From NCBI RefSeq assembly GCF_011305535.1, contig NZ_CP049906.1, positions 558,001 through 622,000 on the forward strand: a DNA stretch of 64,000 nucleotides, given 5' to 3'. A program made the position numbers and the translations under genes. This DNA is from Diaphorobacter sp. HDW4B (GTDB taxonomy: Bacteria; Pseudomonadota; Gammaproteobacteria; Burkholderiales; Burkholderiaceae_C). The notes below the pieces were generated by a model. That model ran no database searches and was not told the DNA's origin. It was given only the letters and a program-made list of their open reading frames with translations. This document shows positions 1-64,000 of the stretch, in pieces (the stretch's first letter is position 1; each line of letters opens with the position of its first letter).

Positions 1-767
1 CTGGGGCATACGAGATCGCCGTTCTCAAGGAGGCGGAAGGTCGAGGTGGCTCGCGCTGGATCCATGAGCAGGCCCGCGCAGGATCAATGCTCACGATCCG
101 TGGCCCGCGCAATCACTTCCAGTTCGACGAGAAGGTCCGCCGCGTCGTTCTTGTCGCAGGGGGCATCGGCATCACGCCCATTCAAGCCATGGCGCGCAGG
201 GCCAAGGCGCTTGGCATCGACTACGTCATTCACTACAGCGGCCGTTCGCGCGCGGACATGGCTTGCTTGAGCGAGCTCGATGCGCTGCATGGCCCCCGTC
301 TGGTGGTCCACGCGTCCGACGAAGGCTCTCGTGCCGACTACCGGTCACTGTTTGCGTCATACGTACCCGGCACACAAATCTATGCCTGTGGCCCGGCGCG
401 CATGCTTGAAGCGCTGGAGCAAGCCACCACGCACTGGCCTGCCGACAGCCTCAGAAGCGAACACTTCCACGTGCAGGCTGCGGTCGATTCCAGCTTGAAC
501 CAAGCTTTCGAACTGCACTTGAAGGACTCGGGGTTGGTGCTGCACGTCGCGGCGGATCAGACCGCATTGCAGGCACTGCGTGAGGCCAATATCGATGTGC
601 CCAGCGATTGCTGCGAAGGACTGTGCGGATCTTGCGAAGTCCAGGTGCTGGAGGGCGAGGTGGAGCACCGCGACGTGGTGCTGACCCGCAGCGAACGCGA
701 GGCCAACACCAAGATGATGACCTGCTGCTCGCGCGCTGCAGGAGCCCGACTGGTCATCCATCGCTAG
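1..767 (+). CDS. PDR/VanB-family oxidoreductase (reductase component), 5' truncated
   Basis: The reading frame is open from the left edge (frame of base 3) to the stop at 767, so the N-terminus with the FMN-binding half lies outside the window; an internal ATG at 87 is not the start. What remains shows the NAD-binding segment (VLVAGGIGITP) and a C-terminal plant-type 2Fe-2S ferredoxin domain with the C-x4-C-x2-C pattern in CCEGLCGSC and a last cysteine in MMTCCSR. This order (flavin, NAD, ferredoxin) is that of phthalate dioxygenase reductase and VanB. These pass electrons from NAD(P)H to a Rieske oxygenase, whose large subunit would be expected upstream. It is followed by a Bug receptor and an FAD monooxygenase on the same strand, which fits an aromatic-acid cluster. 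The substrate cannot be told. Confidence 0.88.
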   Translation, partial: GAYEIAVLKEAEGRGGSRWIHEQARAGSMLTIRGPRNHFQFDEKVRRVVLVAGGIGITPIQAMARRAKALGIDYVIHYSGRSRADMACLSELDALHGPRLVVHASDEGSRADYRSLFASYVPGTQIYACGPARMLEALEQATTHWPADSLRSEHFHVQAAVDSSLNQAFELHLKDSGLVLHVAADQTALQALREANIDVPSDCCEGLCGSCEVQVLEGEVEHRDVVLTRSEREANTKMMTCCSRAAGARLVIHR

Positions 768-825
768 CGCACGTCAAGTCCTACCCGTTTGAATGAAAGA
801 CAACACAACAAAGAAGGAGACAAAC

Positions 826-1806
826 ATGACGATGAATCGACGCCAGTTTGCGGCCTCGGCTGCCGCCTTGTGCACGCTGCCCCATTCGCGTGGCGGTTTT
901 GCGGGGGCCTATCCGGATCGCAGCATTCGCATGATCGTGCCCTACCCACCCGGCGGCGGCTCGGATGCCTTTGCCCGCGCAGTCGCACCCGTGATGAGCG
1001 ATGTGCTGGGTCAACAGGTCTACATCGACAACCGCCCGGGCGCTTCCAGCATCATTGGCGCCACCGCTGTGGCGCATGCTGCGGCCGACGGATACACGTT
1101 CCTGCTCGGCGACATGAGCACCTACTCCACCAATCGCACCCTGTTCAAGAAGATCAGCTACGACTCGTTCACCGATCTCACGCCCATCACGCTGACGGCA
1201 CGGTTCGGCTTGATTCTGGTGGTTCATCCCTCCGTGGCCGCAACCACATTGCGCGAGTTCATCGCGCTTGCCAAGGCCAGACCGGAACCCCTCAGCTATG
1301 GCAGTCCGGGCGTAGGCAGTCCACACCATCTGGCCATGGAATTGCTCAGCAAACGCGCGGGCATCCAGCTCAATCATGTTCCCTACAAGGGCGACGGTCC
1401 GGCCATGCAGGATTTGCTGGGCGGGCAGATCCCTGTGCTGATCTCCTCGCTGGCGTCGGCCAGCCAGCACATGAAGACCGACAAGGTCCGTGCAATCGCA
1501 TCGACGGGCGCGGCGCGACTGCAACAGGCACCTCAAGTGCCCACCATTGCCGAGTCCGGCATCGCTGGCTTTGATGCATGGGCTTGGCAGGGATTCGCGG
1601 CTCCTGCAGGAACTCCGCCACCAATCATTCACACGTTGAATCAGGCCTTCGCCAAGGCTGCCACCAATGCCTCGGTGCGCCAACGGCTGGCGGATCTGGG
1701 AGGTGAGCTGACGCCCAGTTCTGCGGAAGCGATGCACAAGCACATGCGCAGTGAAGCGGATGTCTGGGCTCCGATCATCCGCGAAGCGGGCATCAGCCTT
1801 GTCTGA
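826..1806 (+). CDS. Bug-family tripartite tricarboxylate (TTT) solute receptor
   Basis: Periplasmic substrate-binding protein of about 326 residues. The start at 826 is chosen because AAGGAGA sits at 813-819, 6 bases upstream; an earlier in-frame ATG at 793 has no such site. The N-terminus is MTMNRRQFAASAAALC, a twin-arginine-like signal. The mature part begins AYPDRSIRMIVPYPPGGGSD, the family hallmark (YP-x4-I-x2-IVP-x-PPGG), and later has HVPYKGDGPAMQDLLGGQI, also typical. Bug receptors usually feed TctA/TctB membrane proteins, but none are present nearby. Its place between a PDR reductase and an FAD monooxygenase suggests an aromatic carboxylate or its breakdown product as ligand (inference). 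Confidence 0.92.
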   Translation: MTMNRRQFAASAAALCTLPHSRGGFAGAYPDRSIRMIVPYPPGGGSDAFARAVAPVMSDVLGQQVYIDNRPGASSIIGATAVAHAAADGYTFLLGDMSTYSTNRTLFKKISYDSFTDLTPITLTARFGLILVVHPSVAATTLREFIALAKARPEPLSYGSPGVGSPHHLAMELLSKRAGIQLNHVPYKGDGPAMQDLLGGQIPVLISSLASASQHMKTDKVRAIASTGAARLQQAPQVPTIAESGIAGFDAWAWQGFAAPAGTPPPIIHTLNQAFAKAATNASVRQRLADLGGELTPSSAEAMHKHMRSEADVWAPIIREAGISLV

Positions 1807-1945
1807 CTTTTCAGTTGGCTCGGTCCGTCCATTCATTGAACGAGTTGCCCGCAGCTCGATTTTTCCTTGAGCTACACGAACCCAACGCAAGCAATGCACG
1901 TCATGTACGCAATGCGGCAGCGTTCCCAAAAGAGGTGTCATCGCC

Positions 1946-3658
1946 ATGCATCAACCCAACCTGCAACCCAACCCCTCCAGCTACCACGACTACCGGGTCT
2001 TTCCCTTTGTCCGCCCCGAGGAGATGACGGCGTCTTCGAGCACCATCCATCCCGTGGCGGTGATCGGAGCCGGTCCGATCGGATTGGTGCTCGCCATCCT
2101 GCTGGCCAAACAAGGCGTGCCCGTCACGTTGATCGAATCCGAGGCCCAAGTGTGCGGAGGAAGCCGAGCACTGGCGCTGTCCAGGCGCTCCATGGAAATC
2201 ATGGAGCAAGCAGGCGTTGCGCCCGCCTTCCTCGACAAGGCCATTGTCTGGAACGAGGGTTTCAGCTTCTATCGTGGACACATCGTCCACCACCTCGATC
2301 TGCCTTTCAGCGTGGATGACAAGTTCGCGCCAATGACCAACTTGCCCCAGTGCAACATGGAGGACATTCTGGTCGAGCAGGCGAGGGGACTCGGTGTGGA
2401 CCTGCGATTTCAGACGAGGCTCAATGGACTCAGCCAAAGCGCCGACTTTGTCAACCTCACGCTGGACACCCCGGAGGGCGAGTACGCGTTGCGAGCGCAA
2501 TGGGTGGTGGGTTGCGACGGCGCCCGCTCAGCCGTCCGCAAACTGCAAGGACTGCGTTTTGAAGGACAGTCTTTCGAGAGCCGGTTTGTGATTGCCGATT
2601 TCAGGATAGACATCGACGTGCCACCGGGGCGTCGGTGCTATTTCGATCCTCCTTGGCTGCCGGGCCACTCGGCATTGCTGCACAAAGCACCGTTTGGAGT
2701 GTGGCGACTGGATTACCAAGTGCCTGACGAGGTGAGCGATGAACAGGCGCTCGATCCGGGCCGCATCCACCAACACATTCAGGCGCATCTGGACTACATC
2801 GGCATCGACCAGCCATGGCAGATCGAATGGACGACGCTCTACAAACCCAACACGCTGACGCTTGCCAGCTACCGCCACGACCGAGTGCTTTTCTGTGGTG
2901 ATGCAGCGCACTTGCTTCCTGTATTTGGCGTGCGCGGAATGAACACCGGCGTGCAGGACTCCATCAATCTGGCATGGAAGCTGGCTTCCGTCGTGAACGG
3001 GCAGGCATCTGCCGGCATTCTTGACAGCTATAGTTCCGAGCGCGTCGCCGATGCCCGCCAGATCTGCCAGGATGCGGGCCGCAGCACGCGCATGATGGCA
3101 CCGCCCTCGCGCGGCTACAGCATCCTGCAACGTGCAGTGCTTGATCTGGCCATTCAGCAGGAATTTCCGCGCGGCCTGTTGCACTGGCGCACGTCGCGAC
3201 CCATGGACTACGCCAGCAGCGCACTTACCTTCCGCGACTCGACAGAGGATCAATTCATCAGTGGCCCCGGGCCCGGAGCGCCACCGCGCAATGTGAAACT
3301 GGGCGAGCAGCAGTTTTTGCTGGATTCGTTTGCCTATGGATTTCAAGTTCTCGTCTTCGGCAGCGATGAGCAGGTTTTGCAGCAGACGCAACGCGACGTG
3401 GCCGACCTGCGCCAACGCGGAATCGCCATCCAACTCGTGCAGATCGACAGAGATCCAAAGCATGCGCAATTCGCGGACATTGCTCTGGCAGACCCCGAAT
3501 CGCACGCCATCACGTTGTGGGACGCTCGCGATGGAGCCGTCTACGTGCTGCGTCCCGACCAGCATGTCTGCACGCGTTGGAAAACAAGCAGCACCACCCG
3601 CGTGAAATCAATGGTTGATGCCATGCTGAACACACCATCCAACAAGGCCAACCCATGA
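1946..3658 (+). CDS. FAD-dependent aromatic monooxygenase (PheA/TfdB/MhpA type)
   Basis: 570-residue flavoprotein hydroxylase. The GxGxxG dinucleotide fold is in VAVIGAGPIGLVLAILLA, the DG motif in WVVGCDGARSAVRK, and the second FAD motif in VLFCGDAAHLLPVFGVRGMN. The C-terminal third resembles the thioredoxin-like domain of phenol hydroxylase and MhpA. These enzymes hydroxylate phenolic or hydroxyaromatic acids using NAD(P)H and O2. The start at 1946 keeps the N-terminal HDYRVFPFVRPEE segment, a stretch common before the FAD fold in this subfamily; an alternative ATG lies at 2024. The stop overlaps the next gene by ATGA at 3655-3658, so the two are translationally coupled. The exact substrate is unknown; 3-hydroxybenzoate-like acids are a guess from context. 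Confidence 0.87.
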   Translation: MHQPNLQPNPSSYHDYRVFPFVRPEEMTASSSTIHPVAVIGAGPIGLVLAILLAKQGVPVTLIESEAQVCGGSRALALSRRSMEIMEQAGVAPAFLDKAIVWNEGFSFYRGHIVHHLDLPFSVDDKFAPMTNLPQCNMEDILVEQARGLGVDLRFQTRLNGLSQSADFVNLTLDTPEGEYALRAQWVVGCDGARSAVRKLQGLRFEGQSFESRFVIADFRIDIDVPPGRRCYFDPPWLPGHSALLHKAPFGVWRLDYQVPDEVSDEQALDPGRIHQHIQAHLDYIGIDQPWQIEWTTLYKPNTLTLASYRHDRVLFCGDAAHLLPVFGVRGMNTGVQDSINLAWKLASVVNGQASAGILDSYSSERVADARQICQDAGRSTRMMAPPSRGYSILQRAVLDLAIQQEFPRGLLHWRTSRPMDYASSALTFRDSTEDQFISGPGPGAPPRNVKLGEQQFLLDSFAYGFQVLVFGSDEQVLQQTQRDVADLRQRGIAIQLVQIDRDPKHAQFADIALADPESHAITLWDARDGAVYVLRPDQHVCTRWKTSSTTRVKSMVDAMLNTPSNKANP

Positions 3659-3882
3659 CCAAGACACTCCCTTTTGCCGAGCTGGAACGCATCTACGATG
3701 AACTCGCACAAGCCATCGACCAATGCGGTGTGGAAAACGAAAGCCTGTTTCTGAGCAAGCTCGTCCTGTGCCTTGCACACGAGCATGACAACGGCGCGCG
3801 TGTTTCCGAGCTGATTGCGCAGTGCTTGAACTCCGGTGCGGATTTGCCCGCGGATTCGAACGCTCCGAGCAGGCTGATTTGA
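3655..3882 (+). CDS. DUF2783-type small protein
   Basis: 75-residue acidic, mostly helical protein starting within the stop codon of the FAD monooxygenase (ATGA overlap). The pattern ELERIYDELAQAID...LFLSKLVLCLAHE matches the short DUF2783 family, which is commonly found directly after flavin hydroxylases of this type. No enzymatic motif is visible. Strict coupling suggests a partner or accessory protein of the hydroxylase (inference from gene order). It is the last gene of this rightward cluster; about 200 bases without a recognisable gene follow. Confidence 0.72.
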   Translation: MTKTLPFAELERIYDELAQAIDQCGVENESLFLSKLVLCLAHEHDNGARVSELIAQCLNSGADLPADSNAPSRLI

Positions 3883-4091
3883 GAGATTGACCGAGTCCTG
3901 TTCAGGAAACGGCGCTGAACGCATATCCGTGCGTACCCATTCCTGAATCGGAACAGTCAGGAGAGGCCAAGCGGATAGAGCCGCTGGGAGCTCTTTGCCA
4001 TGCACGCAGCTGCGTCACTGAATGTTCACATCTCTGGTTCCGGCCAGCATCTGCCTGGACAGGCAAAGGGTCTACCGCTGGGAGTTTTTTC

Positions 4092-4517
4092 CTACGTGCT
4101 CCACGGATTGACGAGTTGGACACCCGTCTTTGCATAACCGGTCACATCGCGAGAGACAATCGTCAATCCATGATGCAACGCTGTTGCCGCAATGATGAGA
4201 TCTGGTTGGGGAAAGGTATGACCGAGCTTCCGTCCCTCTTCCACCATCAGTCGCCACTTGAACATGACATCCTCTGTTACCGGCAAGACGCGGTTATCGA
4301 ACATCGGGCGAAGCTGCAAATTCATCCATTGCGTGAGTGCGGAACGTTTGTGAATATCCGCAACCAATTCAATACCAAACCGAATCTCCGCAAAAGTCAC
4401 AGCACTTACATATAAGCTCTCAAGAGGCTGCATGCTGACGAACGCCACAACGCTCTGTTCTGGCCTTGGTTTGCGTAATTCGGAAAGGATATTGGTGTCC
4501 AGCAACCAGCCCTTCAT
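4092..4517 (-). CDS. vapC: VapC-like PIN-domain toxin
   Basis: 141-residue PIN-domain ribonuclease, the toxin of a type II toxin-antitoxin pair. The acidic metal-binding residues are visible: Asp7 in LLDTNILSELRKP, Glu in VTFAEIRFGIEL, Asp in PQPDLIIAATAL and Asp in IVSRDVTGY; the protein ends in the usual VNPW. Family members cleave RNA, often initiator tRNA or rRNA. Its start overlaps the antitoxin stop by 4 bases (4514-4517), the usual arrangement. It sits next to a KfrA-like gene and a tyrosine recombinase, so the block looks accessory. Confidence 0.93.
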   Translation of the reverse strand: MKGWLLDTNILSELRKPRPEQSVVAFVSMQPLESLYVSAVTFAEIRFGIELVADIHKRSALTQWMNLQLRPMFDNRVLPVTEDVMFKWRLMVEEGRKLGHTFPQPDLIIAATALHHGLTIVSRDVTGYAKTGVQLVNPWST

Positions 4518-4825
4518 AGCTGCACATCCCGGACTGGCATGGCGTCCGGATGGTGAACAGTCAGTTCAATGTCCTGATGTGGAGAGGCTTGCATCACAGA
4601 CACGAGGCCCTGCCCGGTCAGTTCGCCACGCATGCGCCGGTACTCATCGGCTGAAACAACCACTACTTCGTCACGCCCGTGCACAGTCACATGTTGCGGA
4701 CCTTCACTATGTACGCGCCTGACCAACTCACTGAATCGTGCCTTGGCGTCCTGCAGCACCCAATGCCCCGGAGGTGGGGCCGGGCGTTTGGGGGGCGCTT
4801 TGTAACGGAGTGAAATTCTAGTCAT
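4514..4825 (-). CDS. Phd/YefM-type antitoxin
   Basis: About 103 residues. The core HWVLQDAKARFSELVRRV...VTVHGRDEVVVVSADEYRRM is that of Phd/YefM antitoxins: a dimerising DNA-binding N-terminal half and a C-terminal half that wraps the toxin. The start is placed at 4825 (MTRISLRY); the frame is open to an ATG at 4867, but that ATG lies inside the repeated ATGCAT element proposed as the operator, which argues for the shorter form. The proline-rich linker APPKRPAPPPGH before the core is unusual for the family. It is co-transcribed with vapC and is expected to repress its own promoter. Confidence 0.85.
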   Translation of the reverse strand: MTRISLRYKAPPKRPAPPPGHWVLQDAKARFSELVRRVHSEGPQHVTVHGRDEVVVVSADEYRRMRGELTGQGLVSVMQASPHQDIELTVHHPDAMPVRDVQL

Positions 4826-4860
4826 ATCGACCAGATTATCACGCATTCGTTGACGGTGCA

Positions 4861-4878
4861 AATGCATCTCAATGCATC
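4861..4878 (-). promoter_or_regulatory. Direct repeat of AATGCATC, candidate antitoxin operator
   Basis: AATGCATC occurs twice with starts 10 bases apart (4861 and 4871), and each copy contains the palindrome ATGCAT. One helical turn of spacing and a position 36-53 bases upstream of the antitoxin start fit an autoregulatory operator. Assignment is by position and symmetry only. Confidence 0.45.
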
Positions 4879-4932
4879 ATGGCTCTGTCATCCGTAGACC
4901 ACGCCTTCCGCTTCGCGGCTTGATTTCTGCGG

Positions 4933-5919
4933 TCATCGTTTCAACCGGGTCTTCCGTGGAATGGCGGGCGCTTTGGCTCTCAACTTGAGTGCGCGCAAGG
5001 GAGCCTCGCCAACTTGCGTTGGAGACACTTCTGCTTGAAGCTTCTGCAGCAAATCCTTGGCCTTCAGCAGATCCTTCACGAGCGCTGCTTTTTCTTCTTG
5101 TGTTGACAGCAGCTTGTCGTCGAGCGCCTTCGCCCGTTCCTCGGACTCGAGCAATTGCTTGGCGGCTTGCTTTTGCTGCGCTTCGAGTTGGGCCTCGGTC
5201 CATTTGGTGGTTTGGCGTGCGCGGTCGATTTCTGAAAGCAAGCGGCGTTCTTGGGCCGTTGCGCGTTCTTCGATGCGCTCGCGTTCCTTGCGGTGTTCCT
5301 CGTCCTTGACTTGAGTGAACTGCCGCATGGCGTCCATGGCGATGCGCTGCTTGGAGAGATCCGAGCGCAGCAGTTCTGCTTCTTCGGTCTTGGCCTGCAG
5401 CATGTGCTTGAGTTCTTCCAGTTGACGGCCCAGTTGCAGAATCTGCTGGTCCTTGGCGAACATGGCGGCTTCGAGCGCTGAGGCGCGTTCTGCAAAACGC
5501 TGCTTTTCCGCTTCGAACTGCTCGCGCTCGGCCTGGAGCTCGGTGGCTTGTTGCATCAGTTCCAGCTTCTGGCCAGCGATGGCAGTCTGCGCACGATCGC
5601 CAGCCAACTGCTCTGCTCTTGCCCACAGTGTCTTGGCTGCGCGAAGAACCTGTGGCGGCAGTTGGTCTGGGGAGCCTTCAAACGCTTGTTCTGCACCGCT
5701 GGAGCCCGCGCCACCAATGGGATTCAGGCGTTTTCCGAGGGTCGCGTACCAACTGTCCAGCATGGGACCGACCGTGTTGGGCGAACCACGTCCCAACTGC
5801 AGCCGGATGCGCTCGATCGTGGGCCGCTCACCGCGCTCCAGCACGGCATCAGCGGCGGCGCAAACGTCCTCCAGTTGCACTCCGCGAGCGCCTCTCACAC
5901 TGTTCATTTGCAATTCCAT
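4933..5919 (-). CDS. KfrA-like DNA-binding coiled-coil protein
   Basis: 328 residues. The N-terminal approximately 60 residues (VQLEDVCAAADAVLERGERPTIERIR, then GRGSPNTVGPMLDSWYATLG) match the helix-turn-helix of plasmid KfrA proteins. The rest, from about residue 95 to 300, is an almost unbroken Glu/Lys/Gln/Ala-rich coiled coil ending in a basic tail (RAKAPAIPRKTRLKR). KfrA proteins bind operator DNA at their own promoter and contribute to plasmid segregation; chromosomal copies occur in genomic islands. It is divergent from a tyrosine recombinase, with a 93-base AT-rich gap holding inverted and direct repeats. Likely a regulator or DNA organiser of that element. Confidence 0.82.
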   Translation of the reverse strand: MELQMNSVRGARGVQLEDVCAAADAVLERGERPTIERIRLQLGRGSPNTVGPMLDSWYATLGKRLNPIGGAGSSGAEQAFEGSPDQLPPQVLRAAKTLWARAEQLAGDRAQTAIAGQKLELMQQATELQAEREQFEAEKQRFAERASALEAAMFAKDQQILQLGRQLEELKHMLQAKTEEAELLRSDLSKQRIAMDAMRQFTQVKDEEHRKERERIEERATAQERRLLSEIDRARQTTKWTEAQLEAQQKQAAKQLLESEERAKALDDKLLSTQEEKAALVKDLLKAKDLLQKLQAEVSPTQVGEAPLRALKLRAKAPAIPRKTRLKR

Positions 5920-5941
5920 GGTGGACCTCTTAAATTACCAA

Positions 5942-5960
5942 CGATAATTGAATCTTATCG
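5942..5960. promoter_or_regulatory. Inverted repeat CGATAA-N7-TTATCG, candidate KfrA-like operator
   Basis: Perfect 6-base arms with a 7-base spacer, 23 bases upstream of the KfrA-like start. KfrA is known to autorepress through its promoter, so this is the most likely binding site. No experimental support in hand. Confidence 0.45.
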
Positions 5961-5973
5961 AAAATATCTACTG

Positions 5974-6008
5974 CGTAATATTGTACACAATACGTTGTAC
6001 GTAATATT
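5974..6008. repeat. Direct repeats in the kfrA/integrase divergent promoter
   Basis: CGTAATATT occurs at 5974-5982 and 6000-6008 (26-base interval), and TTGTAC at 5981-5986 and 5995-6000. The segment is markedly AT-rich against its GC-rich surroundings and lies just before the recombinase ATG at 6013. It probably carries promoter and operator sites for the divergent pair. Confidence 0.4.
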
Positions 6009-6012
6009 TATT

Positions 6013-7092
6013 ATGTTTGGATCGAATTTAACGCCGAGTGTGGTCGATGGCAAGCGTTTTCCTTTGCTTGATCCCCTGAAGCTTTCCGAAATCGCGTCGC
6101 AAGCCGTCGAGGAGCTGCTTCGCGAGGGGGAATCGGCCAATACCTTGGCCAGTTACCGCAGTGCGCTGCGGTATTGGGCGGCCTGGTACCAATTGCGATT
6201 CGGGCAGGCCATTGCCCTGCCCTTGCCGCCAAGCACGGTGATGCAGTTCATCGTCGACCACGCCCAGCGCACGACGACCTCGGGGCTTCAGCACGAGTTG
6301 CCGGATGTCATCGATGAGATGCTGGTGAAGATGAAGTTCAAGGGAAAGCTGGGCGCGATGACGCTCAGCACCTTGACGCACCGCGTGTCGGTTCTCTCCA
6401 AGGCCCATCAGCTGCGGCAACTAGAGAACCCTTGTCAGGACGCCAAAGTGCGTGAATTGCTCTCGCGCACGCGACGGGCGTACGGCAAGCGTGGCGATCT
6501 GCCGCAGAAAAAAGATGCGCTCACGCGCGAGCCGCTGATGGCCATGCTGGAGACCTGTGATTCCAGTCTGAAAGGGTTGCGCGACCGTGCCCTGCTCCTC
6601 TTTGCGTTTGCGACGGGTGGACGCCGCCGCTCGGAAGTCACGGGAGCGGAGATGAAGCATCTGCGGCGTGTCGGCAGTGATGCGTTCGTGTACACGCTTG
6701 CGTTTTCCAAGACCAACCAGTTCGCTGCGGATCGTCCGGAGAACCAGAAGCCCATCGAAGGAAAAGCCGCCGAGGCACTCAAGGCATGGCTTGCGGCAGC
6801 GGACATCGTCGATGGCAGCATTTTCAGGCGCGTGCTCAAGAGCGGCACCTTGGGAGGGCCGCTCTCTCCCTCCGCTGTGCGCGACATTGTCAAGTACCGG
6901 GCGGAGCTGGCGGGGTTGCCTGATACCTATTCAGCGCACTCGCTGCGCAGCGGCTTTGTGACGGAAGCGGCGGCGCAGAACGTGCCATTGGCCGACACCA
7001 TGGCGATGACCGGCCATCGCAGCGTGAGCAGCGTGCTTGGGTACTTCCGGCCGTCGGGAATGAGCAAGGCTGCCAAGCTGCTGGATGATTGA
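6013..7092 (+). CDS. Tyrosine-type site-specific recombinase/integrase
   Basis: 359 residues. The frame stays open far upstream, but the ATG at 6013 (MFGSNLTPSVVDG) is the sensible start because it lies at the end of the divergent promoter gap. Residues about 30-130 form a SAM-like core-binding domain (SANTLASYRSALRYWAAWY). The catalytic domain has the first Arg in FATGGRRRSEVTGAEM, His-x-x-Arg in YSAHSLRSGFV, the second His in MTGHRSVSSVLGYFRPS and the Tyr nucleophile in GYF. All key residues are present, so it should be active. No adjacent tRNA or att duplication was found, so it may act as a resolvase or invertase rather than a classical island integrase. Confidence 0.9.
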   Translation: MFGSNLTPSVVDGKRFPLLDPLKLSEIASQAVEELLREGESANTLASYRSALRYWAAWYQLRFGQAIALPLPPSTVMQFIVDHAQRTTTSGLQHELPDVIDEMLVKMKFKGKLGAMTLSTLTHRVSVLSKAHQLRQLENPCQDAKVRELLSRTRRAYGKRGDLPQKKDALTREPLMAMLETCDSSLKGLRDRALLLFAFATGGRRRSEVTGAEMKHLRRVGSDAFVYTLAFSKTNQFAADRPENQKPIEGKAAEALKAWLAAADIVDGSIFRRVLKSGTLGGPLSPSAVRDIVKYRAELAGLPDTYSAHSLRSGFVTEAAAQNVPLADTMAMTGHRSVSSVLGYFRPSGMSKAAKLLDD

Positions 7093-7297
7093 GTTGAGCC
7101 GGACGCGATAAGGCGGACGATCCGTCCCAATCGACGTGCGTGCGAATATGCAAGAATCTTTGAAGCACATGCCCGCTTTGGGCTTCCACACTCTGGTGTC
7201 GTCGGTGATCGCACCCTGTTCGCTTCGGTGAACACGGTCGGTTTGCGGCGCAGGCCCTTGCCGGGCCCCAGCGTGCAGGCCTCCTCTCAGGGACCAG

Positions 7298-8695
7298 ATG
7301 ACCGATCAACTCGCCTACAGTTATCTCGCACCATCGCACATCACGCAGTCTGCAGACAAGGCGGATCTGCGGCTTGCCACCAGTGGCGGGAATGCGCCTT
7401 CGGGCGCGGTGGCGCATCCGTTTTTCTTCTCGGGATTTGTGGAGCAGCCAGCGGTGGTCGCTCAGGGGCTGCTGATGCTGGCGCGGGTGGCACGTACCCG
7501 GTTCTTTGTTCCCCCCAATTCGCTGGCGGCCATTTTGCGTGCAGCAGATCCCGTCGTCACATCCACGCGGGAGGGCTTGCGCTTCGAGTCGTTCAGCGTG
7601 TGCTGTGGCGTGTACGCGCGGCTGGATGTGGATGCCTCCGCGCTCGATGCCATTCATTGGGCGCCGGGCGTGACCAATGTGGATGTGAATCCGCCACTGC
7701 GTCAGGCACTGGCCGCCTTGCGTGGCTCGGAGCCGCTGCACTTGAACGTCGGCGATGACGAGCTTCGCGTGACCACGAGCGCGGGGGAAGTGGTCGAGGA
7801 CAAAGTGCCGCTGCCCAAGCGCTGGCTCAAGGGTTTTGCCGAGACGCAGATGCTCAGTGCGGGGATGACGTTGCGGCATGAACTCAATGGGGCCGAGGCC
7901 CGGCAATTCATTTCGGCGCTGCCTCGCGCTTCGGCCACCAAGACGGTGATGTGGGCGCTGAGAGCCGTGCGCTCGTTACGGCTGGGATCGTCCCCTGCGC
8001 CAGGGGCCGTCTGCGTGGCGGGGCCTGAGCGGCTGCGGGTGCTGGAGCCGCTGCTGCGTTTTGCGACTGGGTTGCGAGCCTATGGGCCGGAGGTGGCGAC
8101 GGGTTCCTTGCCATTGCCGAGTGCTTGGGTGTTGGAACTGCCGGGAGCGCGTCTGACGTTGGGATTGAGCCCGGAAAAAGCGCGCGGCTTCTCTGGAGAA
8201 GGTTCGGTGTTGCATCTTCTGGCGGGCGGCGATGCGAGCGAAGATGCGGAGTTCGTCTCCACGCTGCTGGCCTTTGAGCCGCGCATCGACATGGCCCAAT
8301 TGGCCGAGCGCGCGTTGCTGCCGCAGGCGCAGATCGCCTCTGCGTTGAGCGTGCTGGCTTCGTTCGGGCAGGTGGGATTCGACTTGGCTGCGGGGGCCTA
8401 TTTTCATAGACCGCTGCCGGTGCAGGAGGGCCTGCTGGACACGCTGCATCCGCGTCTGGCCGACGCCCAAAAGCTTGTTTCAAGTGGATGTGTGCATGCC
8501 GAAGGTGGCGCGCAGTTCTCGGTGGAGTCGTCCGAGCAGCGCTATCGCGTGGTTCTTGGCGGCGATCCGGCGGAAGACCGTTGCACCTGCCCTTGGTATG
8601 CCAAATATCGCGGCACGCGCGGGCCATGCAAACACACGCTCGCCGTGCGCATCTTCACCGATCCACTCCACCTGAATCTGGGAGCCGCCGAATGA
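7298..8695 (+). CDS. SWIM zinc-finger protein
   Basis: 465 residues, start supported by AGGGA five to six bases upstream. The C-terminus carries the SWIM zinc signature C-x-C-x12-C-x-H (Cys429, Cys431, Cys444, His446; CTCPWYAKYRGTRGPCKH). The first 400 residues show no catalytic motif; around residues 310-380 there is a winged-helix-like stretch (IDMAQLAERALLPQAQIASALSVLASFGQV). SWIM domains bind DNA or proteins. In other bacteria such proteins are found with MoxR ATPase, VWA and very large helical proteins, for example the E. coli yehI-yehQ region. Here it is first in a three-gene operon and its stop overlaps the next start (ATGA, 8692-8695). Confidence 0.85.
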   Translation: MTDQLAYSYLAPSHITQSADKADLRLATSGGNAPSGAVAHPFFFSGFVEQPAVVAQGLLMLARVARTRFFVPPNSLAAILRAADPVVTSTREGLRFESFSVCCGVYARLDVDASALDAIHWAPGVTNVDVNPPLRQALAALRGSEPLHLNVGDDELRVTTSAGEVVEDKVPLPKRWLKGFAETQMLSAGMTLRHELNGAEARQFISALPRASATKTVMWALRAVRSLRLGSSPAPGAVCVAGPERLRVLEPLLRFATGLRAYGPEVATGSLPLPSAWVLELPGARLTLGLSPEKARGFSGEGSVLHLLAGGDASEDAEFVSTLLAFEPRIDMAQLAERALLPQAQIASALSVLASFGQVGFDLAAGAYFHRPLPVQEGLLDTLHPRLADAQKLVSSGCVHAEGGAQFSVESSEQRYRVVLGGDPAEDRCTCPWYAKYRGTRGPCKHTLAVRIFTDPLHLNLGAAE

Positions 8696-11262
8696 GCCTG
8701 GACTTGAGCGCACGTCGTGCTTTGTTGCGCGATGCGGAGAAGGAACGCGACGTCAATGACTATGCCGCGTTCGCTCGTGCCGTGGAGGGCGCGGATGAGG
8801 AGGAGCGCGCTGCGCTCGCCAAGACGCTTGCGCCCTCGCGTCTGTACAAGGCTGAGGGTGCCACACCGCGCGCCTGCTACGTGCTGGCGGCCTTGGGCAA
8901 ACCCAAGTTGCTGGTGGAAACGCTGGACAAGTCCGCACCCAGCGCCGAGCAGCCCATCCGCGAAGCAGCGCGTGGTCGCTCGCACGAATGGGTGCTGCAG
9001 TTCTGTGATCAGATCGTCGACACCTACGCATGGAGCCGCGAGCCCATGTTGAAGCTGAGTCTGCTCATGCAGTCGGACCGCGGAGTGATCGCTGATTCGC
9101 CCATCTGGCTCAAAAGTGTGCCGTCCTTCGTGAGCGCGGATATCGACAAGGCGTTGGCCCCCGCCGCTGCTGGCCAACGAATCGTCGAGCGCCTTGACGA
9201 GCACGGCGGGCTGCTGATGCACTCCTTCTGGCGCTTCTTCGAGACCGAGGGGCTGGGTGCGCATTGGACGTTGACGCAATGGCTGGCCGAGGGCTGGGAC
9301 GCAGCCGTGGTTCAGCTCAGCGAGTCCCGGCCCGGGTGTCGGGACCGCTTGCTCGACGCCAGCCTTGGCGCATTGCTGCGGGACTTTGCGGCCACCCAGA
9401 TTACCTGGTATCCGCGCGTTCAACGTTTGCTTGATCCTGGCACAGAGGAGATCATCGCGCGCCAACAGAGCTATCTCGCGGTGCTTGCCACCGCCCCAAG
9501 CACAGCCGTCGGTCTGGCGCAGGACCTGCTGGCCAAGGCGGTATCCAGCGATGCCTTCGACGCGGCTGCGCTGGTCGATGCCTCTGCTGCCGTGCTGGTA
9601 CGCAAGGAGAAAAAGCTGATCAAGGCCCAGCTCAAGCTGTTGGCCGAACTGCAGGCGTCGGACAGACAGGTGGATGCCATTTCTCAGGTGGTGGCAGATG
9701 TTGTTGACGCCATGCCGCTCGATCTGGTGCCTCTCGCGCGCAAGCTGATGGGCTCGGCTGAAGACGCCAAGTCGGTGAAGACTGTGCCGCCGTCAAGTGC
9801 TGCGGCCGTGACTGTTCCAGGGCCGCGCCGAACGCCGACGGAGTCGACTGCGACTGCGACCACGCCAGCTCCAATCAACGACGACAAGGCGCTGTTTGCG
9901 CTGGTGGCCGAGCATCTGGAAGGCATGGGGAACGGAGCCGACTACCCTCGCCTTTTTGATTACCTTGCCCGTCATTCACCAACCGCGTTGCCGCCAGAGT
10001 TGCAAAAGCGTGCAGCGGAAGTGATTGATTCCGTCTGGGATGAGCGCATTGCCTCGCCCCGGAGGTTGCTGGCGGCGGCATTGTTGGGTCGCGATCAGGT
10101 GGCGTTTCGTGGTTATGCAAAGTTTGTGGTCGCGACCAAGGGCCAGCCTGATCCGGAAGGCGCCCAGCTCAAGGACCAAAGCATGACCAGCAGCCGCTAC
10201 GACCCGGAGACGGGTGACTGGAAGGTCGACGAGGTCTGGACATCGCGCACGGGCTACCAGTATCTGGAGACACACTCGCCGCTCGCGCTGCTGGCCGATG
10301 CGTTCAAGATTCTGCGTTTGGGGCTCAAGCGTGGCAAGGCGTTCAGCACTCCTGAGGTGGTCCCGCCGCACCCGTTTGTCTGGCAACGCGTGGTGCACAA
10401 GGCAGGAGACGGCACATTCAGCCGCGATCTGGAAGTGCTGGGCGATGGCCCCAAACCGTTCTGGCTTGCGAGCGGTGCGCAAGAGGTGACCAGCACACAT
10501 CCGGCATTGGATGTCGCGCCCATTCCGTTTGAGTTCACGTTCCGGGCTCAAGAGGCCCGCGAGCAGGATGGCTATGACCAGATCGTTCAATGGGCTGCGT
10601 GGTTGCTGAAGCACCATCCCGACACGCTGGCTGCGCATTTCCATCCCATGTTGAGTGCGGCGGTACAGGTGATCAATGTGCGCGGCGTGGGTGCCTTGCT
10701 TGCAGCGCTTGGCGAATCGAGTCTGCCGCCCCATGGCCCCGTGTATTCCGCCTTGGCACTGGCCGCCTCCGCCAAGATGCCGGAGCACCGTGCCCAGGCT
10801 GCCGAGTCCATCGCGAAGCTGGCCGATTCCGGCCTGTTGGATCCATCAGGGATGGCGACCCAGATCGCCGCACATCTGGCGGACGATTTCGTGGTGGCCG
10901 GGCGCTTGGCGCAGACCTTGGCCGATGCGGCATCGATCAGCGCGATTGCCGGTTATCGCGTCATGCAGACAGTGGAAGCATTGTTGCCTCACCTCATGAA
11001 CGCAGAAGGCAAGCCGGTGACGCAGGCTGCCAAATTGGTGGAACTGGCGGCGCGACTGTCGAGTGACTACGGAACGCCGCTGACCATCCCGGCGTTGCTG
11101 GACAAACGCCGCAAGGGCAGCTCGGTGCTGGCGGCGGCACTGCAGGTGCTGGCAGCGGTGCAGCCGCACGCCACGGCGTTGGCCGAAGAGGCAGCGGCAG
11201 AGGCGGCAAATGCTGCAAAAGCCCCGTCCCATGTTCAATCAACGCGCGAGGCCACGCCATGA
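8692..11262 (+). CDS. Very large helical-repeat protein, SWIM partner 1 (DUF6493-like)
   Basis: 856 residues. The true start is the ATG at 8692 overlapping the SWIM gene stop; the frame is open further upstream only by chance. The sequence is Ala/Leu-rich and predicted to be all helical with HEAT-like periodicity. A charged low-complexity linker (about residues 365-385, rich in Pro/Thr/Ala) separates an N-terminal half from a C-terminal half. A block near residue 180 (SFWRFFETEGLG, then RDRLLDASLGALLRDFAA and WYPRVQRLLDPGTEE) recurs in the next gene. Proteins of this size and context are often annotated DUF6493; that label comes from memory of context and could not be checked. Function unknown; possibly a scaffold. 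Confidence 0.7.
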   Translation: MSLDLSARRALLRDAEKERDVNDYAAFARAVEGADEEERAALAKTLAPSRLYKAEGATPRACYVLAALGKPKLLVETLDKSAPSAEQPIREAARGRSHEWVLQFCDQIVDTYAWSREPMLKLSLLMQSDRGVIADSPIWLKSVPSFVSADIDKALAPAAAGQRIVERLDEHGGLLMHSFWRFFETEGLGAHWTLTQWLAEGWDAAVVQLSESRPGCRDRLLDASLGALLRDFAATQITWYPRVQRLLDPGTEEIIARQQSYLAVLATAPSTAVGLAQDLLAKAVSSDAFDAAALVDASAAVLVRKEKKLIKAQLKLLAELQASDRQVDAISQVVADVVDAMPLDLVPLARKLMGSAEDAKSVKTVPPSSAAAVTVPGPRRTPTESTATATTPAPINDDKALFALVAEHLEGMGNGADYPRLFDYLARHSPTALPPELQKRAAEVIDSVWDERIASPRRLLAAALLGRDQVAFRGYAKFVVATKGQPDPEGAQLKDQSMTSSRYDPETGDWKVDEVWTSRTGYQYLETHSPLALLADAFKILRLGLKRGKAFSTPEVVPPHPFVWQRVVHKAGDGTFSRDLEVLGDGPKPFWLASGAQEVTSTHPALDVAPIPFEFTFRAQEAREQDGYDQIVQWAAWLLKHHPDTLAAHFHPMLSAAVQVINVRGVGALLAALGESSLPPHGPVYSALALAASAKMPEHRAQAAESIAKLADSGLLDPSGMATQIAAHLADDFVVAGRLAQTLADAASISAIAGYRVMQTVEALLPHLMNAEGKPVTQAAKLVELAARLSSDYGTPLTIPALLDKRRKGSSVLAAALQVLAAVQPHATALAEEAAAEAANAAKAPSHVQSTREATP

Positions 11263-13631
11263 GCAGCTACCAACACGAATACGAATTTCATCGCGACACA
11301 CCACGTCTCATCGAATCCGGAGCAACGCTGCGCTCCCTATACGACGCGATGCTCACCGTGCGCGATTCGGACATGCGCAAGGTCGACGCTTCGCCTGCAC
11401 GCTTGAAATGGATGACCCAACACTGGTCGCAGAGTGCATCGTTTGTGCCGATTCGGCTCAACGAGTTGTTTGGCGGCCTGAACGTGGAGCACACCGACGA
11501 CTATGTGCTGGCGTTGGTCGGCGGTCTGGGAGGACGTTACGAGCACGAAGTACGCATGTTCATGCTGCGCCACGATCATGCCTTGCGCAACGAAGTGTTC
11601 TGGCGGGTGTTTGAAGTAGAGGGCGGTGGCGAGATATCGCTGGCCAACATCGACAAGTTTTCTGCCGAAAATTTCAACTGGCACAACACGGTCGTGCTGT
11701 TGGCCAATGAAGGCACGCTGGATCGCCAGCGTGTTCTGCGCTCCTGTCTCGAAGCGCTCAATCGCGATTTCTCGGCCTATCGTGCGGGCTGGTTCTCTCG
11801 CGTGTACGCGGCGCTTGAACCTACGCCAGAGCAAAGCGCTGCGGATCAGGATCTGCTGCGTCTTTGTATGGGCTCGTCCGTCACCGCCACGTTGTCGCTG
11901 GGTGTCAAGCAATTGGAGGCCGTGCACAAGGCGGGCTTGCTGGAGACGGATGCGTTCGTGCAATCCTGCAGCGGCGCGTTCTCCGGGCCCAAGGCCGCAG
12001 CCGTGGCGCTGGTGCGCATGCTGGCCTCCATCGCCGCAAGTGGCGGTGCAGATGCGGAATCCACCGCGCAAGCACTGGCGCAGGCACTGCACCATCCCCA
12101 TGCCGATGTGCAGCGTGCGGCGGTCAAGGCATTGGGGAAAATGGGGCGGATGGATCTTGCGCTCGATCAGCGGGATTCGCTGGCCCCTGCAGTGGTGGCC
12201 GAGCTGCTTCCGAAGGATACGCCAGCCGCTGATGTCGAGCCTGATGAAGGGATCGCGCCGTCACCATCCGAACAGGCCCAATGCCTGCAGCAAGCCGAGC
12301 CACTGATTGCATGGACCGACCAAACCGCTTTTGAGCGTTATGCGGCATTGCTTGAAGACGGAGACAACGCCCTCGAATTGGAACTGGCAATGGCTTGGCT
12401 GGCCACTTCGGAAAACGCAGCGAACATCATTGCCGCATTGACCAAGCGAGCTCGCGCCGTTGCGTCGCGAGATATTGACCCTTTCGCAGCACGTTTGCTG
12501 ATCGCCACGACGGAGCCTGACAGCGCGTTCCTGCCACAGACCTTCTGGTACGAAAGCTCGGTCATCGATGGCGTGTGGGTGGAGGATCGCAGGCATCCCA
12601 AACCGCATCCCACGGAAGAAGAGTCTTCCGCGATGCCGAGTTTCATCACCCGGTTGCGTGAGGTCGCAGCCATGGCGCAGGGGCAGATTCCGCGCCGACC
12701 GTTGCTGGCGACCCCGACCGATTCTCATGGATGGATTGACATCGAGACGTTCGCGAAACGATGCCAGCAGACCAGTCCTGCGACCGGGTCACTGCCTGCC
12801 GATCTGAACCAGGCTCTGCTGCGTGTGCGCCGCGAAGACCTTGCGCAAGCCCTGCGGCTGACTGGAGCTGACACACCCAGAATCACGGAGCGGATACGCA
12901 TCGAATGGCGTGGCCGCGAGTCTGATTCACGCAAGCCGAATGGATCGCCGATGTGGGTGTTCTGGAGCCCTGCCATCCACGCCGACACCGCGACCGACGC
13001 CTCGACATTGGACCCCGCGCTGATCCCCTCGGACGCCGAAGATGACTACGGTTTTGCGCATGGTGCGAGCGACTTGATTTCCGCTCAGCTAGGGCTGGCG
13101 ACGCCTGCTTCGACGCTCGCGCTGACCGCCGTTGGCGTCAAGGTGCTCAACAGTGCCGCCGGTGATGAAGTCGAGCATCGCGCCGCCGGTGTCCTCGGTG
13201 CGTTGGCAAAACATCCCAGCGAGTGGACCGCCGAAACCGTTCAACTGGTGGCGCTCGGCATGGCCGCCAAGCAAGCAGAGATCCGTGCACAAGCATGCGA
13301 ACTGTTGGCTGCCGCAATCCCCGCAAGGCTTTCCATCGGCGCGGCCGCTGAAGGATTTGCTGCCTGCGCCCCCGCCATCGTGCTGACCCGCTGGACCGAG
13401 TCATTTGCGGATGCGGCCACGCTCGCTCCTTCGGTGGTCATTGCCCTTCTCACGCATCTGCTGCCGCGCATGAACCGCCAGACGCGCGGGATCGGTGGGT
13501 TGCTGACGGTGTTGCTCGATGAATCACTGCGTCACTCGCAGCCGGTCGTGGACGGTGCCTTGCGCGAATGGCTCGCAGGGTTCAAGGGCAGCTCGGCCGC
13601 AGCCAAGGCGGCGAAGTCGTTGTTGGGGTGA
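11259..13631 (+). CDS. Very large helical-repeat protein, SWIM partner 2 (paralogue of the preceding gene)
   Basis: 790 residues, start overlapping the preceding stop by ATGA (11259-11262). Residues about 110-195 (VFWRVFEVEGGG, then RVLRSCLEALNRDFSAYRAGWFSRVYAALEPTPEQ) align with the same region of the upstream protein, so the two are diverged tandem duplicates. HEAT-like repeats are visible near residues 265-300 (HHPHADVQRAAVKALGKMG) and again near 620-700. No catalytic motif or signal peptide is seen. Three consecutive genes with stop-start overlaps imply a stoichiometric complex with the SWIM protein (inference). The gene ends 47 bases before a convergent gene. Confidence 0.68.
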   Translation: MSSYQHEYEFHRDTPRLIESGATLRSLYDAMLTVRDSDMRKVDASPARLKWMTQHWSQSASFVPIRLNELFGGLNVEHTDDYVLALVGGLGGRYEHEVRMFMLRHDHALRNEVFWRVFEVEGGGEISLANIDKFSAENFNWHNTVVLLANEGTLDRQRVLRSCLEALNRDFSAYRAGWFSRVYAALEPTPEQSAADQDLLRLCMGSSVTATLSLGVKQLEAVHKAGLLETDAFVQSCSGAFSGPKAAAVALVRMLASIAASGGADAESTAQALAQALHHPHADVQRAAVKALGKMGRMDLALDQRDSLAPAVVAELLPKDTPAADVEPDEGIAPSPSEQAQCLQQAEPLIAWTDQTAFERYAALLEDGDNALELELAMAWLATSENAANIIAALTKRARAVASRDIDPFAARLLIATTEPDSAFLPQTFWYESSVIDGVWVEDRRHPKPHPTEEESSAMPSFITRLREVAAMAQGQIPRRPLLATPTDSHGWIDIETFAKRCQQTSPATGSLPADLNQALLRVRREDLAQALRLTGADTPRITERIRIEWRGRESDSRKPNGSPMWVFWSPAIHADTATDASTLDPALIPSDAEDDYGFAHGASDLISAQLGLATPASTLALTAVGVKVLNSAAGDEVEHRAAGVLGALAKHPSEWTAETVQLVALGMAAKQAEIRAQACELLAAAIPARLSIGAAAEGFAACAPAIVLTRWTESFADAATLAPSVVIALLTHLLPRMNRQTRGIGGLLTVLLDESLRHSQPVVDGALREWLAGFKGSSAAAKAAKSLLG

Positions 13632-13678
13632 GGTGGCTCGTCAGTGGGGAACTGGGGTTTGGACTGCGATGCATGTCG

Positions 13679-14893
13679 TCAGCGCTGTCCATCTGCTACC
13701 CATGTGGGCTCTTTCATCACCAAAAATTGGGTGCTCAGCGCACTCAAATTTTCGACGCCCAGCAAGCCAATGGCCATGTCGATTTCTTTCTTCAGGATGC
13801 CCGTCGCATGGTTCACGCCAGCCATGCCTGCGATGGTGGCGGCGTAGTTGAAGGGGCGACCCACGAAAACAAAGTCGGCCCCCAAAGCCAGGGCCTTGAC
13901 GACGTCTGTGCCTCTTCTGAATCCGCTGTCGATCATCACGGGCCACTCTGCACCAACGGCTTGGCGTACGGCAGGCAACACGCGCACGGGCGATACGGCA
14001 CCGTCCAACTGACGACCTCCGTGATTCGACAGGATGACGCCGTCCGTGCCCTCTTCTTTGGCGCGCAGTGCGTCCGCAGGATGGAGAATGCCTTTGAGCA
14101 CCAGGCGGCCCTTCCATTGTTCGCGTATGCGGGCGATGTCGCTCCAGTCCAGATGCGCGCGGCCGCTGAATTCGCGGACGACGTTTCTCGCCATGACCGG
14201 AATGCGCCGTTCGTTGTCGCTGTTCTCGAAATGCGGCATTCCGCCCTGCACGATCGACCGCAGAAAGGTTCCCACGGACCAGCAAGGGTGGGTCAACCCA
14301 TCCCACAACATCTGCAGATCGGGGCGCAGTGGACTGGAGAATCCCGCGCGTTCATGATGCTCGGTACTGCCGCGAACCGCCACATCCACGGTGATGACCA
14401 AGGTGCCGAAACCTGCATTCGCTGCACGTTGAACCAAGGCCGCGATGCGCTCGGGTGTGGGCGGCAAGTAGGCCTGGAACCAACTGCGCGGAGCCGCTTT
14501 GGCGATTTCTTCCATGCGGGTGAGCGACGATCCGCTCATGATCATCGGAATGCCTTCCGATTGCGCTCCTTGCGCCAGAACGCGATCTCCCTGAAAGGCA
14601 GTCAACGCACTGACGCCCATGGGGCTGATGCCGAATGGCGCGGACCAGGACTGCTGCATCAACGTGGTGGCAATGGATCGCCCGGACACATTGCGCAGAA
14701 CGCGCGGTAGAAACCCGATTTCATCGAAAACCCTGCGGTTGTCGTCCAGCGTGCGCCCTGTCTCAGCGGGGCTGACGACATAGGACATGATGGACGGCGG
14801 CAGATGTCGCCGTGCCGCCTCTTCAAAATCATCCAGACAGAACACGTTGCGCAAGCGGCGTCGGGCAAGAAATGAAGGGGCTGCAGCAGTCAT
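13679..14893 (-). CDS. FMN-dependent alpha-hydroxy acid dehydrogenase (L-lactate dehydrogenase/glycolate oxidase family)
   Basis: 404 residues. The frame extends far upstream through garD in another frame; the start is set at 14893 (MTAAAPSFLARRRLRN), which leaves a 47-base gap to garD. The family signature with the active-site His is SNHGGRQLDGA, preceded by the FMN-binding Lys in LVLKGILHP and followed by DSGFRRGTDVVKALALGADFVFVGRPF. These enzymes oxidise L-lactate, mandelate or related 2-hydroxy acids to 2-oxo acids and pass electrons to the respiratory chain or O2. It is last in a leftward operon with galactarate and glucarate dehydratases and a Bug receptor, so a sugar-derived hydroxy acid is a likely substrate (inference). 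Confidence 0.88.
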   Translation of the reverse strand: MTAAAPSFLARRRLRNVFCLDDFEEAARRHLPPSIMSYVVSPAETGRTLDDNRRVFDEIGFLPRVLRNVSGRSIATTLMQQSWSAPFGISPMGVSALTAFQGDRVLAQGAQSEGIPMIMSGSSLTRMEEIAKAAPRSWFQAYLPPTPERIAALVQRAANAGFGTLVITVDVAVRGSTEHHERAGFSSPLRPDLQMLWDGLTHPCWSVGTFLRSIVQGGMPHFENSDNERRIPVMARNVVREFSGRAHLDWSDIARIREQWKGRLVLKGILHPADALRAKEEGTDGVILSNHGGRQLDGAVSPVRVLPAVRQAVGAEWPVMIDSGFRRGTDVVKALALGADFVFVGRPFNYAATIAGMAGVNHATGILKKEIDMAIGLLGVENLSALSTQFLVMKEPTWVADGQR

Positions 14894-14940
14894 GGCATCC
14901 AAGGGAGTTTTCAGGAACGGGCCGAAAGCGCTGTCCCGTC

Positions 14941-16506
14941 TCAGGTCACGGGTGCGGGGTTGAACAGCACCAATGCGTTGTGCAGCTTCCACTGCTCTGC
15001 CCAGGTCTTCTTGCGGCCGCTCGCCACATCCAGCATCAGGCGGAACATTTCCCAACCCACCTCGTCGATGCTGGCCTCGCCGTCGGCGATGCGACCGGCG
15101 TTCACGTCCATCAGGTCGTGCCAGCGGCGAGCCAGATCGGAGCGGGTGGCTACCTTGATCACGGGCACCTGTGCAAGACCATACGGGGTGCCTCGTCCGG
15201 TCGTGAAGACGTGCAGATTCATGCCGGCAGCCAGTTGCAGCGTGCCGCAGATGAAATCGCTGGCGGGTGTGGCGGTGTAGATCAGTCCGCGTTCGATGCC
15301 TCGATCCGCGAGTCGTTGACCGGGTGAGAGCACGCCGGTGATGGGGGCGGTTCCGCTCTTGATGATGGAGCCCATGGCCTTCTCCACGATGTTGGAGAGG
15401 CCGCCCTTCTTGTTGCCGGGCGTGGTGTTGGCGCTGCGGTCCACTTTTCCTTTGTCGAGATAGGCGTCGTACCAGGCCATCTCGTCGATCATCGCTTGGG
15501 CGACCTCGGCAGTCGCGGCGCGGGAGGTGAGCTGGTCGATGCCGTCGCGCACTTCGGTCACTTCGCTGAACATCACGGTGGCACCGGCGCGCACCAGCAG
15601 GTCCGTGCAGAAGCCCACGGCGGGATTGGCCGTGACGCCGCTGAAGGCATCGCTTCCGCCGCATTGCACACCGACGACCAGTGCACTGGCGGGAACCGTT
15701 TCGCGTTGGCGGCGGTTCAGCCGCTCCAGATGTGCTTTCGCCCGGTCCATGATGGACTGGATCATCGACATGAAGCCCACGTGCGCCTCGTCTTGCAGAC
15801 AGACCACGTCGAGCTCGGTGTCGCGCTCATCGACAATGGGGAATGAACCTGGGGGCAGCAGCCGCTCGGGCTGCAGCTTCTCGCAGCCCAGGCTCACGAC
15901 CATCACCTCGTCGCCGAAGTTCGGATTGCGGCTGATGTTGCGCAGCGTGCGCTGGGGGATTTCTGCGCCCACGGCGTCGATGGCCACGCCGCAGCCGTAG
16001 GTGTGTTCAAGACCCACCACGTCGTCGACGTTGGGATACCGCGGCAGCAGTTCATCCTTGATCCGGCGCACCGCAACGTCCAGCACCCCGGCAACGCATT
16101 GCACTGTGGTCGTGATCGCCAGGATGTTGCGTGTGCCCACGGAGCCGTCCGCGTTTTTGTAGCCCTCGAAGGTGTAGCCGTCGAGCGGTGGCATCTCCGG
16201 GGCCTTGACCGTGGCAATGGGCAGACCTTCCAGCGAGCGGGCCTCGGGCATCTGGAGCAGTCGCTCGTGGACCCAGCTTCCGGCAGGGATGGCTTGGGAT
16301 GCGCGACCGATCACGACGTTGTAGCGCCGCACCGCATCACCGGGTGCCAGATCGACCAGTGCCACCTTGTGTCCCTGTGGAACCTTGTCCACGAGGGTCA
16401 GTCCGGATGGGAAAACGGTGCCGACCGGCAGACCGCCGTCGTTGGCGACGATGGCTACGTTGTCGGCGGGATGCATGGTGATGAAAAGAGGTGCCTGGGT
16501 ACTCAT
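14941..16506 (-). CDS. garD: Galactarate dehydratase (GarD)
   Basis: 521 residues, close to the usual GarD length of about 523. The N-terminal SAF-like domain ([17 protein letters not shown]...VPQGHKVAL) and the long UxaA-like domain ([66 protein letters not shown]) follow E. coli GarD closely. The reaction is galactarate to 5-dehydro-4-deoxy-D-glucarate plus water, with an Fe(II) cofactor. It lies between a Bug receptor and an FMN hydroxy-acid dehydrogenase, and its product is the substrate of the KdgD enzyme encoded at 19960-20877. An altronate or other UxaA-family activity is possible but less likely given the similarity over the whole length. Confidence 0.93.
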
Positions 16507-16560
16507 CGTCGTGTTCTATCTCAATTGCGAAAAGGGCCGAGAAGGGCTGCCTTGCTCAGG

Positions 16561-17562
16561 TCAGTCCGCCTTGATGCCGGCTGCCTTGATGACCTGCGCC
16601 CACTTGGCCACCTCGGCCTTTTGGTAGGCACCCAGTTCTGCAGGGGTCATGCTCGAAGGCTCCATGCCGAAGGCTTTCAAGCGTGCCTGCACATCGGGCG
16701 TCGCCACGATTTTCATGATCTCCGCATGCAAGCGGTCGATGACCGGCTTGGGCGTTCCCGCAGGCGCAAAGACGGCTTGCCATGATCCCATGTCGAAGCC
16801 CTTCTGCCCTGCTTCGGCAATGGTGGGCACGTTGGGCAGCGATTCGAGGCGCTTACCGCTGGTCACGGCGATCGGTCGCAGCTTGCCCGACTGAATGTGA
16901 GGGCCGACGATGAGGGTGGTGTCGAACATCATGTCCACCTGACCACCCATCACATCCTGCACGGCCGGGCCACTGCCTTTGTAGGGGACATGGGTGAACT
17001 TCACGCCCGACTGGTAGGCCAGCAGTTCCAATGCCATGTGCGGCGATGTTCCGGTGCCTGGCGAGGCCGAGGACAAACCGCCCGCAGCCGCCTTGGCCTT
17101 GCTGGCGGCCATCACGTCGGCCAGTGTCTTGAAGGGGCTGGATGCGGGCACCACCAGCACCAGCGGACCGGAGCCCAGCATGGCGACGGGCTCGAAGGAC
17201 TTGACGGGATCGTAGTCGAGCTTGGGATACAGACTGATGTTGATGGAGTGCGAGCTGATGGTGCCGCCCAGAATCATGTAGCCATCGGCGGGGGCTCTGG
17301 CGGCAAGAGTCGAGCCCACGCTGCCGCCTGCGCCGCCTTTGTTGTCGATGACCACCGGGGTAGCAAGTGCCTTGCTCAGCGGTTGGGCGATGACCCGGGC
17401 CAGAGAGTCTGTGTTGCCGCCGGGTGGAAACGGCACCATGTAGGTGATGGCTTTGCCTGTGGGCCAATCGCCCTGCGCCATCGACGGCAGTGCAGCGAAT
17501 GCGCCGGTCATCAGGGCGGCAGAGGTGATGAGGGAGCGTTGAATCAAGGTACGGCGTTGCAT
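16561..17562 (-). CDS. Bug-family TTT solute receptor
   Basis: 333 residues with a twin-arginine-like leader (MQRRTLIQRSLITSAALMTGAFA) and cleavage expected near SMAQGDWP. Hallmark blocks are ITYMVPFPPGGNTDSLARVI and HVPYKGSGPAVQDVMGGQVDM. It lies in one leftward operon between a glucarate dehydratase-like gene (52 bases upstream) and garD (54 bases downstream), so the likely ligand is a hexarate such as glucarate or galactarate (inference). No TctA or TctB partner is encoded in the window. Confidence 0.93.
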   Translation of the reverse strand: MQRRTLIQRSLITSAALMTGAFAALPSMAQGDWPTGKAITYMVPFPPGGNTDSLARVIAQPLSKALATPVVIDNKGGAGGSVGSTLAARAPADGYMILGGTISSHSINISLYPKLDYDPVKSFEPVAMLGSGPLVLVVPASSPFKTLADVMAASKAKAAAGGLSSASPGTGTSPHMALELLAYQSGVKFTHVPYKGSGPAVQDVMGGQVDMMFDTTLIVGPHIQSGKLRPIAVTSGKRLESLPNVPTIAEAGQKGFDMGSWQAVFAPAGTPKPVIDRLHAEIMKIVATPDVQARLKAFGMEPSSMTPAELGAYQKAEVAKWAQVIKAAGIKAD

Positions 17563-17614
17563 GAATGTCTCCTGTGTTGAAAGGTGCGGGTGCTCGGTGT
17601 TCGGTGCTCGGTGT

Positions 17615-18910
17615 TCAGAATCGCGGCTGCTTGCCGGTGAAGGTCGGGTCGTACTTGCGCATCTGGCTCAGGTCATCGCGGTTGCGGATGCCGCAATGCA
17701 GATAGTTGTCGTGAAGACGGGCAAGTGCGACGCGGTCCAGCGTGACGCCAAGGCCCGGCGTGCTCGGCACGCGCAGGCTGCCCTGTTCGAAGGTCAGGCG
17801 ACCGCCTTCGATGACCTCTTCGTCCTGCCATGGGTAATGCGTGTCGCATGCGTAGCTCAGCAAGGGCACGCTGGCGCACAAATGCGTCATCGCCATCAGG
17901 CTGATGCCAAGGTGCGAATTGCTGTGCATGGACAGTCCCATGTCGAAGGTGCGGCACAGCGTGGACAGCTGCTGCGTGGCGCGCAATCCGCCCCAGTAAT
18001 GGTGGTCGCTGAGCACGATCTTCACGGGGCAGCCCATGTCGGCATTGCGGCGGAACTCCGCAAAATCCGTGACCACCATGTTGGTGGCCAGCGGCACGTC
18101 GCACTCGCGTGCCACGGCGGCCATGCCGTCCAGACCCGGAGCGGGATCTTCATAGTATTCGAGCACGCCCTGAAGCTTCTGCACGATCTTCAGGCTCGTG
18201 GCGACGGTCCAGTTGCCATTGGGATCGATGCGCAATGGCGTGCCCGGAAAGGCCTGGGCCAACGCCAGAATGCCATCGGCTTCCTGCTCTGCAGGCAGCG
18301 TGCCGGCCTTGAGCTTGATGCTCTGAAAGCCGTACTGATCGATCATGCGCCGTGCCTGGGTGACCAGTTGCTGCGGATCGAGCGCCTCACCCCATGGGTC
18401 GGGCTCGTAAGGGTGGCCGATGTGTTCCGCATATTTGTAGAACAGATAGGCCGAGAACGGAACGGTTTCGCGAGCGGCTCCGCCCAGAAGATCGACGATG
18501 GGTGCGCCCACAAGCTGTCCCTGCAGATCGAGCATGGCGACTTCGAACGCACTGACGACCTTGGCCACGGTCTTGGAGACGTGGGTGCCGGGAGCCAAAG
18601 AAACTTGTTGCCCCAGGAATTCAGAGGGTGTCAGCGCCTTGGGGGCCACCAGAGCGGCAACGCGGCGCTCCATTTCATTGAGCGCCCATGGTGAAAGGCC
18701 GATCAAGGCGGGAGCAGCTTTGGCGAGCGCTTCCAGCATGGGTTCGTCGCCGTAGCTCTCGTTGATGCCCACGATGCCCGAGGCGGTTTCAATCTCGATG
18801 ATGGATCTCAGCGCCCAAGGTTCGTGGATCCCGGCGGCGTTGAGCAAGGGCGGATCGCGGAAGGCGATGGGCGTGACACGAATATGGCGGATGGCGTGTG
18901 ATGTGTTCAT
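17615..18910 (-). CDS. Glucarate dehydratase-like enolase-superfamily enzyme
   Basis: 431 residues; the ATG at 18910 (MNTSHAIRHIRVTPIAF) is chosen over open sequence further upstream because the promoter and operator of the divergent regulator lie there. Enolase-superfamily residues are present: the KxK pair in QSIKLKAG, metal ligands in LRIDPNGNW and YYEDPAPG, the Asn/Asp region TNMVVTDFAEF and VLSDHHYWGG, and the catalytic His in MHSNSHLGISL. It resembles the GudD/GudX branch but is clearly different from the canonical gudD at 23006-24358. It probably dehydrates glucarate, idarate or a related hexarate. It is first gene of the leftward operon controlled by the divergent GntR regulator. Confidence 0.85.
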   Translation of the reverse strand: MNTSHAIRHIRVTPIAFRDPPLLNAAGIHEPWALRSIIEIETASGIVGINESYGDEPMLEALAKAAPALIGLSPWALNEMERRVAALVAPKALTPSEFLGQQVSLAPGTHVSKTVAKVVSAFEVAMLDLQGQLVGAPIVDLLGGAARETVPFSAYLFYKYAEHIGHPYEPDPWGEALDPQQLVTQARRMIDQYGFQSIKLKAGTLPAEQEADGILALAQAFPGTPLRIDPNGNWTVATSLKIVQKLQGVLEYYEDPAPGLDGMAAVARECDVPLATNMVVTDFAEFRRNADMGCPVKIVLSDHHYWGGLRATQQLSTLCRTFDMGLSMHSNSHLGISLMAMTHLCASVPLLSYACDTHYPWQDEEVIEGGRLTFEQGSLRVPSTPGLGVTLDRVALARLHDNYLHCGIRNRDDLSQMRKYDPTFTGKQPRF

Positions 18911-18945
18911 CGGAGTCGAGTGAAAGAGGACGTTGTCATCGGTTT

Positions 18946-18965
18946 GATGTATGTCGTCAGACAAC
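18946..18965. promoter_or_regulatory. Candidate GntR operator in the divergent hexarate promoter
   Basis: This 20-base segment matches 16 of 20 positions with the reverse complement of the near-palindrome at 19896-19915, upstream of kdgD. It lies between the glucarate dehydratase-like start (18910) and the GntR start, where a FadR-type regulator would repress both. Assigned by sequence comparison within the window. Confidence 0.55.
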
Positions 18966-18977
18966 TGGCAACCGATT

Positions 18978-19796
18978 ATGATGTCTGCCATGTCGCACCC
19001 CTACCCGGAATTACCCGAACAGCCGTTTTCCACTGCCTCAGCGGAGATGCCGTTGCGCGGCAAGGCAGGCCGCAGTGGCCGCAGCCTTGCCAACCTGCTC
19101 TATGAAGAGTTTGAAAACAAGATTCGCCAAGGGCTGCTGCGGGAGGGCGACAAGATGCCCACCGAGTCGGAGCTGGTGCGCAGTTACGACGTGAGTCGCA
19201 CCGTGGTGCGGGAGGCGATTTCCAAGCTGCAGGCATCCGGGCTCGTGGAAACGCGTCATGGCATCGGGACTTTTGTGCGCTCTGCCCGCGACAGCGCCAG
19301 TCTGACGCTCAATGCGCGAGAGCTCAGCGAGTCGGTCGATGTGCTGGCCGTGCTGGAGCTGCGCATCAGTCTGGAGACGGAGGCCGCAGGGCTGGCCGCG
19401 CAACGCCGCACCAGCGAACACCTGCAGCACATGCGCAGCACCCTGCATGCGTTCGAACACAACGCCGCCTCCGATGGCGACACCATCACGCACGATCTGG
19501 CGTTCCATCTGGGCATCGCTCAGGCCACGGGCAACCCGTATTTCAGCGAGATTCTGTCGCACTTCGGGATGATGCTGATTCCGCGCACCCGCATCACATC
19601 GATACAGAAGCCAGGACGAGATCCGGACTATCTGCGTCGTGTGAACCGCGAGCACGAGGAGATCTACAACGCGATCGAGCGGCAGGATGCGGATTCGGCC
19701 CGTGCGGCCATGCGCATTCACCTGACCAACTCACGCGAACGCCTGCGTCTGGCGCAGAAGCACAGCGCCACCCTTGCCTCTCAGGGCTCCACGTAA
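18978..19796 (+). CDS. GntR-family (FadR subfamily) regulator of hexarate genes
   Basis: About 272 residues. In-frame ATGs occur at 18951, 18978, 18981 and 18990; the first would run through the operator, so a later one is preferred. The winged helix is LLYEEFENKIRQGLLREGDKMPTESEL...VSRTVVREAISKLQASG, and the C-terminal FCD ligand domain has the metal-binding pattern HDLAFHLGIAQATGNPYF and REHEEIYNAIERQD. It is divergent from the glucarate dehydratase-like operon and directly precedes kdgD on the same strand. The matching operators at 18946-18965 and 19896-19915 suggest it controls both, with a hexarate or its product as inducer (inference). Confidence 0.9.
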   Translation: MMSAMSHPYPELPEQPFSTASAEMPLRGKAGRSGRSLANLLYEEFENKIRQGLLREGDKMPTESELVRSYDVSRTVVREAISKLQASGLVETRHGIGTFVRSARDSASLTLNARELSESVDVLAVLELRISLETEAAGLAAQRRTSEHLQHMRSTLHAFEHNAASDGDTITHDLAFHLGIAQATGNPYFSEILSHFGMMLIPRTRITSIQKPGRDPDYLRRVNREHEEIYNAIERQDADSARAAMRIHLTNSRERLRLAQKHSATLASQGST

Positions 19797-19895
19797 TCTC
19801 ATTGCGCCCGTGTGGGGCCCGGGCGGTGCCTGGGCTCGGTGTTTTCCCTTGGTTGGCGCACATTTCTGAAATTGCTTGCCCAAAAATTCGATTGA

Positions 19896-19915
19896 GTTGT
19901 ATGATGACGTACAAC
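19896..19915. promoter_or_regulatory. Inverted repeat GTTGTA-N8-TACAAC, candidate GntR operator before kdgD
   Basis: Perfect 6-base arms (19896-19901 and 19910-19915), 45-64 bases upstream of the kdgD ATG, typical size and symmetry for a FadR-type site. A related site lies at 18946-18965. Confidence 0.6.
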
Positions 19916-19959
19916 AACTCACCCACCTGGCGCTTGCGCTATTCAACCAAGGATCACCA

Positions 19960-20877
19960 ATGACCATGTCTCCCCAGCACCTCAAGGATGTGATGAGCTC
20001 CGGCTTGCTGTCATTTCCCCTGACCGACTTTGATGCGGATGGCAATTTCAACGCCAAGGGTTACGCTGCCCGTCTCGAGTGGCTTGCCCCCTATGGCGCC
20101 AGCGCCCTGTTCGCTGCCGGTGGCACGGGCGAATTCTTTTCGCTCGACAGCAAAGAGTACCCGGGCATCATCGAAACGGCAGTGAACACCTGCAGGGGCA
20201 AGGTGCCGATCATTGCGGGTGCGGGCGGCTCGACCCGCTTTGCCATCGAATGCGCTCAGGCCGCTGAAAAGGCAGGCGCGCATGGCATTTTGCTGCTGCC
20301 CCACTATCTGACCGAAGCCAGCCAGGAAGGTCTTGCGGCGCACGTCGAAGCGGTCTGCAAGAGCGTGGATTTCGGCGTCATCATCTACAACCGTGGCATC
20401 AGCCGCTTCAAGCCCGAGACCGTGGCGCGTCTGTGCGAGCGCAACGCGAATCTGGTCGGTTTCAAGGATGGCGTCGGCGACATCGAAGCCATGTCCGCCA
20501 TGTTCCTCACGATGGGTGACCGTCTCGCCTATCTGGGCGGGTTGCCCACTGCCGAGGTGTATGCCGCTGCCTACAAGGCTCTCGGAACGCCCGTGTACTC
20601 GTCGGCCGTCTTCAACTTCATTCCGAAGACCGCCATGGACTTCTACGAGGCAGTGCGTGTTGACGATCATGCGACTCAGCACCGTTTGCTCAAGGACTTC
20701 TTCATGCCTTATCTGAAGATCCGCAACCGTGGCGAAGGCTATGCCGTGAGCATCGTGAAGGCGGGCGCGAAGATCGTTGGCCACGACGCAGGTCCGGTGC
20801 GCTCTCCCCTGTCCGATCTTCATCCGCAGGAAGTCGAAGAACTGGCGGCATTGATCGCCACGCTCGGCCCGCAATAA
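19960..20877 (+). CDS. kdgD: 5-dehydro-4-deoxyglucarate dehydratase (KdgD, DHDPS family)
   Basis: 305 residues; start at 19960 with AAGGAT 6 bases upstream (19949-19954). The N-terminal segment [20 protein letters not shown] and [20 protein letters not shown] are diagnostic of KdgD within the dihydrodipicolinate synthase superfamily. The Schiff-base Lys is in VGFKDGVGD and the catalytic Tyr in VIIYNRGIS. It converts 5-dehydro-4-deoxy-D-glucarate, the product of GarD and GudD, to 2-oxoglutarate semialdehyde with loss of water and CO2. It begins a rightward operon with a Bug receptor, a hydroxyacid dehydrogenase, gudD and the semialdehyde dehydrogenase. Confidence 0.95.
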
Positions 20878-20909
20878 GCCGAATCTGTCGGAGCACACAG
20901 CTTGGGCGC

Positions 20910-20930
20910 AGGGGACGGTTCAAGTCCCCT
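20910..20930 (+). other. Intercistronic hairpin (7-bp stem) between kdgD and the Bug gene
   Basis: AGGGGAC and GTCCCCT flank a 7-base loop (GGTTCAA). There is no T-run, so it is not a classical terminator; it may stabilise or process the transcript and lower downstream expression. The loop looks like a tRNA T-loop, but no tRNA body is present. Confidence 0.4.
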
Positions 20931-20955
20931 GTTCACCTCGAACCGGAGACAACGC

Positions 20956-21915
20956 ATGAAAAAAGTTTGGATTGCACTGAGCGCGGCGCTCACCTTCATG
21001 GCCCAGGCGGCAGGCAACTATCCTGACAAGACGGTCAACATCATCGTCCCCTTCCCTGCGGGTGGATCCACCGACACCATCGCGCGCGCGCTGGGCCAGA
21101 AGATGGGCGAAAAGCTGGGGCAGCCGTTCGTGGTCGACAACCGGGCCGGGGCCACGGGCACCATTGGCTCGCTGGCGGTCAAGCGAGCACCAGCCGACGG
21201 CTACACACTGCTGTTCGCATCGCTGGCTCCCTTTGTCGTCACGCCACATCTGATGAAGACGGCACCCTACAACGCGGAGAAGGACTTCGACTACATCTCG
21301 GTGCCGGTCCAGGCTCCCAATGTGCTCGTCGCCGCGCCCCCACAGAAAGCCCGTACCGTGGCGGATGTGATCGCTTTGCTCAAGGCGCAGCCCGGAAAAA
21401 TCAGCTTCGCGAGCTCGGGCAATGGCGCATCGGATCATCTCTCGGCGGAGCTGTTCTGGCAGCAGACGGGCACGTCCGCCATGCATGTCCCCTACAAGGG
21501 CGGTGCCCCCGCCATCAATGATCTGCTGGGTGGACAGGTCGACTTCTCGTTCCAGAACGTCAACGCGGTGCTGTCGCATATCCGGGCGGGCAAGCTCCAT
21601 CCCATTGCCGTGACAGGCGACAAACGCTCCCCTGCGCTTCCAGACGTGCCCACATTGAGCGAGTCGGGCGTCAAAGGCGCAGATGTCTATTCGTGGCAAG
21701 GCCTGGCGGCTCCCAAGGGTCTGCCGACGGATGTGAAAGCCAAGTTGGGACAAGCCGCCATCGACGCCATCCACGACCCAGCCGTCTCCAAGCGCCTGAC
21801 GGAGCAAGGTCTTGAAATCGTGGGAAGCACGCCAGCGGAATTCACCGCGTTCCAGGCCAAGGAAAGTGCGCGTTGGAAGGCGCTGATCCAGAGCCGAAAG
21901 ATCAGCATCGACTGA
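20956..21915 (+). CDS. Bug-family TTT solute receptor
   Basis: 319 residues with a Sec signal MKKVWIALSAALTFMAQAAG; start at 20956 preceded by CGGAGAC. The family blocks NYPDKTVNIIVPFPAGGSTD and MHVPYKGGAPAINDLLGGQV are present. It lies between kdgD and a 2-hydroxyacid dehydrogenase in the rightward hexarate operon, so its ligand is probably glucarate, galactarate or an isomer. This is the third Bug receptor of the window and, like the others, has no membrane partners beside it. Confidence 0.93.
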   Translation: MKKVWIALSAALTFMAQAAGNYPDKTVNIIVPFPAGGSTDTIARALGQKMGEKLGQPFVVDNRAGATGTIGSLAVKRAPADGYTLLFASLAPFVVTPHLMKTAPYNAEKDFDYISVPVQAPNVLVAAPPQKARTVADVIALLKAQPGKISFASSGNGASDHLSAELFWQQTGTSAMHVPYKGGAPAINDLLGGQVDFSFQNVNAVLSHIRAGKLHPIAVTGDKRSPALPDVPTLSESGVKGADVYSWQGLAAPKGLPTDVKAKLGQAAIDAIHDPAVSKRLTEQGLEIVGSTPAEFTAFQAKESARWKALIQSRKISID

Positions 21916-22013
21916 CGCTGATCGAACCAGTGGGCGGAGACTTCACGCGCGCCACTTTTCCGACCATTGGAAGCTTCTCGCACCACAACAAAATCACACA
22001 AGGATTGTCCTGA

Positions 22014-22979
22014 ATGGAAAACGCTCGTCCCCGCCTGCTTCAATTCGGCAAGATGCCATTGGCACAACTGGACATCGATCTGGCGCAGGCCTATGACGTA
22101 CATATCCTCTCGCAAGAGGCGGACCCGGATCGCTTTCTCGCCGAGCATGGCGCGGAGTTCGAACTGGCCGCGACATCGGCCGCCATGGGGCTGCCTGCGC
22201 GGGTGGTGAATGCACTTCCTCATCTCAAATTCGTCAGCAGCTTCGGCGTGGGATTCGATGCGCTGGACAAGGAGTCCTTGCTGCGCCGTGGTGCGCGTGT
22301 GGGATACACGCCCGGCGTGCTCGACGACTGTGTCGCGGACATGGCCTTTGCGCTGTTGCTGGACGCCGCTCGTGGTCTGAGCGAATCGGACCGTTTTGTG
22401 CGGCGCGGCGACTGGGAAAAGTCACGTTTTGGCCTTCGCACACGTGCCAGCGGCAAACGCATCGGCATCTTCGGCATGGGTCGGATCGGCAGCACGGTCG
22501 CTCGCCGGGCGTCGGGCTTCGACATGGAAGTGGCCTATCACAACCGGCGCCCTGTGGAAGCCTCGCCCCATCTCTATTTGCCATCCTTGCTGGAGCTTGC
22601 AAGCTGGTCGGATTTTCTGGTCATCACCGCCGCGGGCGGCGATGCCACACAGCATCTGGTCAATGCCGAAGTGCTGGATGCGCTGGGCCCCGAGGGCATT
22701 CTGATCAATGTGGCGCGCGGCAGTGTCGTGGACGAGGCCGCATTGGTGACCGCATTGCAGGAGCAGCGCATTGCAGGTGCGGGGCTCGATGTTTTCGAAG
22801 ACGAACCGCGCCCCCTGCCCGCTCTGCTGCAGTTGGACAACGTGGTGCTCGCTCCCCACATCGCCAGCGGCACGAACGAAACCCGCCGCGCGATGGCGGA
22901 CCTGACGTTGCAGAACCTGCGGCAGTACTTGGCTACCGGGCGTCCCCTCTCGGAAGTGCCTTGGTCCGCCGCACAGTGA
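22014..22979 (+). CDS. D-isomer-specific 2-hydroxyacid dehydrogenase (NAD(P)-dependent)
   Basis: 321 residues. The nucleotide fold GIFGMGRIGSTVARRASGFDMEVAYHNRR and the catalytic triad are all visible: Arg in INVARGSVVDE, Glu in GLDVFEDEP and His in LAPHIASGTNETRR. This is the pattern of glyoxylate/hydroxypyruvate reductases such as GhrB. In the operon it could reduce glyoxylate, tartronate semialdehyde or a 2-oxo sugar acid, or oxidise a hydroxy acid taken up with the hexarates; the substrate is not fixed by sequence. Confidence 0.9.
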   Translation: MENARPRLLQFGKMPLAQLDIDLAQAYDVHILSQEADPDRFLAEHGAEFELAATSAAMGLPARVVNALPHLKFVSSFGVGFDALDKESLLRRGARVGYTPGVLDDCVADMAFALLLDAARGLSESDRFVRRGDWEKSRFGLRTRASGKRIGIFGMGRIGSTVARRASGFDMEVAYHNRRPVEASPHLYLPSLLELASWSDFLVITAAGGDATQHLVNAEVLDALGPEGILINVARGSVVDEAALVTALQEQRIAGAGLDVFEDEPRPLPALLQLDNVVLAPHIASGTNETRRAMADLTLQNLRQYLATGRPLSEVPWSAAQ

Positions 22980-23005
22980 TCTCCTCTTCTCCTTGAATCC
23001 TTTGA

Positions 23006-24358
23006 ATGATCGAGCCCGCCATGTCCACCACTCCTACCATCACCGAGATCGAAGTCATTCCTGTCGCGGGCCGCGACGGCATGTTGATGAACCTGAGCGG
23101 GGCCCATGCGCCCTTCTTCACGCGCAACATCGTGCTCATCCATGACAGCGCCGGACATACGGGCGTGGGCGAAGTGCCCGGCGGTGAGCCCATCCGCCAG
23201 GCGCTGGAAGACAGCAAGAGCGTTCTGGTCGGCCAATCGATCGGCAATCATCTGCAGCTTCTGCAAAAAGTGCAGAAGGCGCTGGAGGGCCGAGACACCG
23301 GTGGGCGAGGCCTGCAGACCTTCGATCTGCGCATCGGTGTGCACGCGGTCACCGCCGTGGAGTCGGCGCTTCTGGACTTGCTCGGACAGCATCTGGGCGT
23401 TCCGGTGGCGGCGCTTCTGGGGGAAGGCCAGCAACGCGATCGCGTCGAAATGCTGGGCTATCTGTTCTTCGTCGGCCCTACCGACAAAACCGATCTTCCC
23501 TACGTCCGGGCCGGCGAGGACACCAGCGGCACGGACGACTGGACTCAGGTGCGGCACATGACCGCCATGGATCCGGATGCCATCGTGCGTCAGGCCGAAG
23601 CCGCTCACGCACGCTATGGTTTCAACGACTTCAAGCTCAAGGGCGGTGTATTGGCGGGCGAGCAGGAGGTCGACGCCGTGACCGCTTTGGCCAAGCGCTT
23701 CCCCGAGGCACGTGTCACGCTGGACCCTAACGGCGGCTGGCTGCTCAAGGATGCGATTCGCCTGATGCGCGACATGCATGGTGTGCTGGCCTACGCCGAA
23801 GACCCGTGCGGTGCGGAAAACGGATTCTCGGGCCGCGAGATCATGGCCGAGTTCCGGCGTGCCACCGGCCTGCCCACAGCCACCAACATGATCGCGACCG
23901 ACTGGCGGCAGATGGTGCATGCCCTGTCGCTTCAGTCCGTGGACATTCCACTGGCCGACCCCCATTTCTGGACCATGGCGGGTTCCGTGCGCGTGGGCCA
24001 GACCTGCCGCGACTGGGGACTGACCTGGGGCTCGCATTCCAACAACCACTTCGACGTCTCGCTGGCCATGTTCACCCACGTGGCGGCGGCGGTGCCGGGC
24101 AAGGTCACGGCGATCGACACGCACTGGATCTGGCAGGACGGCCAGTACCTGACGCAGAACCCGCTGCAGATCAAAGGCGGATTTGTGGACGTGCCCAAGA
24201 CACCAGGCCTCGGCGTGACCGTGGATCGTGCGGCCCTGCAACGCGCCAACGCGCTGTACATGGAGCACGGACTCGGCGCACGCAACGACGCCATGGCCAT
24301 GCAGTACCTGATCCCCGGCTGGACCTTCGACAACAAGCGGCCATGCATGGTGCGATGA
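23006..24358 (+). CDS. gudD: D-glucarate dehydratase
   Basis: About 450 residues, the usual GudD length. It follows E. coli GudD nearly residue for residue in key regions: [51 protein letters not shown] (KxK), [65 protein letters not shown] (catalytic His) and the terminal [12 protein letters not shown]. It dehydrates D-glucarate (and L-idarate) to 5-dehydro-4-deoxyglucarate using Mg2+. The start could be 23006 or 23021; neither has a strong ribosome-binding site. KdgD and the semialdehyde dehydrogenase encoded in the same operon complete the route. Confidence 0.96.
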
Positions 24359-24380
24359 CTGGTTGACAGACGTTTTTCCC

Positions 24381-24494
24381 ATGCCCGAACGCTGCGCCAA
24401 CCTGACCTTCGGCGGCCCGAAACTCAATCGCCTGTACATGGCCAGCAGTCACTCTCTCTACGCGCTTTATGTGCAAGCCCACGGCGCGGTCTGA
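24381..24494 (+). pseudogene. C-terminal remnant of an SMP-30/gluconolactonase family gene
   Basis: Between gudD and the aldehyde dehydrogenase, a 37-codon open stretch ending in TGA reads PERCANLTFGGPKLNRLYM then ASSHSLYALYVQAHGAV. This is the typical end of SMP-30/gluconolactonase (LRE-like) lactonases. The rest of the gene, about 250 codons, is missing because the sequence upstream is gudD itself. It is a decayed leftover showing that a sugar lactonase gene once stood here; aldaro- or gluconolactone hydrolysis would fit the pathway. Seen directly in the sequence; the family call is from recognition of the tail. Confidence 0.7.
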
Positions 24495-24535
24495 GAGCGT
24501 ATTTCTCCAATCAACGCTACTCTGAACTCACACCC

Positions 24536-25984
24536 ATGTCCCAGCACAACAATCTGATCAATGGCGAATGGACGCCCGGCAAGTCCTATGCTCCCAACCT
24601 CAATCCCAGCAATTTGTCCGAGGTGATCGGTGAGTATGCGCAAGGCGATGCATCCGATGTGGACGCGGCGGTTGTGGCAGCCAATGCGGCGTTTCCGGCC
24701 TGGAGCACATCGGGCATTCAGGCGCGCTCCGATGCGCTCGACAAGATTGGCTCGGAGATCCTGGCGCGCAAGGAAGAGCTCGGTGAGCTGCTTGCTCGCG
24801 AGGAAGGCAAGGTGCGCGGCGAAGCCATTGGCGAAGTCATGCGTGCGGGCCAGATTTTCAAGTTCTTTGCCGGTGAGTGTCTGCGCCTTGCGGGCGAGAC
24901 GCTGCCCTCCGTTCGTCCCGGCATCGGCGTGGAAGTCACGCGCGAGCCCATCGGCGTCGTGGGGCTGATCACGCCTTGGAACTTCCCCATTGCGATTCCT
25001 GCATGGAAGATCGCACCGGCGCTGGCCTTCGGCAATTGCGTGGTCATCAAGCCCGCCGATCTGGTGCCCGGCAGTGCCTGGGCACTTGCCGACATCATTC
25101 ACCGCTCGGGCATTCCTGCGGGCGTGTTCAACCTGGTGATGGGGCGCGGTCGCGTGATCGGCGATGCGTTGGTCAACCATCCTGGAGTGAACGCGATCAG
25201 TTTCACGGGCTCCGTGGGCGTGGGCCGTGGCATCGCGGCGGCTTGCGTGGCATCGGGCAAGAAGGTGCAGCTCGAGATGGGCGGCAAGAACCCGCAGGTC
25301 GTGCTCGACGATGCCGATCTCAAGCAGGCCGTGGAGCTGTCGGCGCAAAGCTGTTTCTATTCCACAGGCCAGCGGTGCACGGCATCGAGCCGCCTGATCG
25401 TGACCGACAAGATCTATCCCGCATTCGTCGAAGCGCTCAAAGCCCGCGTCGAAGCCATCAAGGTCGGCGCGGCGCTGGCGGCGGGCTCGGACATGGGCCC
25501 GGTGGTCAGCCAGTCTCAGCTGGAACAGGATCTGTCGTATGTGGACATCGGCAAGAGCGAAGGTGCACAACTGCTCAGCGGCGGCGCTCGCATTGCCTGC
25601 CACACCGGCAGCGGACACGAAGGCTATTTCATGTCGCCAGCGCTGTTCGCCGACAGCACGCCTGCCATGCGCATCAATCGCGAAGAAATCTTCGGCCCCG
25701 TGGCCAACGTGATCCGCGTGAAGGACTACGAAGAAGCCCTCGCCGTCGCCAACGACACCGAGTTCGGTCTGTCCGCCGGCATTGCGACCACCAGCCTCAA
25801 GTACGCAACGCACTTCAAGCGCCATGTGCAGGCCGGCATGGTGATGGTCAATCTACCGACCGCCGGAGTGGACTACCACGTGCCGTTTGGCGGCCGCAAG
25901 GGCAGCAGCTACGGCCCGCGCGAGCAAGGCCGGTATGCGCAGGAATTCTTCACGACGGTGAAAACAGCCTATACGCTGGCCTGA
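24536..25984 (+). CDS. 2-oxoglutarate semialdehyde dehydrogenase (aldehyde dehydrogenase family)
   Basis: 482 residues. ALDH features: GVVGLITPWNFPIAIP, the cofactor loop SFTGSVGVGRGIA, the general-base Glu in KVQLEMGGKNPQVV, the nucleophilic Cys in STGQRCTASSRL and EIFGPVANVIRV. The sequence is typical of 2,5-dioxopentanoate (alpha-ketoglutaric semialdehyde) dehydrogenases that finish hexarate and pentose oxidation. It oxidises the KdgD product to 2-oxoglutarate with NAD(P)+. It is last gene of the rightward operon and is followed by a strong terminator at 26014-26053. Succinate semialdehyde activity is possible but context favours the larger substrate. Confidence 0.92.
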   Translation: MSQHNNLINGEWTPGKSYAPNLNPSNLSEVIGEYAQGDASDVDAAVVAANAAFPAWSTSGIQARSDALDKIGSEILARKEELGELLAREEGKVRGEAIGEVMRAGQIFKFFAGECLRLAGETLPSVRPGIGVEVTREPIGVVGLITPWNFPIAIPAWKIAPALAFGNCVVIKPADLVPGSAWALADIIHRSGIPAGVFNLVMGRGRVIGDALVNHPGVNAISFTGSVGVGRGIAAACVASGKKVQLEMGGKNPQVVLDDADLKQAVELSAQSCFYSTGQRCTASSRLIVTDKIYPAFVEALKARVEAIKVGAALAAGSDMGPVVSQSQLEQDLSYVDIGKSEGAQLLSGGARIACHTGSGHEGYFMSPALFADSTPAMRINREEIFGPVANVIRVKDYEEALAVANDTEFGLSAGIATTSLKYATHFKRHVQAGMVMVNLPTAGVDYHVPFGGRKGSSYGPREQGRYAQEFFTTVKTAYTLA

Positions 25985-26013
25985 TTTCAGCGTCGCCGCT
26001 GAGTCAGCATGAA

Positions 26014-26053
26014 ACAAAACCCCCGGAGCTTTTGCAGGCTCCGGGGGTTTTGT
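26014..26053. terminator. Bidirectional rho-independent terminator
   Basis: A perfect 16-base inverted repeat (arms 26014-26029 and 26038-26053) with an 8-base loop. The stem has a C5/G5 run and ends in an A-tract on one side and a T-tract on the other. It therefore works for both the rightward aldehyde dehydrogenase operon and the convergent leftward Bug gene. Confidence 0.92.
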
Positions 26054-26087
26054 GTTCTGGGCTCCGACCTTCGATCTCCAATGGGTC

Positions 26088-27092
26088 TCAACTGGGCTTG
26101 ATGTCGTATTTTTTGACCAGAGCGCCCCAGCGGCTGGTTTCTGTTTTCATCCAGTCGGAGATCTGTTGGCGACTCATGGTGGTGGGCTCGGATCCGAGTT
26201 CGATCAGTTTGGCGCGGACTTCGGGGCGTTGGACGATGCGCTGGATTTCGGCGGCGAGTTTGTCGAGGATGGCAGGTGGCGTGCCTGCAGGGGCCAGCAA
26301 GCCTTGCCAGGAACCGGTCACGAAATCGGGGATCTGGGACGCGACCGTTGGCACACCGGGCGTGGCGGAAAACGGCTTGGCGCTGGTCACGGCGATGGCC
26401 TTGATCTTGCCTGCCTGCACCAGTGTGTTGGTGGCCAGCACGCTCGCCATGGCCGAGTCGATCTGACCGCCTGCCAGATCGGCCATGGCCTGCGCACCAC
26501 CCTTGTAGCCGATCACGTTGAACTCGAAGCCCTTGCTTTCAGCCAACTGGATGCCTGCCAATTGGCTGATGGAAGCCAGCGTCGTGCCGAAGCTCAGCGG
26601 CTTCCCGGATTTCTTGGCGAACGCTGCCAGTTCATCCAGATTCTTGGCTGGCAGGTCGCTGCGAACGACCAGCAGATGTGGCGAGTACGCAGGAATGGAG
26701 ATCGGGGCCAGATCCTTCATGGGATCGTAGTTGAGCGGCATGACGCTGGGGCCGATGGTGAGATTGCTCATGTCGAGCAGCAGCAGGTTGTAGCCATCGG
26801 GTGCCGATTTGGCGACGAAGGACGCACCGATCTGGCTGTTGCCTCCGGCCTTGTTTTCGACCACCACGGGCTGTTTGAACGCATCGCCCAGCTCCTTGGC
26901 CAGCAGTCGCGCCAAGATGTCCGACGTGCCTCCTGCCGGATTGGGCACGGTGATGCGAATCATCTTTTCTGGGTATTTGGTGGCCTGTGCCTGCGCGCCC
27001 GTTGCGGCACAGGCCAATGCCAGCAGGCCGCCCAGCGCGATGACTCGGCGCTGCAATGGAGTCGATTGGGGTGAAAATTTCAAAGATGGCAT
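26088..27092 (-). CDS. Bug-family TTT solute receptor
   Basis: 334 residues, signal MPSLKFSPQSTPLQRRVIALGG followed by a hydrophobic stretch ending in GAQAQA. Start at 27092 with GGAGACC close upstream. Family blocks: KYPEKMIRITVPNPAGGTSD, where the usual PPGG is NPAGG, and VIGYKGGAQAMADLAGGQID. It is last gene of a leftward unit with a 2-hydroxyacid dehydrogenase and an uncharacterised mandelate-racemase-family enzyme, and probably binds the acid that those enzymes process. Confidence 0.92.
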   Translation of the reverse strand: MPSLKFSPQSTPLQRRVIALGGLLALACAATGAQAQATKYPEKMIRITVPNPAGGTSDILARLLAKELGDAFKQPVVVENKAGGNSQIGASFVAKSAPDGYNLLLLDMSNLTIGPSVMPLNYDPMKDLAPISIPAYSPHLLVVRSDLPAKNLDELAAFAKKSGKPLSFGTTLASISQLAGIQLAESKGFEFNVIGYKGGAQAMADLAGGQIDSAMASVLATNTLVQAGKIKAIAVTSAKPFSATPGVPTVASQIPDFVTGSWQGLLAPAGTPPAILDKLAAEIQRIVQRPEVRAKLIELGSEPTTMSRQQISDWMKTETSRWGALVKKYDIKPS

Positions 27093-27191
27093 GGTGGTCT
27101 CCGGTTTCTTCAGGTAAAGCCGGGGCCAGCCTCTGCGGTTTCAGGGACTCGCAGAGGTTTGACTCCAAGCAGAAAAGTGCGTCGCCCGTTG

Positions 27192-28142
27192 CTAGAGCAC
27201 GCCGTGAATCTGGTTTTCCAGTGGCTCGCCGCGTTGCAGGCGTTGGATGTTGTTGGCCATGAACGCGTACCGGCGCTCCAGCAGGACTGGGGTGATGGCA
27301 GAGATGTGCGGAGTGGCGCGCACATTGGGCAGCGCGTGCAGTGGATAACGCGACGGCGGCACGGGCTCCCCCGGTTGGGGGTACTGGTACCAGACATCGA
27401 GCACCGCCCTGCCCGGCCGACCTTGCTGCAGCGCCTCGTACAAGGCCTGCTCGTCGATCACTTCTGCACGTGCGACGTTCACGAGCAAAGATTGCTCCGA
27501 CATCAGCGAGAGCTGCCGCGCGCCGATCAGCCCACGGGTGCCGTCGTCGAGCGGACAGCACACCACCAAAGCGTTCACGCGCGGCAGGATGTCATCCAAC
27601 TGCGAGACGGGCAGGTATTCTTCGGCGAGGTCACCGGGCCGGCCGCTGCGGGTGATGGCGATCACGCGCATGCCGCAGGCCCGCGCACGCTGGGCAATCT
27701 CTTGTCCGATGCGCCCAAAGCCCAATACCGCCACGGTCTTGCCGAAGGCCTCGTCGTGTGAAGGCCGCGCTGCGTAGGCCTGCGCCCATGCCTGGGCATC
27801 CAGCACCGCCGGGTACTTCCACAACTGCAGTTGGTGTTCCAGCAAGGCGTGCAATGTGAATTCGGCGATCGGCACTTCGTGTCCGTACACGTTGCACACG
27901 GCGGTAGCTTGAGGCACGGATGCCAACGCAATCTGTTCCCAGCCCGCACCGGGCACATGCACCAGCCGACAGCGCAGCCGCTCGGCCTCGCTCGCACCGA
28001 TCTTGTTGCCGATGACCACATCGGCCACGATGTCGCCACTGGCGGAAAAGCCGTCCAGCGCCTGGACTTCGTGTTCGGGGCCGAGCAGCGCCCGCAAACG
28101 CGGGGCATTCGGCGCGTGCAATCCAACGATCTTGATGAGCAT
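27192..28142 (-). CDS. 2-hydroxyacid dehydrogenase family protein, atypical active site
   Basis: 316 residues; start is the ATG at 28142 (MLIKIVGLHAPN), not the upstream TTG at 28148. The NAD fold is VAVLGFGRIGQEIAQRARACGM, the catalytic Arg is in LVNVARAEVIDEQ and the His in TPHISAITPV. The Glu of the usual Arg-Glu-His triad is not at its expected place: where most members read DVFE, this one reads LDVWYQYPQPGEP. The same variation is found in a subgroup of these enzymes, so the protein is likely active but with different chemistry or specificity. It lies 14 bases after the mandelate-racemase-family gene. Confidence 0.82.
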   Translation of the reverse strand: MLIKIVGLHAPNAPRLRALLGPEHEVQALDGFSASGDIVADVVIGNKIGASEAERLRCRLVHVPGAGWEQIALASVPQATAVCNVYGHEVPIAEFTLHALLEHQLQLWKYPAVLDAQAWAQAYAARPSHDEAFGKTVAVLGFGRIGQEIAQRARACGMRVIAITRSGRPGDLAEEYLPVSQLDDILPRVNALVVCCPLDDGTRGLIGARQLSLMSEQSLLVNVARAEVIDEQALYEALQQGRPGRAVLDVWYQYPQPGEPVPPSRYPLHALPNVRATPHISAITPVLLERRYAFMANNIQRLQRGEPLENQIHGVL

Positions 28143-28162
28143 GTTCAAAGTCCAGTGTGGTG

Positions 28163-29359
28163 TCAGCGGCTTTCGCGCACGATGATTCCGGGCTGCTGCT
28201 TGAAGTCTTCTTTCAAGCGGGCGCCAAGGCCCGCCTTGGTCGGTGGCAAGGCCATGCCGCGTTCGATCACGGGCAGTTCGGTGAGGATGTCGCGGTACCA
28301 GGTGGCCAAGGTGGCTCGCACCACTTCCTGATAGATGGCGGTCGGTGCATGCAGGGCCATGTGCAAACCGGCCATCAAGGTCACGGGACCTGTGCAGTCA
28401 TGCGGGGCGAGCGGACGGTTGTAGGCTTGGGCAAGTGCGGCAATCTTTCGGCCTTCGGTGAAGCCACCGCACCAGGCCAAGTCCAGCATCACGACATCGA
28501 GCGCATCCTGCGCCAGCAGATCGCGGAAGGGCCGCAGGCCTCCAAGCGTCTCGCTGCCGCAGATCGGCACGCGCGTGCGGCGGCGCAGATCGGCCAAGCC
28601 TGCCGGATCGTCCATCTTGCAGAGGGGATCTTCCACCCAGAAAACGTTGAACTCCTCCAGCGCCTGACAGATGCGCAGTGCCGAGTGGCCGCCGAACAGG
28701 CTGTGCAGTTCGCACATCACCTCGATCTTGTTGCCCACGGCTTCGCGGATCTGCCGGAAGGGCTCCAGGCCCTTGTCGAGATCGGCCAGACCGATGAGCT
28801 GGCCATTGCTTGCTGGCGCGTAGATGTCGAACGGCCAGATCTTCATGGCCTTGTAGCCTTCGTCCAGCAGGCTGCGAGCGAGCGCTCCGGCATCGCGCAT
28901 GAAGGCGACCTGATCGTCATAGGGGCCAGCGGACTCGTCGCCTGCCTGAATGTCGCGGCGCTGGCCACCCGTGTTGAAGGAGTAACCAGCACAGGTGTTG
29001 TAGACCGGAACGCTGGGACGTGCGCCTCCGCCCAGCGCCTGGTAGATGGGCACGCCCTGCCGCTGGCCCGCCAGATCCCACAGCGCTATGTCCACGGCAC
29101 TGGCTGCCCTGACCTCCACCCCCGAGCTGTTGTAGCCGACATAGGGGGTGAGCAGATGGCGCGAGATGCCCTCCATGTGCCGGGCGTCGCGTCCGATCAG
29201 CCATGGGGCCAGTTCACCATGCAGACAAGCGTCGACGGACACAGCGCCTCGAAAGGTCTCGCCGAGTCCCACGAGTCCATCATCGGTTTCGATCTCCAGC
29301 CAGATCAGGCTCGGGCGATCGGGCAATCGATAGGTGCGCAGACAGCGAATGGTTGACAT
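28163..29359 (-). CDS. Mandelate racemase/muconate lactonizing family enzyme, uncharacterised acid-sugar dehydratase
   Basis: 398 residues. Enolase-superfamily barrel with a Lys region YKAMKIWPFD in place of the usual KxK, metal ligands in EVMCELHS (Glu with a nearby His), WVEDPL and GSETLGG, and the C-terminal catalytic region LAPHDCTGPV. The E-x-H arrangement resembles acid-sugar dehydratases rather than racemases or cycloisomerases. The substrate cannot be assigned. It forms a leftward unit with a hydroxyacid dehydrogenase and a Bug receptor, divergent from a GntR regulator at 29483. Confidence 0.85.
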   Translation of the reverse strand: MSTIRCLRTYRLPDRPSLIWLEIETDDGLVGLGETFRGAVSVDACLHGELAPWLIGRDARHMEGISRHLLTPYVGYNSSGVEVRAASAVDIALWDLAGQRQGVPIYQALGGGARPSVPVYNTCAGYSFNTGGQRRDIQAGDESAGPYDDQVAFMRDAGALARSLLDEGYKAMKIWPFDIYAPASNGQLIGLADLDKGLEPFRQIREAVGNKIEVMCELHSLFGGHSALRICQALEEFNVFWVEDPLCKMDDPAGLADLRRRTRVPICGSETLGGLRPFRDLLAQDALDVVMLDLAWCGGFTEGRKIAALAQAYNRPLAPHDCTGPVTLMAGLHMALHAPTAIYQEVVRATLATWYRDILTELPVIERGMALPPTKAGLGARLKEDFKQQPGIIVRESR

Positions 29360-29423
29360 GATTTACAGCTTTTTATATCTTTGAGAAATCGACGACTTCT
29401 TTGCAGAAATTGTGATTTCATCG

Positions 29424-29438
29424 ATTGATCATGTCAAT
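29424..29438. promoter_or_regulatory. Inverted repeat ATTGA-N5-TCAAT, candidate GntR operator
   Basis: Perfect 5-base arms in the 123-base gap between the divergent enolase-superfamily gene and the GntR gene, in an AT-rich stretch. Position and symmetry fit a regulator site; not otherwise supported. Confidence 0.4.
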
Positions 29439-29482
29439 TGCTGTTCGACTGTCGATATCCCTGTAAAAATCTGTCATACCTC

Positions 29483-30196
29483 ATGCCAACCACTGATACC
29501 GACGAACTCTCCCGAGAGAGCCACCTGTTGAGCGACAAGGTCTATGGCGAGTTGCTGCGTCTGCTTGGTTCACCCGGTTTCGAAGCGTCTGCCCGACTGC
29601 CGGGTGAAACCGCACTCGCTCAGCGTCTGGGCGTTTCACGTCCGGTGCTGCGCCAAGCGTTGGCGCGACTGCGCAGCGAGGGGCGCATCACCACGCAAAA
29701 GGGCTCGGGCAACTATGTGGCGCAAGTGCAGCGCGAGGTGACGGCTTCGCACTTCGGAACGCTCAGCAACATCCCGGACATCCGGGCGTTTCTGGACTTC
29801 CGCTGCTGCATCGAGGGCGAAGCTGCGGCACGGGCTGCACGCACGCGCACCTCAGAACAACTGGGCCACATTCAAAAATGCCAGCAGTTGTTTGAGACAG
29901 CGTTGGTCAACGGCGAAGATGCCATCGAAGAAGACATTGCGTTCCACCAAGCGGTGGCGCTGGCGTGCGGCAACCGGTTTTTCGACATGACGATGTCTGC
30001 GCTGGCGCATCAGACCCGCTTCAGCATTGGCCTTGTGCGCAGTCTGGCGGGTCGCCCGCAAGGTGAACGTCTGGCGGATGTGTGCCGGGAACATGCCGCG
30101 ATCACCGACGCCATCGAGCGACAGGACGCAGCAGCCGCAGCCGACGCCATGCGCCAGCATTTGCAGGGCGGCATCCTCAGGCTGTTTGGTCAATGA
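29483..30196 (+). CDS. GntR-family (FadR subfamily) transcriptional regulator
   Basis: About 237 residues from the ATG at 29483; the frame is open to 29438, but that ATG overlaps the palindromic candidate operator. The winged helix is VYGELLRLLGSPGFEASARL...LGVSRPVLRQALARLRSEG and the C-terminal FCD domain has EEDIAFHQAVALACGNRFF and CREHAAITDAIERQD. It is divergent from the uncharacterised mandelate-racemase-family operon, which it probably represses until an acid-sugar inducer binds. Confidence 0.9.
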   Translation: MPTTDTDELSRESHLLSDKVYGELLRLLGSPGFEASARLPGETALAQRLGVSRPVLRQALARLRSEGRITTQKGSGNYVAQVQREVTASHFGTLSNIPDIRAFLDFRCCIEGEAAARAARTRTSEQLGHIQKCQQLFETALVNGEDAIEEDIAFHQAVALACGNRFFDMTMSALAHQTRFSIGLVRSLAGRPQGERLADVCREHAAITDAIERQDAAAAADAMRQHLQGGILRLFGQ

Positions 30197-30208
30197 GCCA
30201 GTCGCGAC

Positions 30209-31312
30209 TCAGGAATCCACGCGCCAGCGGTGGGCCTCTTCGGACAAGCTGAAGCCAAGGCCCGGGCGCTGCGGCAGCAACATGTGCCCGTTCTTGATTT
30301 CCAGACGCTCGTTGAAGGCAGGCTCCAGCCATTCGATGTGCTCCACCCAGGCCTCGTGCGGGTAGGCACAACCCATGTGAATGTGGATTTCCATCACGAA
30401 ATGCGGTGCGAGCTTCAGGCGATGAAGATCGGCACTGTTGGCAATCTTGAGGAACGGAGTGATCCCGCCCACCCGCGGCACATCGGGTTGCAGGAAGGTC
30501 GCCGAGCGATGCTCGATCAGCTGACTGCACTCGGCCACGCTGCTCAGCATCTCGCCTGTGGCAATGGGCGTATCGAGTCTCGCCGTCAATTGCGCGTGGC
30601 CCTGATAGTCGTAGGCGTTGAGTGGCTCCTCCAGCCAGACGAGGTTGAATTCTTCGAGTCGCCTGCCCGCACGCAAGGCGGTGGTCAGATCCCATTGCTG
30701 ATTGGCGTCCACCATCATCGGCACGTCGTCGCCCACATGCTTGCGTACTGCCGCAACGCGCTCCATGTCTTTGTTCAGATCCGGCTGCCCCACCTTGAGC
30801 TTGATGCCACCCAGACCACGCGCCAGCGACTGATCGACGTTGGCCAGCACCTCGGACGTGCTGGCCGACAAATATCCACCCGAGGTGTTGTAGCAAGGCA
30901 CGCTGTTGCGATAGGCCCCGAGCAGCTTGCCGATCGACACATTGGCTGACTTGGCCTTCAGATCCCAGAGCGCCACATCGAAGGCCGCGATGCTCTGCAC
31001 GGACACACCGGTTCGAGACACCGAAGCACCCAGCCAGGCGAGTTTTTCCCACAGTCGGCCAATGTCGTTGGGGTCCTCTCCGATCAGCGCGCCGGACAAC
31101 TCCCTCGCATGGGCCAGCAGCGCCGCACCCCCTGCCCTGAGCGAATAACTGAAGCCGAAACCCCGGGCCCCGTTCACCGTCTCGATGGTCGCAGTGAGCA
31201 TGTCCACCGCTTCCAGCGGCTTTTGACGCCCTGTGAGGACCTTGGCATCGCTCAGCGGTTTTTTGAGCGGAATTTTGTAGAGCGCGACCTCGACGGTCTT
31301 GATGGGATCCAT
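30209..31312 (-). CDS. L-talarate/galactarate dehydratase-like enolase-superfamily enzyme
   Basis: 367 residues; start at 31312 (MDPIKTVEVALYKIPLKKPL) preferred to an upstream in-frame ATG. The N-terminal SDAKVLTGRQKPLEAVDM and GFSYSLRAGG, the KxK pair in GGIKLKVGQPD, metal ligands in MMVDANQQW, VWLEEPLNAYDYQGH and IATGEML, and the catalytic His in LAPHFVMEIHIH match the TalrD/GalrD group. Members dehydrate meso-galactarate and L-talarate, giving a second possible galactarate entry beside garD. It is divergent from a GntR regulator. The stop is only 12 bases from the convergent stop of the other GntR gene. Confidence 0.85.
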   Translation of the reverse strand: MDPIKTVEVALYKIPLKKPLSDAKVLTGRQKPLEAVDMLTATIETVNGARGFGFSYSLRAGGAALLAHARELSGALIGEDPNDIGRLWEKLAWLGASVSRTGVSVQSIAAFDVALWDLKAKSANVSIGKLLGAYRNSVPCYNTSGGYLSASTSEVLANVDQSLARGLGGIKLKVGQPDLNKDMERVAAVRKHVGDDVPMMVDANQQWDLTTALRAGRRLEEFNLVWLEEPLNAYDYQGHAQLTARLDTPIATGEMLSSVAECSQLIEHRSATFLQPDVPRVGGITPFLKIANSADLHRLKLAPHFVMEIHIHMGCAYPHEAWVEHIEWLEPAFNERLEIKNGHMLLPQRPGLGFSLSEEAHRWRVDS

Positions 31313-31437
31313 GGGGCTGTCCTGGTTGGAGAGGAAGGAAACAAGGAAAGAAAGGGCCGTCATGTCATCGGACCGACAGCAACTTGATGCCCATTTTGAG
31401 GTGCCATTTCCCCATTGTCAATATCGTGCATGATCTT

Positions 31438-31447
31438 TGATGCATCA
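31438..31447. promoter_or_regulatory. Palindrome TGATGCATCA, candidate GntR operator
   Basis: Perfect 10-base palindrome in the 206-base divergent promoter, within a local cluster of TGATGC/GCATGATC-like half-sites. It lies upstream of both the TalrD/GalrD-like gene and the GntR gene that starts at 31519. Confidence 0.4.
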
Positions 31448-31518
31448 TGATTGATGCTTGAATGAACTACCGGAGAGGCGCGATAATCGTGCCACTTGAT
31501 CTCTGAACAGAACGAAAC

Positions 31519-32226
31519 ATGTCCTCGAAAACGCCCGCTGCAGGTAGCCTGAGACTCGCCAAGACATCGTTGGCCGAGCTGGCTTATGAAGAATTGAAGC
31601 GCCGGATCTTTGATCAGCAGTTGAGTCCCGGGGCTCGCCTGAACATCGATGCCCTGTCCCGCGAATGCGGCGTCAGCAGCTCACCCTTGCGCGAAGCGCT
31701 GGTCAGGCTCCAATCGGAAGGCCTCGTGGTGTTCGAAACCAACTTCGGGTTTTATGTGGCTCCCGCGCCGGACCAGGAACAGATGGCGCACCTGCTCGAA
31801 TACCGCCAGGTTCTGGAAGTCTTCGGCGCGCGAGCCGGGGCTGTACGAATCAATGACGACACCCTGACCATCATGCGCAAGGCCACAGAGGCCATGGCCA
31901 ACATGCGCGCCAAGGGCGTGAGCTACAAGCAGTACCGCGCCTATTTCGAGCACGAACAAAGCTTTCACCAGGCGATCGTGGACAGCGCGGCCAATCCCGT
32001 CATCTCCACGGCCTATCGGGAGCTTCACCTGGTGCTGCTGGTCGCCCGCCTGTCCGTCATCCCGGACAGCAACAACATCGGCTCGGACGCTGCCGTGGAC
32101 GAACACCGGGCCATTCTGGACGCCTTCGAGAAGCGTGATCCCGACGCCGCCGAGGCTGCGGTGCTCAGACATATCCAGGCAGCACAGGAGCGCATGAGAT
32201 CCATGCTGGGGGCAGCAAGTGCATAG
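31519..32226 (+). CDS. GntR-family (FCD) transcriptional regulator
   Basis: 235 residues. The N-terminal winged helix is AYEELKRRIFDQQLSPGARLNI followed by CGVSSSPLREALVRLQSEGLV; the FCD domain has YFEHEQSFHQAIVDSAANP and DEHRAILDAFEKRD with the usual His/Asp metal ligands. It is divergent from the talarate/galactarate dehydratase-like gene and most likely its regulator. About 80 bases after its stop begins a decayed vapC fragment. Confidence 0.9.
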   Translation: MSSKTPAAGSLRLAKTSLAELAYEELKRRIFDQQLSPGARLNIDALSRECGVSSSPLREALVRLQSEGLVVFETNFGFYVAPAPDQEQMAHLLEYRQVLEVFGARAGAVRINDDTLTIMRKATEAMANMRAKGVSYKQYRAYFEHEQSFHQAIVDSAANPVISTAYRELHLVLLVARLSVIPDSNNIGSDAAVDEHRAILDAFEKRDPDAAEAAVLRHIQAAQERMRSMLGAASA

Positions 32227-32310
32227 CTGTTGTTGAGAAGCGGTGAGCGATGTGATTCGCCCACCGCGAGTCCTCCAGCGATGCTGCGGGGACTTTGATG
32301 GGCTCCTGTG

Positions 32311-32406
32311 CACGATGCTGCCGTGGTCACGCGCAACATCACGCACCTCGAGGCTTCAAGTGCCCGACTGGTCAACCTCTGGGAATTTCTCCCTGAGCAA
32401 CCTTGA
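32311..32406 (+). pseudogene. vapC: C-terminal fragment of a VapC-like PIN toxin gene
   Basis: The + strand reads HDAAVVTRNITHLEASSARL then VNLWEFLPEQP and a stop at 32404-32406. This is the end of the PIN fold (VVTRN-x-x-x-F/L-x-x-x-x-x-x-VNPW), including the Asn/Asp metal-site region. No toxin N-terminus or antitoxin is present upstream, since the GntR gene ends at 32226. It is a decayed toxin remnant, different in sequence from the intact VapC at 4092-4517. Confidence 0.6.
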
Positions 32407-32443
32407 CAGGTCGAGACGAAATGCAGGAATGAAGCTGCAGCAT

Positions 32444-34633
32444 CTATAGCATCCGGCGTGCCCGTATGCCGGAGATCCCGAGCAGCGCCATCAGCCCCAT
32501 CAGCCCCATCAGCAGCATCAGGCTCCACTCGCCCAGCGTGGGGACGGCCGTGGTGGTGGTCGTCAGAACCCCCGGGCCACCGGGGTCGGCAATCACGCCC
32601 ACCCTGGGGTCGCTGTCGCCCACACCGTTGTCGGTGATGCTGAACCTGACCTCGCTGGTGCTGCCCGTGCTGGTGATGACTGCACCGGAGAGCACATACC
32701 AGTGCGGTGTGGGGTTGCCCGCCTCAGGCCCGAACTTGTAGTACTTGGCGTCGGCCGGCAGCGCCTGCGGGTACTTGATCGTGATGTCCAGCGTATTGCC
32801 CGCACACTGGGCGTTAGTGACGAACGCGAACACGCCTTGCGGGAATGCGACGCCCGCAGGTGGTGCCCCAGGCACGCTGCTGACAGGGTTGAAGCCGGTG
32901 GTCTGGTAGCCGCAGCCCGCACTGCCGCCGGTGAAAGAGGCCGTTACCGCACCGCCGCCTGGAGCGCTGCCGCTGGCGGTGGTGATCGGGGCGGTAGCAA
33001 CCGTGATGGCCCTGGTGACTTGCGGAGCATCGCTGTAGTTGGCGTTGCCCGCTTGATCCGCCGCCACCGTACAGGTGCCTGCGGCCACGGCGGTGACGGT
33101 GCTGCCGCTGACCGTGCAGACACTGGGCGTCTGGCTGCTAAAGCTGACGGCCAGGCCCGAAGCGCCGCCGGTGGCGCCAACGGTAGCCGTCGCTCCGCCA
33201 TACATCACGCTGGGGGCAGTGTTGAAGGTGATGCTTTGGCTGGCTTTGGCTATGAGGATGTCCTGCGTGACTGGCGTGGCAGGGTTGTAATTGCTGTCGC
33301 CCTCCTGATTGGCGGCAACCATGCAGGTGCCTGCGGCCACGGCGGCGACGGTGCTGCCGCTGACCGTGCAGACACTGGGCGTCTGGCTGCTGAAGCTCAC
33401 GGCCATGCCCGAAGCGCCGCCGGTGGCACCAACAGTAGCCGTCGCTCCGCCATACATCATGCTGGGGGCAGTGTTGAAGGTGATGCTTTGGCTGGCTTTG
33501 CCTATGAGGATGTCCTGCGTGACCGGCGTGGCGGGGTTGTAATTGCTGTCGCCCGCCTGGTTGGCGGCCACGGTGCAGGTGCCTGCAGCCAGGGCCATGA
33601 CCACGCCGCTGTTGGCGTTCACGCTGCACACGCTGGTGGTGCTGGGCACGCTGTAGCTGAGAGGGTTGCCGGAGTTGGGGCTGGCGCTGGTGGCAGTGAC
33701 GGTACCGGTGGCTCCGCCAAACACCATGCTGGGGGCGGTGCCAAAGCTCAGAGTCTGGTTGGCTCGGGTGGGGGTGAAGCTCAGCGGGCCGCTGACGGCT
33801 GAAGCGTTGAGGGCGGCGTCCACCGCCACGAAGTAGGCGTCATATGCCGTGTCGGTCACCAAGCCGGTGATGCCGAAAGGCGTGGCCGTGGTTGCGCCCA
33901 TGGGTGCGCTGCCGCCAAATACAGTGCTGACAGTGCCGTAAGTGACGCCATCGACCACCTGACGGGCGCTGGGAGCGGACGAGCCGCTGGGCACGACCAG
34001 CCAGTAGCCGGTGCCCGCGGCACTGCTGGTGGCGTTGAGAGTGGTGCCGGTGCCGCTGGTGCTGCCCAAGCCGACGGCGCTCACGACCGGGGTGCTACCG
34101 GACGACGCAAACGGTTGGCCGCTGCGCACGAGGCGAACGTAGTGGGGTTGACCGGTGTCGCGGTAGTAAAAGCCGCCGGAACCGAAGTTGACAACCAATT
34201 CCGCATAGGGGTTGGTGGATCCGCTCAATGTTTTGTAATGGTCGGCAACCGTCCCTGGAAACGCCTCCTGGTCAATCATCGGCGCAATTCCCATTACCAC
34301 CAGATACTGCAGCTCCGTCTGGCTCGGTAGCCGCCAGTCGGTATAGCCCAGGTACCTGGCGCTGTTGCGGGTGGTGACCTCGGTCTTCGCATTAGGGAGT
34401 GAGTAGGTCAGGGCTGCACCAGTAGCACAGTTGCTGCCGCTCTGCCCCAGGCTGCACCGGTCCCACACCAGTTCGTGGCTGGTGTCGGCCACCGTGCCAT
34501 TGCTTTGCACCACATAGGGAGCCGCCGCCCCGGCTGGGGCAACGAAGCACACACTGCCCAGCAGCGCAGCCAACAGCCTGCGGCCGGTGTACAGGGCTGG
34601 CCCATGCAGGAGGGGTAGAGGTGAACAGGACAT
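32444..34633 (-). CDS. Exported DUF1566-like protein with tandem Ig-like repeats and IPTL-CTERM-type sorting tail
   Basis: 729 residues; start at 34633 (MSCSPLPLLHGPALYTG) with GAGAAAG about 7 bases upstream. A signal peptide ends near APAGAAA. Residues about 45-165 are DUF1566/Lcl-like (ELVWDRCSLGQSG, YTDWRLPSQTELQYL). Next come three cysteine-containing Ig-like repeats of about 84 residues, each built around a TAPSxxxGGAT motif, with the Cys in SVCTV and AAGTCTV and the ending VTQDILIxKAS. The end, AVPTLGEWSLMLL then a hydrophobic Met/Leu-rich helix and RARRML, is an IPTL-CTERM-like sorting signal with Val for Ile, of the kind processed by exosortase H. No exosortase gene is in the window. 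Likely a surface or adhesin-like protein. Confidence 0.82.
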   Translation of the reverse strand: MSCSPLPLLHGPALYTGRRLLAALLGSVCFVAPAGAAAPYVVQSNGTVADTSHELVWDRCSLGQSGSNCATGAALTYSLPNAKTEVTTRNSARYLGYTDWRLPSQTELQYLVVMGIAPMIDQEAFPGTVADHYKTLSGSTNPYAELVVNFGSGGFYYRDTGQPHYVRLVRSGQPFASSGSTPVVSAVGLGSTSGTGTTLNATSSAAGTGYWLVVPSGSSAPSARQVVDGVTYGTVSTVFGGSAPMGATTATPFGITGLVTDTAYDAYFVAVDAALNASAVSGPLSFTPTRANQTLSFGTAPSMVFGGATGTVTATSASPNSGNPLSYSVPSTTSVCSVNANSGVVMALAAGTCTVAANQAGDSNYNPATPVTQDILIGKASQSITFNTAPSMMYGGATATVGATGGASGMAVSFSSQTPSVCTVSGSTVAAVAAGTCMVAANQEGDSNYNPATPVTQDILIAKASQSITFNTAPSVMYGGATATVGATGGASGLAVSFSSQTPSVCTVSGSTVTAVAAGTCTVAADQAGNANYSDAPQVTRAITVATAPITTASGSAPGGGAVTASFTGGSAGCGYQTTGFNPVSSVPGAPPAGVAFPQGVFAFVTNAQCAGNTLDITIKYPQALPADAKYYKFGPEAGNPTPHWYVLSGAVITSTGSTSEVRFSITDNGVGDSDPRVGVIADPGGPGVLTTTTTAVPTLGEWSLMLLMGLMGLMALLGISGIRARRML
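33040..33760 (-). repeat. 252-bp tandem repeats coding for Ig-like domains
   Basis: Common words recur at exact 252-base intervals; for example GGTGCCTGC at 33074, 33326 and 33578. The two units 33074-33325 and 33326-33577 are nearly identical at base level, while the third is diverged. The unit is 84 codons, so the frame is kept and copy number can change by slippage or recombination. Confidence 0.85.
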
Positions 34634-35044
34634 AACGGTACTTTCTCTTGACGTCAAGGCGGCCCTGGGTAACCCTCTTGAACTTGGAAACAGCAGTTGG
34701 ATGTGTCCGAAAAAAGGCAAATGCCTCAGTTTGGAATCAATGATTCAGAGTCTATGAGTTTGTAACATTCCGCACAATGGATATTCCCTATATTTAAAGA
34801 CAGGGACCCTTGCTCCATCTATCTGTCCAGACCCACCTGAACGATCTCACCACCGAAGTGCTTTTGTGCCTTGGACTCTCCCTTGATGAATGAGTGAAGA
34901 CCATCGTATGGCGAGACGTCCGTGGGATGGGAAAGTAAAACTAACTTTGAAAGCTAGTTTTGGTTCCGGTTCTTTTCAGCGAAAGAGTCCAGAGGCTTGG
35001 GCGGAGGCGGCGGGGGGCAGCCAACTTTTCCAATGGAGGCGCAA
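34634..35044. other. 411-base non-coding stretch upstream of the IPTL-CTERM gene
   Basis: No convincing gene. It holds the promoter side of the leftward exported-protein gene, an inverted repeat GAATCA-A-TGATTC at 34734-34746 in an AT-rich part, and a near-perfect 25-base palindrome at 34937-34961 (outer arms AAAACTA and TAGTTTT). The latter could serve as a terminator for the leftward gene that ends at 35045. Confidence 0.5.
34937..34961. terminator. AT-rich hairpin downstream of the 35045-35914 gene
   Basis: Outer arms AAAACTA/TAGTTTT, one mismatch, then CTTT/AAAG around a single G. On the minus strand the stem ends in a TTTT run. It lies 84 bases beyond the leftward stop at 35045 and could end the long operon that starts near 48 kb; weaker than a GC-rich terminator. 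Confidence 0.4.
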
Positions 35045-35914
35045 TCAACTCCAGGTGAAGCACTGCCACACCGTGCGGGTTTCGGGTTCGTAGAACACAA
35101 GCGTTTCTGCGTCGTGAATGATGCCGTAGTTCCCCGTGGAGAAAGCGCCGATGAACTGTGCGGGTTGGCCGTCCGGCGTGACCGGGAATTGATGGTCCCG
35201 ATCCTCATCGTTCACACGCGAACGGCTGCCAGTGTGGAAAGGATGCAGATCCCAATCGCATGGACCGCCAAGAACATGCGCCAGCGCACGGGGTTCGTTC
35301 AGCCAGTCCAGAAACGCCTGGGGATCGGTCGCCCGCTTGGCTTGGCTGGCCCACTCATCCGGGGCAAACAGCCCTTGCCTGCGCGATGCCTGCGCCTTGG
35401 CGGCGGCGTGGTCGTGCAACTGGGCGGCCTGCAGAATGCGCCGGTATTGGTACTCGGTGAATGCATCTCCTTGCAGCAGTTCAGCTGGCACGCGTGTGGT
35501 CAGGTTTTCCAATTCGCGGCGCAGGTGGCGCATGGTATGCAGCGGTTCATCGCCGGGCTCGATGCGCGCCAGGTCGAAGTAGCGCCAATCGGCCAGAAAG
35601 TGCATGCGGCAGGCATCATCGAGGCGAAAGGCCAGCCAGTTTTCGCTTGCCCAATCGTTGTAGTGAGCGTGCCCCTCCGCACCCAAGGTACCGTCGCATG
35701 GCTCGACCGTTCCCATCACACTCAAACGCCCTTGCCACGCGGGATTGAACGCAGACAGATCCAATGCGATCAACGGCAGCAAATGCTGCGCGGCTTCGGT
35801 GCGATCAGCGTCGGAGCCGCCGAAAACCAAGTCCCCATAGGGAAACAGCTGGGCCCAGTCGGGTGCGGTCAATGGATTGTGCAGCGGGTTGTTTTGCAAT
35901 GGGGATGGGGGCAT
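35045..35914 (-). CDS. Hypothetical protein, 289 residues
   Basis: Not recognised. The protein is soluble, with no signal peptide or membrane segment, and rich in Trp, His and acidic residues (DWAQLFPYGDLVFGGSDADR, HAHYNDWASENWLAFRLDDA, DWRYFDLARIEPGDEPLH). It ends in a beta-rich stretch (PAQFIGAFSTGNYGIIHDAE, then FYEPETRTVWQCFTW). It follows the molybdopterin subunit after 60 bases on the same strand, so it may be the last gene of that operon. An immunity-like or sugar-binding fold is conceivable, but nothing in the sequence decides it. Confidence 0.6.
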   Translation of the reverse strand: MPPSPLQNNPLHNPLTAPDWAQLFPYGDLVFGGSDADRTEAAQHLLPLIALDLSAFNPAWQGRLSVMGTVEPCDGTLGAEGHAHYNDWASENWLAFRLDDACRMHFLADWRYFDLARIEPGDEPLHTMRHLRRELENLTTRVPAELLQGDAFTEYQYRRILQAAQLHDHAAAKAQASRRQGLFAPDEWASQAKRATDPQAFLDWLNEPRALAHVLGGPCDWDLHPFHTGSRSRVNDEDRDHQFPVTPDGQPAQFIGAFSTGNYGIIHDAETLVFYEPETRTVWQCFTWS

Positions 35915-35974
35915 GCGCCATTTTCACCGAAGCGGATGAATGAACCGCCTTCCGGAACTGACGGTTTGCTGATC

Positions 35975-38332
35975 TCATTCGTTGCCCAACAGGTTCTGAC
36001 GCCATTGGTCGGCGATGTGCGGGAAACGCAGTGGCTCGTTGAGTCCCAGCAGCATGGTCAGCGTGCGAGGCGCGGTCAAGGGCAACTCTTGAACGCGGCA
36101 TCCGGTCGCATGGGCCACGGCGCAGGCGACGGCTGCTCCGACGTTGAGAATGGGCACTTCGCCCGCCCCTTTGATGCCAAGCGGTCCTATGGAAGGCGCT
36201 CCTTCGTGCAGCACGATGTCAACCGGAACGACATCCTGGGCCAGCGGGACGCGGAACGACTCCAGACCGGTTTGAAGAACCTGTCCCTGATCGCCGAGCG
36301 TGATTTCTTCGTGCAAGGCATATCCCAGTCCCTGCACCACGCCGCCCTGAATCTGCCCGTGGATGGCCCGTGGGTTGAGTGCGCGTCCCACGTCCTGAAC
36401 CACGGCATAGCTCAAGACTTCGATGTGTCCCGTGTCCGTGTCCACGGCGACCTCGCAGTCATGGACGGCGAAGACGGGGATGTCGATGGCTTCGATGAAA
36501 TGACCGGCTGCACAGCCCGGCATCGCCGCGACGCCGGGTTTGGTGAAGGCCCCTGTTCCAGCAATCGGCCCCATCACGGCATGGGCACGCTCGACGATCT
36601 GGGTCAGCGTCACGCCCGAGCCACGAGCGCCCAGAATTTCGACACGGCCTTCGCGCAGCACGAGGTCTTCGGCCGAAGCCTCCAGCATTTGCGAGGCGAT
36701 GCGCAGCACCTTGTCCTTCACTTCGAGACTCGCCATGCGGCTGGCCGCTCCGAGCGCCACGGTTTGCCGTCCACCGCCAATGCCGAGGTCGTAGCCTGCG
36801 CCATCGGTATCTGCCGTACGGACGATCACATCCTGTGGTCGCAGTCCCAGCGTATCGGCGACGATCTGCGGAATGGATTGCATCATCGAGCCCGAGCCGA
36901 TCTCCACACCCGAGGTCACGAGCGTCACACTGCCATCGAGATTGAGATTCACGGTGGCTGAGGAAGGCCCCACAAAAACGAACCAGGTTCCGACGACGGT
37001 CGCTCGGCCATACCGTCGGTGGCCCGCCTTGCTCTCGCAAGAGGGCTTGGAAGCCTTGAGCTGCTCCATCTTGCCGAGCATGGGTGCCAGCACGTCGCCT
37101 TCAAAGACCTGACCGGTGGCGCCGATATCCTTGTGGCCCAGGACGTTGCGACGACGGAACTCCAGCGGGTCCATGTCGATTACGGCGCAAATCTCGTCCG
37201 TGTGCCGCTCCAGCGCAAAGGTGTTGTAGACCCCATTGCACGCGCGAAATGCGCCATTGGGCGGTGTGTTGGTATAGATCACCCGGCTGACCAGCCGCAC
37301 GTTCTGCAGGCGGTAGTTGCCACCCAGCGTGTGTGCGGTCATGGTGGTCAGGAAAATCTGCTCGCCGCCGAACGCGCCGCCATCCATCAGCACCACGGCC
37401 TCGCGCGCCGCGATCTGTCCGTCTCTGGTGATGGCAGAGCGAATGCGGATTTCTGCGTTCTCGCGGCACAGGCAAGTCTGCATCTCTTCCTGCCGGGAGT
37501 TGACCAGCTTGACGGGGCGACCACTGGCGCGAGCCAAGAGCGCGGCATAGGGCTCGATGGCGCAATCGAACTTGAGCCCGAAGGCACCGCCGACGGGGGG
37601 AACGGTCACCCGAATCTGTGCGGGAGACACCTGCAGATAGCGGGCGGTGGCGGTGCGAACGGTCCATGGAACTTGTGTGGACGTTTCGATGTGGAACCGA
37701 CCATCTTCATATTGCGCGATCACGGCGCGGGGTTCAAACGACAGGTGGTTCTGGCGTGGCACCCGAAAGTGGCTGTCCACGATGGTGACGTCGTCGCGCG
37801 CAAAGGCGGCATCGACATCTCCGCGCACAACGGTGGCTTCCCAGGCCACGTTGCCGCCTCGCTTGCCGCCTTGGAACAGGATCTCGTGACTCTCCCAATC
37901 GGGATGCACCAGCGGAGCGCCGGGGGCGAGCGCGTCTTCCATGGTGGTCACTGCAGGCAGGGGCTGGATTGTCAGCTCGATGGCGGCGGCGGCGGCGCGG
38001 GCCTGCTCCAATGTGTCGGCCGCGACGGCGGCAATCGGTTCGCCCACGAAGCGCACGCGTTCGCTGGCGAAAAGCACCTCGTCCGCGACGCCGATACCGT
38101 GGCGTCCCGGTGCATCCTGCGCCGTGACGATGGCCCGAACGCCGGGCATCGCCCGCGCTTTGGAGCAGTCCAGATGAACAATGAGACCGCTTTGCACCTC
38201 GGATCGCAGCAGCGCGCCATGCGCCATGCCGGGGTAGGAGCGATCCACGGTGTAGCGGGTTCTGCCGCGCAGCTTGTCGGCGGCGTCGCGCCTTGGCAGA
38301 TTCATGCCAATGACGGCTTCATCGTGGTTCAT
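35975..38332 (-). CDS. Xanthine dehydrogenase-family molybdopterin-binding (large) subunit
   Basis: 785 residues; start at 38332 overlapping the stop of the 2Fe-2S subunit by ATGA. Mo-cofactor domain blocks are visible: PRRDAADKLRGRTRYTVD at the N-terminus, VPPVGGAFGLKFD (GGxFGxK), PNGAFRACNGVY, VEIGSGSMMQSIPQIVADTL, and the active-site Glu in LGIKGAGEVPILN. The enzyme hydroxylates an aromatic or N-heterocyclic carbon using water and passes electrons through the 2Fe-2S and FAD subunits. The substrate is unknown. Its operon neighbours (PxpA, AHS1/AHS2, biotin carboxylase) point to an N-heterocycle or lactam (inference). Confidence 0.93.
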   Translation of the reverse strand: MNHDEAVIGMNLPRRDAADKLRGRTRYTVDRSYPGMAHGALLRSEVQSGLIVHLDCSKARAMPGVRAIVTAQDAPGRHGIGVADEVLFASERVRFVGEPIAAVAADTLEQARAAAAAIELTIQPLPAVTTMEDALAPGAPLVHPDWESHEILFQGGKRGGNVAWEATVVRGDVDAAFARDDVTIVDSHFRVPRQNHLSFEPRAVIAQYEDGRFHIETSTQVPWTVRTATARYLQVSPAQIRVTVPPVGGAFGLKFDCAIEPYAALLARASGRPVKLVNSRQEEMQTCLCRENAEIRIRSAITRDGQIAAREAVVLMDGGAFGGEQIFLTTMTAHTLGGNYRLQNVRLVSRVIYTNTPPNGAFRACNGVYNTFALERHTDEICAVIDMDPLEFRRRNVLGHKDIGATGQVFEGDVLAPMLGKMEQLKASKPSCESKAGHRRYGRATVVGTWFVFVGPSSATVNLNLDGSVTLVTSGVEIGSGSMMQSIPQIVADTLGLRPQDVIVRTADTDGAGYDLGIGGGRQTVALGAASRMASLEVKDKVLRIASQMLEASAEDLVLREGRVEILGARGSGVTLTQIVERAHAVMGPIAGTGAFTKPGVAAMPGCAAGHFIEAIDIPVFAVHDCEVAVDTDTGHIEVLSYAVVQDVGRALNPRAIHGQIQGGVVQGLGYALHEEITLGDQGQVLQTGLESFRVPLAQDVVPVDIVLHEGAPSIGPLGIKGAGEVPILNVGAAVACAVAHATGCRVQELPLTAPRTLTMLLGLNEPLRFPHIADQWRQNLLGNE

Positions 38333-38808
38333 GGCTGCTCCCCCGAGCGGCTGGTCGCACTCGACAGCGCAAGCGCTGCGCCGACGATGCGTTCGTACCC
38401 GGTGCACCGGCAGATGTTTCCGCACAGGGCGGCTTTCACCTGTGGCTCTGTGGGGCTCGGCGTATGTTTCAAGAACGCGGTGAGGCTCATGACCATGCCC
38501 GGAAAACACATGCCGCATTGCACGGCATCGCACTGTTCGAGCCAGGATTGCACGGGCGACAAGGCGTCTTGCGAGCCCTGCGATTCAATGGTTTGCACCT
38601 CGGCTCCGGCCACATGAGCCACGGGCATCAAACAGGCGGTGATGGCCTTTCCGTCGACCATGACCGTGCATGCCCCGCAGAAGCCTTCTCGGCACACCAC
38701 CTTGGCACCCGTGAGGAAGAATTCGTCCCTCAGCACATCCACCAGCGGCGTCATGGGTGGGCTGTGAGACGTTCGCTGGTCGCCATTGAGCGTGAAGAGA
38801 ATGGGCAT
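38329..38808 (-). CDS. (2Fe-2S)-binding small subunit of the molybdenum hydroxylase
   Basis: 159 residues with two iron-sulfur sites: the plant-type motif CREGFCGACTVMVDGKAITAC and the helical-domain motif CDAVQCGMC with CGNICRCTGYERIV. This is the CoxS/XdhS/NdhS-type electron-transfer subunit between the molybdenum centre and FAD. It overlaps the large subunit gene by 4 bases and follows the FAD subunit by 39 bases, completing the usual medium-small-large order. Confidence 0.95.
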   Translation of the reverse strand: MPILFTLNGDQRTSHSPPMTPLVDVLRDEFFLTGAKVVCREGFCGACTVMVDGKAITACLMPVAHVAGAEVQTIESQGSQDALSPVQSWLEQCDAVQCGMCFPGMVMSLTAFLKHTPSPTEPQVKAALCGNICRCTGYERIVGAALALSSATSRSGEQP

Positions 38809-38847
38809 GTCCGTTCCTTGCTTGGAAGTGCTTGAAATGCGGGCTGT

Positions 38848-39748
38848 TCACCAGACGGGTGAGGATTCGGCCAATGGGGTCAGGCAGCGCTGCACCAAGG
38901 TGGGAAGCACCTTGACGCGGTACCAACCGGGGGCTTCCACCGTGTCACGCCCCACCCATTGAGAGGCCATTTCCCGCGCCGCCAGCCCGGCCTTGTCGGG
39001 GTCCAGTGCTTGCCCGACCAGCCAATGCTCTAGCGCGTGCCAGCGACGCGCGACTGCTTCCACGGAACCCCACCGCTACACGCGCCATGGTCACCGTGCC
39101 GTCGGGGGCCGTAGCCACGGCGGCACTCATGATGGCCACGGGATAGTCGCCTGCCTTGCGCAGCGGCAGCCGCACATGGGCCGACCGTACCCGCGTGTGC
39201 CGGAGATCACCGATCTGCAAAAGCACGCTTTCGACGATGTGCGAACCGTTGCTTTGTCCTCGCTCGGCAAGAAACTGCTCGATGCCGAGAAGCTCGCCTC
39301 CTGCAAGCGACACCACGCGCACTTGCGCATTGAGTGCCAACAATGCAGGGATCAGATCTGCTGCGCTGAAATCGGTTGCGCAAAGATTGCCACCCAGCGT
39401 CGCCACGTTGCGTACAGCGGGGTTGGCAGAAGCTCCAGCGGCGCTGGCCAGAGCATGGCATTCGATGCAGTTCGAGAGCGCGCGGGCCAGTTCTGCATGT
39501 GTGACGCCGCTGCCGATGCGGATCTGGTGCTCATCCATCTGCACCTGCTTGAGCTCGGCGATGCCAGCGAGGCTGACATAGTCGCGCTGCCCACCATCGC
39601 CACGCAAACCAGCGCGCATCAGCCAGGTTCCCCCGGCCAGCACGCGCGCGTTGGGGCCTCGCTTGTCCAATGCTTCGAGCGCATCTTGCACGGAGTGGGC
39701 TTGGTAGAAAGTGGAGCTTGCCAGACCCGTTTCGGCCACTGCAATCAT
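38848..39748 (-). pseudogene. FAD-binding (medium) subunit of the molybdenum hydroxylase, frameshifted
   Basis: The 5' part (start 39748, MIAVAETGLASSTFYQ) has the FAD-binding blocks ARVLAGGTWLMRAG, SAAGASANPAVRNVATLGGN and LCATDFSAADLIPALLALNA. After VTMARVAVG the frame runs into unrelated sequence, while the proper C-terminus (SVEAVARRWHALEHW and PGWYRVKVLPTLV) continues in another frame to 38848. Removing one C from CCCC at 39068-39071 joins both into a 299-residue protein of the normal family length. So this is either a true +1 frameshift or a sequence error; as given, the subunit lacks about 70 C-terminal residues. Confidence 0.88.
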
Positions 39749-39825
39749 GTTGTCTCCCGATCATGAAATCGTCTGTCGCCAGCACGAAGCAAGACATTGG
39801 TGGATGTGTTGGAAAGGCGCCTGCC

Positions 39826-40869
39826 TCACTTGTCACCGGGCACGATCATGCGATGGCGGATCTGGTCGGCCACCACGGCGATGATCAGGAGCGTTCCCAG
39901 CACCACCATTTGCAGGTAAGAGCCGACGTTGGATAGATTCATGCCGTTTTGCACCAGCCCGATGAAGATGGCACCCATCACGACGTTCGGCACGCGGCCC
40001 ATGCCGCCGCGCAGGCTGACACCGGCGATGACGCAGGCGGCAATCGATTCCAGCGCCACGGATCCACCGAGATTGGCCTCGCCGGTTTCCACCCGGGCCG
40101 TGAGCAGCAAGCCACTGACGGACGCGAGCAGCGCACACAGCAGGTAAGCCGTCAGCAGTACCCGGCGGGTATCGATGCCCGACAGTGCCGCCGCTTTGGC
40201 ATTGCCCCCCACAGCCAGCAGATGCGTGCCCAGCGGCAGGCGGCTCATGATCAACCCGATGAGCACCACACAGACCGCCGTGACCAGAACCGACACGGGA
40301 ATTCCCAGCAGCGTTCCGAAACCGAACAACGAACTGAACTCGTCCGGCAAGCCCGACACCGGCACGCCACCGGTCAGATACAGTGCCAGGCCGAAGCTGA
40401 TGGACTGCACGCCCAGGGTCATGATGAAGGGAGACACGCCGATCCATGCCACGCCGATGCCGTTGATAAGCCCGATCACAAGGCCGGCAAGCAAGCCGCA
40501 CAGGCAGCCGATGATCACCACGGTCCATGCAGATTCGGGCAGGACGCTGCCCAGCGCCTGCATCGCCAATGCAGACACAACCGACGTGACGGCCATGGCC
40601 GTGCCCACCGACAGATCGAAGCCGCCGGTGACCAGCGCCAGCATCTGACCGAGCGACACCAGAATCAGATAGACCGACTGCCGCAGCAGATTGACCATGT
40701 TCTGAACGGTCAGAAATTGATCCGACAGAAGACTGAACACGACGATCGCAATCACCAGCATGAACGGCAGCACGCCGAGACGCAGAAAGGCGGCACGAAG
40801 CAGCGTCAACGGACCTCTTGGGGCTGACGCGTGGGGCACGGCGACGGGCAGGGTTGGGTTGGTGTTCAT
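39826..40869 (-). CDS. RbsC-like ABC transporter permease
   Basis: 347 residues with about 8-10 hydrophobic segments and the family motif ALVTGGFDLSVGTAMAVTSV, LIMSRLPLGTHLLAVGGNAKAAALSGID and AACVIAGVSLRGGMG. The start ATG shares one base with the stop of the ATPase gene (TGATG at 40867-40871); the upstream GTG is less likely. Permeases of this kind transport sugars or autoinducer-like small molecules with a periplasmic binding protein, here the TorT-like protein at 42399-43481. Confidence 0.93.
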   Translation of the reverse strand: MNTNPTLPVAVPHASAPRGPLTLLRAAFLRLGVLPFMLVIAIVVFSLLSDQFLTVQNMVNLLRQSVYLILVSLGQMLALVTGGFDLSVGTAMAVTSVVSALAMQALGSVLPESAWTVVIIGCLCGLLAGLVIGLINGIGVAWIGVSPFIMTLGVQSISFGLALYLTGGVPVSGLPDEFSSLFGFGTLLGIPVSVLVTAVCVVLIGLIMSRLPLGTHLLAVGGNAKAAALSGIDTRRVLLTAYLLCALLASVSGLLLTARVETGEANLGGSVALESIAACVIAGVSLRGGMGRVPNVVMGAIFIGLVQNGMNLSNVGSYLQMVVLGTLLIIAVVADQIRHRMIVPGDK

Positions 40870-42377
40870 CACTTGCTTTCGTTGGAGCCAAAGAACAGCC
40901 CGAGGACGCGCGACTCGGAGATGCCATCACCTGTCAGCTCTCCGGCAATGACGCCGTGCCGCATGACGTACACGCGGTGGCTGAGGTTGAGGACCTCCGG
41001 CAGGTCCGAGGAGATGACCACCACCGCCGCGCCGCCCTCGCACAATTGCTGTATCACCCGATAGAGAGTGCTGCGTGTGCCGATGTCCACGCCCACGGTT
41101 GGCTCATCGAAGACATAGATGTTGAAGGGCCGCGTCAGGCCGCGCCCAAACATCACCTTTTGCTGGTTGCCGCCCGACAGCAGCGACACCGCGCGATACA
41201 GGTTGCGCGGAGCCAGCTCGACCTGCTGCGCCGCTTTTTCGGACAAGCGTCGCCCGAGCTTCTTGCGCAACCAGCCGCCGCGCCCACGCAGAGGACCATC
41301 CGCCAGCGGCAAGACGATGTTGGCGTGCGAGGAAAAGCCCAGCACGAGTCCTTCGTTCTTTCGGTCGGGTGGAAGGTAGAAGAACCCTTCGTCGAGCAGC
41401 TTGGCTACGCTGGCACCGGTTCTTTGCTGGCCTTTGAACGACACCGTTCCGCTGCTCACGTCATCGAGCCCGTAGATCGCGCGGAACAGTTCGGACTTGC
41501 CGCACCCGACCAGTCCCGCAAAACCCACCACTTCCCCGGCCCGCACCTGAAAGCTCGCATCACTCACGCCGTTGGGGGAACTGAGGTGCCGCACGTCCAG
41601 AACCGTCTGCCCGGGCCGGGATCGGATGGTGGGATAGACCTGCTCGATGGCGCGACCGGTCATCATCTCCACCAGCGCATCGGCGCTGGTGTCGGCGGCA
41701 TGCACCGTCCGGATTTTCTTGCCACCGCGCATGACCGTGACGCGATCGGCGATCTCCATGATCTCCTGCATCCGGTGCGAGATGTAGATGATTCCCACGC
41801 CCTGCTCCTTGAGTTGCTCGACGAGCTCGAAAAGCTTTCGCGACTCTTTGTCGGTCAGGGAGGCCGTGGGCTCGTCGAGGATCAACACCGAGACATTTCC
41901 GCGCAGGCCCTTGGCGATTTCGACCATCTGTTGCTGGGCGCGTGACAGCGACGAGATGTCCGCCGCACTGTCGATCTCGAATCCGAGCGAGGCCAGCATC
42001 TGGATGGCGCGCTTATTGAGCGCCTGCACATCCAGCAGTCCATGCCGACGCGGCTCGTCGCCCAGACTCAGATTGCGTGCGACCGACAGCGTCGGAACCA
42101 GCGAGAACTCCTGAAAAACCGCGCTGATGCCGTGTTGCCGCGCCTGGTGCACGTTGGCGAAACTCACCGCTTGCCCATGCATCAGAATTTGGCCGCTGGT
42201 GGGCGTGTGCGCGCCAGCCAGCAGCGAGATCAGCGTGGACTTGCCCGCGCCGTTTTCACCGAAGAGCACGTGGACTTCTCCGGATCGCAGCTCGAAATCC
42301 ATGGCATCGAGCGCTCGCACGCCCGGGTATTGCTTGCTCAAGGCAACCGTCTTCAGCAGGATGTCATCTGTGGACAT
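40869..42377 (-). CDS. RbsA-like sugar-type ABC transporter ATP-binding protein (two ATPase domains)
   Basis: 502 residues with duplicated nucleotide-binding domains. The first has Walker A GENGAGKST, signature SSLSRAQQQMVEIAKG (the LSGG-type motif is degenerate) and Walker B VLILDEPTASL. The second has the degenerate P-loop GLVGCGKSE, signature SLLSGGNQQKV and IYVFDEPTVGVD. This asymmetry is normal for RbsA/MglA. It energises import with the RbsC-like permease and the TorT-like binding protein of the same operon. Confidence 0.95.
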   Translation of the reverse strand: MSTDDILLKTVALSKQYPGVRALDAMDFELRSGEVHVLFGENGAGKSTLISLLAGAHTPTSGQILMHGQAVSFANVHQARQHGISAVFQEFSLVPTLSVARNLSLGDEPRRHGLLDVQALNKRAIQMLASLGFEIDSAADISSLSRAQQQMVEIAKGLRGNVSVLILDEPTASLTDKESRKLFELVEQLKEQGVGIIYISHRMQEIMEIADRVTVMRGGKKIRTVHAADTSADALVEMMTGRAIEQVYPTIRSRPGQTVLDVRHLSSPNGVSDASFQVRAGEVVGFAGLVGCGKSELFRAIYGLDDVSSGTVSFKGQQRTGASVAKLLDEGFFYLPPDRKNEGLVLGFSSHANIVLPLADGPLRGRGGWLRKKLGRRLSEKAAQQVELAPRNLYRAVSLLSGGNQQKVMFGRGLTRPFNIYVFDEPTVGVDIGTRSTLYRVIQQLCEGGAAVVVISSDLPEVLNLSHRVYVMRHGVIAGELTGDGISESRVLGLFFGSNESK

Positions 42378-42398
42378 GATGAGGCGGCTGATAGCGTG

Positions 42399-43481
42399 TC
42401 ACTTGACGTCGAAGACGGGCTTGAAGCCAGGAGGCGGCAGGATGTCTTCGAGCTTCACCGACTTGATGTTGCTGCTGTCCACCACAAAAATGCGGGGGCC
42501 CACATGTTTGCTGACCTCCTTGTTTTCCAGCAGACGAACCGCCTGATCCACGGCGATGCGCCCCTGGATCACCATCGAGTCGGCGGGGGCCGCCACGATG
42601 CGGCCCTTTTGAATGCCCTCGTACACACCGGGGGTCATGTAGAACGAGATGATCTGGATCTTCTTGTCCAGCCCACGAGACCGCAGGATGCTCGTGGAGG
42701 CCTCGGCGGTCACCGCGGTGCCCGCCACGTAGCTGACATCGGGGTTGCCCTGCAGCACGTCTTCGACCAGCTTGGACTGCGCTTCCTTGCCGGTATCGCC
42801 ATACTTGGGATCCAGCACTTTGACGGCGCTTCCCTTGATCGCATCATGAAAGCCCTTGTTGGCCGCCTCCACCCATCCAGCGCCTGCGGGGCCGGGGAAC
42901 CAGGCCACTTTGACGGGCGCAGAGTTGGCCGGATGCTTCTTGGCCAGATACTCCCCGCTCGAATATCCCATCGTGTAGAACGACACCAGGGACTTGGCGG
43001 AGACATCGGGCGAGTTGATGCCGTTGACCAGATCGACCACGGGGATCTTCTTGGCGGCCAAGGTCTTGAGCACATTGTTGAGACCATCGCTGGAGATCGC
43101 ACCAATGACGACGGCGTTGGCACCGCGCGCCACGCAGTTTTCGATCTGCGACAGCTGGTTGGCCAGATTGGTGTAGCCGCCCGCATCCAGCACTTGCAGC
43201 TTCACGCCGAGGCGCTTGGCTTCTTCGACCACGCCGTAGTCGACGCCCAGCCAGTACGCATCTTTCATGTGCGGAAAGGAAACGCAGACATCCCACTTCT
43301 TGGACGCCTTGCTGAGAGGCACGTAGTCCATGGCAATCTTCTTGCCATCGGCAGCGAACGCCGGCTCGGTGTACTCCGCCTTGTACGGAAACCAGTCAGC
43401 GGCCTGTGCGGATGAACACGCCAACAGGCTTGCGGTGATGGTGCTGGCGGTCAGCGCAGCGCGCAGAATCGAACCATTCAT
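42399..43481 (-). CDS. TorT-like periplasmic substrate-binding protein
   Basis: 360 residues with a signal peptide (MNGSILRAALTASTITASLL, then ACSSAQA). The mature part belongs to the periplasmic binding protein type 1 fold; the words KWDVCVSFPHMKDAYWLGVDYG, DAGGYTNLANQLSQIENCVA and VVIGAISSDGLNN follow the TorT branch. TorT itself senses trimethylamine N-oxide with TorS in enterobacteria, but here the gene is followed by RbsA- and RbsC-like genes and no TorS is near, so it is more likely the receptor of an ABC importer. The ligand may be a small N-containing compound (inference). Confidence 0.87.
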   Translation of the reverse strand: MNGSILRAALTASTITASLLACSSAQAADWFPYKAEYTEPAFAADGKKIAMDYVPLSKASKKWDVCVSFPHMKDAYWLGVDYGVVEEAKRLGVKLQVLDAGGYTNLANQLSQIENCVARGANAVVIGAISSDGLNNVLKTLAAKKIPVVDLVNGINSPDVSAKSLVSFYTMGYSSGEYLAKKHPANSAPVKVAWFPGPAGAGWVEAANKGFHDAIKGSAVKVLDPKYGDTGKEAQSKLVEDVLQGNPDVSYVAGTAVTAEASTSILRSRGLDKKIQIISFYMTPGVYEGIQKGRIVAAPADSMVIQGRIAVDQAVRLLENKEVSKHVGPRIFVVDSSNIKSVKLEDILPPPGFKPVFDVK

Positions 43482-43533
43482 GATATGTCTCCCAATGGGT
43501 TATCAACAAACGAACGCTTGGAATTCAGAGGTC

Positions 43534-44511
43534 TCAGGCAGAGAGGGCTTCCCGCAATCGATTGAGTCGTCGATGGCGATCCGAGCGCGCTGCCAGCGCC
43601 TGGGTCATGTCGACCGGCACGAAAATCGCTTTGTTGTTCGGCTGCATCTGCGCAATGCGGTCCATGTCCGCGCTGATCACCGTGCCCACCATGGCGTAGC
43701 CACCGCCTGACACTGCATCGCGCAGCAAAATGATGGGCTCCTTGCCGCCCGGCACCTGGATGGATCCGTAGGGATAACCGGCATCGACGATGTTCGATGG
43801 GTCAGCGCCTGCTCCAAAAGGCGGTTTGCGTTCCTTGAACTGCAGTGGCGTTCCGCCTTTGAAGCGGTAACCGATGCGATCGGCTTCCGAGCCCACGGTC
43901 CATGCGTCGGAAAACAGCGACTTGGTCGAGACCTCCTGCAATCGATGGAAGTACAGTCCGGGCAACACGCGCAGCGGCACTTCCTTGCTCAAGGCGGGAA
44001 GCAACGCCGCATCGACGCGGCGTCCGATGCGGGCGTGGCCCGAGGCCTTGCCGACGGGCAGGCGGTCACCGGCGATCAGCCTGCGTCCGTCCAGACCACC
44101 GAATGCGCCCAGGCCGTAAGTGGAGCGGCTTCCAAGCACCACCGGCACATCGATGCCGCCCGCCACGGCTATGCAGATGCGTGCACCGAGCTTCATGAAG
44201 TCGAACGACAGACGGTCTCCCGCCTGCACGGCGAAGGACTCGTTCTTGGGCTGCTCCATGCCATTGAGCTTCACCTTCGCATCTGCGCCCGTCACGGCGA
44301 CGATGCCTGCATCGTGGAACAGCAGTTCAGGGGCCATCAAGGTTCCTTCGATGGCCGCCGCGCCTTCGTCGTTGCCCACCAGCAGATTCGCAAACAACAG
44401 GCTTTCCTGATCCAGCGCGCCCGACATGGGGATGCCGAGATGGTAGTAACCGGGTCTGCCCATGTCCTGAACGCTGGTCGCCAGTCCGGGCTTCAACACT
44501 TCAATCGCCAT
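43534..44511 (-). CDS. pxpC: 5-oxoprolinase subunit C / biotin-dependent carboxyltransferase family (AHS2, KipA-like)
   Basis: 325 residues. Family words: VLKPGLATSVQDMGRPGYYH, GIPMSGALDQESLLFANLLV, GRRLIAGDRLPVG, SEADRIGYRFKGG and the end motif DAVSGGGYAMVGTVISADMDRIAQMQPN. PxpC is one of three subunits of the ATP-dependent 5-oxoprolinase; the same fold forms half of the carboxyltransferase domain of urea carboxylase. It overlaps the AHS1 gene by 11 bases. Neighbouring biotin carboxylase and BCCP genes favour a carboxyltransferase role here (inference). Confidence 0.9.
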   Translation of the reverse strand: MAIEVLKPGLATSVQDMGRPGYYHLGIPMSGALDQESLLFANLLVGNDEGAAAIEGTLMAPELLFHDAGIVAVTGADAKVKLNGMEQPKNESFAVQAGDRLSFDFMKLGARICIAVAGGIDVPVVLGSRSTYGLGAFGGLDGRRLIAGDRLPVGKASGHARIGRRVDAALLPALSKEVPLRVLPGLYFHRLQEVSTKSLFSDAWTVGSEADRIGYRFKGGTPLQFKERKPPFGAGADPSNIVDAGYPYGSIQVPGGKEPIILLRDAVSGGGYAMVGTVISADMDRIAQMQPNNKAIFVPVDMTQALAARSDRHRRLNRLREALSA

Positions 44512-45397
44512 ACAGCACCTTCAGCAGTTGTTGGTTGTAGCCATCGGGATCGGCCAGAAATTCCTTGAGCGAAAACGACACGGGACGACTGCGCAGGTCA
44601 TAGCTGCCCTGCTCCACTTGCGCGATCGTGCGGTCGTATTCCTCGCGATCGATGGGCTTCCACTTCACGATGTCCCCGGGTCTGAAGAACACCATCAAAT
44701 CCTTCATGTACGGCAACTGCTGCAGCGGATCGAAAATGGGTGCCGGTGTGACACCGAACATCTGATATCCACCGGCACCGCGCACCGAGTAGATGCAACT
44801 GAAGCAGCCGCCGTGGCCCAGAGTGAGCTTGGGCGTGTCCGTGCGTGGGCTGAGGTACTTGGGCACTTCGATCTGCCGCGACCGCTCGACCATCTGGAAG
44901 AGAAACGGCAAGCCAGCCACAAATCCCACCATCGACACAAACCACGGAGCGCCGGAATGCGCTGCGATGAAATCGTCCACCGATGGAAACTGGTTGATGC
45001 GTGCGGCGTATTCGATGTCCGTGCTGGTCGGGTCCTGGTGCCGTTCCCGAAACCGCATCTGCGTTTCGTGGGTCCATGGATCGTTGTAGAGCACGGGAAT
45101 TTCGACGATGCGGGTTTGCAGCGTGAGATCCGAATCGCGCAGTTCTTCCTCGATATCCTCCAAGGTTTTTTGGACCTCTTCGGGCAGGATGACATCGGGG
45201 TCGAAGCGCACCAGATAAGCGGCGTTGGCGGGACAGATCTCGGTCACGCCGGGCACCTTGCGCCGACGCAGCTCGTTGCAGATGGCCATGCCTTTGAAGA
45301 ACGCGGGCAGGCTCATCTCTTCATCGAGTTCCACAAAGAGATGTTCATCGCCGCCAAAGCTGTAGCGCGCTTTGGCAGGTAGCGTGCGGGGGCTCAT
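44501..45397 (-). CDS. pxpB: 5-oxoprolinase subunit B family (AHS1, KipI-like)
   Basis: 298 residues from the ATG at 45397, which overlaps the biotin carboxylase stop by ATGA. It has the AHS1 fold words VTEICPANAAYLVRFDPDVI, IVEIPVLYNDPWTHE, FVSMVGFVAGLPFLFQM and the closing GGYQMFGVTPAPIFDP. It is longer than typical PxpB (about 220 residues): both the N-terminal region and the C-terminal 70 residues (MVFFRPGDIVKWKPIDREEYD and onward) extend it, closer to AHS1 proteins of biotin-linked clusters. Together with AHS2 it would form the carboxyltransferase or kinase-like half of the enzyme. Confidence 0.88.
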   Translation of the reverse strand: MSPRTLPAKARYSFGGDEHLFVELDEEMSLPAFFKGMAICNELRRRKVPGVTEICPANAAYLVRFDPDVILPEEVQKTLEDIEEELRDSDLTLQTRIVEIPVLYNDPWTHETQMRFRERHQDPTSTDIEYAARINQFPSVDDFIAAHSGAPWFVSMVGFVAGLPFLFQMVERSRQIEVPKYLSPRTDTPKLTLGHGGCFSCIYSVRGAGGYQMFGVTPAPIFDPLQQLPYMKDLMVFFRPGDIVKWKPIDREEYDRTIAQVEQGSYDLRSRPVSFSLKEFLADPDGYNQQLLKVLYGD

Positions 45398-46785
45398 GAG
45401 CAGACCTCCACAGGCTGTTTGTTCTCCAATGGCTTGCCCGCCAACCAATGCTCCAGAAACCCGGTGTCGAAGTCTGCGGCGATGACGCTGGGATCGTTGC
45501 ACAGGGCCTGATGCATGGGGATGGTCGTGCGAACCCCTTCGACCTTGAGTTCGGAGAGCGCCCGGCGCATCCGGCTGAGGGCGGCGGTGCGGTTTTCGTC
45601 ATGCACGATGAGCTTTCCGAGCAAAGAGTCGTAGTACGCCGGGACGGTGTAACCCGCATAGAGCATGCTGTCGAAACGCACTCCCGGACCGCCCGGTACC
45701 GACAACTGGGACACCAGTCCAGGGCTGGGCATGAAGTTCTTGGCGGCGTCCTCGGCGTTGATGCGGACTTCGATGGAAGCCCCGTTCAGGCGGATCTGCT
45801 CCTGACGCAACCGCAGCGGATGGCCCAATGCGATCTTGAGCATCTCCCGCACCAGATCGACGCCGGTGATCATCTCCGTGATCGGGTGCTCCACCTGAAT
45901 GCGCGTGTTCATCTCGATGAAGAAGAACTCCCGAGAATCATCGTCATACAGATACTCGAGCGTGCCCGCGCCCCGGTAAGCCACGGCCCTGGCCAGTCGG
46001 AGCGCCGAATCGCAAAGCGCCTCACGTGTTGTCTGGTCGATGGCGGCGCTGGGCGCCTCTTCCCACACCTTTTGCCTGCGGCGCTGGAGCGAGCATTCCC
46101 GCTCGAAGCAATGCACCACCTGCTGCCCATCTCCGAGAATCTGCACTTCGATATGCCGTGCCTTGCGAATGAATCGCTCCAGATAGACCGCGCCGTTTCC
46201 GAACGCGGCCTGCGCCTCGGCCGTGGCGGTGGCAAATTGCTGGCGCAGCTCGTTGGCATCGGCCGCCACGCGTATGCCTCGGCCACCACCTCCTGCGGAT
46301 GCCTTGATCATGATGGGATAACCAATGTGGTCGGCGATCCGCACGGCCTCCTCCACGTCTTGGACCACGCCATCGCTGCCGGGAACCGTGGGCACACCGG
46401 CGCGCTGAGCGGCCGCGCGTGCCGCAGCCTTGTCTCCCATGGTGCGAATCGAATGGGGTGTCGGCCCCACCCAGACCAAATCTGCGCGCTCGACGGCTTC
46501 GGCAAAGTCTGCGTTCTCCGACAGAAATCCGTAGCCGGGATGCACGGCCTGCGCTCCGCTGCTGAGCGCCGCCTGGATGACGGCATCTGCGTTCAGATAG
46601 CTCTTGGTGGCATGCGCGGGTCCGATGTGCACGGCCTCGTCCGCCATCTGCACGGCAAGGCTTTTCGCATCGGCATCGCTGTAGACCGCGACGGTCTTGA
46701 GTCCGATTTCCTTGGCGGCGCGGATGATGCGAACCGCGATTTCACCGCGATTGGCGATGAGCAGTTTCTGGAATTTTTCGTTCAT
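45394..46785 (-). CDS. Biotin carboxylase (AccC family)
   Basis: 463 residues, ATP-grasp enzyme with LLIANRGEIAVRIIRAAKEI at the N-terminus, ATP-binding loop IKASAGGGGRGIRVA, SLQRRRQKVWEEAPSA, catalytic EMNTRIQVEHPITE and the C-terminal domain. It carboxylates biotin on a carrier protein using bicarbonate and ATP. It is adjacent to its own carrier gene (12 bases upstream) and to AHS1/AHS2 rather than AccA/AccD. It is therefore probably dedicated to the split urea-carboxylase-like enzyme of this operon and not to fatty acid synthesis. Confidence 0.93.
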   Translation of the reverse strand: MNEKFQKLLIANRGEIAVRIIRAAKEIGLKTVAVYSDADAKSLAVQMADEAVHIGPAHATKSYLNADAVIQAALSSGAQAVHPGYGFLSENADFAEAVERADLVWVGPTPHSIRTMGDKAAARAAAQRAGVPTVPGSDGVVQDVEEAVRIADHIGYPIMIKASAGGGGRGIRVAADANELRQQFATATAEAQAAFGNGAVYLERFIRKARHIEVQILGDGQQVVHCFERECSLQRRRQKVWEEAPSAAIDQTTREALCDSALRLARAVAYRGAGTLEYLYDDDSREFFFIEMNTRIQVEHPITEMITGVDLVREMLKIALGHPLRLRQEQIRLNGASIEVRINAEDAAKNFMPSPGLVSQLSVPGGPGVRFDSMLYAGYTVPAYYDSLLGKLIVHDENRTAALSRMRRALSELKVEGVRTTIPMHQALCNDPSVIAADFDTGFLEHWLAGKPLENKQPVEVCS

Positions 46786-46797
46786 GGCTTGGCCACC

Positions 46798-47046
46798 TCA
46801 CGCCACGTCAATGATGGCCAGCGCCTGACCGGGATCGACGGCATCGCCGTTCTCGGCGCAGAACTGCTTGAGCGTTCCAGCCACTTCCGCATTCACTTCG
46901 CTGAACTGCTTCATCACTTCGACGAGGCCCAGCACATCCCCCACGGCGACCCGATCACCGACGGACTTGAACTCTGGCGCGTCCGGTGCAGGTCGGCGGT
47001 AGAACGTGCCTGGCAGCGGGCTTTGAACTTCATGGGATGTGGACAT
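46798..47046 (-). CDS. Biotin carboxyl carrier protein-like biotinyl domain
   Basis: 82 residues, a lone biotinyl domain. The biotin attachment Lys is in GLVEVMKQFSEV (EVMK in place of the common EAMK), with flanking strands SPLPGTFYRRPAPDAPEFK and AENGDAVDPGQALAIIDVA. It lacks the long N-terminal part of AccB and so is a carrier for a specialised carboxylase. It lies between pxpA and the biotin carboxylase gene. Confidence 0.92.
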   Translation of the reverse strand: MSTSHEVQSPLPGTFYRRPAPDAPEFKSVGDRVAVGDVLGLVEVMKQFSEVNAEVAGTLKQFCAENGDAVDPGQALAIIDVA

Positions 47047-47103
47047 GCGGGTCTCCTTGAATGCAAGAATGGGGCGGGATGCGTGAATGGGGTGCGCTGC
47101 GTC

Positions 47104-47886
47104 TCATGCACTGGCTGGCGGTCGCTCTCCGAACCCGGCGATGCGGATCTGGTGGGCGATCAGCAACTCGCGAGTGGCTTGTGCCAGCCCCAGCGCGCCG
47201 GGCGTATCGCTGTGGATGCATACCGAGTCCACATCCATGGGGATGTCCTGACCCTCCACGGTCCGCACCACGCCTTCGGTACAGACGCGCAACACTTTTT
47301 GCGCGACGGCCTGCGGGTCGAGCGCGTTCACACTGCGCTTGAAAACGATGGAGCCGCTGGCGTCGTAGTCACGATCGGCAAAGAATTCGCGGATGACGGG
47401 TTGCCCCATTTCTTTTGCCACGCGGTAGGTGATGGACGGCTCCATGCACAGCAGATAGAGATCTGGTGCCACAACACGCAAGGCCTTGACGAGTGCGCGC
47501 GAGAGCTCCTCGTCTCGTGCGGCATGCATGTAGAGCGCGCCATGTGGCTTGATGTGCTGAAGCTTGACGCCTGCAAGACAGGCGAGTTCACGCAGCGCAC
47601 CGAGTTGGTAGAGGATGTCGTTGACCAGCTCGTCGGCCGGCGCGTTGATGTGCCTGCGCCCGAACCCCACCAGATCGCGAAAGCCTGGATGCGCGCCGAC
47701 CCCCACGCCGAAATGCTTCGCCTGCTTGAGCATCTTGAGCATGGTGTTGGGATCGCCAGCATGAAAGCCGGTGGCCACGTTGGCCGAGCTGATCAAAGGC
47801 ATCAACTCGTCCTCGATCCCATCACCAATCGTCCAGGCCCCGAAGGCCTCGCCCATATCCGAGTTCAGATCAATTTGTGTTTTCAC
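47104..47886 (-). CDS. pxpA: LamB/YcsF family 5-oxoprolinase subunit A (PxpA)
   Basis: 260 residues from a GTG at 47886, which gives the standard beginning (V/M)[17 protein letters not shown] and has AAGG upstream; a further GTG at 47913 is possible. Blocks: [63 protein letters not shown] and [13 protein letters not shown]. PxpA performs the hydrolytic ring-opening step of 5-oxoproline after activation by PxpBC. It is first gene of the leftward operon, with a LysR regulator divergent. Confidence 0.93.
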
Positions 47887-47961
47887 TTTGGAACCTTGCC
47901 TGAGTTCAAGCACCGTGGATTCAGGTGCAATGGAGGCAAGGTTAGTAATCTGAAAAGGTCC

Positions 47962-47979
47962 TGAAAAGCATTGTTTTCA
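47962..47979. promoter_or_regulatory. Inverted repeat TGAAAA-N6-TTTTCA in the pxpA/LysR divergent promoter
   Basis: Perfect 6-base arms in the AT-rich 224-base gap. Together with the site at 47990-48006 it could form the two-site arrangement used by LysR regulators. Confidence 0.4.
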
Positions 47980-47989
47980 AGCGGCTCGA

Positions 47990-48006
47990 TATCTGTTTTT
48001 CAGATA
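47990..48006. promoter_or_regulatory. LysR-type box (TATCTG-TTTTT-CAGATA)
   Basis: Perfect 6-base arms around T5; the inner 13 bases (47992-48004) fit the LysR consensus T-N11-A. It sits about 105 bases upstream of the LysR start and about 105 bases upstream of the pxpA start, as expected for a recognition-binding site of the divergent regulator. Confidence 0.55.
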
Positions 48007-48110
48007 CGAGTTCAGCACCCAGTGAAGGACTGGGACTAACCCGAATGATTTGTCATCCATTTTTCGCGTTTTGAAGATCACAATCGAGCGATTAACCAAG
48101 GGACATTTCC

Positions 48111-49040
48111 ATGTCACTGCTGTCGCTACGCCAGTTGAAATACTTCACTGCAGTCGCTGAAATAGGCCGCATCTCGCATGCAGCGCAGGAACTCAACATC
48201 TCGCAATCTGCCGTGACGACGGCCATTCGCGAACTCGAAGAATTGTTGGGTCAGCCACTATTCGAACGCCAAACACGAGGCGTGGAATTGACGAGAGCGG
48301 GCAGGCGTTTTTTGAGCCATGCCTATGCAGTGCTGGCGGCGGCAGACGAAGCCGTGAACATGCCCCCCGACGAGCAGCAGACGGAAGGTATTTTCACCAT
48401 CGCGGCCAGCTACACGGTGCTTGGCTACTTTCTTCCGCACCATCTGCAGCGCTTCACTCAACTGCATCCCAACGTGGAGGTGCGTGTGCACGAAGTCACC
48501 CGCAACGCCATCGAAGAAGGACTGCTGACACAGCGCTATGACCTGGGCGTGCTGCTCACCTCGAATGTCGAATTGCGCGAACTTTCGCTGGAGACTTTCT
48601 TCGGCTCACCCAGACGCTTGTGGGTGCCCAGCAAGCATCCCTTGCTCGACAAGGCGGAGGTGTCCTTGGCCGATCTGGTGGACGAACCGTACATCATGCT
48701 CACCGTGGACGAGGCCGCGGTCACAGCACTCAAGTACTGGAAGGCGACTCCCTATCAGCCCAACGTGCGCATGCGAACCAGCTCCGTCGAGGCGGTTCGC
48801 AGCACAGTGGCCAATGGCATGGGAGTGACGATCCTGTCGGACATGGTCTACCGTCCGTGGTCGCTGGAAGGCAAGCGCATCGAAACCATCAACCTCAGCG
48901 ATTCCGTCCCCAACATGAACATCGGACTCGGTTGGCGCAACGGGGTTGAATTCACTCCCGCGATGAAGACCTTCCGAGACTACTTCCGACGTCAATATCT
49001 GGAACGCAGCACGGCGCGCAATGAAAAGCTGCAGGCGTGA
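48111..49040 (+). CDS. LysR-family transcriptional regulator of the pxp/carboxylase/hydroxylase operon
   Basis: 309 residues. N-terminal helix-turn-helix: LSLRQLKYFTAVAEIGRISH, then AQELNISQSAVTTAIRELEE and LLGQPLFERQTRGVELTRAGR. The effector domain follows (FTIAASYTVLGYFLP onward). It is divergent from the pxpA operon across a 224-base gap with two symmetrical sites, so it probably activates that operon in response to its substrate. Its stop codon directly abuts the stop of a convergent small membrane protein gene. Confidence 0.92.
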   Translation: MSLLSLRQLKYFTAVAEIGRISHAAQELNISQSAVTTAIRELEELLGQPLFERQTRGVELTRAGRRFLSHAYAVLAAADEAVNMPPDEQQTEGIFTIAASYTVLGYFLPHHLQRFTQLHPNVEVRVHEVTRNAIEEGLLTQRYDLGVLLTSNVELRELSLETFFGSPRRLWVPSKHPLLDKAEVSLADLVDEPYIMLTVDEAAVTALKYWKATPYQPNVRMRTSSVEAVRSTVANGMGVTILSDMVYRPWSLEGKRIETINLSDSVPNMNIGLGWRNGVEFTPAMKTFRDYFRRQYLERSTARNEKLQA

Positions 49041-49328
49041 TCAGCGCTTGACCTCGGGCGCAAGCTGAATTGTGCCCAGCCCAGAACTTGGCCGGTTGCG
49101 CTTGGGTTTGATCCAGTAGATCCACAAGCCTTTCATCCATGCAAGGGCATACAGGATGCTGACCGCAAATATGCCCCATTGACCTGCATTCCATGAGGCA
49201 TAGAACCAGAACGGCTGACCCAGCATGCCGAAGATGCAGGCCCAACGGCGCACGGAATCGGCACGGGCCTGCGAAAGCCATGCGGCCAGGGCTCCGAGAA
49301 CTGCGATGGCGATCTGATCAATTTGCAT
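49041..49328 (-). CDS. Small inner-membrane protein, 95 residues
   Basis: From the ATG at 49328 (MQIDQIAIAVLGALAAWLSQ); the frame is open to 49373. Three hydrophobic segments are visible (about residues 4-17, 28-45 and 50-70), rich in Trp (RRWACIFGMLGQPFWFYASW, GQWGIFAVSILYALAWMKGL). The C-terminal tail is soluble. No family recognised. Its stop (TCA on the + strand at 49041-49043) follows immediately on the LysR stop, so the two genes meet without a gap or terminator. Confidence 0.6.
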   Translation of the reverse strand: MQIDQIAIAVLGALAAWLSQARADSVRRWACIFGMLGQPFWFYASWNAGQWGIFAVSILYALAWMKGLWIYWIKPKRNRPSSGLGTIQLAPEVKR

Positions 49329-49766
49329 GGCGATACATGCTGTATATAAAACCAGTATAACGTATGGACACACTCGTGTAGTGGACCCGGCCTGAATCGC
49401 AGCTGAACTTGAAATCTGCGCCTATTTTTGCTGTTTATCCTTACTTGTGTTTGTCAGCGGGGAACGTTACATCTCTAGCATGAGGTATCAGTGAAGGGGC
49501 ATGAGTACGGTTTTTCCAGATTGGAGGTGGAGTGCTGTGAAAAGCGACAAGGAGTCGCTTTTCGCTTTGCACGCTGGTCCCTACAGAAAAGGTGGTTCAC
49601 TTGTGCGCTCCAACTCAGAGGAGTTCTGGGACGCTGCTGTTTGTACTTGTCGGAGTAGAGAACGTCATGTAATCCGAATTTGATGCCTGTGAGTCTTTGC
49701 TGCAGCAAGGCCGATTGCGCGGTATTCATACCAAGGCGCTCTCACTGCCCGGATCTGGAAAACTCA
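49329..49766. other. Non-coding stretch between the small membrane gene and the hipBA operators
   Basis: No supported gene. It contains a 10-bp hairpin at 49539-49563. At about 49671-49824 there is a start-less open stretch following a stop (SEFDACESLLQQGRLRGIHT and onward) that may be a gene remnant but is not recognised. Base composition is more AT-rich than the flanks. Confidence 0.4.
49539..49563. other. Perfect 10-bp hairpin GAAAAGCGAC/GTCGCTTTTC
   Basis: Arms at 49539-49548 and 49554-49563 with a 5-base loop, no following T-run beyond the stem. Could be a weak terminator, an RNA element or an old mobile-element end; no gene is close enough to decide. Confidence 0.35.
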
Positions 49767-49790
49767 AATATTTCGGAATTCCGAAATATT
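49767..49790. promoter_or_regulatory. HipB operator O1 (24-bp perfect palindrome)
   Basis: Perfect palindrome centred at 49778.5 with half-site TATTTCGGAA. Related palindromes are centred exactly 49 and 98 bases downstream. Likely bound by the HipB-like repressor. Confidence 0.7.
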
Positions 49791-49817
49791 CACATGCTGC
49801 TGAGGCAGTCAGTGTGA

Positions 49818-49837
49818 AATTATGAAATACCGTAATT
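49818..49837. promoter_or_regulatory. HipB operator O2 (imperfect palindrome)
   Basis: AATTATGAAATACCGTAATT, centred at 49827.5, half-sites AATTATGAAA and AATTACGGTA. It lies just upstream of the proposed -35 element of the hipBA promoter. Confidence 0.62.
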
Positions 49838-49840
49838 GTC

Positions 49841-49869
49841 TTGTACCTGTAGCCTGTACGCCTTAGAAT
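49841..49869 (+). promoter_or_regulatory. hipBA promoter (-35 TTGTAC, 17-bp spacer, -10 TAGAAT)
   Basis: -35 at 49841-49846 and -10 at 49864-49869, with optimal spacing and close to the sigma-70 consensus. It is set between operators O2 and O3, the latter overlapping the -10 and start point, 38 bases before the ATG at 49907. Confidence 0.6.
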
Positions 49870-49887
49870 TTCGGAATTCCATAATTC
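49866..49887. promoter_or_regulatory. HipB operator O3 (imperfect palindrome over the -10)
   Basis: Centred at 49876.5 on GGAATTCC, half-sites AATTTCGGAA and AATTATGGAA. It overlaps the -10 element, so binding here would block RNA polymerase directly. Confidence 0.65.
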
Positions 49888-49906
49888 AAGTAGCAGAGGT
49901 GTGGCC

Positions 49907-50239
49907 ATGCCCAAGTTACGTGATTCCGAAAAAATCGGCGCCGAATCAGAAACGCTTCCCCATAAGCTTGTCGAAGGATGGCCCGTTCAGGACGCGGCTG
50001 ATCTGGGAAAGATCGTCAAGCGTTTCCGCAAGAGTCAAGGTCTCGCCATCGATGATGCAGCGGCGCTGTCGAGCGTGTCTCAGGACAGCTACTCGCGGCT
50101 GGAGCGTGCCTCGGGCGGGATTGGCACGGATCGCCTGTTTGCCATTCTCGACAGTCTGGGACTGGAGATGCAGCTCGTGGACAAGAGCCGAGGCATGCAT
50201 GCTGCGACCAGCGAAATCATCAAACGGTTTGAATCATGA
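49907..50239 (+). CDS. hipB: HipB-like XRE-family antitoxin
   Basis: 110 residues from the ATG at 49907 with AGAGG 7 bases upstream; a GTG at 49901 is less likely. Helix-turn-helix of the Cro/CI type: DLGKIVKRFRKSQGLAIDDA and AALSSVSQDSYSRLERASGG, then TDRLFAILDSLGLEMQLV. It is expected to bind HipA and to repress the operon through the three palindromes upstream. An N-terminal extension of about 30 residues precedes the DNA-binding domain. Its stop overlaps hipA by ATGA. Confidence 0.9.
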   Translation: MPKLRDSEKIGAESETLPHKLVEGWPVQDAADLGKIVKRFRKSQGLAIDDAAALSSVSQDSYSRLERASGGIGTDRLFAILDSLGLEMQLVDKSRGMHAATSEIIKRFES

Positions 50240-51582
50240 GTGTTTTGAAGCTGGCCGTCTGGAGTGACGATGCCCGTGTGGGCGAGATCGGATTTGACAC
50301 AGACGCTGATCTTTGGACCCTTGAATATGACCCGGGATGGATAGCCTCCGACGACAGTTTTCCGTTGTCCCCTCGCCTGCCTCTGAATCTCGCCGCTGGT
50401 GAGACATATGGCTCACAGACGATCCGCCGACTCTTGCAGAATCTCTTGCCGGAAGGCCAGATTCTTGACGATGTGGCCAGGGCCAATGGCGTTGGCAAAG
50501 GCAACGTGTTTGCACTCATTCACGCCTTGGGATCGGAGACCACGGGAGCCTTCCGCTTTCTGCCCATCGATGCCGACGGTCTGAACCAGCCGGAGCCGCC
50601 GCCGCGCGAAGTGACCTTGGCCGAGCTGGATGCCAAATTCAAAGCCCGCAATTGGGAGCCATTTGCCAAGTGGGACGGCCAGGTTCGCATGTCCATAGCG
50701 GGCCAACAGGACAAGATTGCGCTGTATGTCGAGCGGGACCAGGAGGGGCGAATCAGCCGCATGGTCCTTCCGGATGCGCCATACGCTTCCACACATCTCG
50801 TCAAGCCCGAGCCGACCAGCGAGGCGCTGCCCCATCTCGTGGCGAACGAGCACTTCTGCATGAGTTTCGCCAAGAAGCTCGGCTTTCCGGTGGCGAACGT
50901 CGAGATACTGCGCTTGCCGGCGCCTGCCTTGATGATCGAGCGCTTTGACCGCCTTCAGCAAACTCCGTCCAAGAGGGTTCAACGCCTGCACATCATCGAC
51001 GCCTGCCAAGCGTTGGACATGCCCGTCACCGCCAAGTATGAAAAGTCGATGGGGAACCTTGCCGAATACCGCGAGGGGGTGAGCCTTCCCAAACTGTTCA
51101 GCATCATCGACCTCGTGCCAGCGAAGGCCAGAGCCACTTTGGGCATGTTGCGCTGGGTGCTGTTCCAACTGCTTATCAGCAACTTTGACGCACACGGCAA
51201 AAACTTCTCATTCCTGGTTGGCCGAAATCATTTGGAATTGGCCCCTTGGTATGACTTGGTCTGCGTTGCCGCATACCCTGCACTCTCCCAAGAATATGCC
51301 ATGGCGTTTGGAGACACCTTTGCGCAGAGTAAGCTGACACCCTACGAGTTTGGGCACTTCGCTGCGCTGTGCAATCTACCAACGAGTGTTGTGCGCAAGG
51401 AAGCGAGCAAATTGGCAAAAGCAGCCAGTGCTGCCGCTTTCCAGTTGGCCGAGGATGGTCCTTATGAGGGCGAAGAAAAGGAGTTTGTGCAAGGAATTGC
51501 TCAATACATTGCAAAGCAAGCGACATGGCTTGCTGAGTTGGCGGTTAATTTGAGCAAAACGCGGCCCAGCGATTACGAGTGA
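50236..51582 (+). CDS. hipA: HipA-family serine/threonine kinase toxin
   Basis: 448 residues, the usual HipA size. The N-subdomain has LRLPLN-like PRLPLNLAAGETYGSQTIRR and LLQNLLPEGQILDDVA; the activation loop region is QVRMSIAGQQDKIALY; the catalytic loop is LISNFDAHGKNFSFL (Asp base and Asn metal ligand); the metal-binding DFD-like motif is LAPWYDLVC. HipA phosphorylates glutamyl-tRNA synthetase or related targets and promotes dormancy; HipB neutralises it. All catalytic residues are present. The gene ends 28 bases before the convergent dynamin-like gene. Confidence 0.93.
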   Translation: MSVLKLAVWSDDARVGEIGFDTDADLWTLEYDPGWIASDDSFPLSPRLPLNLAAGETYGSQTIRRLLQNLLPEGQILDDVARANGVGKGNVFALIHALGSETTGAFRFLPIDADGLNQPEPPPREVTLAELDAKFKARNWEPFAKWDGQVRMSIAGQQDKIALYVERDQEGRISRMVLPDAPYASTHLVKPEPTSEALPHLVANEHFCMSFAKKLGFPVANVEILRLPAPALMIERFDRLQQTPSKRVQRLHIIDACQALDMPVTAKYEKSMGNLAEYREGVSLPKLFSIIDLVPAKARATLGMLRWVLFQLLISNFDAHGKNFSFLVGRNHLELAPWYDLVCVAAYPALSQEYAMAFGDTFAQSKLTPYEFGHFAALCNLPTSVVRKEASKLAKAASAAAFQLAEDGPYEGEEKEFVQGIAQYIAKQATWLAELAVNLSKTRPSDYE

Positions 51583-51610
51583 AGCGGCGGACGCATCGTT
51601 GTGTATGCGC

Positions 51611-53170
51611 TCAGTAGCGCAGTTTTCGCGTCAGCACGTGAAGATCATGTCCGGCTGATTGCAGCATCGTGAGAAATTGATTGGCCTCTGCATCCACACC
51701 CGACAGAACCGCCTCGCAATGTTCTGCCGCCAGAGTTACGGCTACTGAGAGACTGCTGTGTATCGCATCCTCCAACGCGGAATGCAGGCGTTCATACCCG
51801 ATGACCGCGAGAGCGGGAGCATCGGTAGTGACTGCGTCAGGTCCATCGATCGCTGACTCGAAGCCGATTCCCTGTTCGAGGATCACACGTACCGGAGTCG
51901 ATTGCGGCAGATCGAAGTCGGCAAGAACTGCCCTGCATTGTTGGTCAAGGCACTGTTGCAGCGAGTGCGAAACCTTTGCGAGCGCTCCATCGACGTCTTG
52001 CGCAGGAGCGAACTCTTCGAGCCAGACTGCCAGTTCGGGGACAACCTGCCGCCAGACAGCCTTGACGATGCGCATTTGCTGGTGAGGCAGGTCGGACTGT
52101 GCTTGCTGCAGTCTGCCGCGCAGGGCTTGCAGTGCAGGCACGGTGTGTGCGCTCAATCCGCCAAGCACCACTTCTTCCAGAAAATGCAGTTGGGTTTCAG
52201 CCGGTTTGCGTTGTTTGTAGTCGAGCGCGGGCTGAGCGATCTGCAGCAGTGCGGTGTAGAGGCGCTCGATGCCGGAATCCGCCAAGGATTGCGCGTGAAG
52301 CACGGCCTCGCGCGCCACGTGGGCCGAGACGGACAACGGGGGTTTCTGAAGCGCGGGATTCAGGCCCAGGCTTTGTAGCCTTTCCGATGTGCGGGCTTGC
52401 ACATCGGCTTCCTGCAAGGCGCGGTTGTCTGGTGTCTTGTTGCGAAGAACGCTTTGGATCTCGCCGTCGATCTCGTCTTCTTCGAGAAAATCGCTTCTCG
52501 TGATGATGGGCAGAAGCGGCTTGTTGCGGCGCAGTTCCTGGGCCAGATCGTCGAGTTCCTGCACCTGCCCCGGAGAGGTGGAACTGGTCAGCCAAAGCAC
52601 GGCGTCGGCGCTGTCGAGAAAGCGCTGAGTCAATGCGGCGTTGTCTGCGGTCACCGAATGCAGTCCGGGGGTGTCGAGCAGCACGAGCTTGTTGCCGAGG
52701 CAGACGCCTTGCAATCTTGCGGTGGTCTCGGTTGCCCCCTCGCGGAACGGCTCCTGACTTTCTTGCAGTTGCCCGTTGGTGAGATGGAAGTACTGAACGT
52801 CCTCGCCATGCGCCAGGAATCGCTCTGCCAACAAATTGCACAGCGAGCTCTTGCCCGCGTTGAACTTGCCAAACACCAGAAAGATGACCTTGTTCTCAAA
52901 GCGCTGGGCCAGCGATTGCGCGGGCTGCAGGTTCGCCCACGCGCCCTCCCAGCTTTGGACCTGCGCTTGCAGATCGGCATTGATGCGCTCGCCCTGCTGA
53001 TGGATCTCGCTGTCGGACTTCAAGCCGGGCATCGTCAACGGTGAGGCGCGCAATGCTTCGGCCAGACCTGCTTGCCAAGCGGTGAGTTCACCAAGCACGG
53101 GCTGCAGATCGCGATCGGCAAACCCCAGCGCAGCGATGGCATTCATGAAAGCGCGCTCACTGGTGCTCAT
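51611..53170 (-). CDS. Dynamin-like GTPase 2 of a tandem pair
   Basis: 519 residues. GTPase motifs: G1 VFGKFNAGKSSL, G3 LLDTPGLHS and G4 IITRSDFLEE. The N-terminal 95 residues are helical, and a long helical region follows the GTPase domain with no clear transmembrane paddle. It starts inside the stop of the first GTPase gene (53167-53170). Bacterial dynamin-like proteins often come in such pairs, where the two partners assemble together to remodel or tether membranes, and some protect against phage. The physiological role here is unknown. Confidence 0.83.
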   Translation of the reverse strand: MSTSERAFMNAIAALGFADRDLQPVLGELTAWQAGLAEALRASPLTMPGLKSDSEIHQQGERINADLQAQVQSWEGAWANLQPAQSLAQRFENKVIFLVFGKFNAGKSSLCNLLAERFLAHGEDVQYFHLTNGQLQESQEPFREGATETTARLQGVCLGNKLVLLDTPGLHSVTADNAALTQRFLDSADAVLWLTSSTSPGQVQELDDLAQELRRNKPLLPIITRSDFLEEDEIDGEIQSVLRNKTPDNRALQEADVQARTSERLQSLGLNPALQKPPLSVSAHVAREAVLHAQSLADSGIERLYTALLQIAQPALDYKQRKPAETQLHFLEEVVLGGLSAHTVPALQALRGRLQQAQSDLPHQQMRIVKAVWRQVVPELAVWLEEFAPAQDVDGALAKVSHSLQQCLDQQCRAVLADFDLPQSTPVRVILEQGIGFESAIDGPDAVTTDAPALAVIGYERLHSALEDAIHSSLSVAVTLAAEHCEAVLSGVDAEANQFLTMLQSAGHDLHVLTRKLRY

Positions 53171-54459
53171 GCCTGCTCCAGCACCTGAAGGGATGCGATG
53201 GCGCGCTCCAACTGCTCGACGTGGGCTTGCGTGTCGGTGATCCGATGCGACAGATTCATGCGGTCTTCGGACAGTTCGAAATAGCGCGCGAACTGCTGTT
53301 GAAGGTGCACGCGCCCATCAGGCTCGCAGAACATGCGGCGCAGATCGTCGCGGTATTTGACGGACACGCCCATCACGGCCACCATCACCGTGTCGAGGCT
53401 GCGCACCGAAGTCTGCTGCGCCTGCGGAAGCTCCGTCACGCCATGTTTGACGAGATGGGCATTGATGGCGATGCAGGCGCGCGAGTAGGCAATCTGGATG
53501 TGGGCGCGTTCGCGCTTGCCTGCCGTGAGCTTGAACATGTTCTCGAAGGAGTCGGGCACCAGCGACTGATCCGTTCCGCTGACTTCGAGCACCGGCTGCA
53601 GATCGACGGCGATCTTGTCGAACACGGTGGTCAGCCCCTGCTCGAAATCCGAGCGCTGCTGGTGTTGTTGCGCGAGCGACTCAACGAGTTCCTTCTTGCG
53701 CGCTTTCAAAAGCAGGTCGAGTTCTTCGCCTATTGAGCTGAAAAGCGTCGCAGCTTCATGGGCACGTGCTTGTGGGACTTTGGCCAGGGCTTGGCTCAGC
53801 AGTGATTGCAGCGCAGGAATGCCGCTTTTTTCCACCAACAGTTTCTTGTCGCCCGCAACACCCTGACGATGCCTTGTCGCTGAAACCGCATGAATGGGCA
53901 TCGCGCTCGCCTGTGCGGCAATGGCGCGGCTGACCTGATCAAGCACGGCTGTGTCGGAGAGCTGATCCACCTGCGTGAGAACGAACAGCGTCTGGCGCAG
54001 GGTGCGCTCGTCGTCGCGGCGCAGCGTTTCCAGCAAGGTGCGCTCTCGGGCATCCAGTTCACCCTCTTTGGCAGCGTGGACGAACAGGCGGATATCTGCC
54101 TGCACCCAAGTGGCCTGATGGGCATGTCCATCGTCCTTTTGTTCGATGTCGGCATCGAGGCCGGGCGCATCGAGCCAGCGCACGCCTTGGGTGTCGAACT
54201 CCGAGAGTTCCACCGTCTCGCGCCGGTCGGCGACCGAGAACCGATCAGTGCCGGTCAGCTCGTTGAGCAAGCGGCTCTTGCCATGGTTGTATTTGCCGAT
54301 GACGGTCACCGTGGGCAACGTGTCGGTATTCTTGATGCGCTGAAGGCGCGCCATATCCTGTTTGCGCTCGGGAAGAATGGCCAGCACATTGCGCGCAGCA
54401 TCGTCGAAGAATTGGGTTTCCTGTGCTTCCAGCACAGCATCTGTCTCTGCTTCGGTCAT
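53167..54459 (-). CDS. Dynamin-like GTPase 1 of a tandem pair
   Basis: 430 residues from the ATG at 54459 (MTEAETDAVLEAQ). G1 is VIGKYNHGKSRLLNEL, G3 is WLDAPGLDADIE (DAPG in place of DTPG) and G4 is LTQVDQLSD. A long helical stalk-like region follows. It begins 11 bases after the benE stop, so it may share the ben transcript. It is translationally coupled to the second, larger GTPase, which strongly suggests a hetero-oligomer. Confidence 0.83.
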   Translation of the reverse strand: MTEAETDAVLEAQETQFFDDAARNVLAILPERKQDMARLQRIKNTDTLPTVTVIGKYNHGKSRLLNELTGTDRFSVADRRETVELSEFDTQGVRWLDAPGLDADIEQKDDGHAHQATWVQADIRLFVHAAKEGELDARERTLLETLRRDDERTLRQTLFVLTQVDQLSDTAVLDQVSRAIAAQASAMPIHAVSATRHRQGVAGDKKLLVEKSGIPALQSLLSQALAKVPQARAHEAATLFSSIGEELDLLLKARKKELVESLAQQHQQRSDFEQGLTTVFDKIAVDLQPVLEVSGTDQSLVPDSFENMFKLTAGKRERAHIQIAYSRACIAINAHLVKHGVTELPQAQQTSVRSLDTVMVAVMGVSVKYRDDLRRMFCEPDGRVHLQQQFARYFELSEDRMNLSHRITDTQAHVEQLERAIASLQVLEQA

Positions 54460-54470
54460 GGGTATTTTCT

Positions 54471-55646
54471 TTATTGTTGTTTCGGCGTCGCAGGCTTGGG
54501 TACCAGCCAATATGCGGCCATGCCGAAGACCACACCCCAGAAGGCCGCGCCCAGTCCGAACAGGGTCATGCCCGAGGCGGTGGCCAGAAAGGTGACGACG
54601 GAGGGCTCGATATATGCGCCCTCTTCCACCAGCATGCGGATGTTGGCGACGATGGCTCCGATCAGCGCAAGCCCGGCCAACGCCGCAATCAACGCCGATG
54701 GAAATGCGCTGAACACCTGCACGATGGTGCCCGCGAAGGTTCCGCCGATCAGATAGAAGACGCCGTTGGCGATGCCCGCGACGTAGCGCTTGTTGGGGTC
54801 AGGATGGGAGTCCTTGCCGGTGCACAGCGCCGCCGTGATGGCGGCGAGCACGATGGTGATGCCGCCAAAGCAGGCCGTCAGCAATGAGGCCAGCCCCGTG
54901 CCGGTGACCACGGCTCGGGACGGAGTGCGATAGCCCGCAAGCTGCAGCACCGCCATTCCGGGCAGGTATTGGCCCGTCAGGCTCACCAGCACCAGCGGCA
55001 CGGTGAAGCTGAGGAACACGCCGAGATCGAACTGCGGTGTGACAAACACGGGCTTGGCCATCGACAGGCTGAGCGCTTCCAGATGCGTCTTACCCAGTCC
55101 GAAGGCCACGGCAAAGCCGGTGAGCGCGACGATGACGACGGCGTAACGCGGCCAGAAGCGCTTGCTGATGAGGTAGGCCGCGATCATGGCGAAGACCAGA
55201 CTGGGCATGTCCATGGTCGCGCGAAATGCCTGAATGCCGAATTGGAAAAGAATGCCCGCCATCATCCCGGCGGCAATGCCCTTGGGGATGAAATTCACTA
55301 TTTTTTCAAACCAGCCGGAGACGCCGATCACGATGACGATGAGCGCTGCAGTGAGATACGCACCCACCACTTCGGGCATGGTGACGTTGAGCATGAGGCT
55401 GAGCAGCAGCGCCGTTCCGGGTGCGGACCACGCGGTGATGATGGGCTGCTTGAGCCACCAGCTCAGCAGCAGCCCGCTCACCCCGGCACCCATGGAGATG
55501 GCCCAGATCCACGAGGTCAGCTCGGTGCTGGAGATATGCCCGACCTGCGCCGCCTGAATGAAGATGACCAGCGGGCCCGCATAGGAGATCAGCACGGCCA
55601 GAAACCCCGCTACCCAGGCCGTGATGCTTGCATCTTTCAACGCCAT
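54471..55646 (-). CDS. benE: Benzoate/H+ symporter (BenE family)
   Basis: 391 residues, about 11-12 membrane segments. Family words: SYAGPLVIFIQAAQVGHIS, SWIWAISMGAGVSGL, PIITAWSAPGTALL, PGMAVLQLAGYRTP and CTGKDSHPDPNKRYVAGIANG. BenE proteins take up benzoate with a proton at the inner membrane. It is downstream of two AAHS transporters and benABCD in the leftward cluster. Confidence 0.94.
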   Translation of the reverse strand: MALKDASITAWVAGFLAVLISYAGPLVIFIQAAQVGHISSTELTSWIWAISMGAGVSGLLLSWWLKQPIITAWSAPGTALLLSLMLNVTMPEVVGAYLTAALIVIVIGVSGWFEKIVNFIPKGIAAGMMAGILFQFGIQAFRATMDMPSLVFAMIAAYLISKRFWPRYAVVIVALTGFAVAFGLGKTHLEALSLSMAKPVFVTPQFDLGVFLSFTVPLVLVSLTGQYLPGMAVLQLAGYRTPSRAVVTGTGLASLLTACFGGITIVLAAITAALCTGKDSHPDPNKRYVAGIANGVFYLIGGTFAGTIVQVFSAFPSALIAALAGLALIGAIVANIRMLVEEGAYIEPSVVTFLATASGMTLFGLGAAFWGVVFGMAAYWLVPKPATPKQQ

Positions 55647-55702
55647 GTCTGTCTCCGTTCTGTCTCCGTTATGGCCCTCTTATGGGGCCAAGCACAAAAT
55701 GC

Positions 55703-57049
55703 TCAATGTGCAGCCGATGGTGCCGTGCCGGGCGTAACGTGGTTGAGCTTGAGGCACAGCACTGCAATGCCTGCGCCGATCAGCGGCACGGCCAGCGCCA
55801 TGAAGAAGCCCTGTGGTCCGCCCGCTGCGAGGAAGGTGCCGCCAATGGCCGACCCCAGTATCGCACCCATGCGCCCCATGCCGATGGACCAGCCCGTGGC
55901 CGTGGCGCGCAAGGCGGTGGGGTAGGCCCCGGCGATCAGGTAGTTCAGCGCGATCTGCTGGCCGCCGATGCCGAACCCAGCCACGCCGATCAGCACATAC
56001 ACCAGTGCCCAGTTCTGCCCCGCAAAGCCCAAGCCCAGTGCCACGGCGATGCCGATGGCGAACATCACCGTCAGCAGTTTGCGCGTGTTCAGACGCGGCA
56101 GCATGAACGACAGCGGAATCGCGCAGAGGATGAACACGGCGTTGACGATGACGGTGCCCATGGGCGCATCCTGTGCGGGCAGGCCTGCCGCCTTGAGCAC
56201 GGTGGGCAGCCACGACAGCAGCATGAACCAGGCTACCCAGTTCAGCAGATAGATGCTCCAGATCGCAATGGTCTTGCCCGCATTGCCTTCGCTGAACAAG
56301 GCGCGCAGGCTGGCACGGGCCACGGCTGTTTCTGGAACGGTGTAGCGCGCGTCGCCCGGCGGCGGTGTGCTGACGATCTTCGCGAGCATTCTGGCGATGT
56401 AGCGCTGCCCGTCAGCATCTCCGCGTGTCGCCCGGAAATGCAGCGACTCCGGCAACACCAGCGCCACGATGGCCAGCGTCACCAGCGGTGCCACACCGCC
56501 GACGATGAAGATGCCTTCCCAGCCGATCACCGGCAACATGCGTGCAGCGAGCAAGCCACCGATCATTGCACCGGCTGGCAGGCCGAGCAGCACGCCGGTC
56601 ATGATGGCACCGCGCAGACGGGCCGGGCCATATTCGGCGGCCAGAGCCAGCAGAACGGGCGTGCAGCCGCCCATGCCCAGCCCCGCGAGAAAGCGCAGAA
56701 CGAGGATATGGTTGGTGTCCTTGGACCAGGCAGTGGCCAAGGTGGACACACCAAAAATCAGCAGGCAAAGCATGATGGTGGGACGACGGCCAATCCGGTC
56801 CCCCACCATGCCCATCGTCATGGCCCCAATGGTCATGCCGACGATGCCTGCCGTCAGAATCGGCGCCAGCGATCCGGCAGGAAGCTGAAACGCCGCCAGA
56901 ATCGCCGGGCCAGTGAAGGCGATGGCCTGTGTGTCGAAGCCATCGAACAGTGCAATGACAAAGCACAGCACCAGGATTCGCCATTGAAAGCCGCCCAGTC
57001 GCTCTCGATCGATCAAGGTCGGAATGGCCAGTGTCGCTTGCGTGTTCAT
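55703..57049 (-). CDS. AAHS-family aromatic acid:H+ symporter (MFS)
   Basis: 448 residues, 12 predicted membrane segments. AAHS signature in the first segment, LVLCFVIALFDGFDTQAIAF (the DGFDT acid-binding motif), and the loop MGMVGDRIGRRPTIM. It differs clearly from the neighbouring BenK-like transporter, so it may carry another aromatic acid such as a hydroxybenzoate or muconate. It lies between benE and the second transporter with gaps of 30-57 bases. Confidence 0.88.
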   Translation of the reverse strand: MNTQATLAIPTLIDRERLGGFQWRILVLCFVIALFDGFDTQAIAFTGPAILAAFQLPAGSLAPILTAGIVGMTIGAMTMGMVGDRIGRRPTIMLCLLIFGVSTLATAWSKDTNHILVLRFLAGLGMGGCTPVLLALAAEYGPARLRGAIMTGVLLGLPAGAMIGGLLAARMLPVIGWEGIFIVGGVAPLVTLAIVALVLPESLHFRATRGDADGQRYIARMLAKIVSTPPPGDARYTVPETAVARASLRALFSEGNAGKTIAIWSIYLLNWVAWFMLLSWLPTVLKAAGLPAQDAPMGTVIVNAVFILCAIPLSFMLPRLNTRKLLTVMFAIGIAVALGLGFAGQNWALVYVLIGVAGFGIGGQQIALNYLIAGAYPTALRATATGWSIGMGRMGAILGSAIGGTFLAAGGPQGFFMALAVPLIGAGIAVLCLKLNHVTPGTAPSAAH

Positions 57050-57079
57050 TGCAGGTTCTCCGTGACGTGGCGTTGTGCT

Positions 57080-58459
57080 TCAGACGCCGTTCGAGACCGG
57101 TGCGCGAGCAGGTTGCTGCACTGGCGCAGACACTTGCACGGACTGGGGCTCGCGGCGATACCAGAAGATGAAGAAGCCCATGGCCAAGGCCGCGATCAGG
57201 CCGGGAATTGCAAAGGCGATGAAGTTCATCTTGAGCGGCAGTGCCGCCGCCATCAGCGAACCACCGAGCAGCGGGCCGACGATGGCACCGGTGCGGCCCA
57301 CGCCCGAGGCCCAGCCCAGACCGGTGGAACGCATCGCCAGCGGATAGAACTGCGCGGTGTTGGCGTACAGCAGAATCTGCGTGCCGATGGTGGTCGCACC
57401 TGCCAGAATGATCAGCAGATATAGCACCGGCATGGGGCTGTTGAAGCCGAGCGCCGCGATCGACACGGTGCCCACGGCGAAGAAGCTCACCACCACCTTG
57501 GGCAGGCTGTAGCGGTCGCCCAGCCAGCCACCGGCAATCGCACCGGCCATGCCGCCGAAGTTCAGCGCCAGCAGGAAGGACAGGCTGGAGCCGAGGCTGT
57601 AACCCGCATTCGCCATCAGCTTGGGCAACCACGAGCCGAGCGCGTAGACCATCAACAGGCAGCAGAAGAACGACAGCCAGATCATGAAGGTGCCCATCGA
57701 ACGGCCATCTTTGACCAGATCGAACATCGGCACGCCCGGGCCCTTGTCGCCGGACATGTGCATGCGGGTGTCGGCGGTGATGCTCAGACCGGGATCGACG
57801 CGGGTCAGCAGACCAGCGGCTTGTTCATTGCGACCCTGGCGCAGCAGAAAGCCCACGGACTCGGGCAGCTTCCACAGAATCAGCGGCAGCAGCAACAGCG
57901 GCACGGCAGCCGAGTAGAACATGGACTGCCAACCAAAGCGCGGCAGCATGTAGATGCCCATCCCCGCAGCCAGCACGCCGCCGAGCGAGTAGCCGCTGAA
58001 CATGACCGCCACCAGCGTGCTGCGCAAGCGCTTGGGGGCGTACTCGTTCATCAGCGCCACGGCGTTGGGCATGAGGCCACCGCAACCCAGACCTGCGATG
58101 AAGCGGAAGATGCCGAATTCGGTGGGCGACTTGGCAAAGCCATTGAAGAAGGTGGCGACGCTGAACAGCAAAAAGCAGATCGCGATGCCCTTCTTGCGGC
58201 CGATCTTGTCGGCCAGCGGCCCGAAGATGAAGGCACCGAACATCATGCCGAACAGCGCATAGCTGCCCAGTGCTCCGGCCTGCACGGGAGTCAGGTTCCA
58301 TTCCTTCATCAGGGTCGGCAGCACCACGCCGTAGAGGAACAGGTCGTAGCCGTCGAAGATCAGCAGCAAGGCACAAAGCCACACCACCATCCAGTGGAAT
58401 TTCGAGAACTTGGCGTTGTCGATGATCTGGTTGACTTCCAGCGTCGTCGTCGTTTTCAT
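57080..58459 (-). CDS. benK: Benzoate transporter BenK-like (AAHS family MFS)
   Basis: 459 residues, 12 membrane segments. The first segment carries LLLIFDGYDLFLYGVVLPTL (DGYD motif typical of BenK/PcaK), then FGPLADKIGRKKG and LGCGGLMPNAVALMNEY. It directly follows benD in the leftward operon. Uptake of benzoate by proton symport is the likely role; the second AAHS protein and BenE overlap in function. Confidence 0.9.
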   Translation of the reverse strand: MKTTTTLEVNQIIDNAKFSKFHWMVVWLCALLLIFDGYDLFLYGVVLPTLMKEWNLTPVQAGALGSYALFGMMFGAFIFGPLADKIGRKKGIAICFLLFSVATFFNGFAKSPTEFGIFRFIAGLGCGGLMPNAVALMNEYAPKRLRSTLVAVMFSGYSLGGVLAAGMGIYMLPRFGWQSMFYSAAVPLLLLPLILWKLPESVGFLLRQGRNEQAAGLLTRVDPGLSITADTRMHMSGDKGPGVPMFDLVKDGRSMGTFMIWLSFFCCLLMVYALGSWLPKLMANAGYSLGSSLSFLLALNFGGMAGAIAGGWLGDRYSLPKVVVSFFAVGTVSIAALGFNSPMPVLYLLIILAGATTIGTQILLYANTAQFYPLAMRSTGLGWASGVGRTGAIVGPLLGGSLMAAALPLKMNFIAFAIPGLIAALAMGFFIFWYRREPQSVQVSAPVQQPARAPVSNGV

Positions 58460-58504
58460 GTTTGTCTCCGTTGATGTTTTATGGAGGCGTTACGTGGGAG
58501 TGAT

Positions 58505-59281
58505 TCAACCTTGATCGCCACCGCCCACAGGCAGGACGGTTCCGGTGATGTAGGAGGCATCGTCGGATGCCAGGAACAGAATCGCGCCAGCTTGCTCGTC
58601 GAGCGTGCCGTAGCGCTTCATCAGCGTGGTGGCTACGGTCTGATCGACGATCTGCTGGTACCAGACCTTGTCCTTGGCCCCCAGCTTGCTGGTGTTGCGT
58701 GGAATGCGGCGTGGCGGCGCTTCGGTGCCGCCGGGTGCCACCGCGTTGATGCGGATGCCGCGCTCGCCGTTCTCGAAGGCCAGGCATGCAGTCAGCGCAT
58801 TTACGCCGCCCTTGGCCGCGCCGTAGGGCACGCGGTTCACGCTGCGTGTGGCGATGGACGAGACGTTGACGATGGCACCCTTTTTCTTCTTGAGCATGTA
58901 GGGCAGCACGGCGCGGCAACCCCAGAGCGTCGGGAACAACGAGCGGCGCACTTCGGCCTCGATCTCGGCGGGCGTGTAGTGCTCGTAGGGTTTGGTCCAG
59001 ATGGTGCCGCCCACGTTGTTGACCAGAATGTCGATGCGCTTGAACTGCTTGACGGCTGCGGCAGCGGCTTGCTCTGCGCCGTCGAACTGCTCCAGATCGA
59101 CCTCGATGGCGATCACTTCGGTGATCTCCTCAAGGCGCTTGCGCAGATCCTGCACGAGCGGCGAGCGGTCCACCAGCACCAGCTTGGCACCTTCGCTTGC
59201 GGCCAGTTCGGCCACGCGCTCGCCAATGCCTTGTGCGGCGCCGGTGATCATCATCACCTTGCCTTCGAATCGGTTTTTCAT
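58505..59281 (-). CDS. benD: 1,6-dihydroxycyclohexa-2,4-diene-1-carboxylate dehydrogenase (BenD)
   Basis: 258 residues, short-chain dehydrogenase. NAD-binding MITGAAQGIGERVAELA, LVNNVGGTIWTKPYEHY, catalytic Ser in VNVSSIATRSV and the Tyr-Lys pair in VPYGAAKGGVNAL. The N-terminus MKNRFEGKVMMITGA is typical of BenD. It oxidises and decarboxylates the benzoate cis-diol to catechol, producing NADH. It follows benC by 15 bases. Confidence 0.94.
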   Translation of the reverse strand: MKNRFEGKVMMITGAAQGIGERVAELAASEGAKLVLVDRSPLVQDLRKRLEEITEVIAIEVDLEQFDGAEQAAAAAVKQFKRIDILVNNVGGTIWTKPYEHYTPAEIEAEVRRSLFPTLWGCRAVLPYMLKKKKGAIVNVSSIATRSVNRVPYGAAKGGVNALTACLAFENGERGIRINAVAPGGTEAPPRRIPRNTSKLGAKDKVWYQQIVDQTVATTLMKRYGTLDEQAGAILFLASDDASYITGTVLPVGGGDQG

Positions 59282-59296
59282 GTTGCGCTCCGGACC

Positions 59297-60316
59297 TTAT
59301 GCAGCCGCTGGTTGGCTGGGGGTGAATTTTTCGTAATGGAAGCTGGCGGGCTCGATGCCAGCGGTCTTGAAGTACTTCTGCACCGCATCGACCATGGGTG
59401 GCGGGCCGCACAGGTAGACATCGACGCCGCCGTCATGCAGCACTTCAGGGAGCATGTGATCCGTCACATAGCCCTTTTGCGGATGGGCCGTGGCCGGGTC
59501 AGCCACCACGGTCACGTAGGTGAAGCCGGGAATGCGCTGGGCGTATTCCTCCAGACGCTCGACCATGACCAGATCCTGATCGCGCGTCACGCCATACAGC
59601 ATGTGCACCGGCTGCGACACGCCGCTGCGCGCCAGCGATTCGAGCATCGAGAGAAACGGTGCCAGACCGGTGCCGCCCGCGAGCATCAAGATCGGCTTGG
59701 TGACCGCACGCAGGTAGAAGCTGCCGAGCGGGCCGGTCATGTCCAGCGATCCGTCCAGCGTCGCTCCTGCCAGCCAGGTGCTCATCAGACCACCGGGCAC
59801 ATGCTTGATCAAAAACGACATGCGGCGCTCGCCGGAATGCGAGCTGAACGAGTAGGAACGGTGCTGCCCACCGCCGGGCACATCGATGTTCACGTACTGA
59901 CCGGGCAGGAAGGCGGGCGCATCGGCCGGCACTTCCAGCGCCAGTTCGTAGGCTGCATCGCTATAGCGCACGATCTCGGAGACCTTGCCCGAAAACTTGG
60001 CCAGCCCCGTCTTGCAGGCGGCCGAGGACATGGGCACGGCGACCACGCAATCGGACTTGGGAATCATCTGGCAGGTCAGCACCAGACCCTGCTCTGCTTC
60101 GTCTTCGGTCAGCGCGTCCTCGATGTAGTCCTCGCCCAGATCGTAGGTGCCGCTTTCGGCGCGGCACTTGCAGGTGCCGCAGACGCCGTCGGAGCAGTCC
60201 ATGGGCAGGTTGATGCGGTTGCGAAAGGCTGCGTCAAGCACCTTCTCGTTGGCACCACACTCCACAAAGCGGGTGACGCCGTCCTCGAAATTCAGGGCAA
60301 TGCGATAGCTGGTCAT
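59297..60316 (-). CDS. benC: Benzoate 1,2-dioxygenase electron transfer component (BenC)
   Basis: 339 residues with an N-terminal plant-type ferredoxin (CSDGVCGTCKC, then LTCQM) followed by FAD-binding (RSYSFSSHSGERRMSFLIK) and NAD-binding (PILMLAGGTGLAPFLSMLES) domains. It carries electrons from NADH to the BenAB oxygenase. Domain order is the reverse of the PDR-type reductase at the left edge of the window. Confidence 0.95.
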   Translation of the reverse strand: MTSYRIALNFEDGVTRFVECGANEKVLDAAFRNRINLPMDCSDGVCGTCKCRAESGTYDLGEDYIEDALTEDEAEQGLVLTCQMIPKSDCVVAVPMSSAACKTGLAKFSGKVSEIVRYSDAAYELALEVPADAPAFLPGQYVNIDVPGGGQHRSYSFSSHSGERRMSFLIKHVPGGLMSTWLAGATLDGSLDMTGPLGSFYLRAVTKPILMLAGGTGLAPFLSMLESLARSGVSQPVHMLYGVTRDQDLVMVERLEEYAQRIPGFTYVTVVADPATAHPQKGYVTDHMLPEVLHDGGVDVYLCGPPPMVDAVQKYFKTAGIEPASFHYEKFTPSQPAAA

Positions 60317-60346
60317 CGTGGTCTCCTTGTTGTGGGGCTGCCGTCG

Positions 60347-60853
60347 TCAGATGTGATAGATGTCCACGACCTGACGGATGTAGTCGTTCTTCAAGACGAT
60401 CTTCTTGCGTGCAAACAGGAAGCCACTGTCTGTCTTGGAAAGCGTCGCGAAGATGGTGCCGAACAGGTGATCGGTGACCTTGTAGCGATGGCTCAGCGTG
60501 TGGAAGTTGTAGCGAATGTCGACCGCATCGGCGCGTTCGGCCAGCACCTCCACGTTGGTGATCATGTGGTTGGTGCGCGGCTCGGGCATGGAGGCGCTGG
60601 AGCGCTCGGTCTGGATGCGGAAGACGCGGTCTTCCAGACCATTGCGGTTGGGGTAGTAGATCAGCGAGATCTGGCTTTGCGGGTCTTCGGTGAGCTGGTC
60701 ATCGTCGTCCCACGCGGGCATCCAGTAATCGACGTTCTCCGAATAGAGCGCCAGCCATGGCTCCCATTCGCGGTCGTCGAGATGGCGCACCTCGCGGTAC
60801 AGAAAGGCGCAGATGGCGTGGTAGCCGTGCTGGTCGTGTGCGGTGTGGCTCAT
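60347..60853 (-). CDS. benB: Benzoate 1,2-dioxygenase small (beta) subunit (BenB)
   Basis: 168 residues, cystatin-like ring-hydroxylating dioxygenase beta fold. Words: [38 protein letters not shown] and [20 protein letters not shown]. Start overlaps the benA stop by ATGA. Structural subunit of the alpha3-beta3 oxygenase. Confidence 0.95.
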
Positions 60854-62214
60854 GCTTGTGCTCCTTCACGTTCTTGCTTGGCGGCCTTGCGCATTTCCTT
60901 GGCCCAGTAGTCGTGCTGGCAGACGAAAAGGCCTTCGTCTTCGCTGCGCTCACCGCTGACCAGCGGTTTCATGCCCATCTTCTTGGCGTTGTCGTCGGCA
61001 CCATCGATCCACAGCGGTGCGCCGCGGCTCAGGTCGTTCCACTGCGCCACCTTGCCGGCATAGCCCGACTGGCAGGCGCGGAACTCTTCCAGGTCGTCCG
61101 CCGTGCCCATGCCCGAGACGTTGAAGAAATCCTCGTATTGGCGGATGCGCAGCGCGCGGTCTTCGGCGTTCTCGCCCTTGGGGCCGAAGCAGTAGATGGT
61201 GATTTCCGTCTTGTCCACGCTGATGGGGCGCGTCACGCGGATCTGCGTGGAGAACTGGTCCATCAGGTACACGTTGGGGTAGAGGCAGAGGTTGCGGGTC
61301 TGCTCGACGATGAACGTCGCCTTGTCTTCGCCCAGACGCTCGACCAGTTCCTCGCGGCGGTTGTACACCGGGCGCACCTCGGGGTTCATGGTTTTGGTCC
61401 ACAGCAGGATGTGGCCGTTCTCGAAACCGTAGACACCGCCCGTGCTCTTGCTCCAGCCGTTGGCGTCCACCGCCTTGGTGCCGCCTTCCTTGCGACGGCC
61501 CATGGTGGCCGCGTAGTTCCAGTGCACCGAGCTCACGTGGTAGCCGTCGCAGCCGTTTTCCATCTGCAGCTTCCAGTTGCCGTCGTAGATGTACGAGGAG
61601 TTGCCGCGAATCACTTCCACGCCTTCGGGCGTCTGGTCGACGATCTGGTCGATGATCACGCGCGTCTCGCCGAGGAAGTCTTCCAGCGATTGCACATCGG
61701 CGTTCAGGCTGCCGAACAGAAAGCCCTTGTAGCTCTCGAAGCGCGCCACCTTCTTGAGGTCGTGCGAACCATCGGTGTTGAACTGCTTGGGATACTCGGT
61801 GGTCTTCTCGTCCTTGACCTTGAGGAGCTTGCCGGAGTTGTTGAACGTCCAGCCGTGGAACGGACAGGTGACGCTGCCCTTGTTGCCGTGCTTCTTGCGA
61901 AACAGCATGGCGCCGCGGTGAGCGCAGGCGTTGATCACCGCGTTGAGCTTGCCGTCCTTGGCACGTGTGATCACGATGGGCTGGCGGCCGATGTAGGTGG
62001 TGAAGTAGTCGTTGATCGCGGGGATCTGGCTCTCATGCGCCAGGTAGACCCAGTTGCTCTCGAAGATGTGCTTCATCTCGAGATCGAACAACTGCGGGTC
62101 GGTGAAGATGTCGCGACGGCAGCGGTAAATACCGTTTTCCTTGTCGTCCTGCAGGGCGTTGTCCAGCAGGGTTTCGACTGCGGACGGTTGTTCTACGGTG
62201 GCAGTGGTGTTCAT
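60850..62214 (-). CDS. benA: Benzoate 1,2-dioxygenase large (alpha) subunit (BenA)
   Basis: 454 residues; start at 62214 ([18 protein letters not shown]) rather than the open sequence further upstream. Rieske centre: [17 protein letters not shown] and CPFHGWTFN (C-x-H...C-x2-H). The mononuclear iron site is in [17 protein letters not shown]. It adds both atoms of O2 to benzoate, giving the cis-diol acted on by BenD. A 209-base gap with two hairpins separates it from catA, and it may have its own promoter. Confidence 0.96.
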
Positions 62215-62354
62215 GGTGGGTCTCCTTGGGATGCAGCCATCCCCCACGACGTTTCGTCGCGGTTCAACAAAGTTGGAAAGCAAAACGGGAAAGTGGTGAA
62301 GCGTGGGAAGAAGCGAGCACCAGGCTCTTGGCACATGGCCCCTCTTCCCTTGCT

Positions 62355-62381
62355 CACCGTGGCGCTTGCTTGGCCACGGTG
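62355..62381 (-). other. Hairpin between catA and benA (9-bp stem)
   Basis: CACCGTGGC and GCCACGGTG flank a 9-base loop. No T-run follows on the minus strand, so an intercistronic stabilising or processing element is more likely than a terminator. Confidence 0.4.
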
Positions 62382-62390
62382 GCAGGTGTC

Positions 62391-62415
62391 ATGCAGGCGC
62401 TGGTCAGGCCTGCAT
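62391..62415 (-). other. Hairpin just after catA (8-bp stem)
   Basis: ATGCAGGC and GCCTGCAT flank a 9-base loop, starting 9 bases after the catA stop. It forms a pair with the hairpin at 62355-62381 and may protect the catA mRNA end or attenuate read-through into benA. Confidence 0.4.
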
Positions 62416-62423
62416 CAGCGGCC

Positions 62424-63359
62424 TCAGGCGGCCAAACGTGGGCGCTCGACGATCTGGTTGTCGACGCCGTTGACCAGTGGGCTCAGCGTGAAGTCGAACA
62501 CGATCTCGTCGAAAGGACCGTCCAGACCTTCGGCCTTGATGCTCGCCGCATCGGTGTGCGAGACCAGCGGTGGCACCAGACCTTCGCGGGTGGCGTAGGC
62601 GAAGTCGTCGTACACCAGCGGGTCACCGTCGATGTTGATCTGCGTGGTCAGCTTGCGATGGCCGTCCGCCGTGACGAAGAAGTGGATGTGCGCTGGACGG
62701 TTGCCATGGCGGCCAAGCTGGTTGAGCAGCCCTTGTGTAGGACCATCGGGTGGGCAGCCGTAGCCCTTGGGCACGATGCTTTGGAACTTGTAGCGGCCTT
62801 GGTCATCGGTGATGATGGTGCGGCGCATGTTGAAGGGCTGTTGCTCGCCTGTGGGGTCGTAGTGCGAGTAAAAGCCCTTGGTGTTGGCGTGCCAGACTTC
62901 GACCTTGGCGTTCTTCAAAGGCTTGCCGTCAGCGCCGTAGACCGTGCCGTGCATGATCAGCGTGTTGCCTGCCTTGTCGCTGCCGTCATCCAGACGGGCA
63001 TAGCCCTTGACCTCGGGAGCGCCAGCCACGTACAGCGGGCCTTCGATGGTGCGTGGTGTGCCGTTTTCGACATGCTGAGCCTTGTCGTCGGCATCCATGC
63101 GCATGTCGAAGTAGCGATCCAGCCCCAGACCGGGCGACAGCAGACCGGCTTCGCTGCTGGCACCCAGACGGTTCAGGTAGGCCACGCCAGCCCAGTACTC
63201 ATCGGACGTGATGTTCAGGTCTTCGATGGTCTTGAACAGATCGGACAGGATGCGGTGAATGATCTGCTTGGTGCGTGGGTTGCCGCCGGTCTGGTCCAGG
63301 CCACTGGCCAGACGCAGGAAGTCCTGAACTTCGGTGGTGTTGAAGATAGCTGTAGTCAT
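62424..63359 (-). CDS. catA: Catechol 1,2-dioxygenase (CatA)
   Basis: 311 residues; start at 63359 (MTTAIFNTTEVQDFLRLASG). Fe(III) ligands are in VWHANTKGFYSHYDPTG (Tyr), VPKGYGCPPDGP (Tyr) and NRPAHIHFFVTADG (two His), as in intradiol dioxygenases. The sequence LLNQLGRHGNRPAHIHFF and TTQINIDGDPLVYDDFAYAT is close to the Acinetobacter enzyme. It cleaves catechol between the hydroxyl groups to cis,cis-muconate, joining the ben genes to the beta-ketoadipate pathway. No catB or catC is in the window. It is divergent from a LysR gene. Confidence 0.96.
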   Translation of the reverse strand: MTTAIFNTTEVQDFLRLASGLDQTGGNPRTKQIIHRILSDLFKTIEDLNITSDEYWAGVAYLNRLGASSEAGLLSPGLGLDRYFDMRMDADDKAQHVENGTPRTIEGPLYVAGAPEVKGYARLDDGSDKAGNTLIMHGTVYGADGKPLKNAKVEVWHANTKGFYSHYDPTGEQQPFNMRRTIITDDQGRYKFQSIVPKGYGCPPDGPTQGLLNQLGRHGNRPAHIHFFVTADGHRKLTTQINIDGDPLVYDDFAYATREGLVPPLVSHTDAASIKAEGLDGPFDEIVFDFTLSPLVNGVDNQIVERPRLAA

Positions 63360-63493
63360 CGTGAGTCTCCTTCGGTCGTGGGTTGAAGATTGGAAGTTGG
63401 CGTTCATCGATTCACTGCGCCATCTTGCTTCCATGGGTTGAATTGGACAACGCGGCGCTTGAGTTCATCCAACATCAAATTCATCTGACTTCA

Positions 63494-63506
63494 TACCTTT
63501 TTGATA
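63494..63506. promoter_or_regulatory. LysR-type box T-N11-A in the catA/LysR divergent promoter
   Basis: ATAC-N7-ATAT at 63493-63507, one base off the CatM/BenM consensus ATAC-N7-GTAT. It lies in the AT-rich 219-base gap, 135 bases from the catA start and 85 from the regulator start, as expected for a muconate-responsive LysR site. Confidence 0.45.
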
Positions 63507-63578
63507 TTGTTTGTGCTATCGTCAATAAAAATCAATGACTTAGAGAATCCAAAAACCCACTGCATATGGTTTTCCCTT

Positions 63579-64000
63579 ATGGATATCCGACAGCTCAAAT
63601 ATTTCGTGGCCGTAGCCAACGCACGCAACTTCACGCGGGCTTCCGAGCAGTTGCATATCGCCCAGCCGCCGCTCAGCAGGCAGATCCAGCTGCTTGAGGA
63701 AGAACTCGGCGTGGTGCTCATCCTGCGCAACAGCCGCCCCCTGCGGCTGACCGAGGCGGGCCGCTCCTTCTATGAACAGGCGCTGCAGATCATCAACCGC
63801 GTCGACCAGCTCAGAACCAGCACGCGGCAGATCGGCCTGAACCAGAAGCAGACCTTGTCCATCGGTTTTGTCGGCTCAACCCTGTACGGTGGCCTGCCCA
63901 TGCTGGTGCGCAAGCTGCGCCAGCACTATCCCGAGGTGGACATCCAGTTGGTCGAGCTGACATCGATGCAGCAGATCGGCGCGCTGAAATCAGGCCGCAT
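63579..64000 (+). CDS. LysR-family regulator (CatM/BenM/CatR type), 3' truncated
   Basis: 140 residues before the window ends. The helix-turn-helix MDIRQLKYFVAVANARNFTR and ASEQLHIAQPPLSRQIQLLE then EELGVVLILRNSRPLRLTEAG is that of the CatM/BenM/CatR group, with the start of the effector domain (LSIGFVGSTLYGGLPMLVRK). It is divergent from catA and likely activates catA and ben genes when muconate (and possibly benzoate) is present. The effector-contact residues lie beyond the window. Confidence 0.92.
   Translation, partial: MDIRQLKYFVAVANARNFTRASEQLHIAQPPLSRQIQLLEEELGVVLILRNSRPLRLTEAGRSFYEQALQIINRVDQLRTSTRQIGLNQKQTLSIGFVGSTLYGGLPMLVRKLRQHYPEVDIQLVELTSMQQIGALKSGR

Follow-up and report, generated by a model that had tools for sequence, protein, structure and literature searches.

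An eleven-gene operon of Diaphorobacter sp. HDW4B is read here, at about even odds (roughly 0.5), as a unit for breaking down a small N-heterocycle, which would be imported, oxidised to a lactam by a molybdenum (Mo) hydroxylase and then ring-opened in a biotin- and ATP-driven step. Our best reading is that the operon represents a split, bacterial counterpart of the LamA/LamB lactam pathway of Aspergillus.

Extent and gene order of the operon

The window, i.e. the whole stretch analysed, comprises 64,000 nt (NZ_CP049906.1, positions 558,001 to 622,000), and all coordinates are window positions. Working along the minus strand from 47,913 to 35,975, we see pxpA, BCCP, biotin carboxylase (BC), AHS1, AHS2, a TorT-like receptor, rbsA, rbsC, xdhM, xdhS and xdhL, each identified by Pfam profiles, with a lysR gene diverging from the pxpA end (Table 1); translation of pxpA could alternatively start further upstream, at the GTG at 47913. 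ORFs and profiles thus bear out the sequence-only reading, which had named these 11 genes, leftward and in this order, and had recognised the domains of urea carboxylase (BC, BCCP, AHS1 and AHS2) as separate proteins. Neighbouring genes are separated by 12 to 57 bp or overlap by 4 to 11 bp, with two exceptions: a gap of 77 bp ahead of xdhM, and one of 136 bp between the first-frame stop of xdhM and xdhS (39 bp if counted from the end of the out-of-frame remainder).

The operon had previously been drawn from 35,045, an extent that we do not retain, as it takes in a 289-aa ORF (35,045-35,914) outside the conserved unit. This ORF has no Pfam match (E 0.001) and no NCBIfam match (E 0.01), and as a query finds no match among the ORFs of 17 other Mo-hydroxylase loci; we therefore reject it as a member and end the conserved unit at 35,975.

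Within the lysR-pxpA gap, both arms of a candidate operator, ATCTG-N5-CAGAT, are exact in the window and in 6/11 aligned relatives (L043-L047, L049), with one mismatch in L048.

Table 1. Features of the operon and its divergent regulator, in window positions.
Feature	Position	Strand	Basis
Divergent LysR-type regulator	48111..49040	+	LysR_substrate, HTH_1; in 6 Variovorax loci (L043-L048) a LysR of 77-80% identity diverges from pxpA
Candidate operator ATCTG-N5-CAGAT, lysR-pxpA gap	47991..48005	.	alignment of relatives; putative function
Second candidate operator TGAAAACAATGCTTTTCA	47962..47979	.	AAAACAATGCTTT conserved in 7/11 aligned relatives (L043-L049); putative function
PxpA / LamB_YcsF hydrolase, predicted ring-opening subunit	47104..47886	-	PF03746 297 bits; NF003814 300.8 bits, cut-off 226
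Biotin carboxyl carrier protein (BCCP), 82 aa, with E-V-M-K	46798..47046	-	PF00364 (Biotin_lipoyl); NF005457 124.4 bits, cut-off 87
Biotin carboxylase	45394..46785	-	Biotin_carb_N/CPSase_L_D2/Biotin_carb_C; NF009471 784 bits, cut-off 686
AHS1 (CT_C_D), carboxyltransferase half with Lys180	44501..45397	-	PF02682 133 bits
AHS2 (CT_A_B), carboxyltransferase half	43534..44511	-	PF02626 281 bits; TIGR00724 262.5 bits, cut-off 230.2
TorT-like periplasmic substrate-binding protein	42399..43481	-	PF13407 (Peripla_BP_4); TIGR02955 321.9 bits, cut-off 310
RbsA/AraG-type ABC ATPase	40869..42377	-	PF00005 (ABC_tran), two stretches
RbsC-type permease	39826..40872	-	PF02653 (BPD_transp_2)
XdhM FAD subunit, N-terminal frame	38945..39748	-	PF00941 (FAD_binding_5); C-terminal part out of frame
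XdhM C-terminal remainder, other frame	38848..39063	-	aligns with C-terminus of relatives; no Pfam match alone
XdhS [2Fe-2S] subunit	38329..38808	-	PF00111 (Fer2), PF01799 (Fer2_2)
XdhL molybdopterin subunit	35975..38332	-	PF01315 (Ald_Xan_dh_C), PF02738 (MoCoBD_1), PF20256 (MoCoBD_2)

The carboxylase set and its relatives

By sequence, the best solved relative of AHS1 is urea carboxylase 3va7, and catalytic residues could be placed by alignment: Lys180 corresponds to position 1605 in chain 5i8i_A, and in the carboxyltransferase of urea carboxylase a Lys acts as base, according to PMC5770610. The position is Lys in 80/80 plus 11/11 orthologue rows (91 in total), as it is in 13/13 long urea-carboxylase-type chains taken as a control; the E-V-M-K motif is likewise kept in all 75 BCCP relatives from the 80 AHS1 loci. 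Aligned KipI/PxpB-type proteins have Arg in place of this Lys, and since two other PxpA/AHS2/BC clusters in the same genome also have Arg, the Lys is no simple marker of biotin dependence, which tells against our reading. Like the K. lactis enzyme (3va7, 5i8i), the operon has BC, BCCP, both carboxyltransferase halves and a match to the base Lys1605, but it splits these domains over four genes and carries PxpA in place of allophanate hydrolase, of which there is none among the operon genes. AHS1 shares only 26-30% identity with the order's long chains of urea-carboxylase type, and the operon chains score 32 to 544 of the 1303.85 bits set for the single-chain model TIGR02712.

With 5-oxoprolinase (PxpABC) the operon shares PxpA and two halves related to PxpB and PxpC, but it adds BC and BCCP within the same run. 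A plain 5-oxoproline (pyroglutamate) operon, in which PxpABC has acquired extra biotin proteins and an accidental Mo-hydroxylase neighbour, would suit PxpA, which passes both the LamB/YcsF (PF03746) and PxpA subfamily (NF003814) models. We consider it quite improbable: the presumed PxpB and PxpC counterparts stay below their equivalog models (TIGR00370, 76.5 of 145.55 bits; NF045499, 212.7 of 500 bits), PxpB/PxpC are assumed in PMC13274462 to phosphorylate 5-oxoproline, and the linkage to XdhMSL is found again across several bacterial families.

Among the 80 AHS1 loci read (none longer than 20.9 kb and some far shorter), the five-gene core of PxpA, BCCP, BC, AHS1 and AHS2 is called in full as ORFs in 73; the remaining seven are without called ORFs for PxpA and BCCP (5), BC (1) or AHS1 (1). 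The set is far commoner without the Mo hydroxylase, its other neighbours being gabT-gabD, CapAB, BioY and a possible NCS1 permease. In the closest relatives, from Variovorax, gabT-gabD takes the place of xdhMSL; in L043, rbsC is followed by gabT and gabD, both above cut-off (TIGR00700, 600.5 over 506.65; TIGR01780, 714.3 over 646.35). GabT relatives lie directly 3' of rbsC in 6/80 loci, and S. sojae has one behind xdhL; GABA-breakdown genes stand near relatives' sets (gabT/gabD in Variovorax, gabT in others), with none in the window operon. Of the AHS1-linked proteins tested, those of L114 exceed the cut-offs for both CapA and CapB, and that of L090 the cut-off for CapB. AHS2 is directly followed by a BioY-family gene in 5/80 loci (L092 by Pfam, the other four by clustering), and in 25/80 a permease family comes after AHS2, the one member tested being only weakly NCS1-like (PF02133, 19.1 bits, below the cut-off of 23.5).

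Linkage to a molybdenum hydroxylase

XdhMSL has the FAD, [2Fe-2S] and molybdopterin subunits of a xanthine-oxidase-family Mo hydroxylase (the FAD subunit frameshifted), together with the region of the catalytic Glu; the XdhL motif G-x-K-G-A-G-E is present in 16/17 relatives, and the exception, L114, is truncated by the end of its locus. In domains, subunits and this Glu region it resembles 4-hydroxybenzoyl-CoA reductase, quinoline 2-oxidoreductase and 6-hydroxypseudooxynicotine dehydrogenase, but it scores far too low for the subfamily models (the highest, TIGR03194, 432.9 of 994.55 bits) and forms a separate subfamily. In the window xdhM is broken, with its C-terminal ~60 residues in another frame, at a site that 17/17 relatives read through in one frame, and the Mo-hydroxylase step may be impaired in this strain as a result.

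The sequence-only reading had made its case depend, in advance, on the Mo-hydroxylase and carboxylase genes being conserved together, and they are. Gene content, order and linkage recur: of 18 loci of the XdhL subfamily read, window included, seven have the complete 11-gene order (window, L130, G705, G843, G1031, G879 and G779; the G1031 contig ends before lysR), which rules out a chance arrangement. The carboxylase set lies within the stretch read at 13/18 loci, and either this set or relatives of HyuAB-type lactamases at 17/18; without the window and L114 (left out since it was found through AHS1) the counts are 11/16 and 15/16. All 10 genomes with this XdhL also have AHS1, against a background of 22/175 in the order sample (hypergeometric 1.7e-8 for 8/8 XdhL genomes, relatedness ignored). 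The proposed chain from import through lactam and carboxylation to PxpA stands as the best reading on this strong co-conservation, which is nevertheless invisible among close relatives, XdhL occurring in no other genome of the 60 searched.

It is distinctly unlikely, in our view, that the carboxylase set acts on an imported lactam whilst XdhMSL serves a different, co-induced branch (an aldehyde or other heterocycle, for example). Consistent with such a separation, 79/80 AHS1 loci have no XdhL in the stretch read, which spans 20.9 kb at most and at some loci far less, and the TorT tree groups the window with Comamonadaceae loci that have none. Counting against our own reading too, the nearest Variovorax loci, with no xdhMSL in the stretch read, retain the candidate operator of the window and a TorT of 82% identity; it may therefore be the lactam that the importer takes up, with some other compound as substrate of the Mo hydroxylase. 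Against a separate branch, a lactam-opening enzyme of one of two unrelated kinds accompanies XdhL at 17/18 loci, and in the XdhL tree the label ‘core plus TorT order’ must have changed at least twice, given its well-supported branches.

HyuAB relatives occur at 10/18 XdhL loci, and together with the carboxylase set at 6/18; the latter speaks against our reading, as a single lactam-opening step does not need both. Those beside XdhMSL in L127 and L128 are far under the caprolactamase cut-offs (515.4, 298.3, 492.0 and 313.0 of 1000 bits). The 10/18 count and these low scores would suit a hydantoin/ureide pathway, in which a hydantoin-like cyclic ureide, formed by the Mo hydroxylase from an imidazole or imidazolinone ring, is opened by HyuAB or the carboxylase/PxpA set, as would the resemblance of the carboxyltransferase to urea carboxylase and the possible NCS1 permease after AHS2, a family that would fit hydantoin- or nucleobase-like substrates. 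We hold such a pathway to be rather unlikely: GabT/GabD by the importer genes of the nearest relatives and CapAB equivalogs elsewhere point to omega-amino-acid products, and no carbamoylase was recognised among the selected neighbour families scanned. Also weighing against our reading are the low HyuAB scores, the permease family, G868, where XdhMSL has neither carboxylase set nor HyuAB in the stretch read, and the xdhM frameshift.

A proposed route for lactam opening

For the lactam route that we favour, we infer substrate, direction, N-carboxylation and product as follows. The TorT-like protein and RbsA/RbsC would import the compound, and XdhMSL would oxidise the carbon beside the ring nitrogen (C=N, as in a 1-pyrroline-type cyclic imine) to give a lactam. 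Biotin carboxylase would load CO2 onto BCCP-biotin, spending ATP; AHS1/AHS2 would move the carboxyl group to the gamma-lactam, with the nitrogen as the most likely acceptor; and PxpA would hydrolyse the activated amide, with CO2 released again. The product would be an omega-amino acid, GABA being our best guess, passing on to succinate through GabT/GabD. The receptor passes the model for TorT, a protein of TMAO sensing, yet adjoins ABC importer genes, with no TorS, TorR or TorA in the operon.

The Aspergillus lamA/lamB pathway acts on 2-pyrrolidinone; LamA is a urea-carboxylase-like biotin protein of one long chain, and lamB is the namesake of the LamB/YcsF family. The operon matches this pair (a urea-carboxylase-like protein plus LamB hydrolase) by domain content, whereas the lam system is fungal and is not known to have a dedicated ABC importer or Mo hydroxylase. 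According to PMC8016842, lamA and lamB of A. nidulans are lactam catabolism genes under AmdR, with the GABA transaminase gene gatA. CapAB and OplAB (HyuAB superfamily) open lactams ATP-dependently, the P. jessenii caprolactamase being followed by an omega-aminotransferase and 6-oxohexanoate dehydrogenase (PMC6061476 and PMC11033972). They belong to protein families other than those of the carboxylase set, adjoining relatives' clusters and absent from the window operon.

Gamma-butyrolactam is one of the simple amides hardest to hydrolyse. We suggest tentatively, at somewhat less than even confidence, that biotin-borne CO2 rather than phosphate activates stable gamma-lactams, as a third strategy beside PxpABC and HyuAB/5-oxoprolinase, with a dedicated Mo hydroxylase converting cyclic imines or N-heterocycles, once imported, to the lactam in a complete, repeatedly reassembled pathway. 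If so, this would explain the database names ‘acetyl-CoA carboxylase’ and ‘allophanate hydrolase’ on operon genes, assign a role to a gene set of wide distribution, and allow the lamA/lamB genetics to be tested on bacterial subunits that are separate proteins. HyuAB beside XdhMSL, the wider range of the carboxylase set, the lamA/lamB precedent and the xdhM frameshift are additions to the sequence-only reading.

Operon organisation and recurring gene order

Reading along the minus strand from right to left, we see pxpA, bccp, the biotin carboxylase gene (BC), the carboxyltransferase halves AHS1 and AHS2, a torT-like gene, rbsA and rbsC, and finally xdhM, xdhS and xdhL, which together encode a Mo hydroxylase (XdhMSL); each gene is backed by a Pfam match, and both the content and the order of the run are as the sequence-only reading had described them. 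Intergenic gaps are at most 57 bp as far as xdhM, ahead of which lie 77 bp, and four gene pairs overlap (BC/AHS1, AHS1/AHS2, RbsA/RbsC and XdhS/XdhL). The extent claimed in that reading, from 35,045, is wrong: the 289-aa ORF at this end matches no family, nor anything in other XdhL loci, and was rejected as a member.

Coordinates of features in the window
Feature	Position	Strand	Description
lysR	starts 48,111		divergent from the operon
operon, pxpA to xdhL	47,913-35,975	minus	eleven genes
xdhM	38848-39748	minus	broken; last ~60 codons in another frame
rejected ORF	35,045-35,914		289 aa
repetitive protein	32444-34630		large; Lcl_C domain, Ig-like match, IPTL-CTERM sorting signal
HTH gene and HipA-family gene	49901-51582		HipBA-type toxin-antitoxin candidate
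two adjoining large ORFs	51611-54510		by eye, P-loop GTPases (dynamin-like)
ORF cluster	58505-63434		by eye, resembles genes for benzoate dioxygenase and catechol 1,2-dioxygenase

A search with AHS1 of a one-genome-per-species collection gave 577 confirmed relatives, the best 80 of which were taken. Among these best 80 of 577, all five core genes (PxpA, BCCP, BC, AHS1 and AHS2) are present as called ORFs in 73 loci, with PxpA and BCCP missing as called ORFs from five, BC from one and AHS1 from one. Where PxpA and BCCP are missing (n = 5), the AHS1 match starts at most 1.5 kb from the left end; for L109, L108, L073, L054 and L070, it starts 0.3 to 1.5 kb from the left contig or locus end. Chance clustering is ruled out by the recurrence of the whole gene order at other XdhL loci. 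Databases label BC and BCCP ‘acetyl-CoA carboxylase’, an identity ruled out by carboxyltransferase halves of the urea-carboxylase type. CO dehydrogenase and xanthine dehydrogenase are ruled out by subfamily cut-offs that are not reached, and a TMAO sensor role for the TorT-like protein by an operon free of Tor context. The operon is real, conserved and functionally coherent.

Neighbour families were built from ORFs picked by codon-position composition and then clustered, with one or two members per family put to Pfam/NCBIfam. Within the same best 80 of 577, a LysR relative (at least 45% identity) accompanies 59 loci and a TorT relative 29, together with RbsA and RbsC in 26; relatives of HyuA and HyuB, another ATP-dependent lactam-opening type, occur jointly in 22, and XdhL in one only, the Sneathiella locus L114. 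Tested members pass the caprolactamase equivalogs, whose cut-offs are 1000 (L114 CapA 1244.7 and CapB 1107.0; L090 CapB 1107.9). A permease family lies 3' of AHS2 in 25 of the 80, its one scanned member being weakly NCS1-like; two permease queries, one of them out of frame, gave no match. Directly 3' of AHS2, five of the 80 (L072, L092, L094, L100 and L105) carry a BioY-family gene, identified by Pfam on L092, a position that supports biotin dependence. GabT relatives are found in eight of the 80, six of them directly 3' of rbsC; in the Variovorax locus L043 the order runs core, torT, rbsA, rbsC, gabT, gabD, and both gabT and gabD pass curated cut-offs.

Conserved residues and predicted lactam chemistry

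The nearest PDB sequence relatives of AHS1 are urea carboxylases (3va7, 5i8i), followed by KipI and PxpB-type proteins. Lys180 of AHS1 aligns, with chain numbering taken as residue numbering, with Lys1605 of Kluyveromyces lactis urea amidolyase, which according to PMC5770610 very probably serves as the general base essential to carboxyl transfer. Lysine occupies this position in all 80 AHS1 loci (the best 80 of 577), in 11/11 Xdh-linked rows (those found within the 18 stretches read around XdhL), in 13/13 long urea-carboxylase-type chains and in locus L017, at 36% identity. Arginine stands there in chains 2zp2 (KipI), 2phc (PH0987) and 9yx5_W, in loci L018, L019 and L032, and in the two further clusters that the host genome carries (L138 and L139); since these two also have a biotin carboxylase nearby, Lys180 is suggestive rather than proof, and they perhaps represent a second biotin-linked class. 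BCCP keeps its E-V-M-K in 75/75 relatives, and XdhL its G-x-K-G-A-G-E, which we take to be the region of the catalytic Glu, in 16 of 17, the 17th being cut off at the locus end. A PxpA motif pattern hit 42 of 75 PxpA relatives and was not used.

Taken with the GABA genes, these conserved residues point to a route in which carboxybiotin would activate a gamma-lactam that PxpA would then open; XdhMSL may deliver the lactam, as suggested by its occurrence beside the other lactam-opening type, HyuAB.

The closest known system is lamA/lamB of Aspergillus nidulans, LamA being urea-carboxylase-like. One study presents lamA and lamB as lactam genes controlled by AmdR together with gatA (PMC8016842). 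Another noted that certain bacteria and archaea have two adjoining AHS-like genes, for which it gave no functional data (PMC3199775), and PxpB and PxpC are presumed to act by phosphorylating 5-oxoproline (PMC13274462). In a mostly open-access literature we recognised no description of this operon or of a biotin-dependent bacterial lactamase. From the gene content we infer a variant of a known system type, a split counterpart of LamA/LamB, with both substrate and carboxylation predicted.

Distribution and history of the Mo-hydroxylase partnership

In the plasmid search, members of the XdhL subfamily share 64% identity or more with the window protein, the next match standing at 36%; genome searches used a cut-off of E 1e-180. 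The subfamily occurs in 1/399 genomes of the host's own order (the window's), in 4/398 of the phylum, the window's included, and in 10/347 of the order of relative genome G517, with which a count of 7/199 overlaps. These ten relatives we take to be alphaproteobacteria, their genes resembling those on plasmids of Rhizobium, Aureimonas, Sulfitobacter and Sinorhizobium.

We read 18 XdhL loci: the window, the ten relative genomes, six of twelve plasmid records and L114; the other six plasmid records (H4-H7, H10 and H11), whose XdhL likewise reaches 64% or more, were left out, and the 18 are not all independent, L129 and L162 being near-copies. The complete order of all 11 genes is present in seven, core with HyuAB and XdhMSL in six, HyuAB and XdhMSL with no core within the stretch in four, and neither core nor HyuAB in the stretch from one (genome G868); 13/18 have a TorT relative. 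Scores of the HyuAB proteins adjoining XdhMSL in L127 and L128 fall short of the caprolactamase cut-offs.

All ten relative genomes with XdhL carry AHS1 somewhere, on a different contig in G868 and ~290 kb away in G836. AHS1 is present in 22 of 175 genomes sampled from that order, among them eight of the ten with XdhL (the other two, also AHS1-bearing, fall outside the sample); for this 8/8 co-occurrence the hypergeometric chance is 1.7e-8, shared ancestry not being corrected for. A 16-locus co-occurrence count excludes both the window and L114, which entered through AHS1. The predicted sequence-only scheme of import, hydroxylation to a lactam, carboxylation and PxpA opening thus withstands the genomic test proposed with it, the Mo-hydroxylase and carboxylase genes being conserved together in more distant relatives.

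The TorT tree (31 rows) unites the six other complete-order loci with support of 99/94; the window sits among Comamonadaceae loci with no xdhMSL in the stretch read, and its xdhMSL may have been kept or regained. In the XdhL tree the deep branches are unresolved, but those with good support require the label ‘core plus TorT order’ to have changed two or more times. These sequence comparisons indicate that XdhMSL has exchanged partners, which favours a functional bond over mere inertia of gene order.

Reading frame, regulation and genome setting

Whilst xdhM is broken, xdhS and xdhL are open, and 17/17 relatives read through the break position in one frame, so intact copies exist elsewhere; either an error in sequencing or genuine decay of the gene may explain the frameshift. 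On contig C3 of G836, at ~744.5 kb, xdhL is split into two overlapping ORFs and hyuB likewise, through frameshifts or assembly errors.

The lysR-pxpA gap holds two candidate elements, ATCTG-N5-CAGAT and TGAAAACAATGCTTTTCA, which seven of the 11 aligned relatives, including six Variovorax, share wholly or partly; the window operon and the gabTD-bearing Variovorax operons therefore probably share an inducer. Scans for promoters (2 found vs 2.4 expected) and terminators (14 vs 9.0) were uninformative.

The host genome comprises 6.21 Mb in two contigs, the window lying within the 761-kb C2. Its core proteins are closest, among the loci compared, to Variovorax (AHS1 85%, BC 84%), as are RbsC (84%) and TorT (82%). 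AHS1 occurs in one of six genomes of its own genus and XdhL in one of 60 relatives searched, each time the window's own, so the operon is patchily distributed. The other contig, C1, holds two more PxpA/AHS2/BC clusters (L138 and L139) as well as all five additional matches to MoCoBD_1, a Mo-hydroxylase domain. A HipA pair, like that tabulated for the window, is also found 3' of xdhL in Rhizobium TH2 (L127, 18684-20167).
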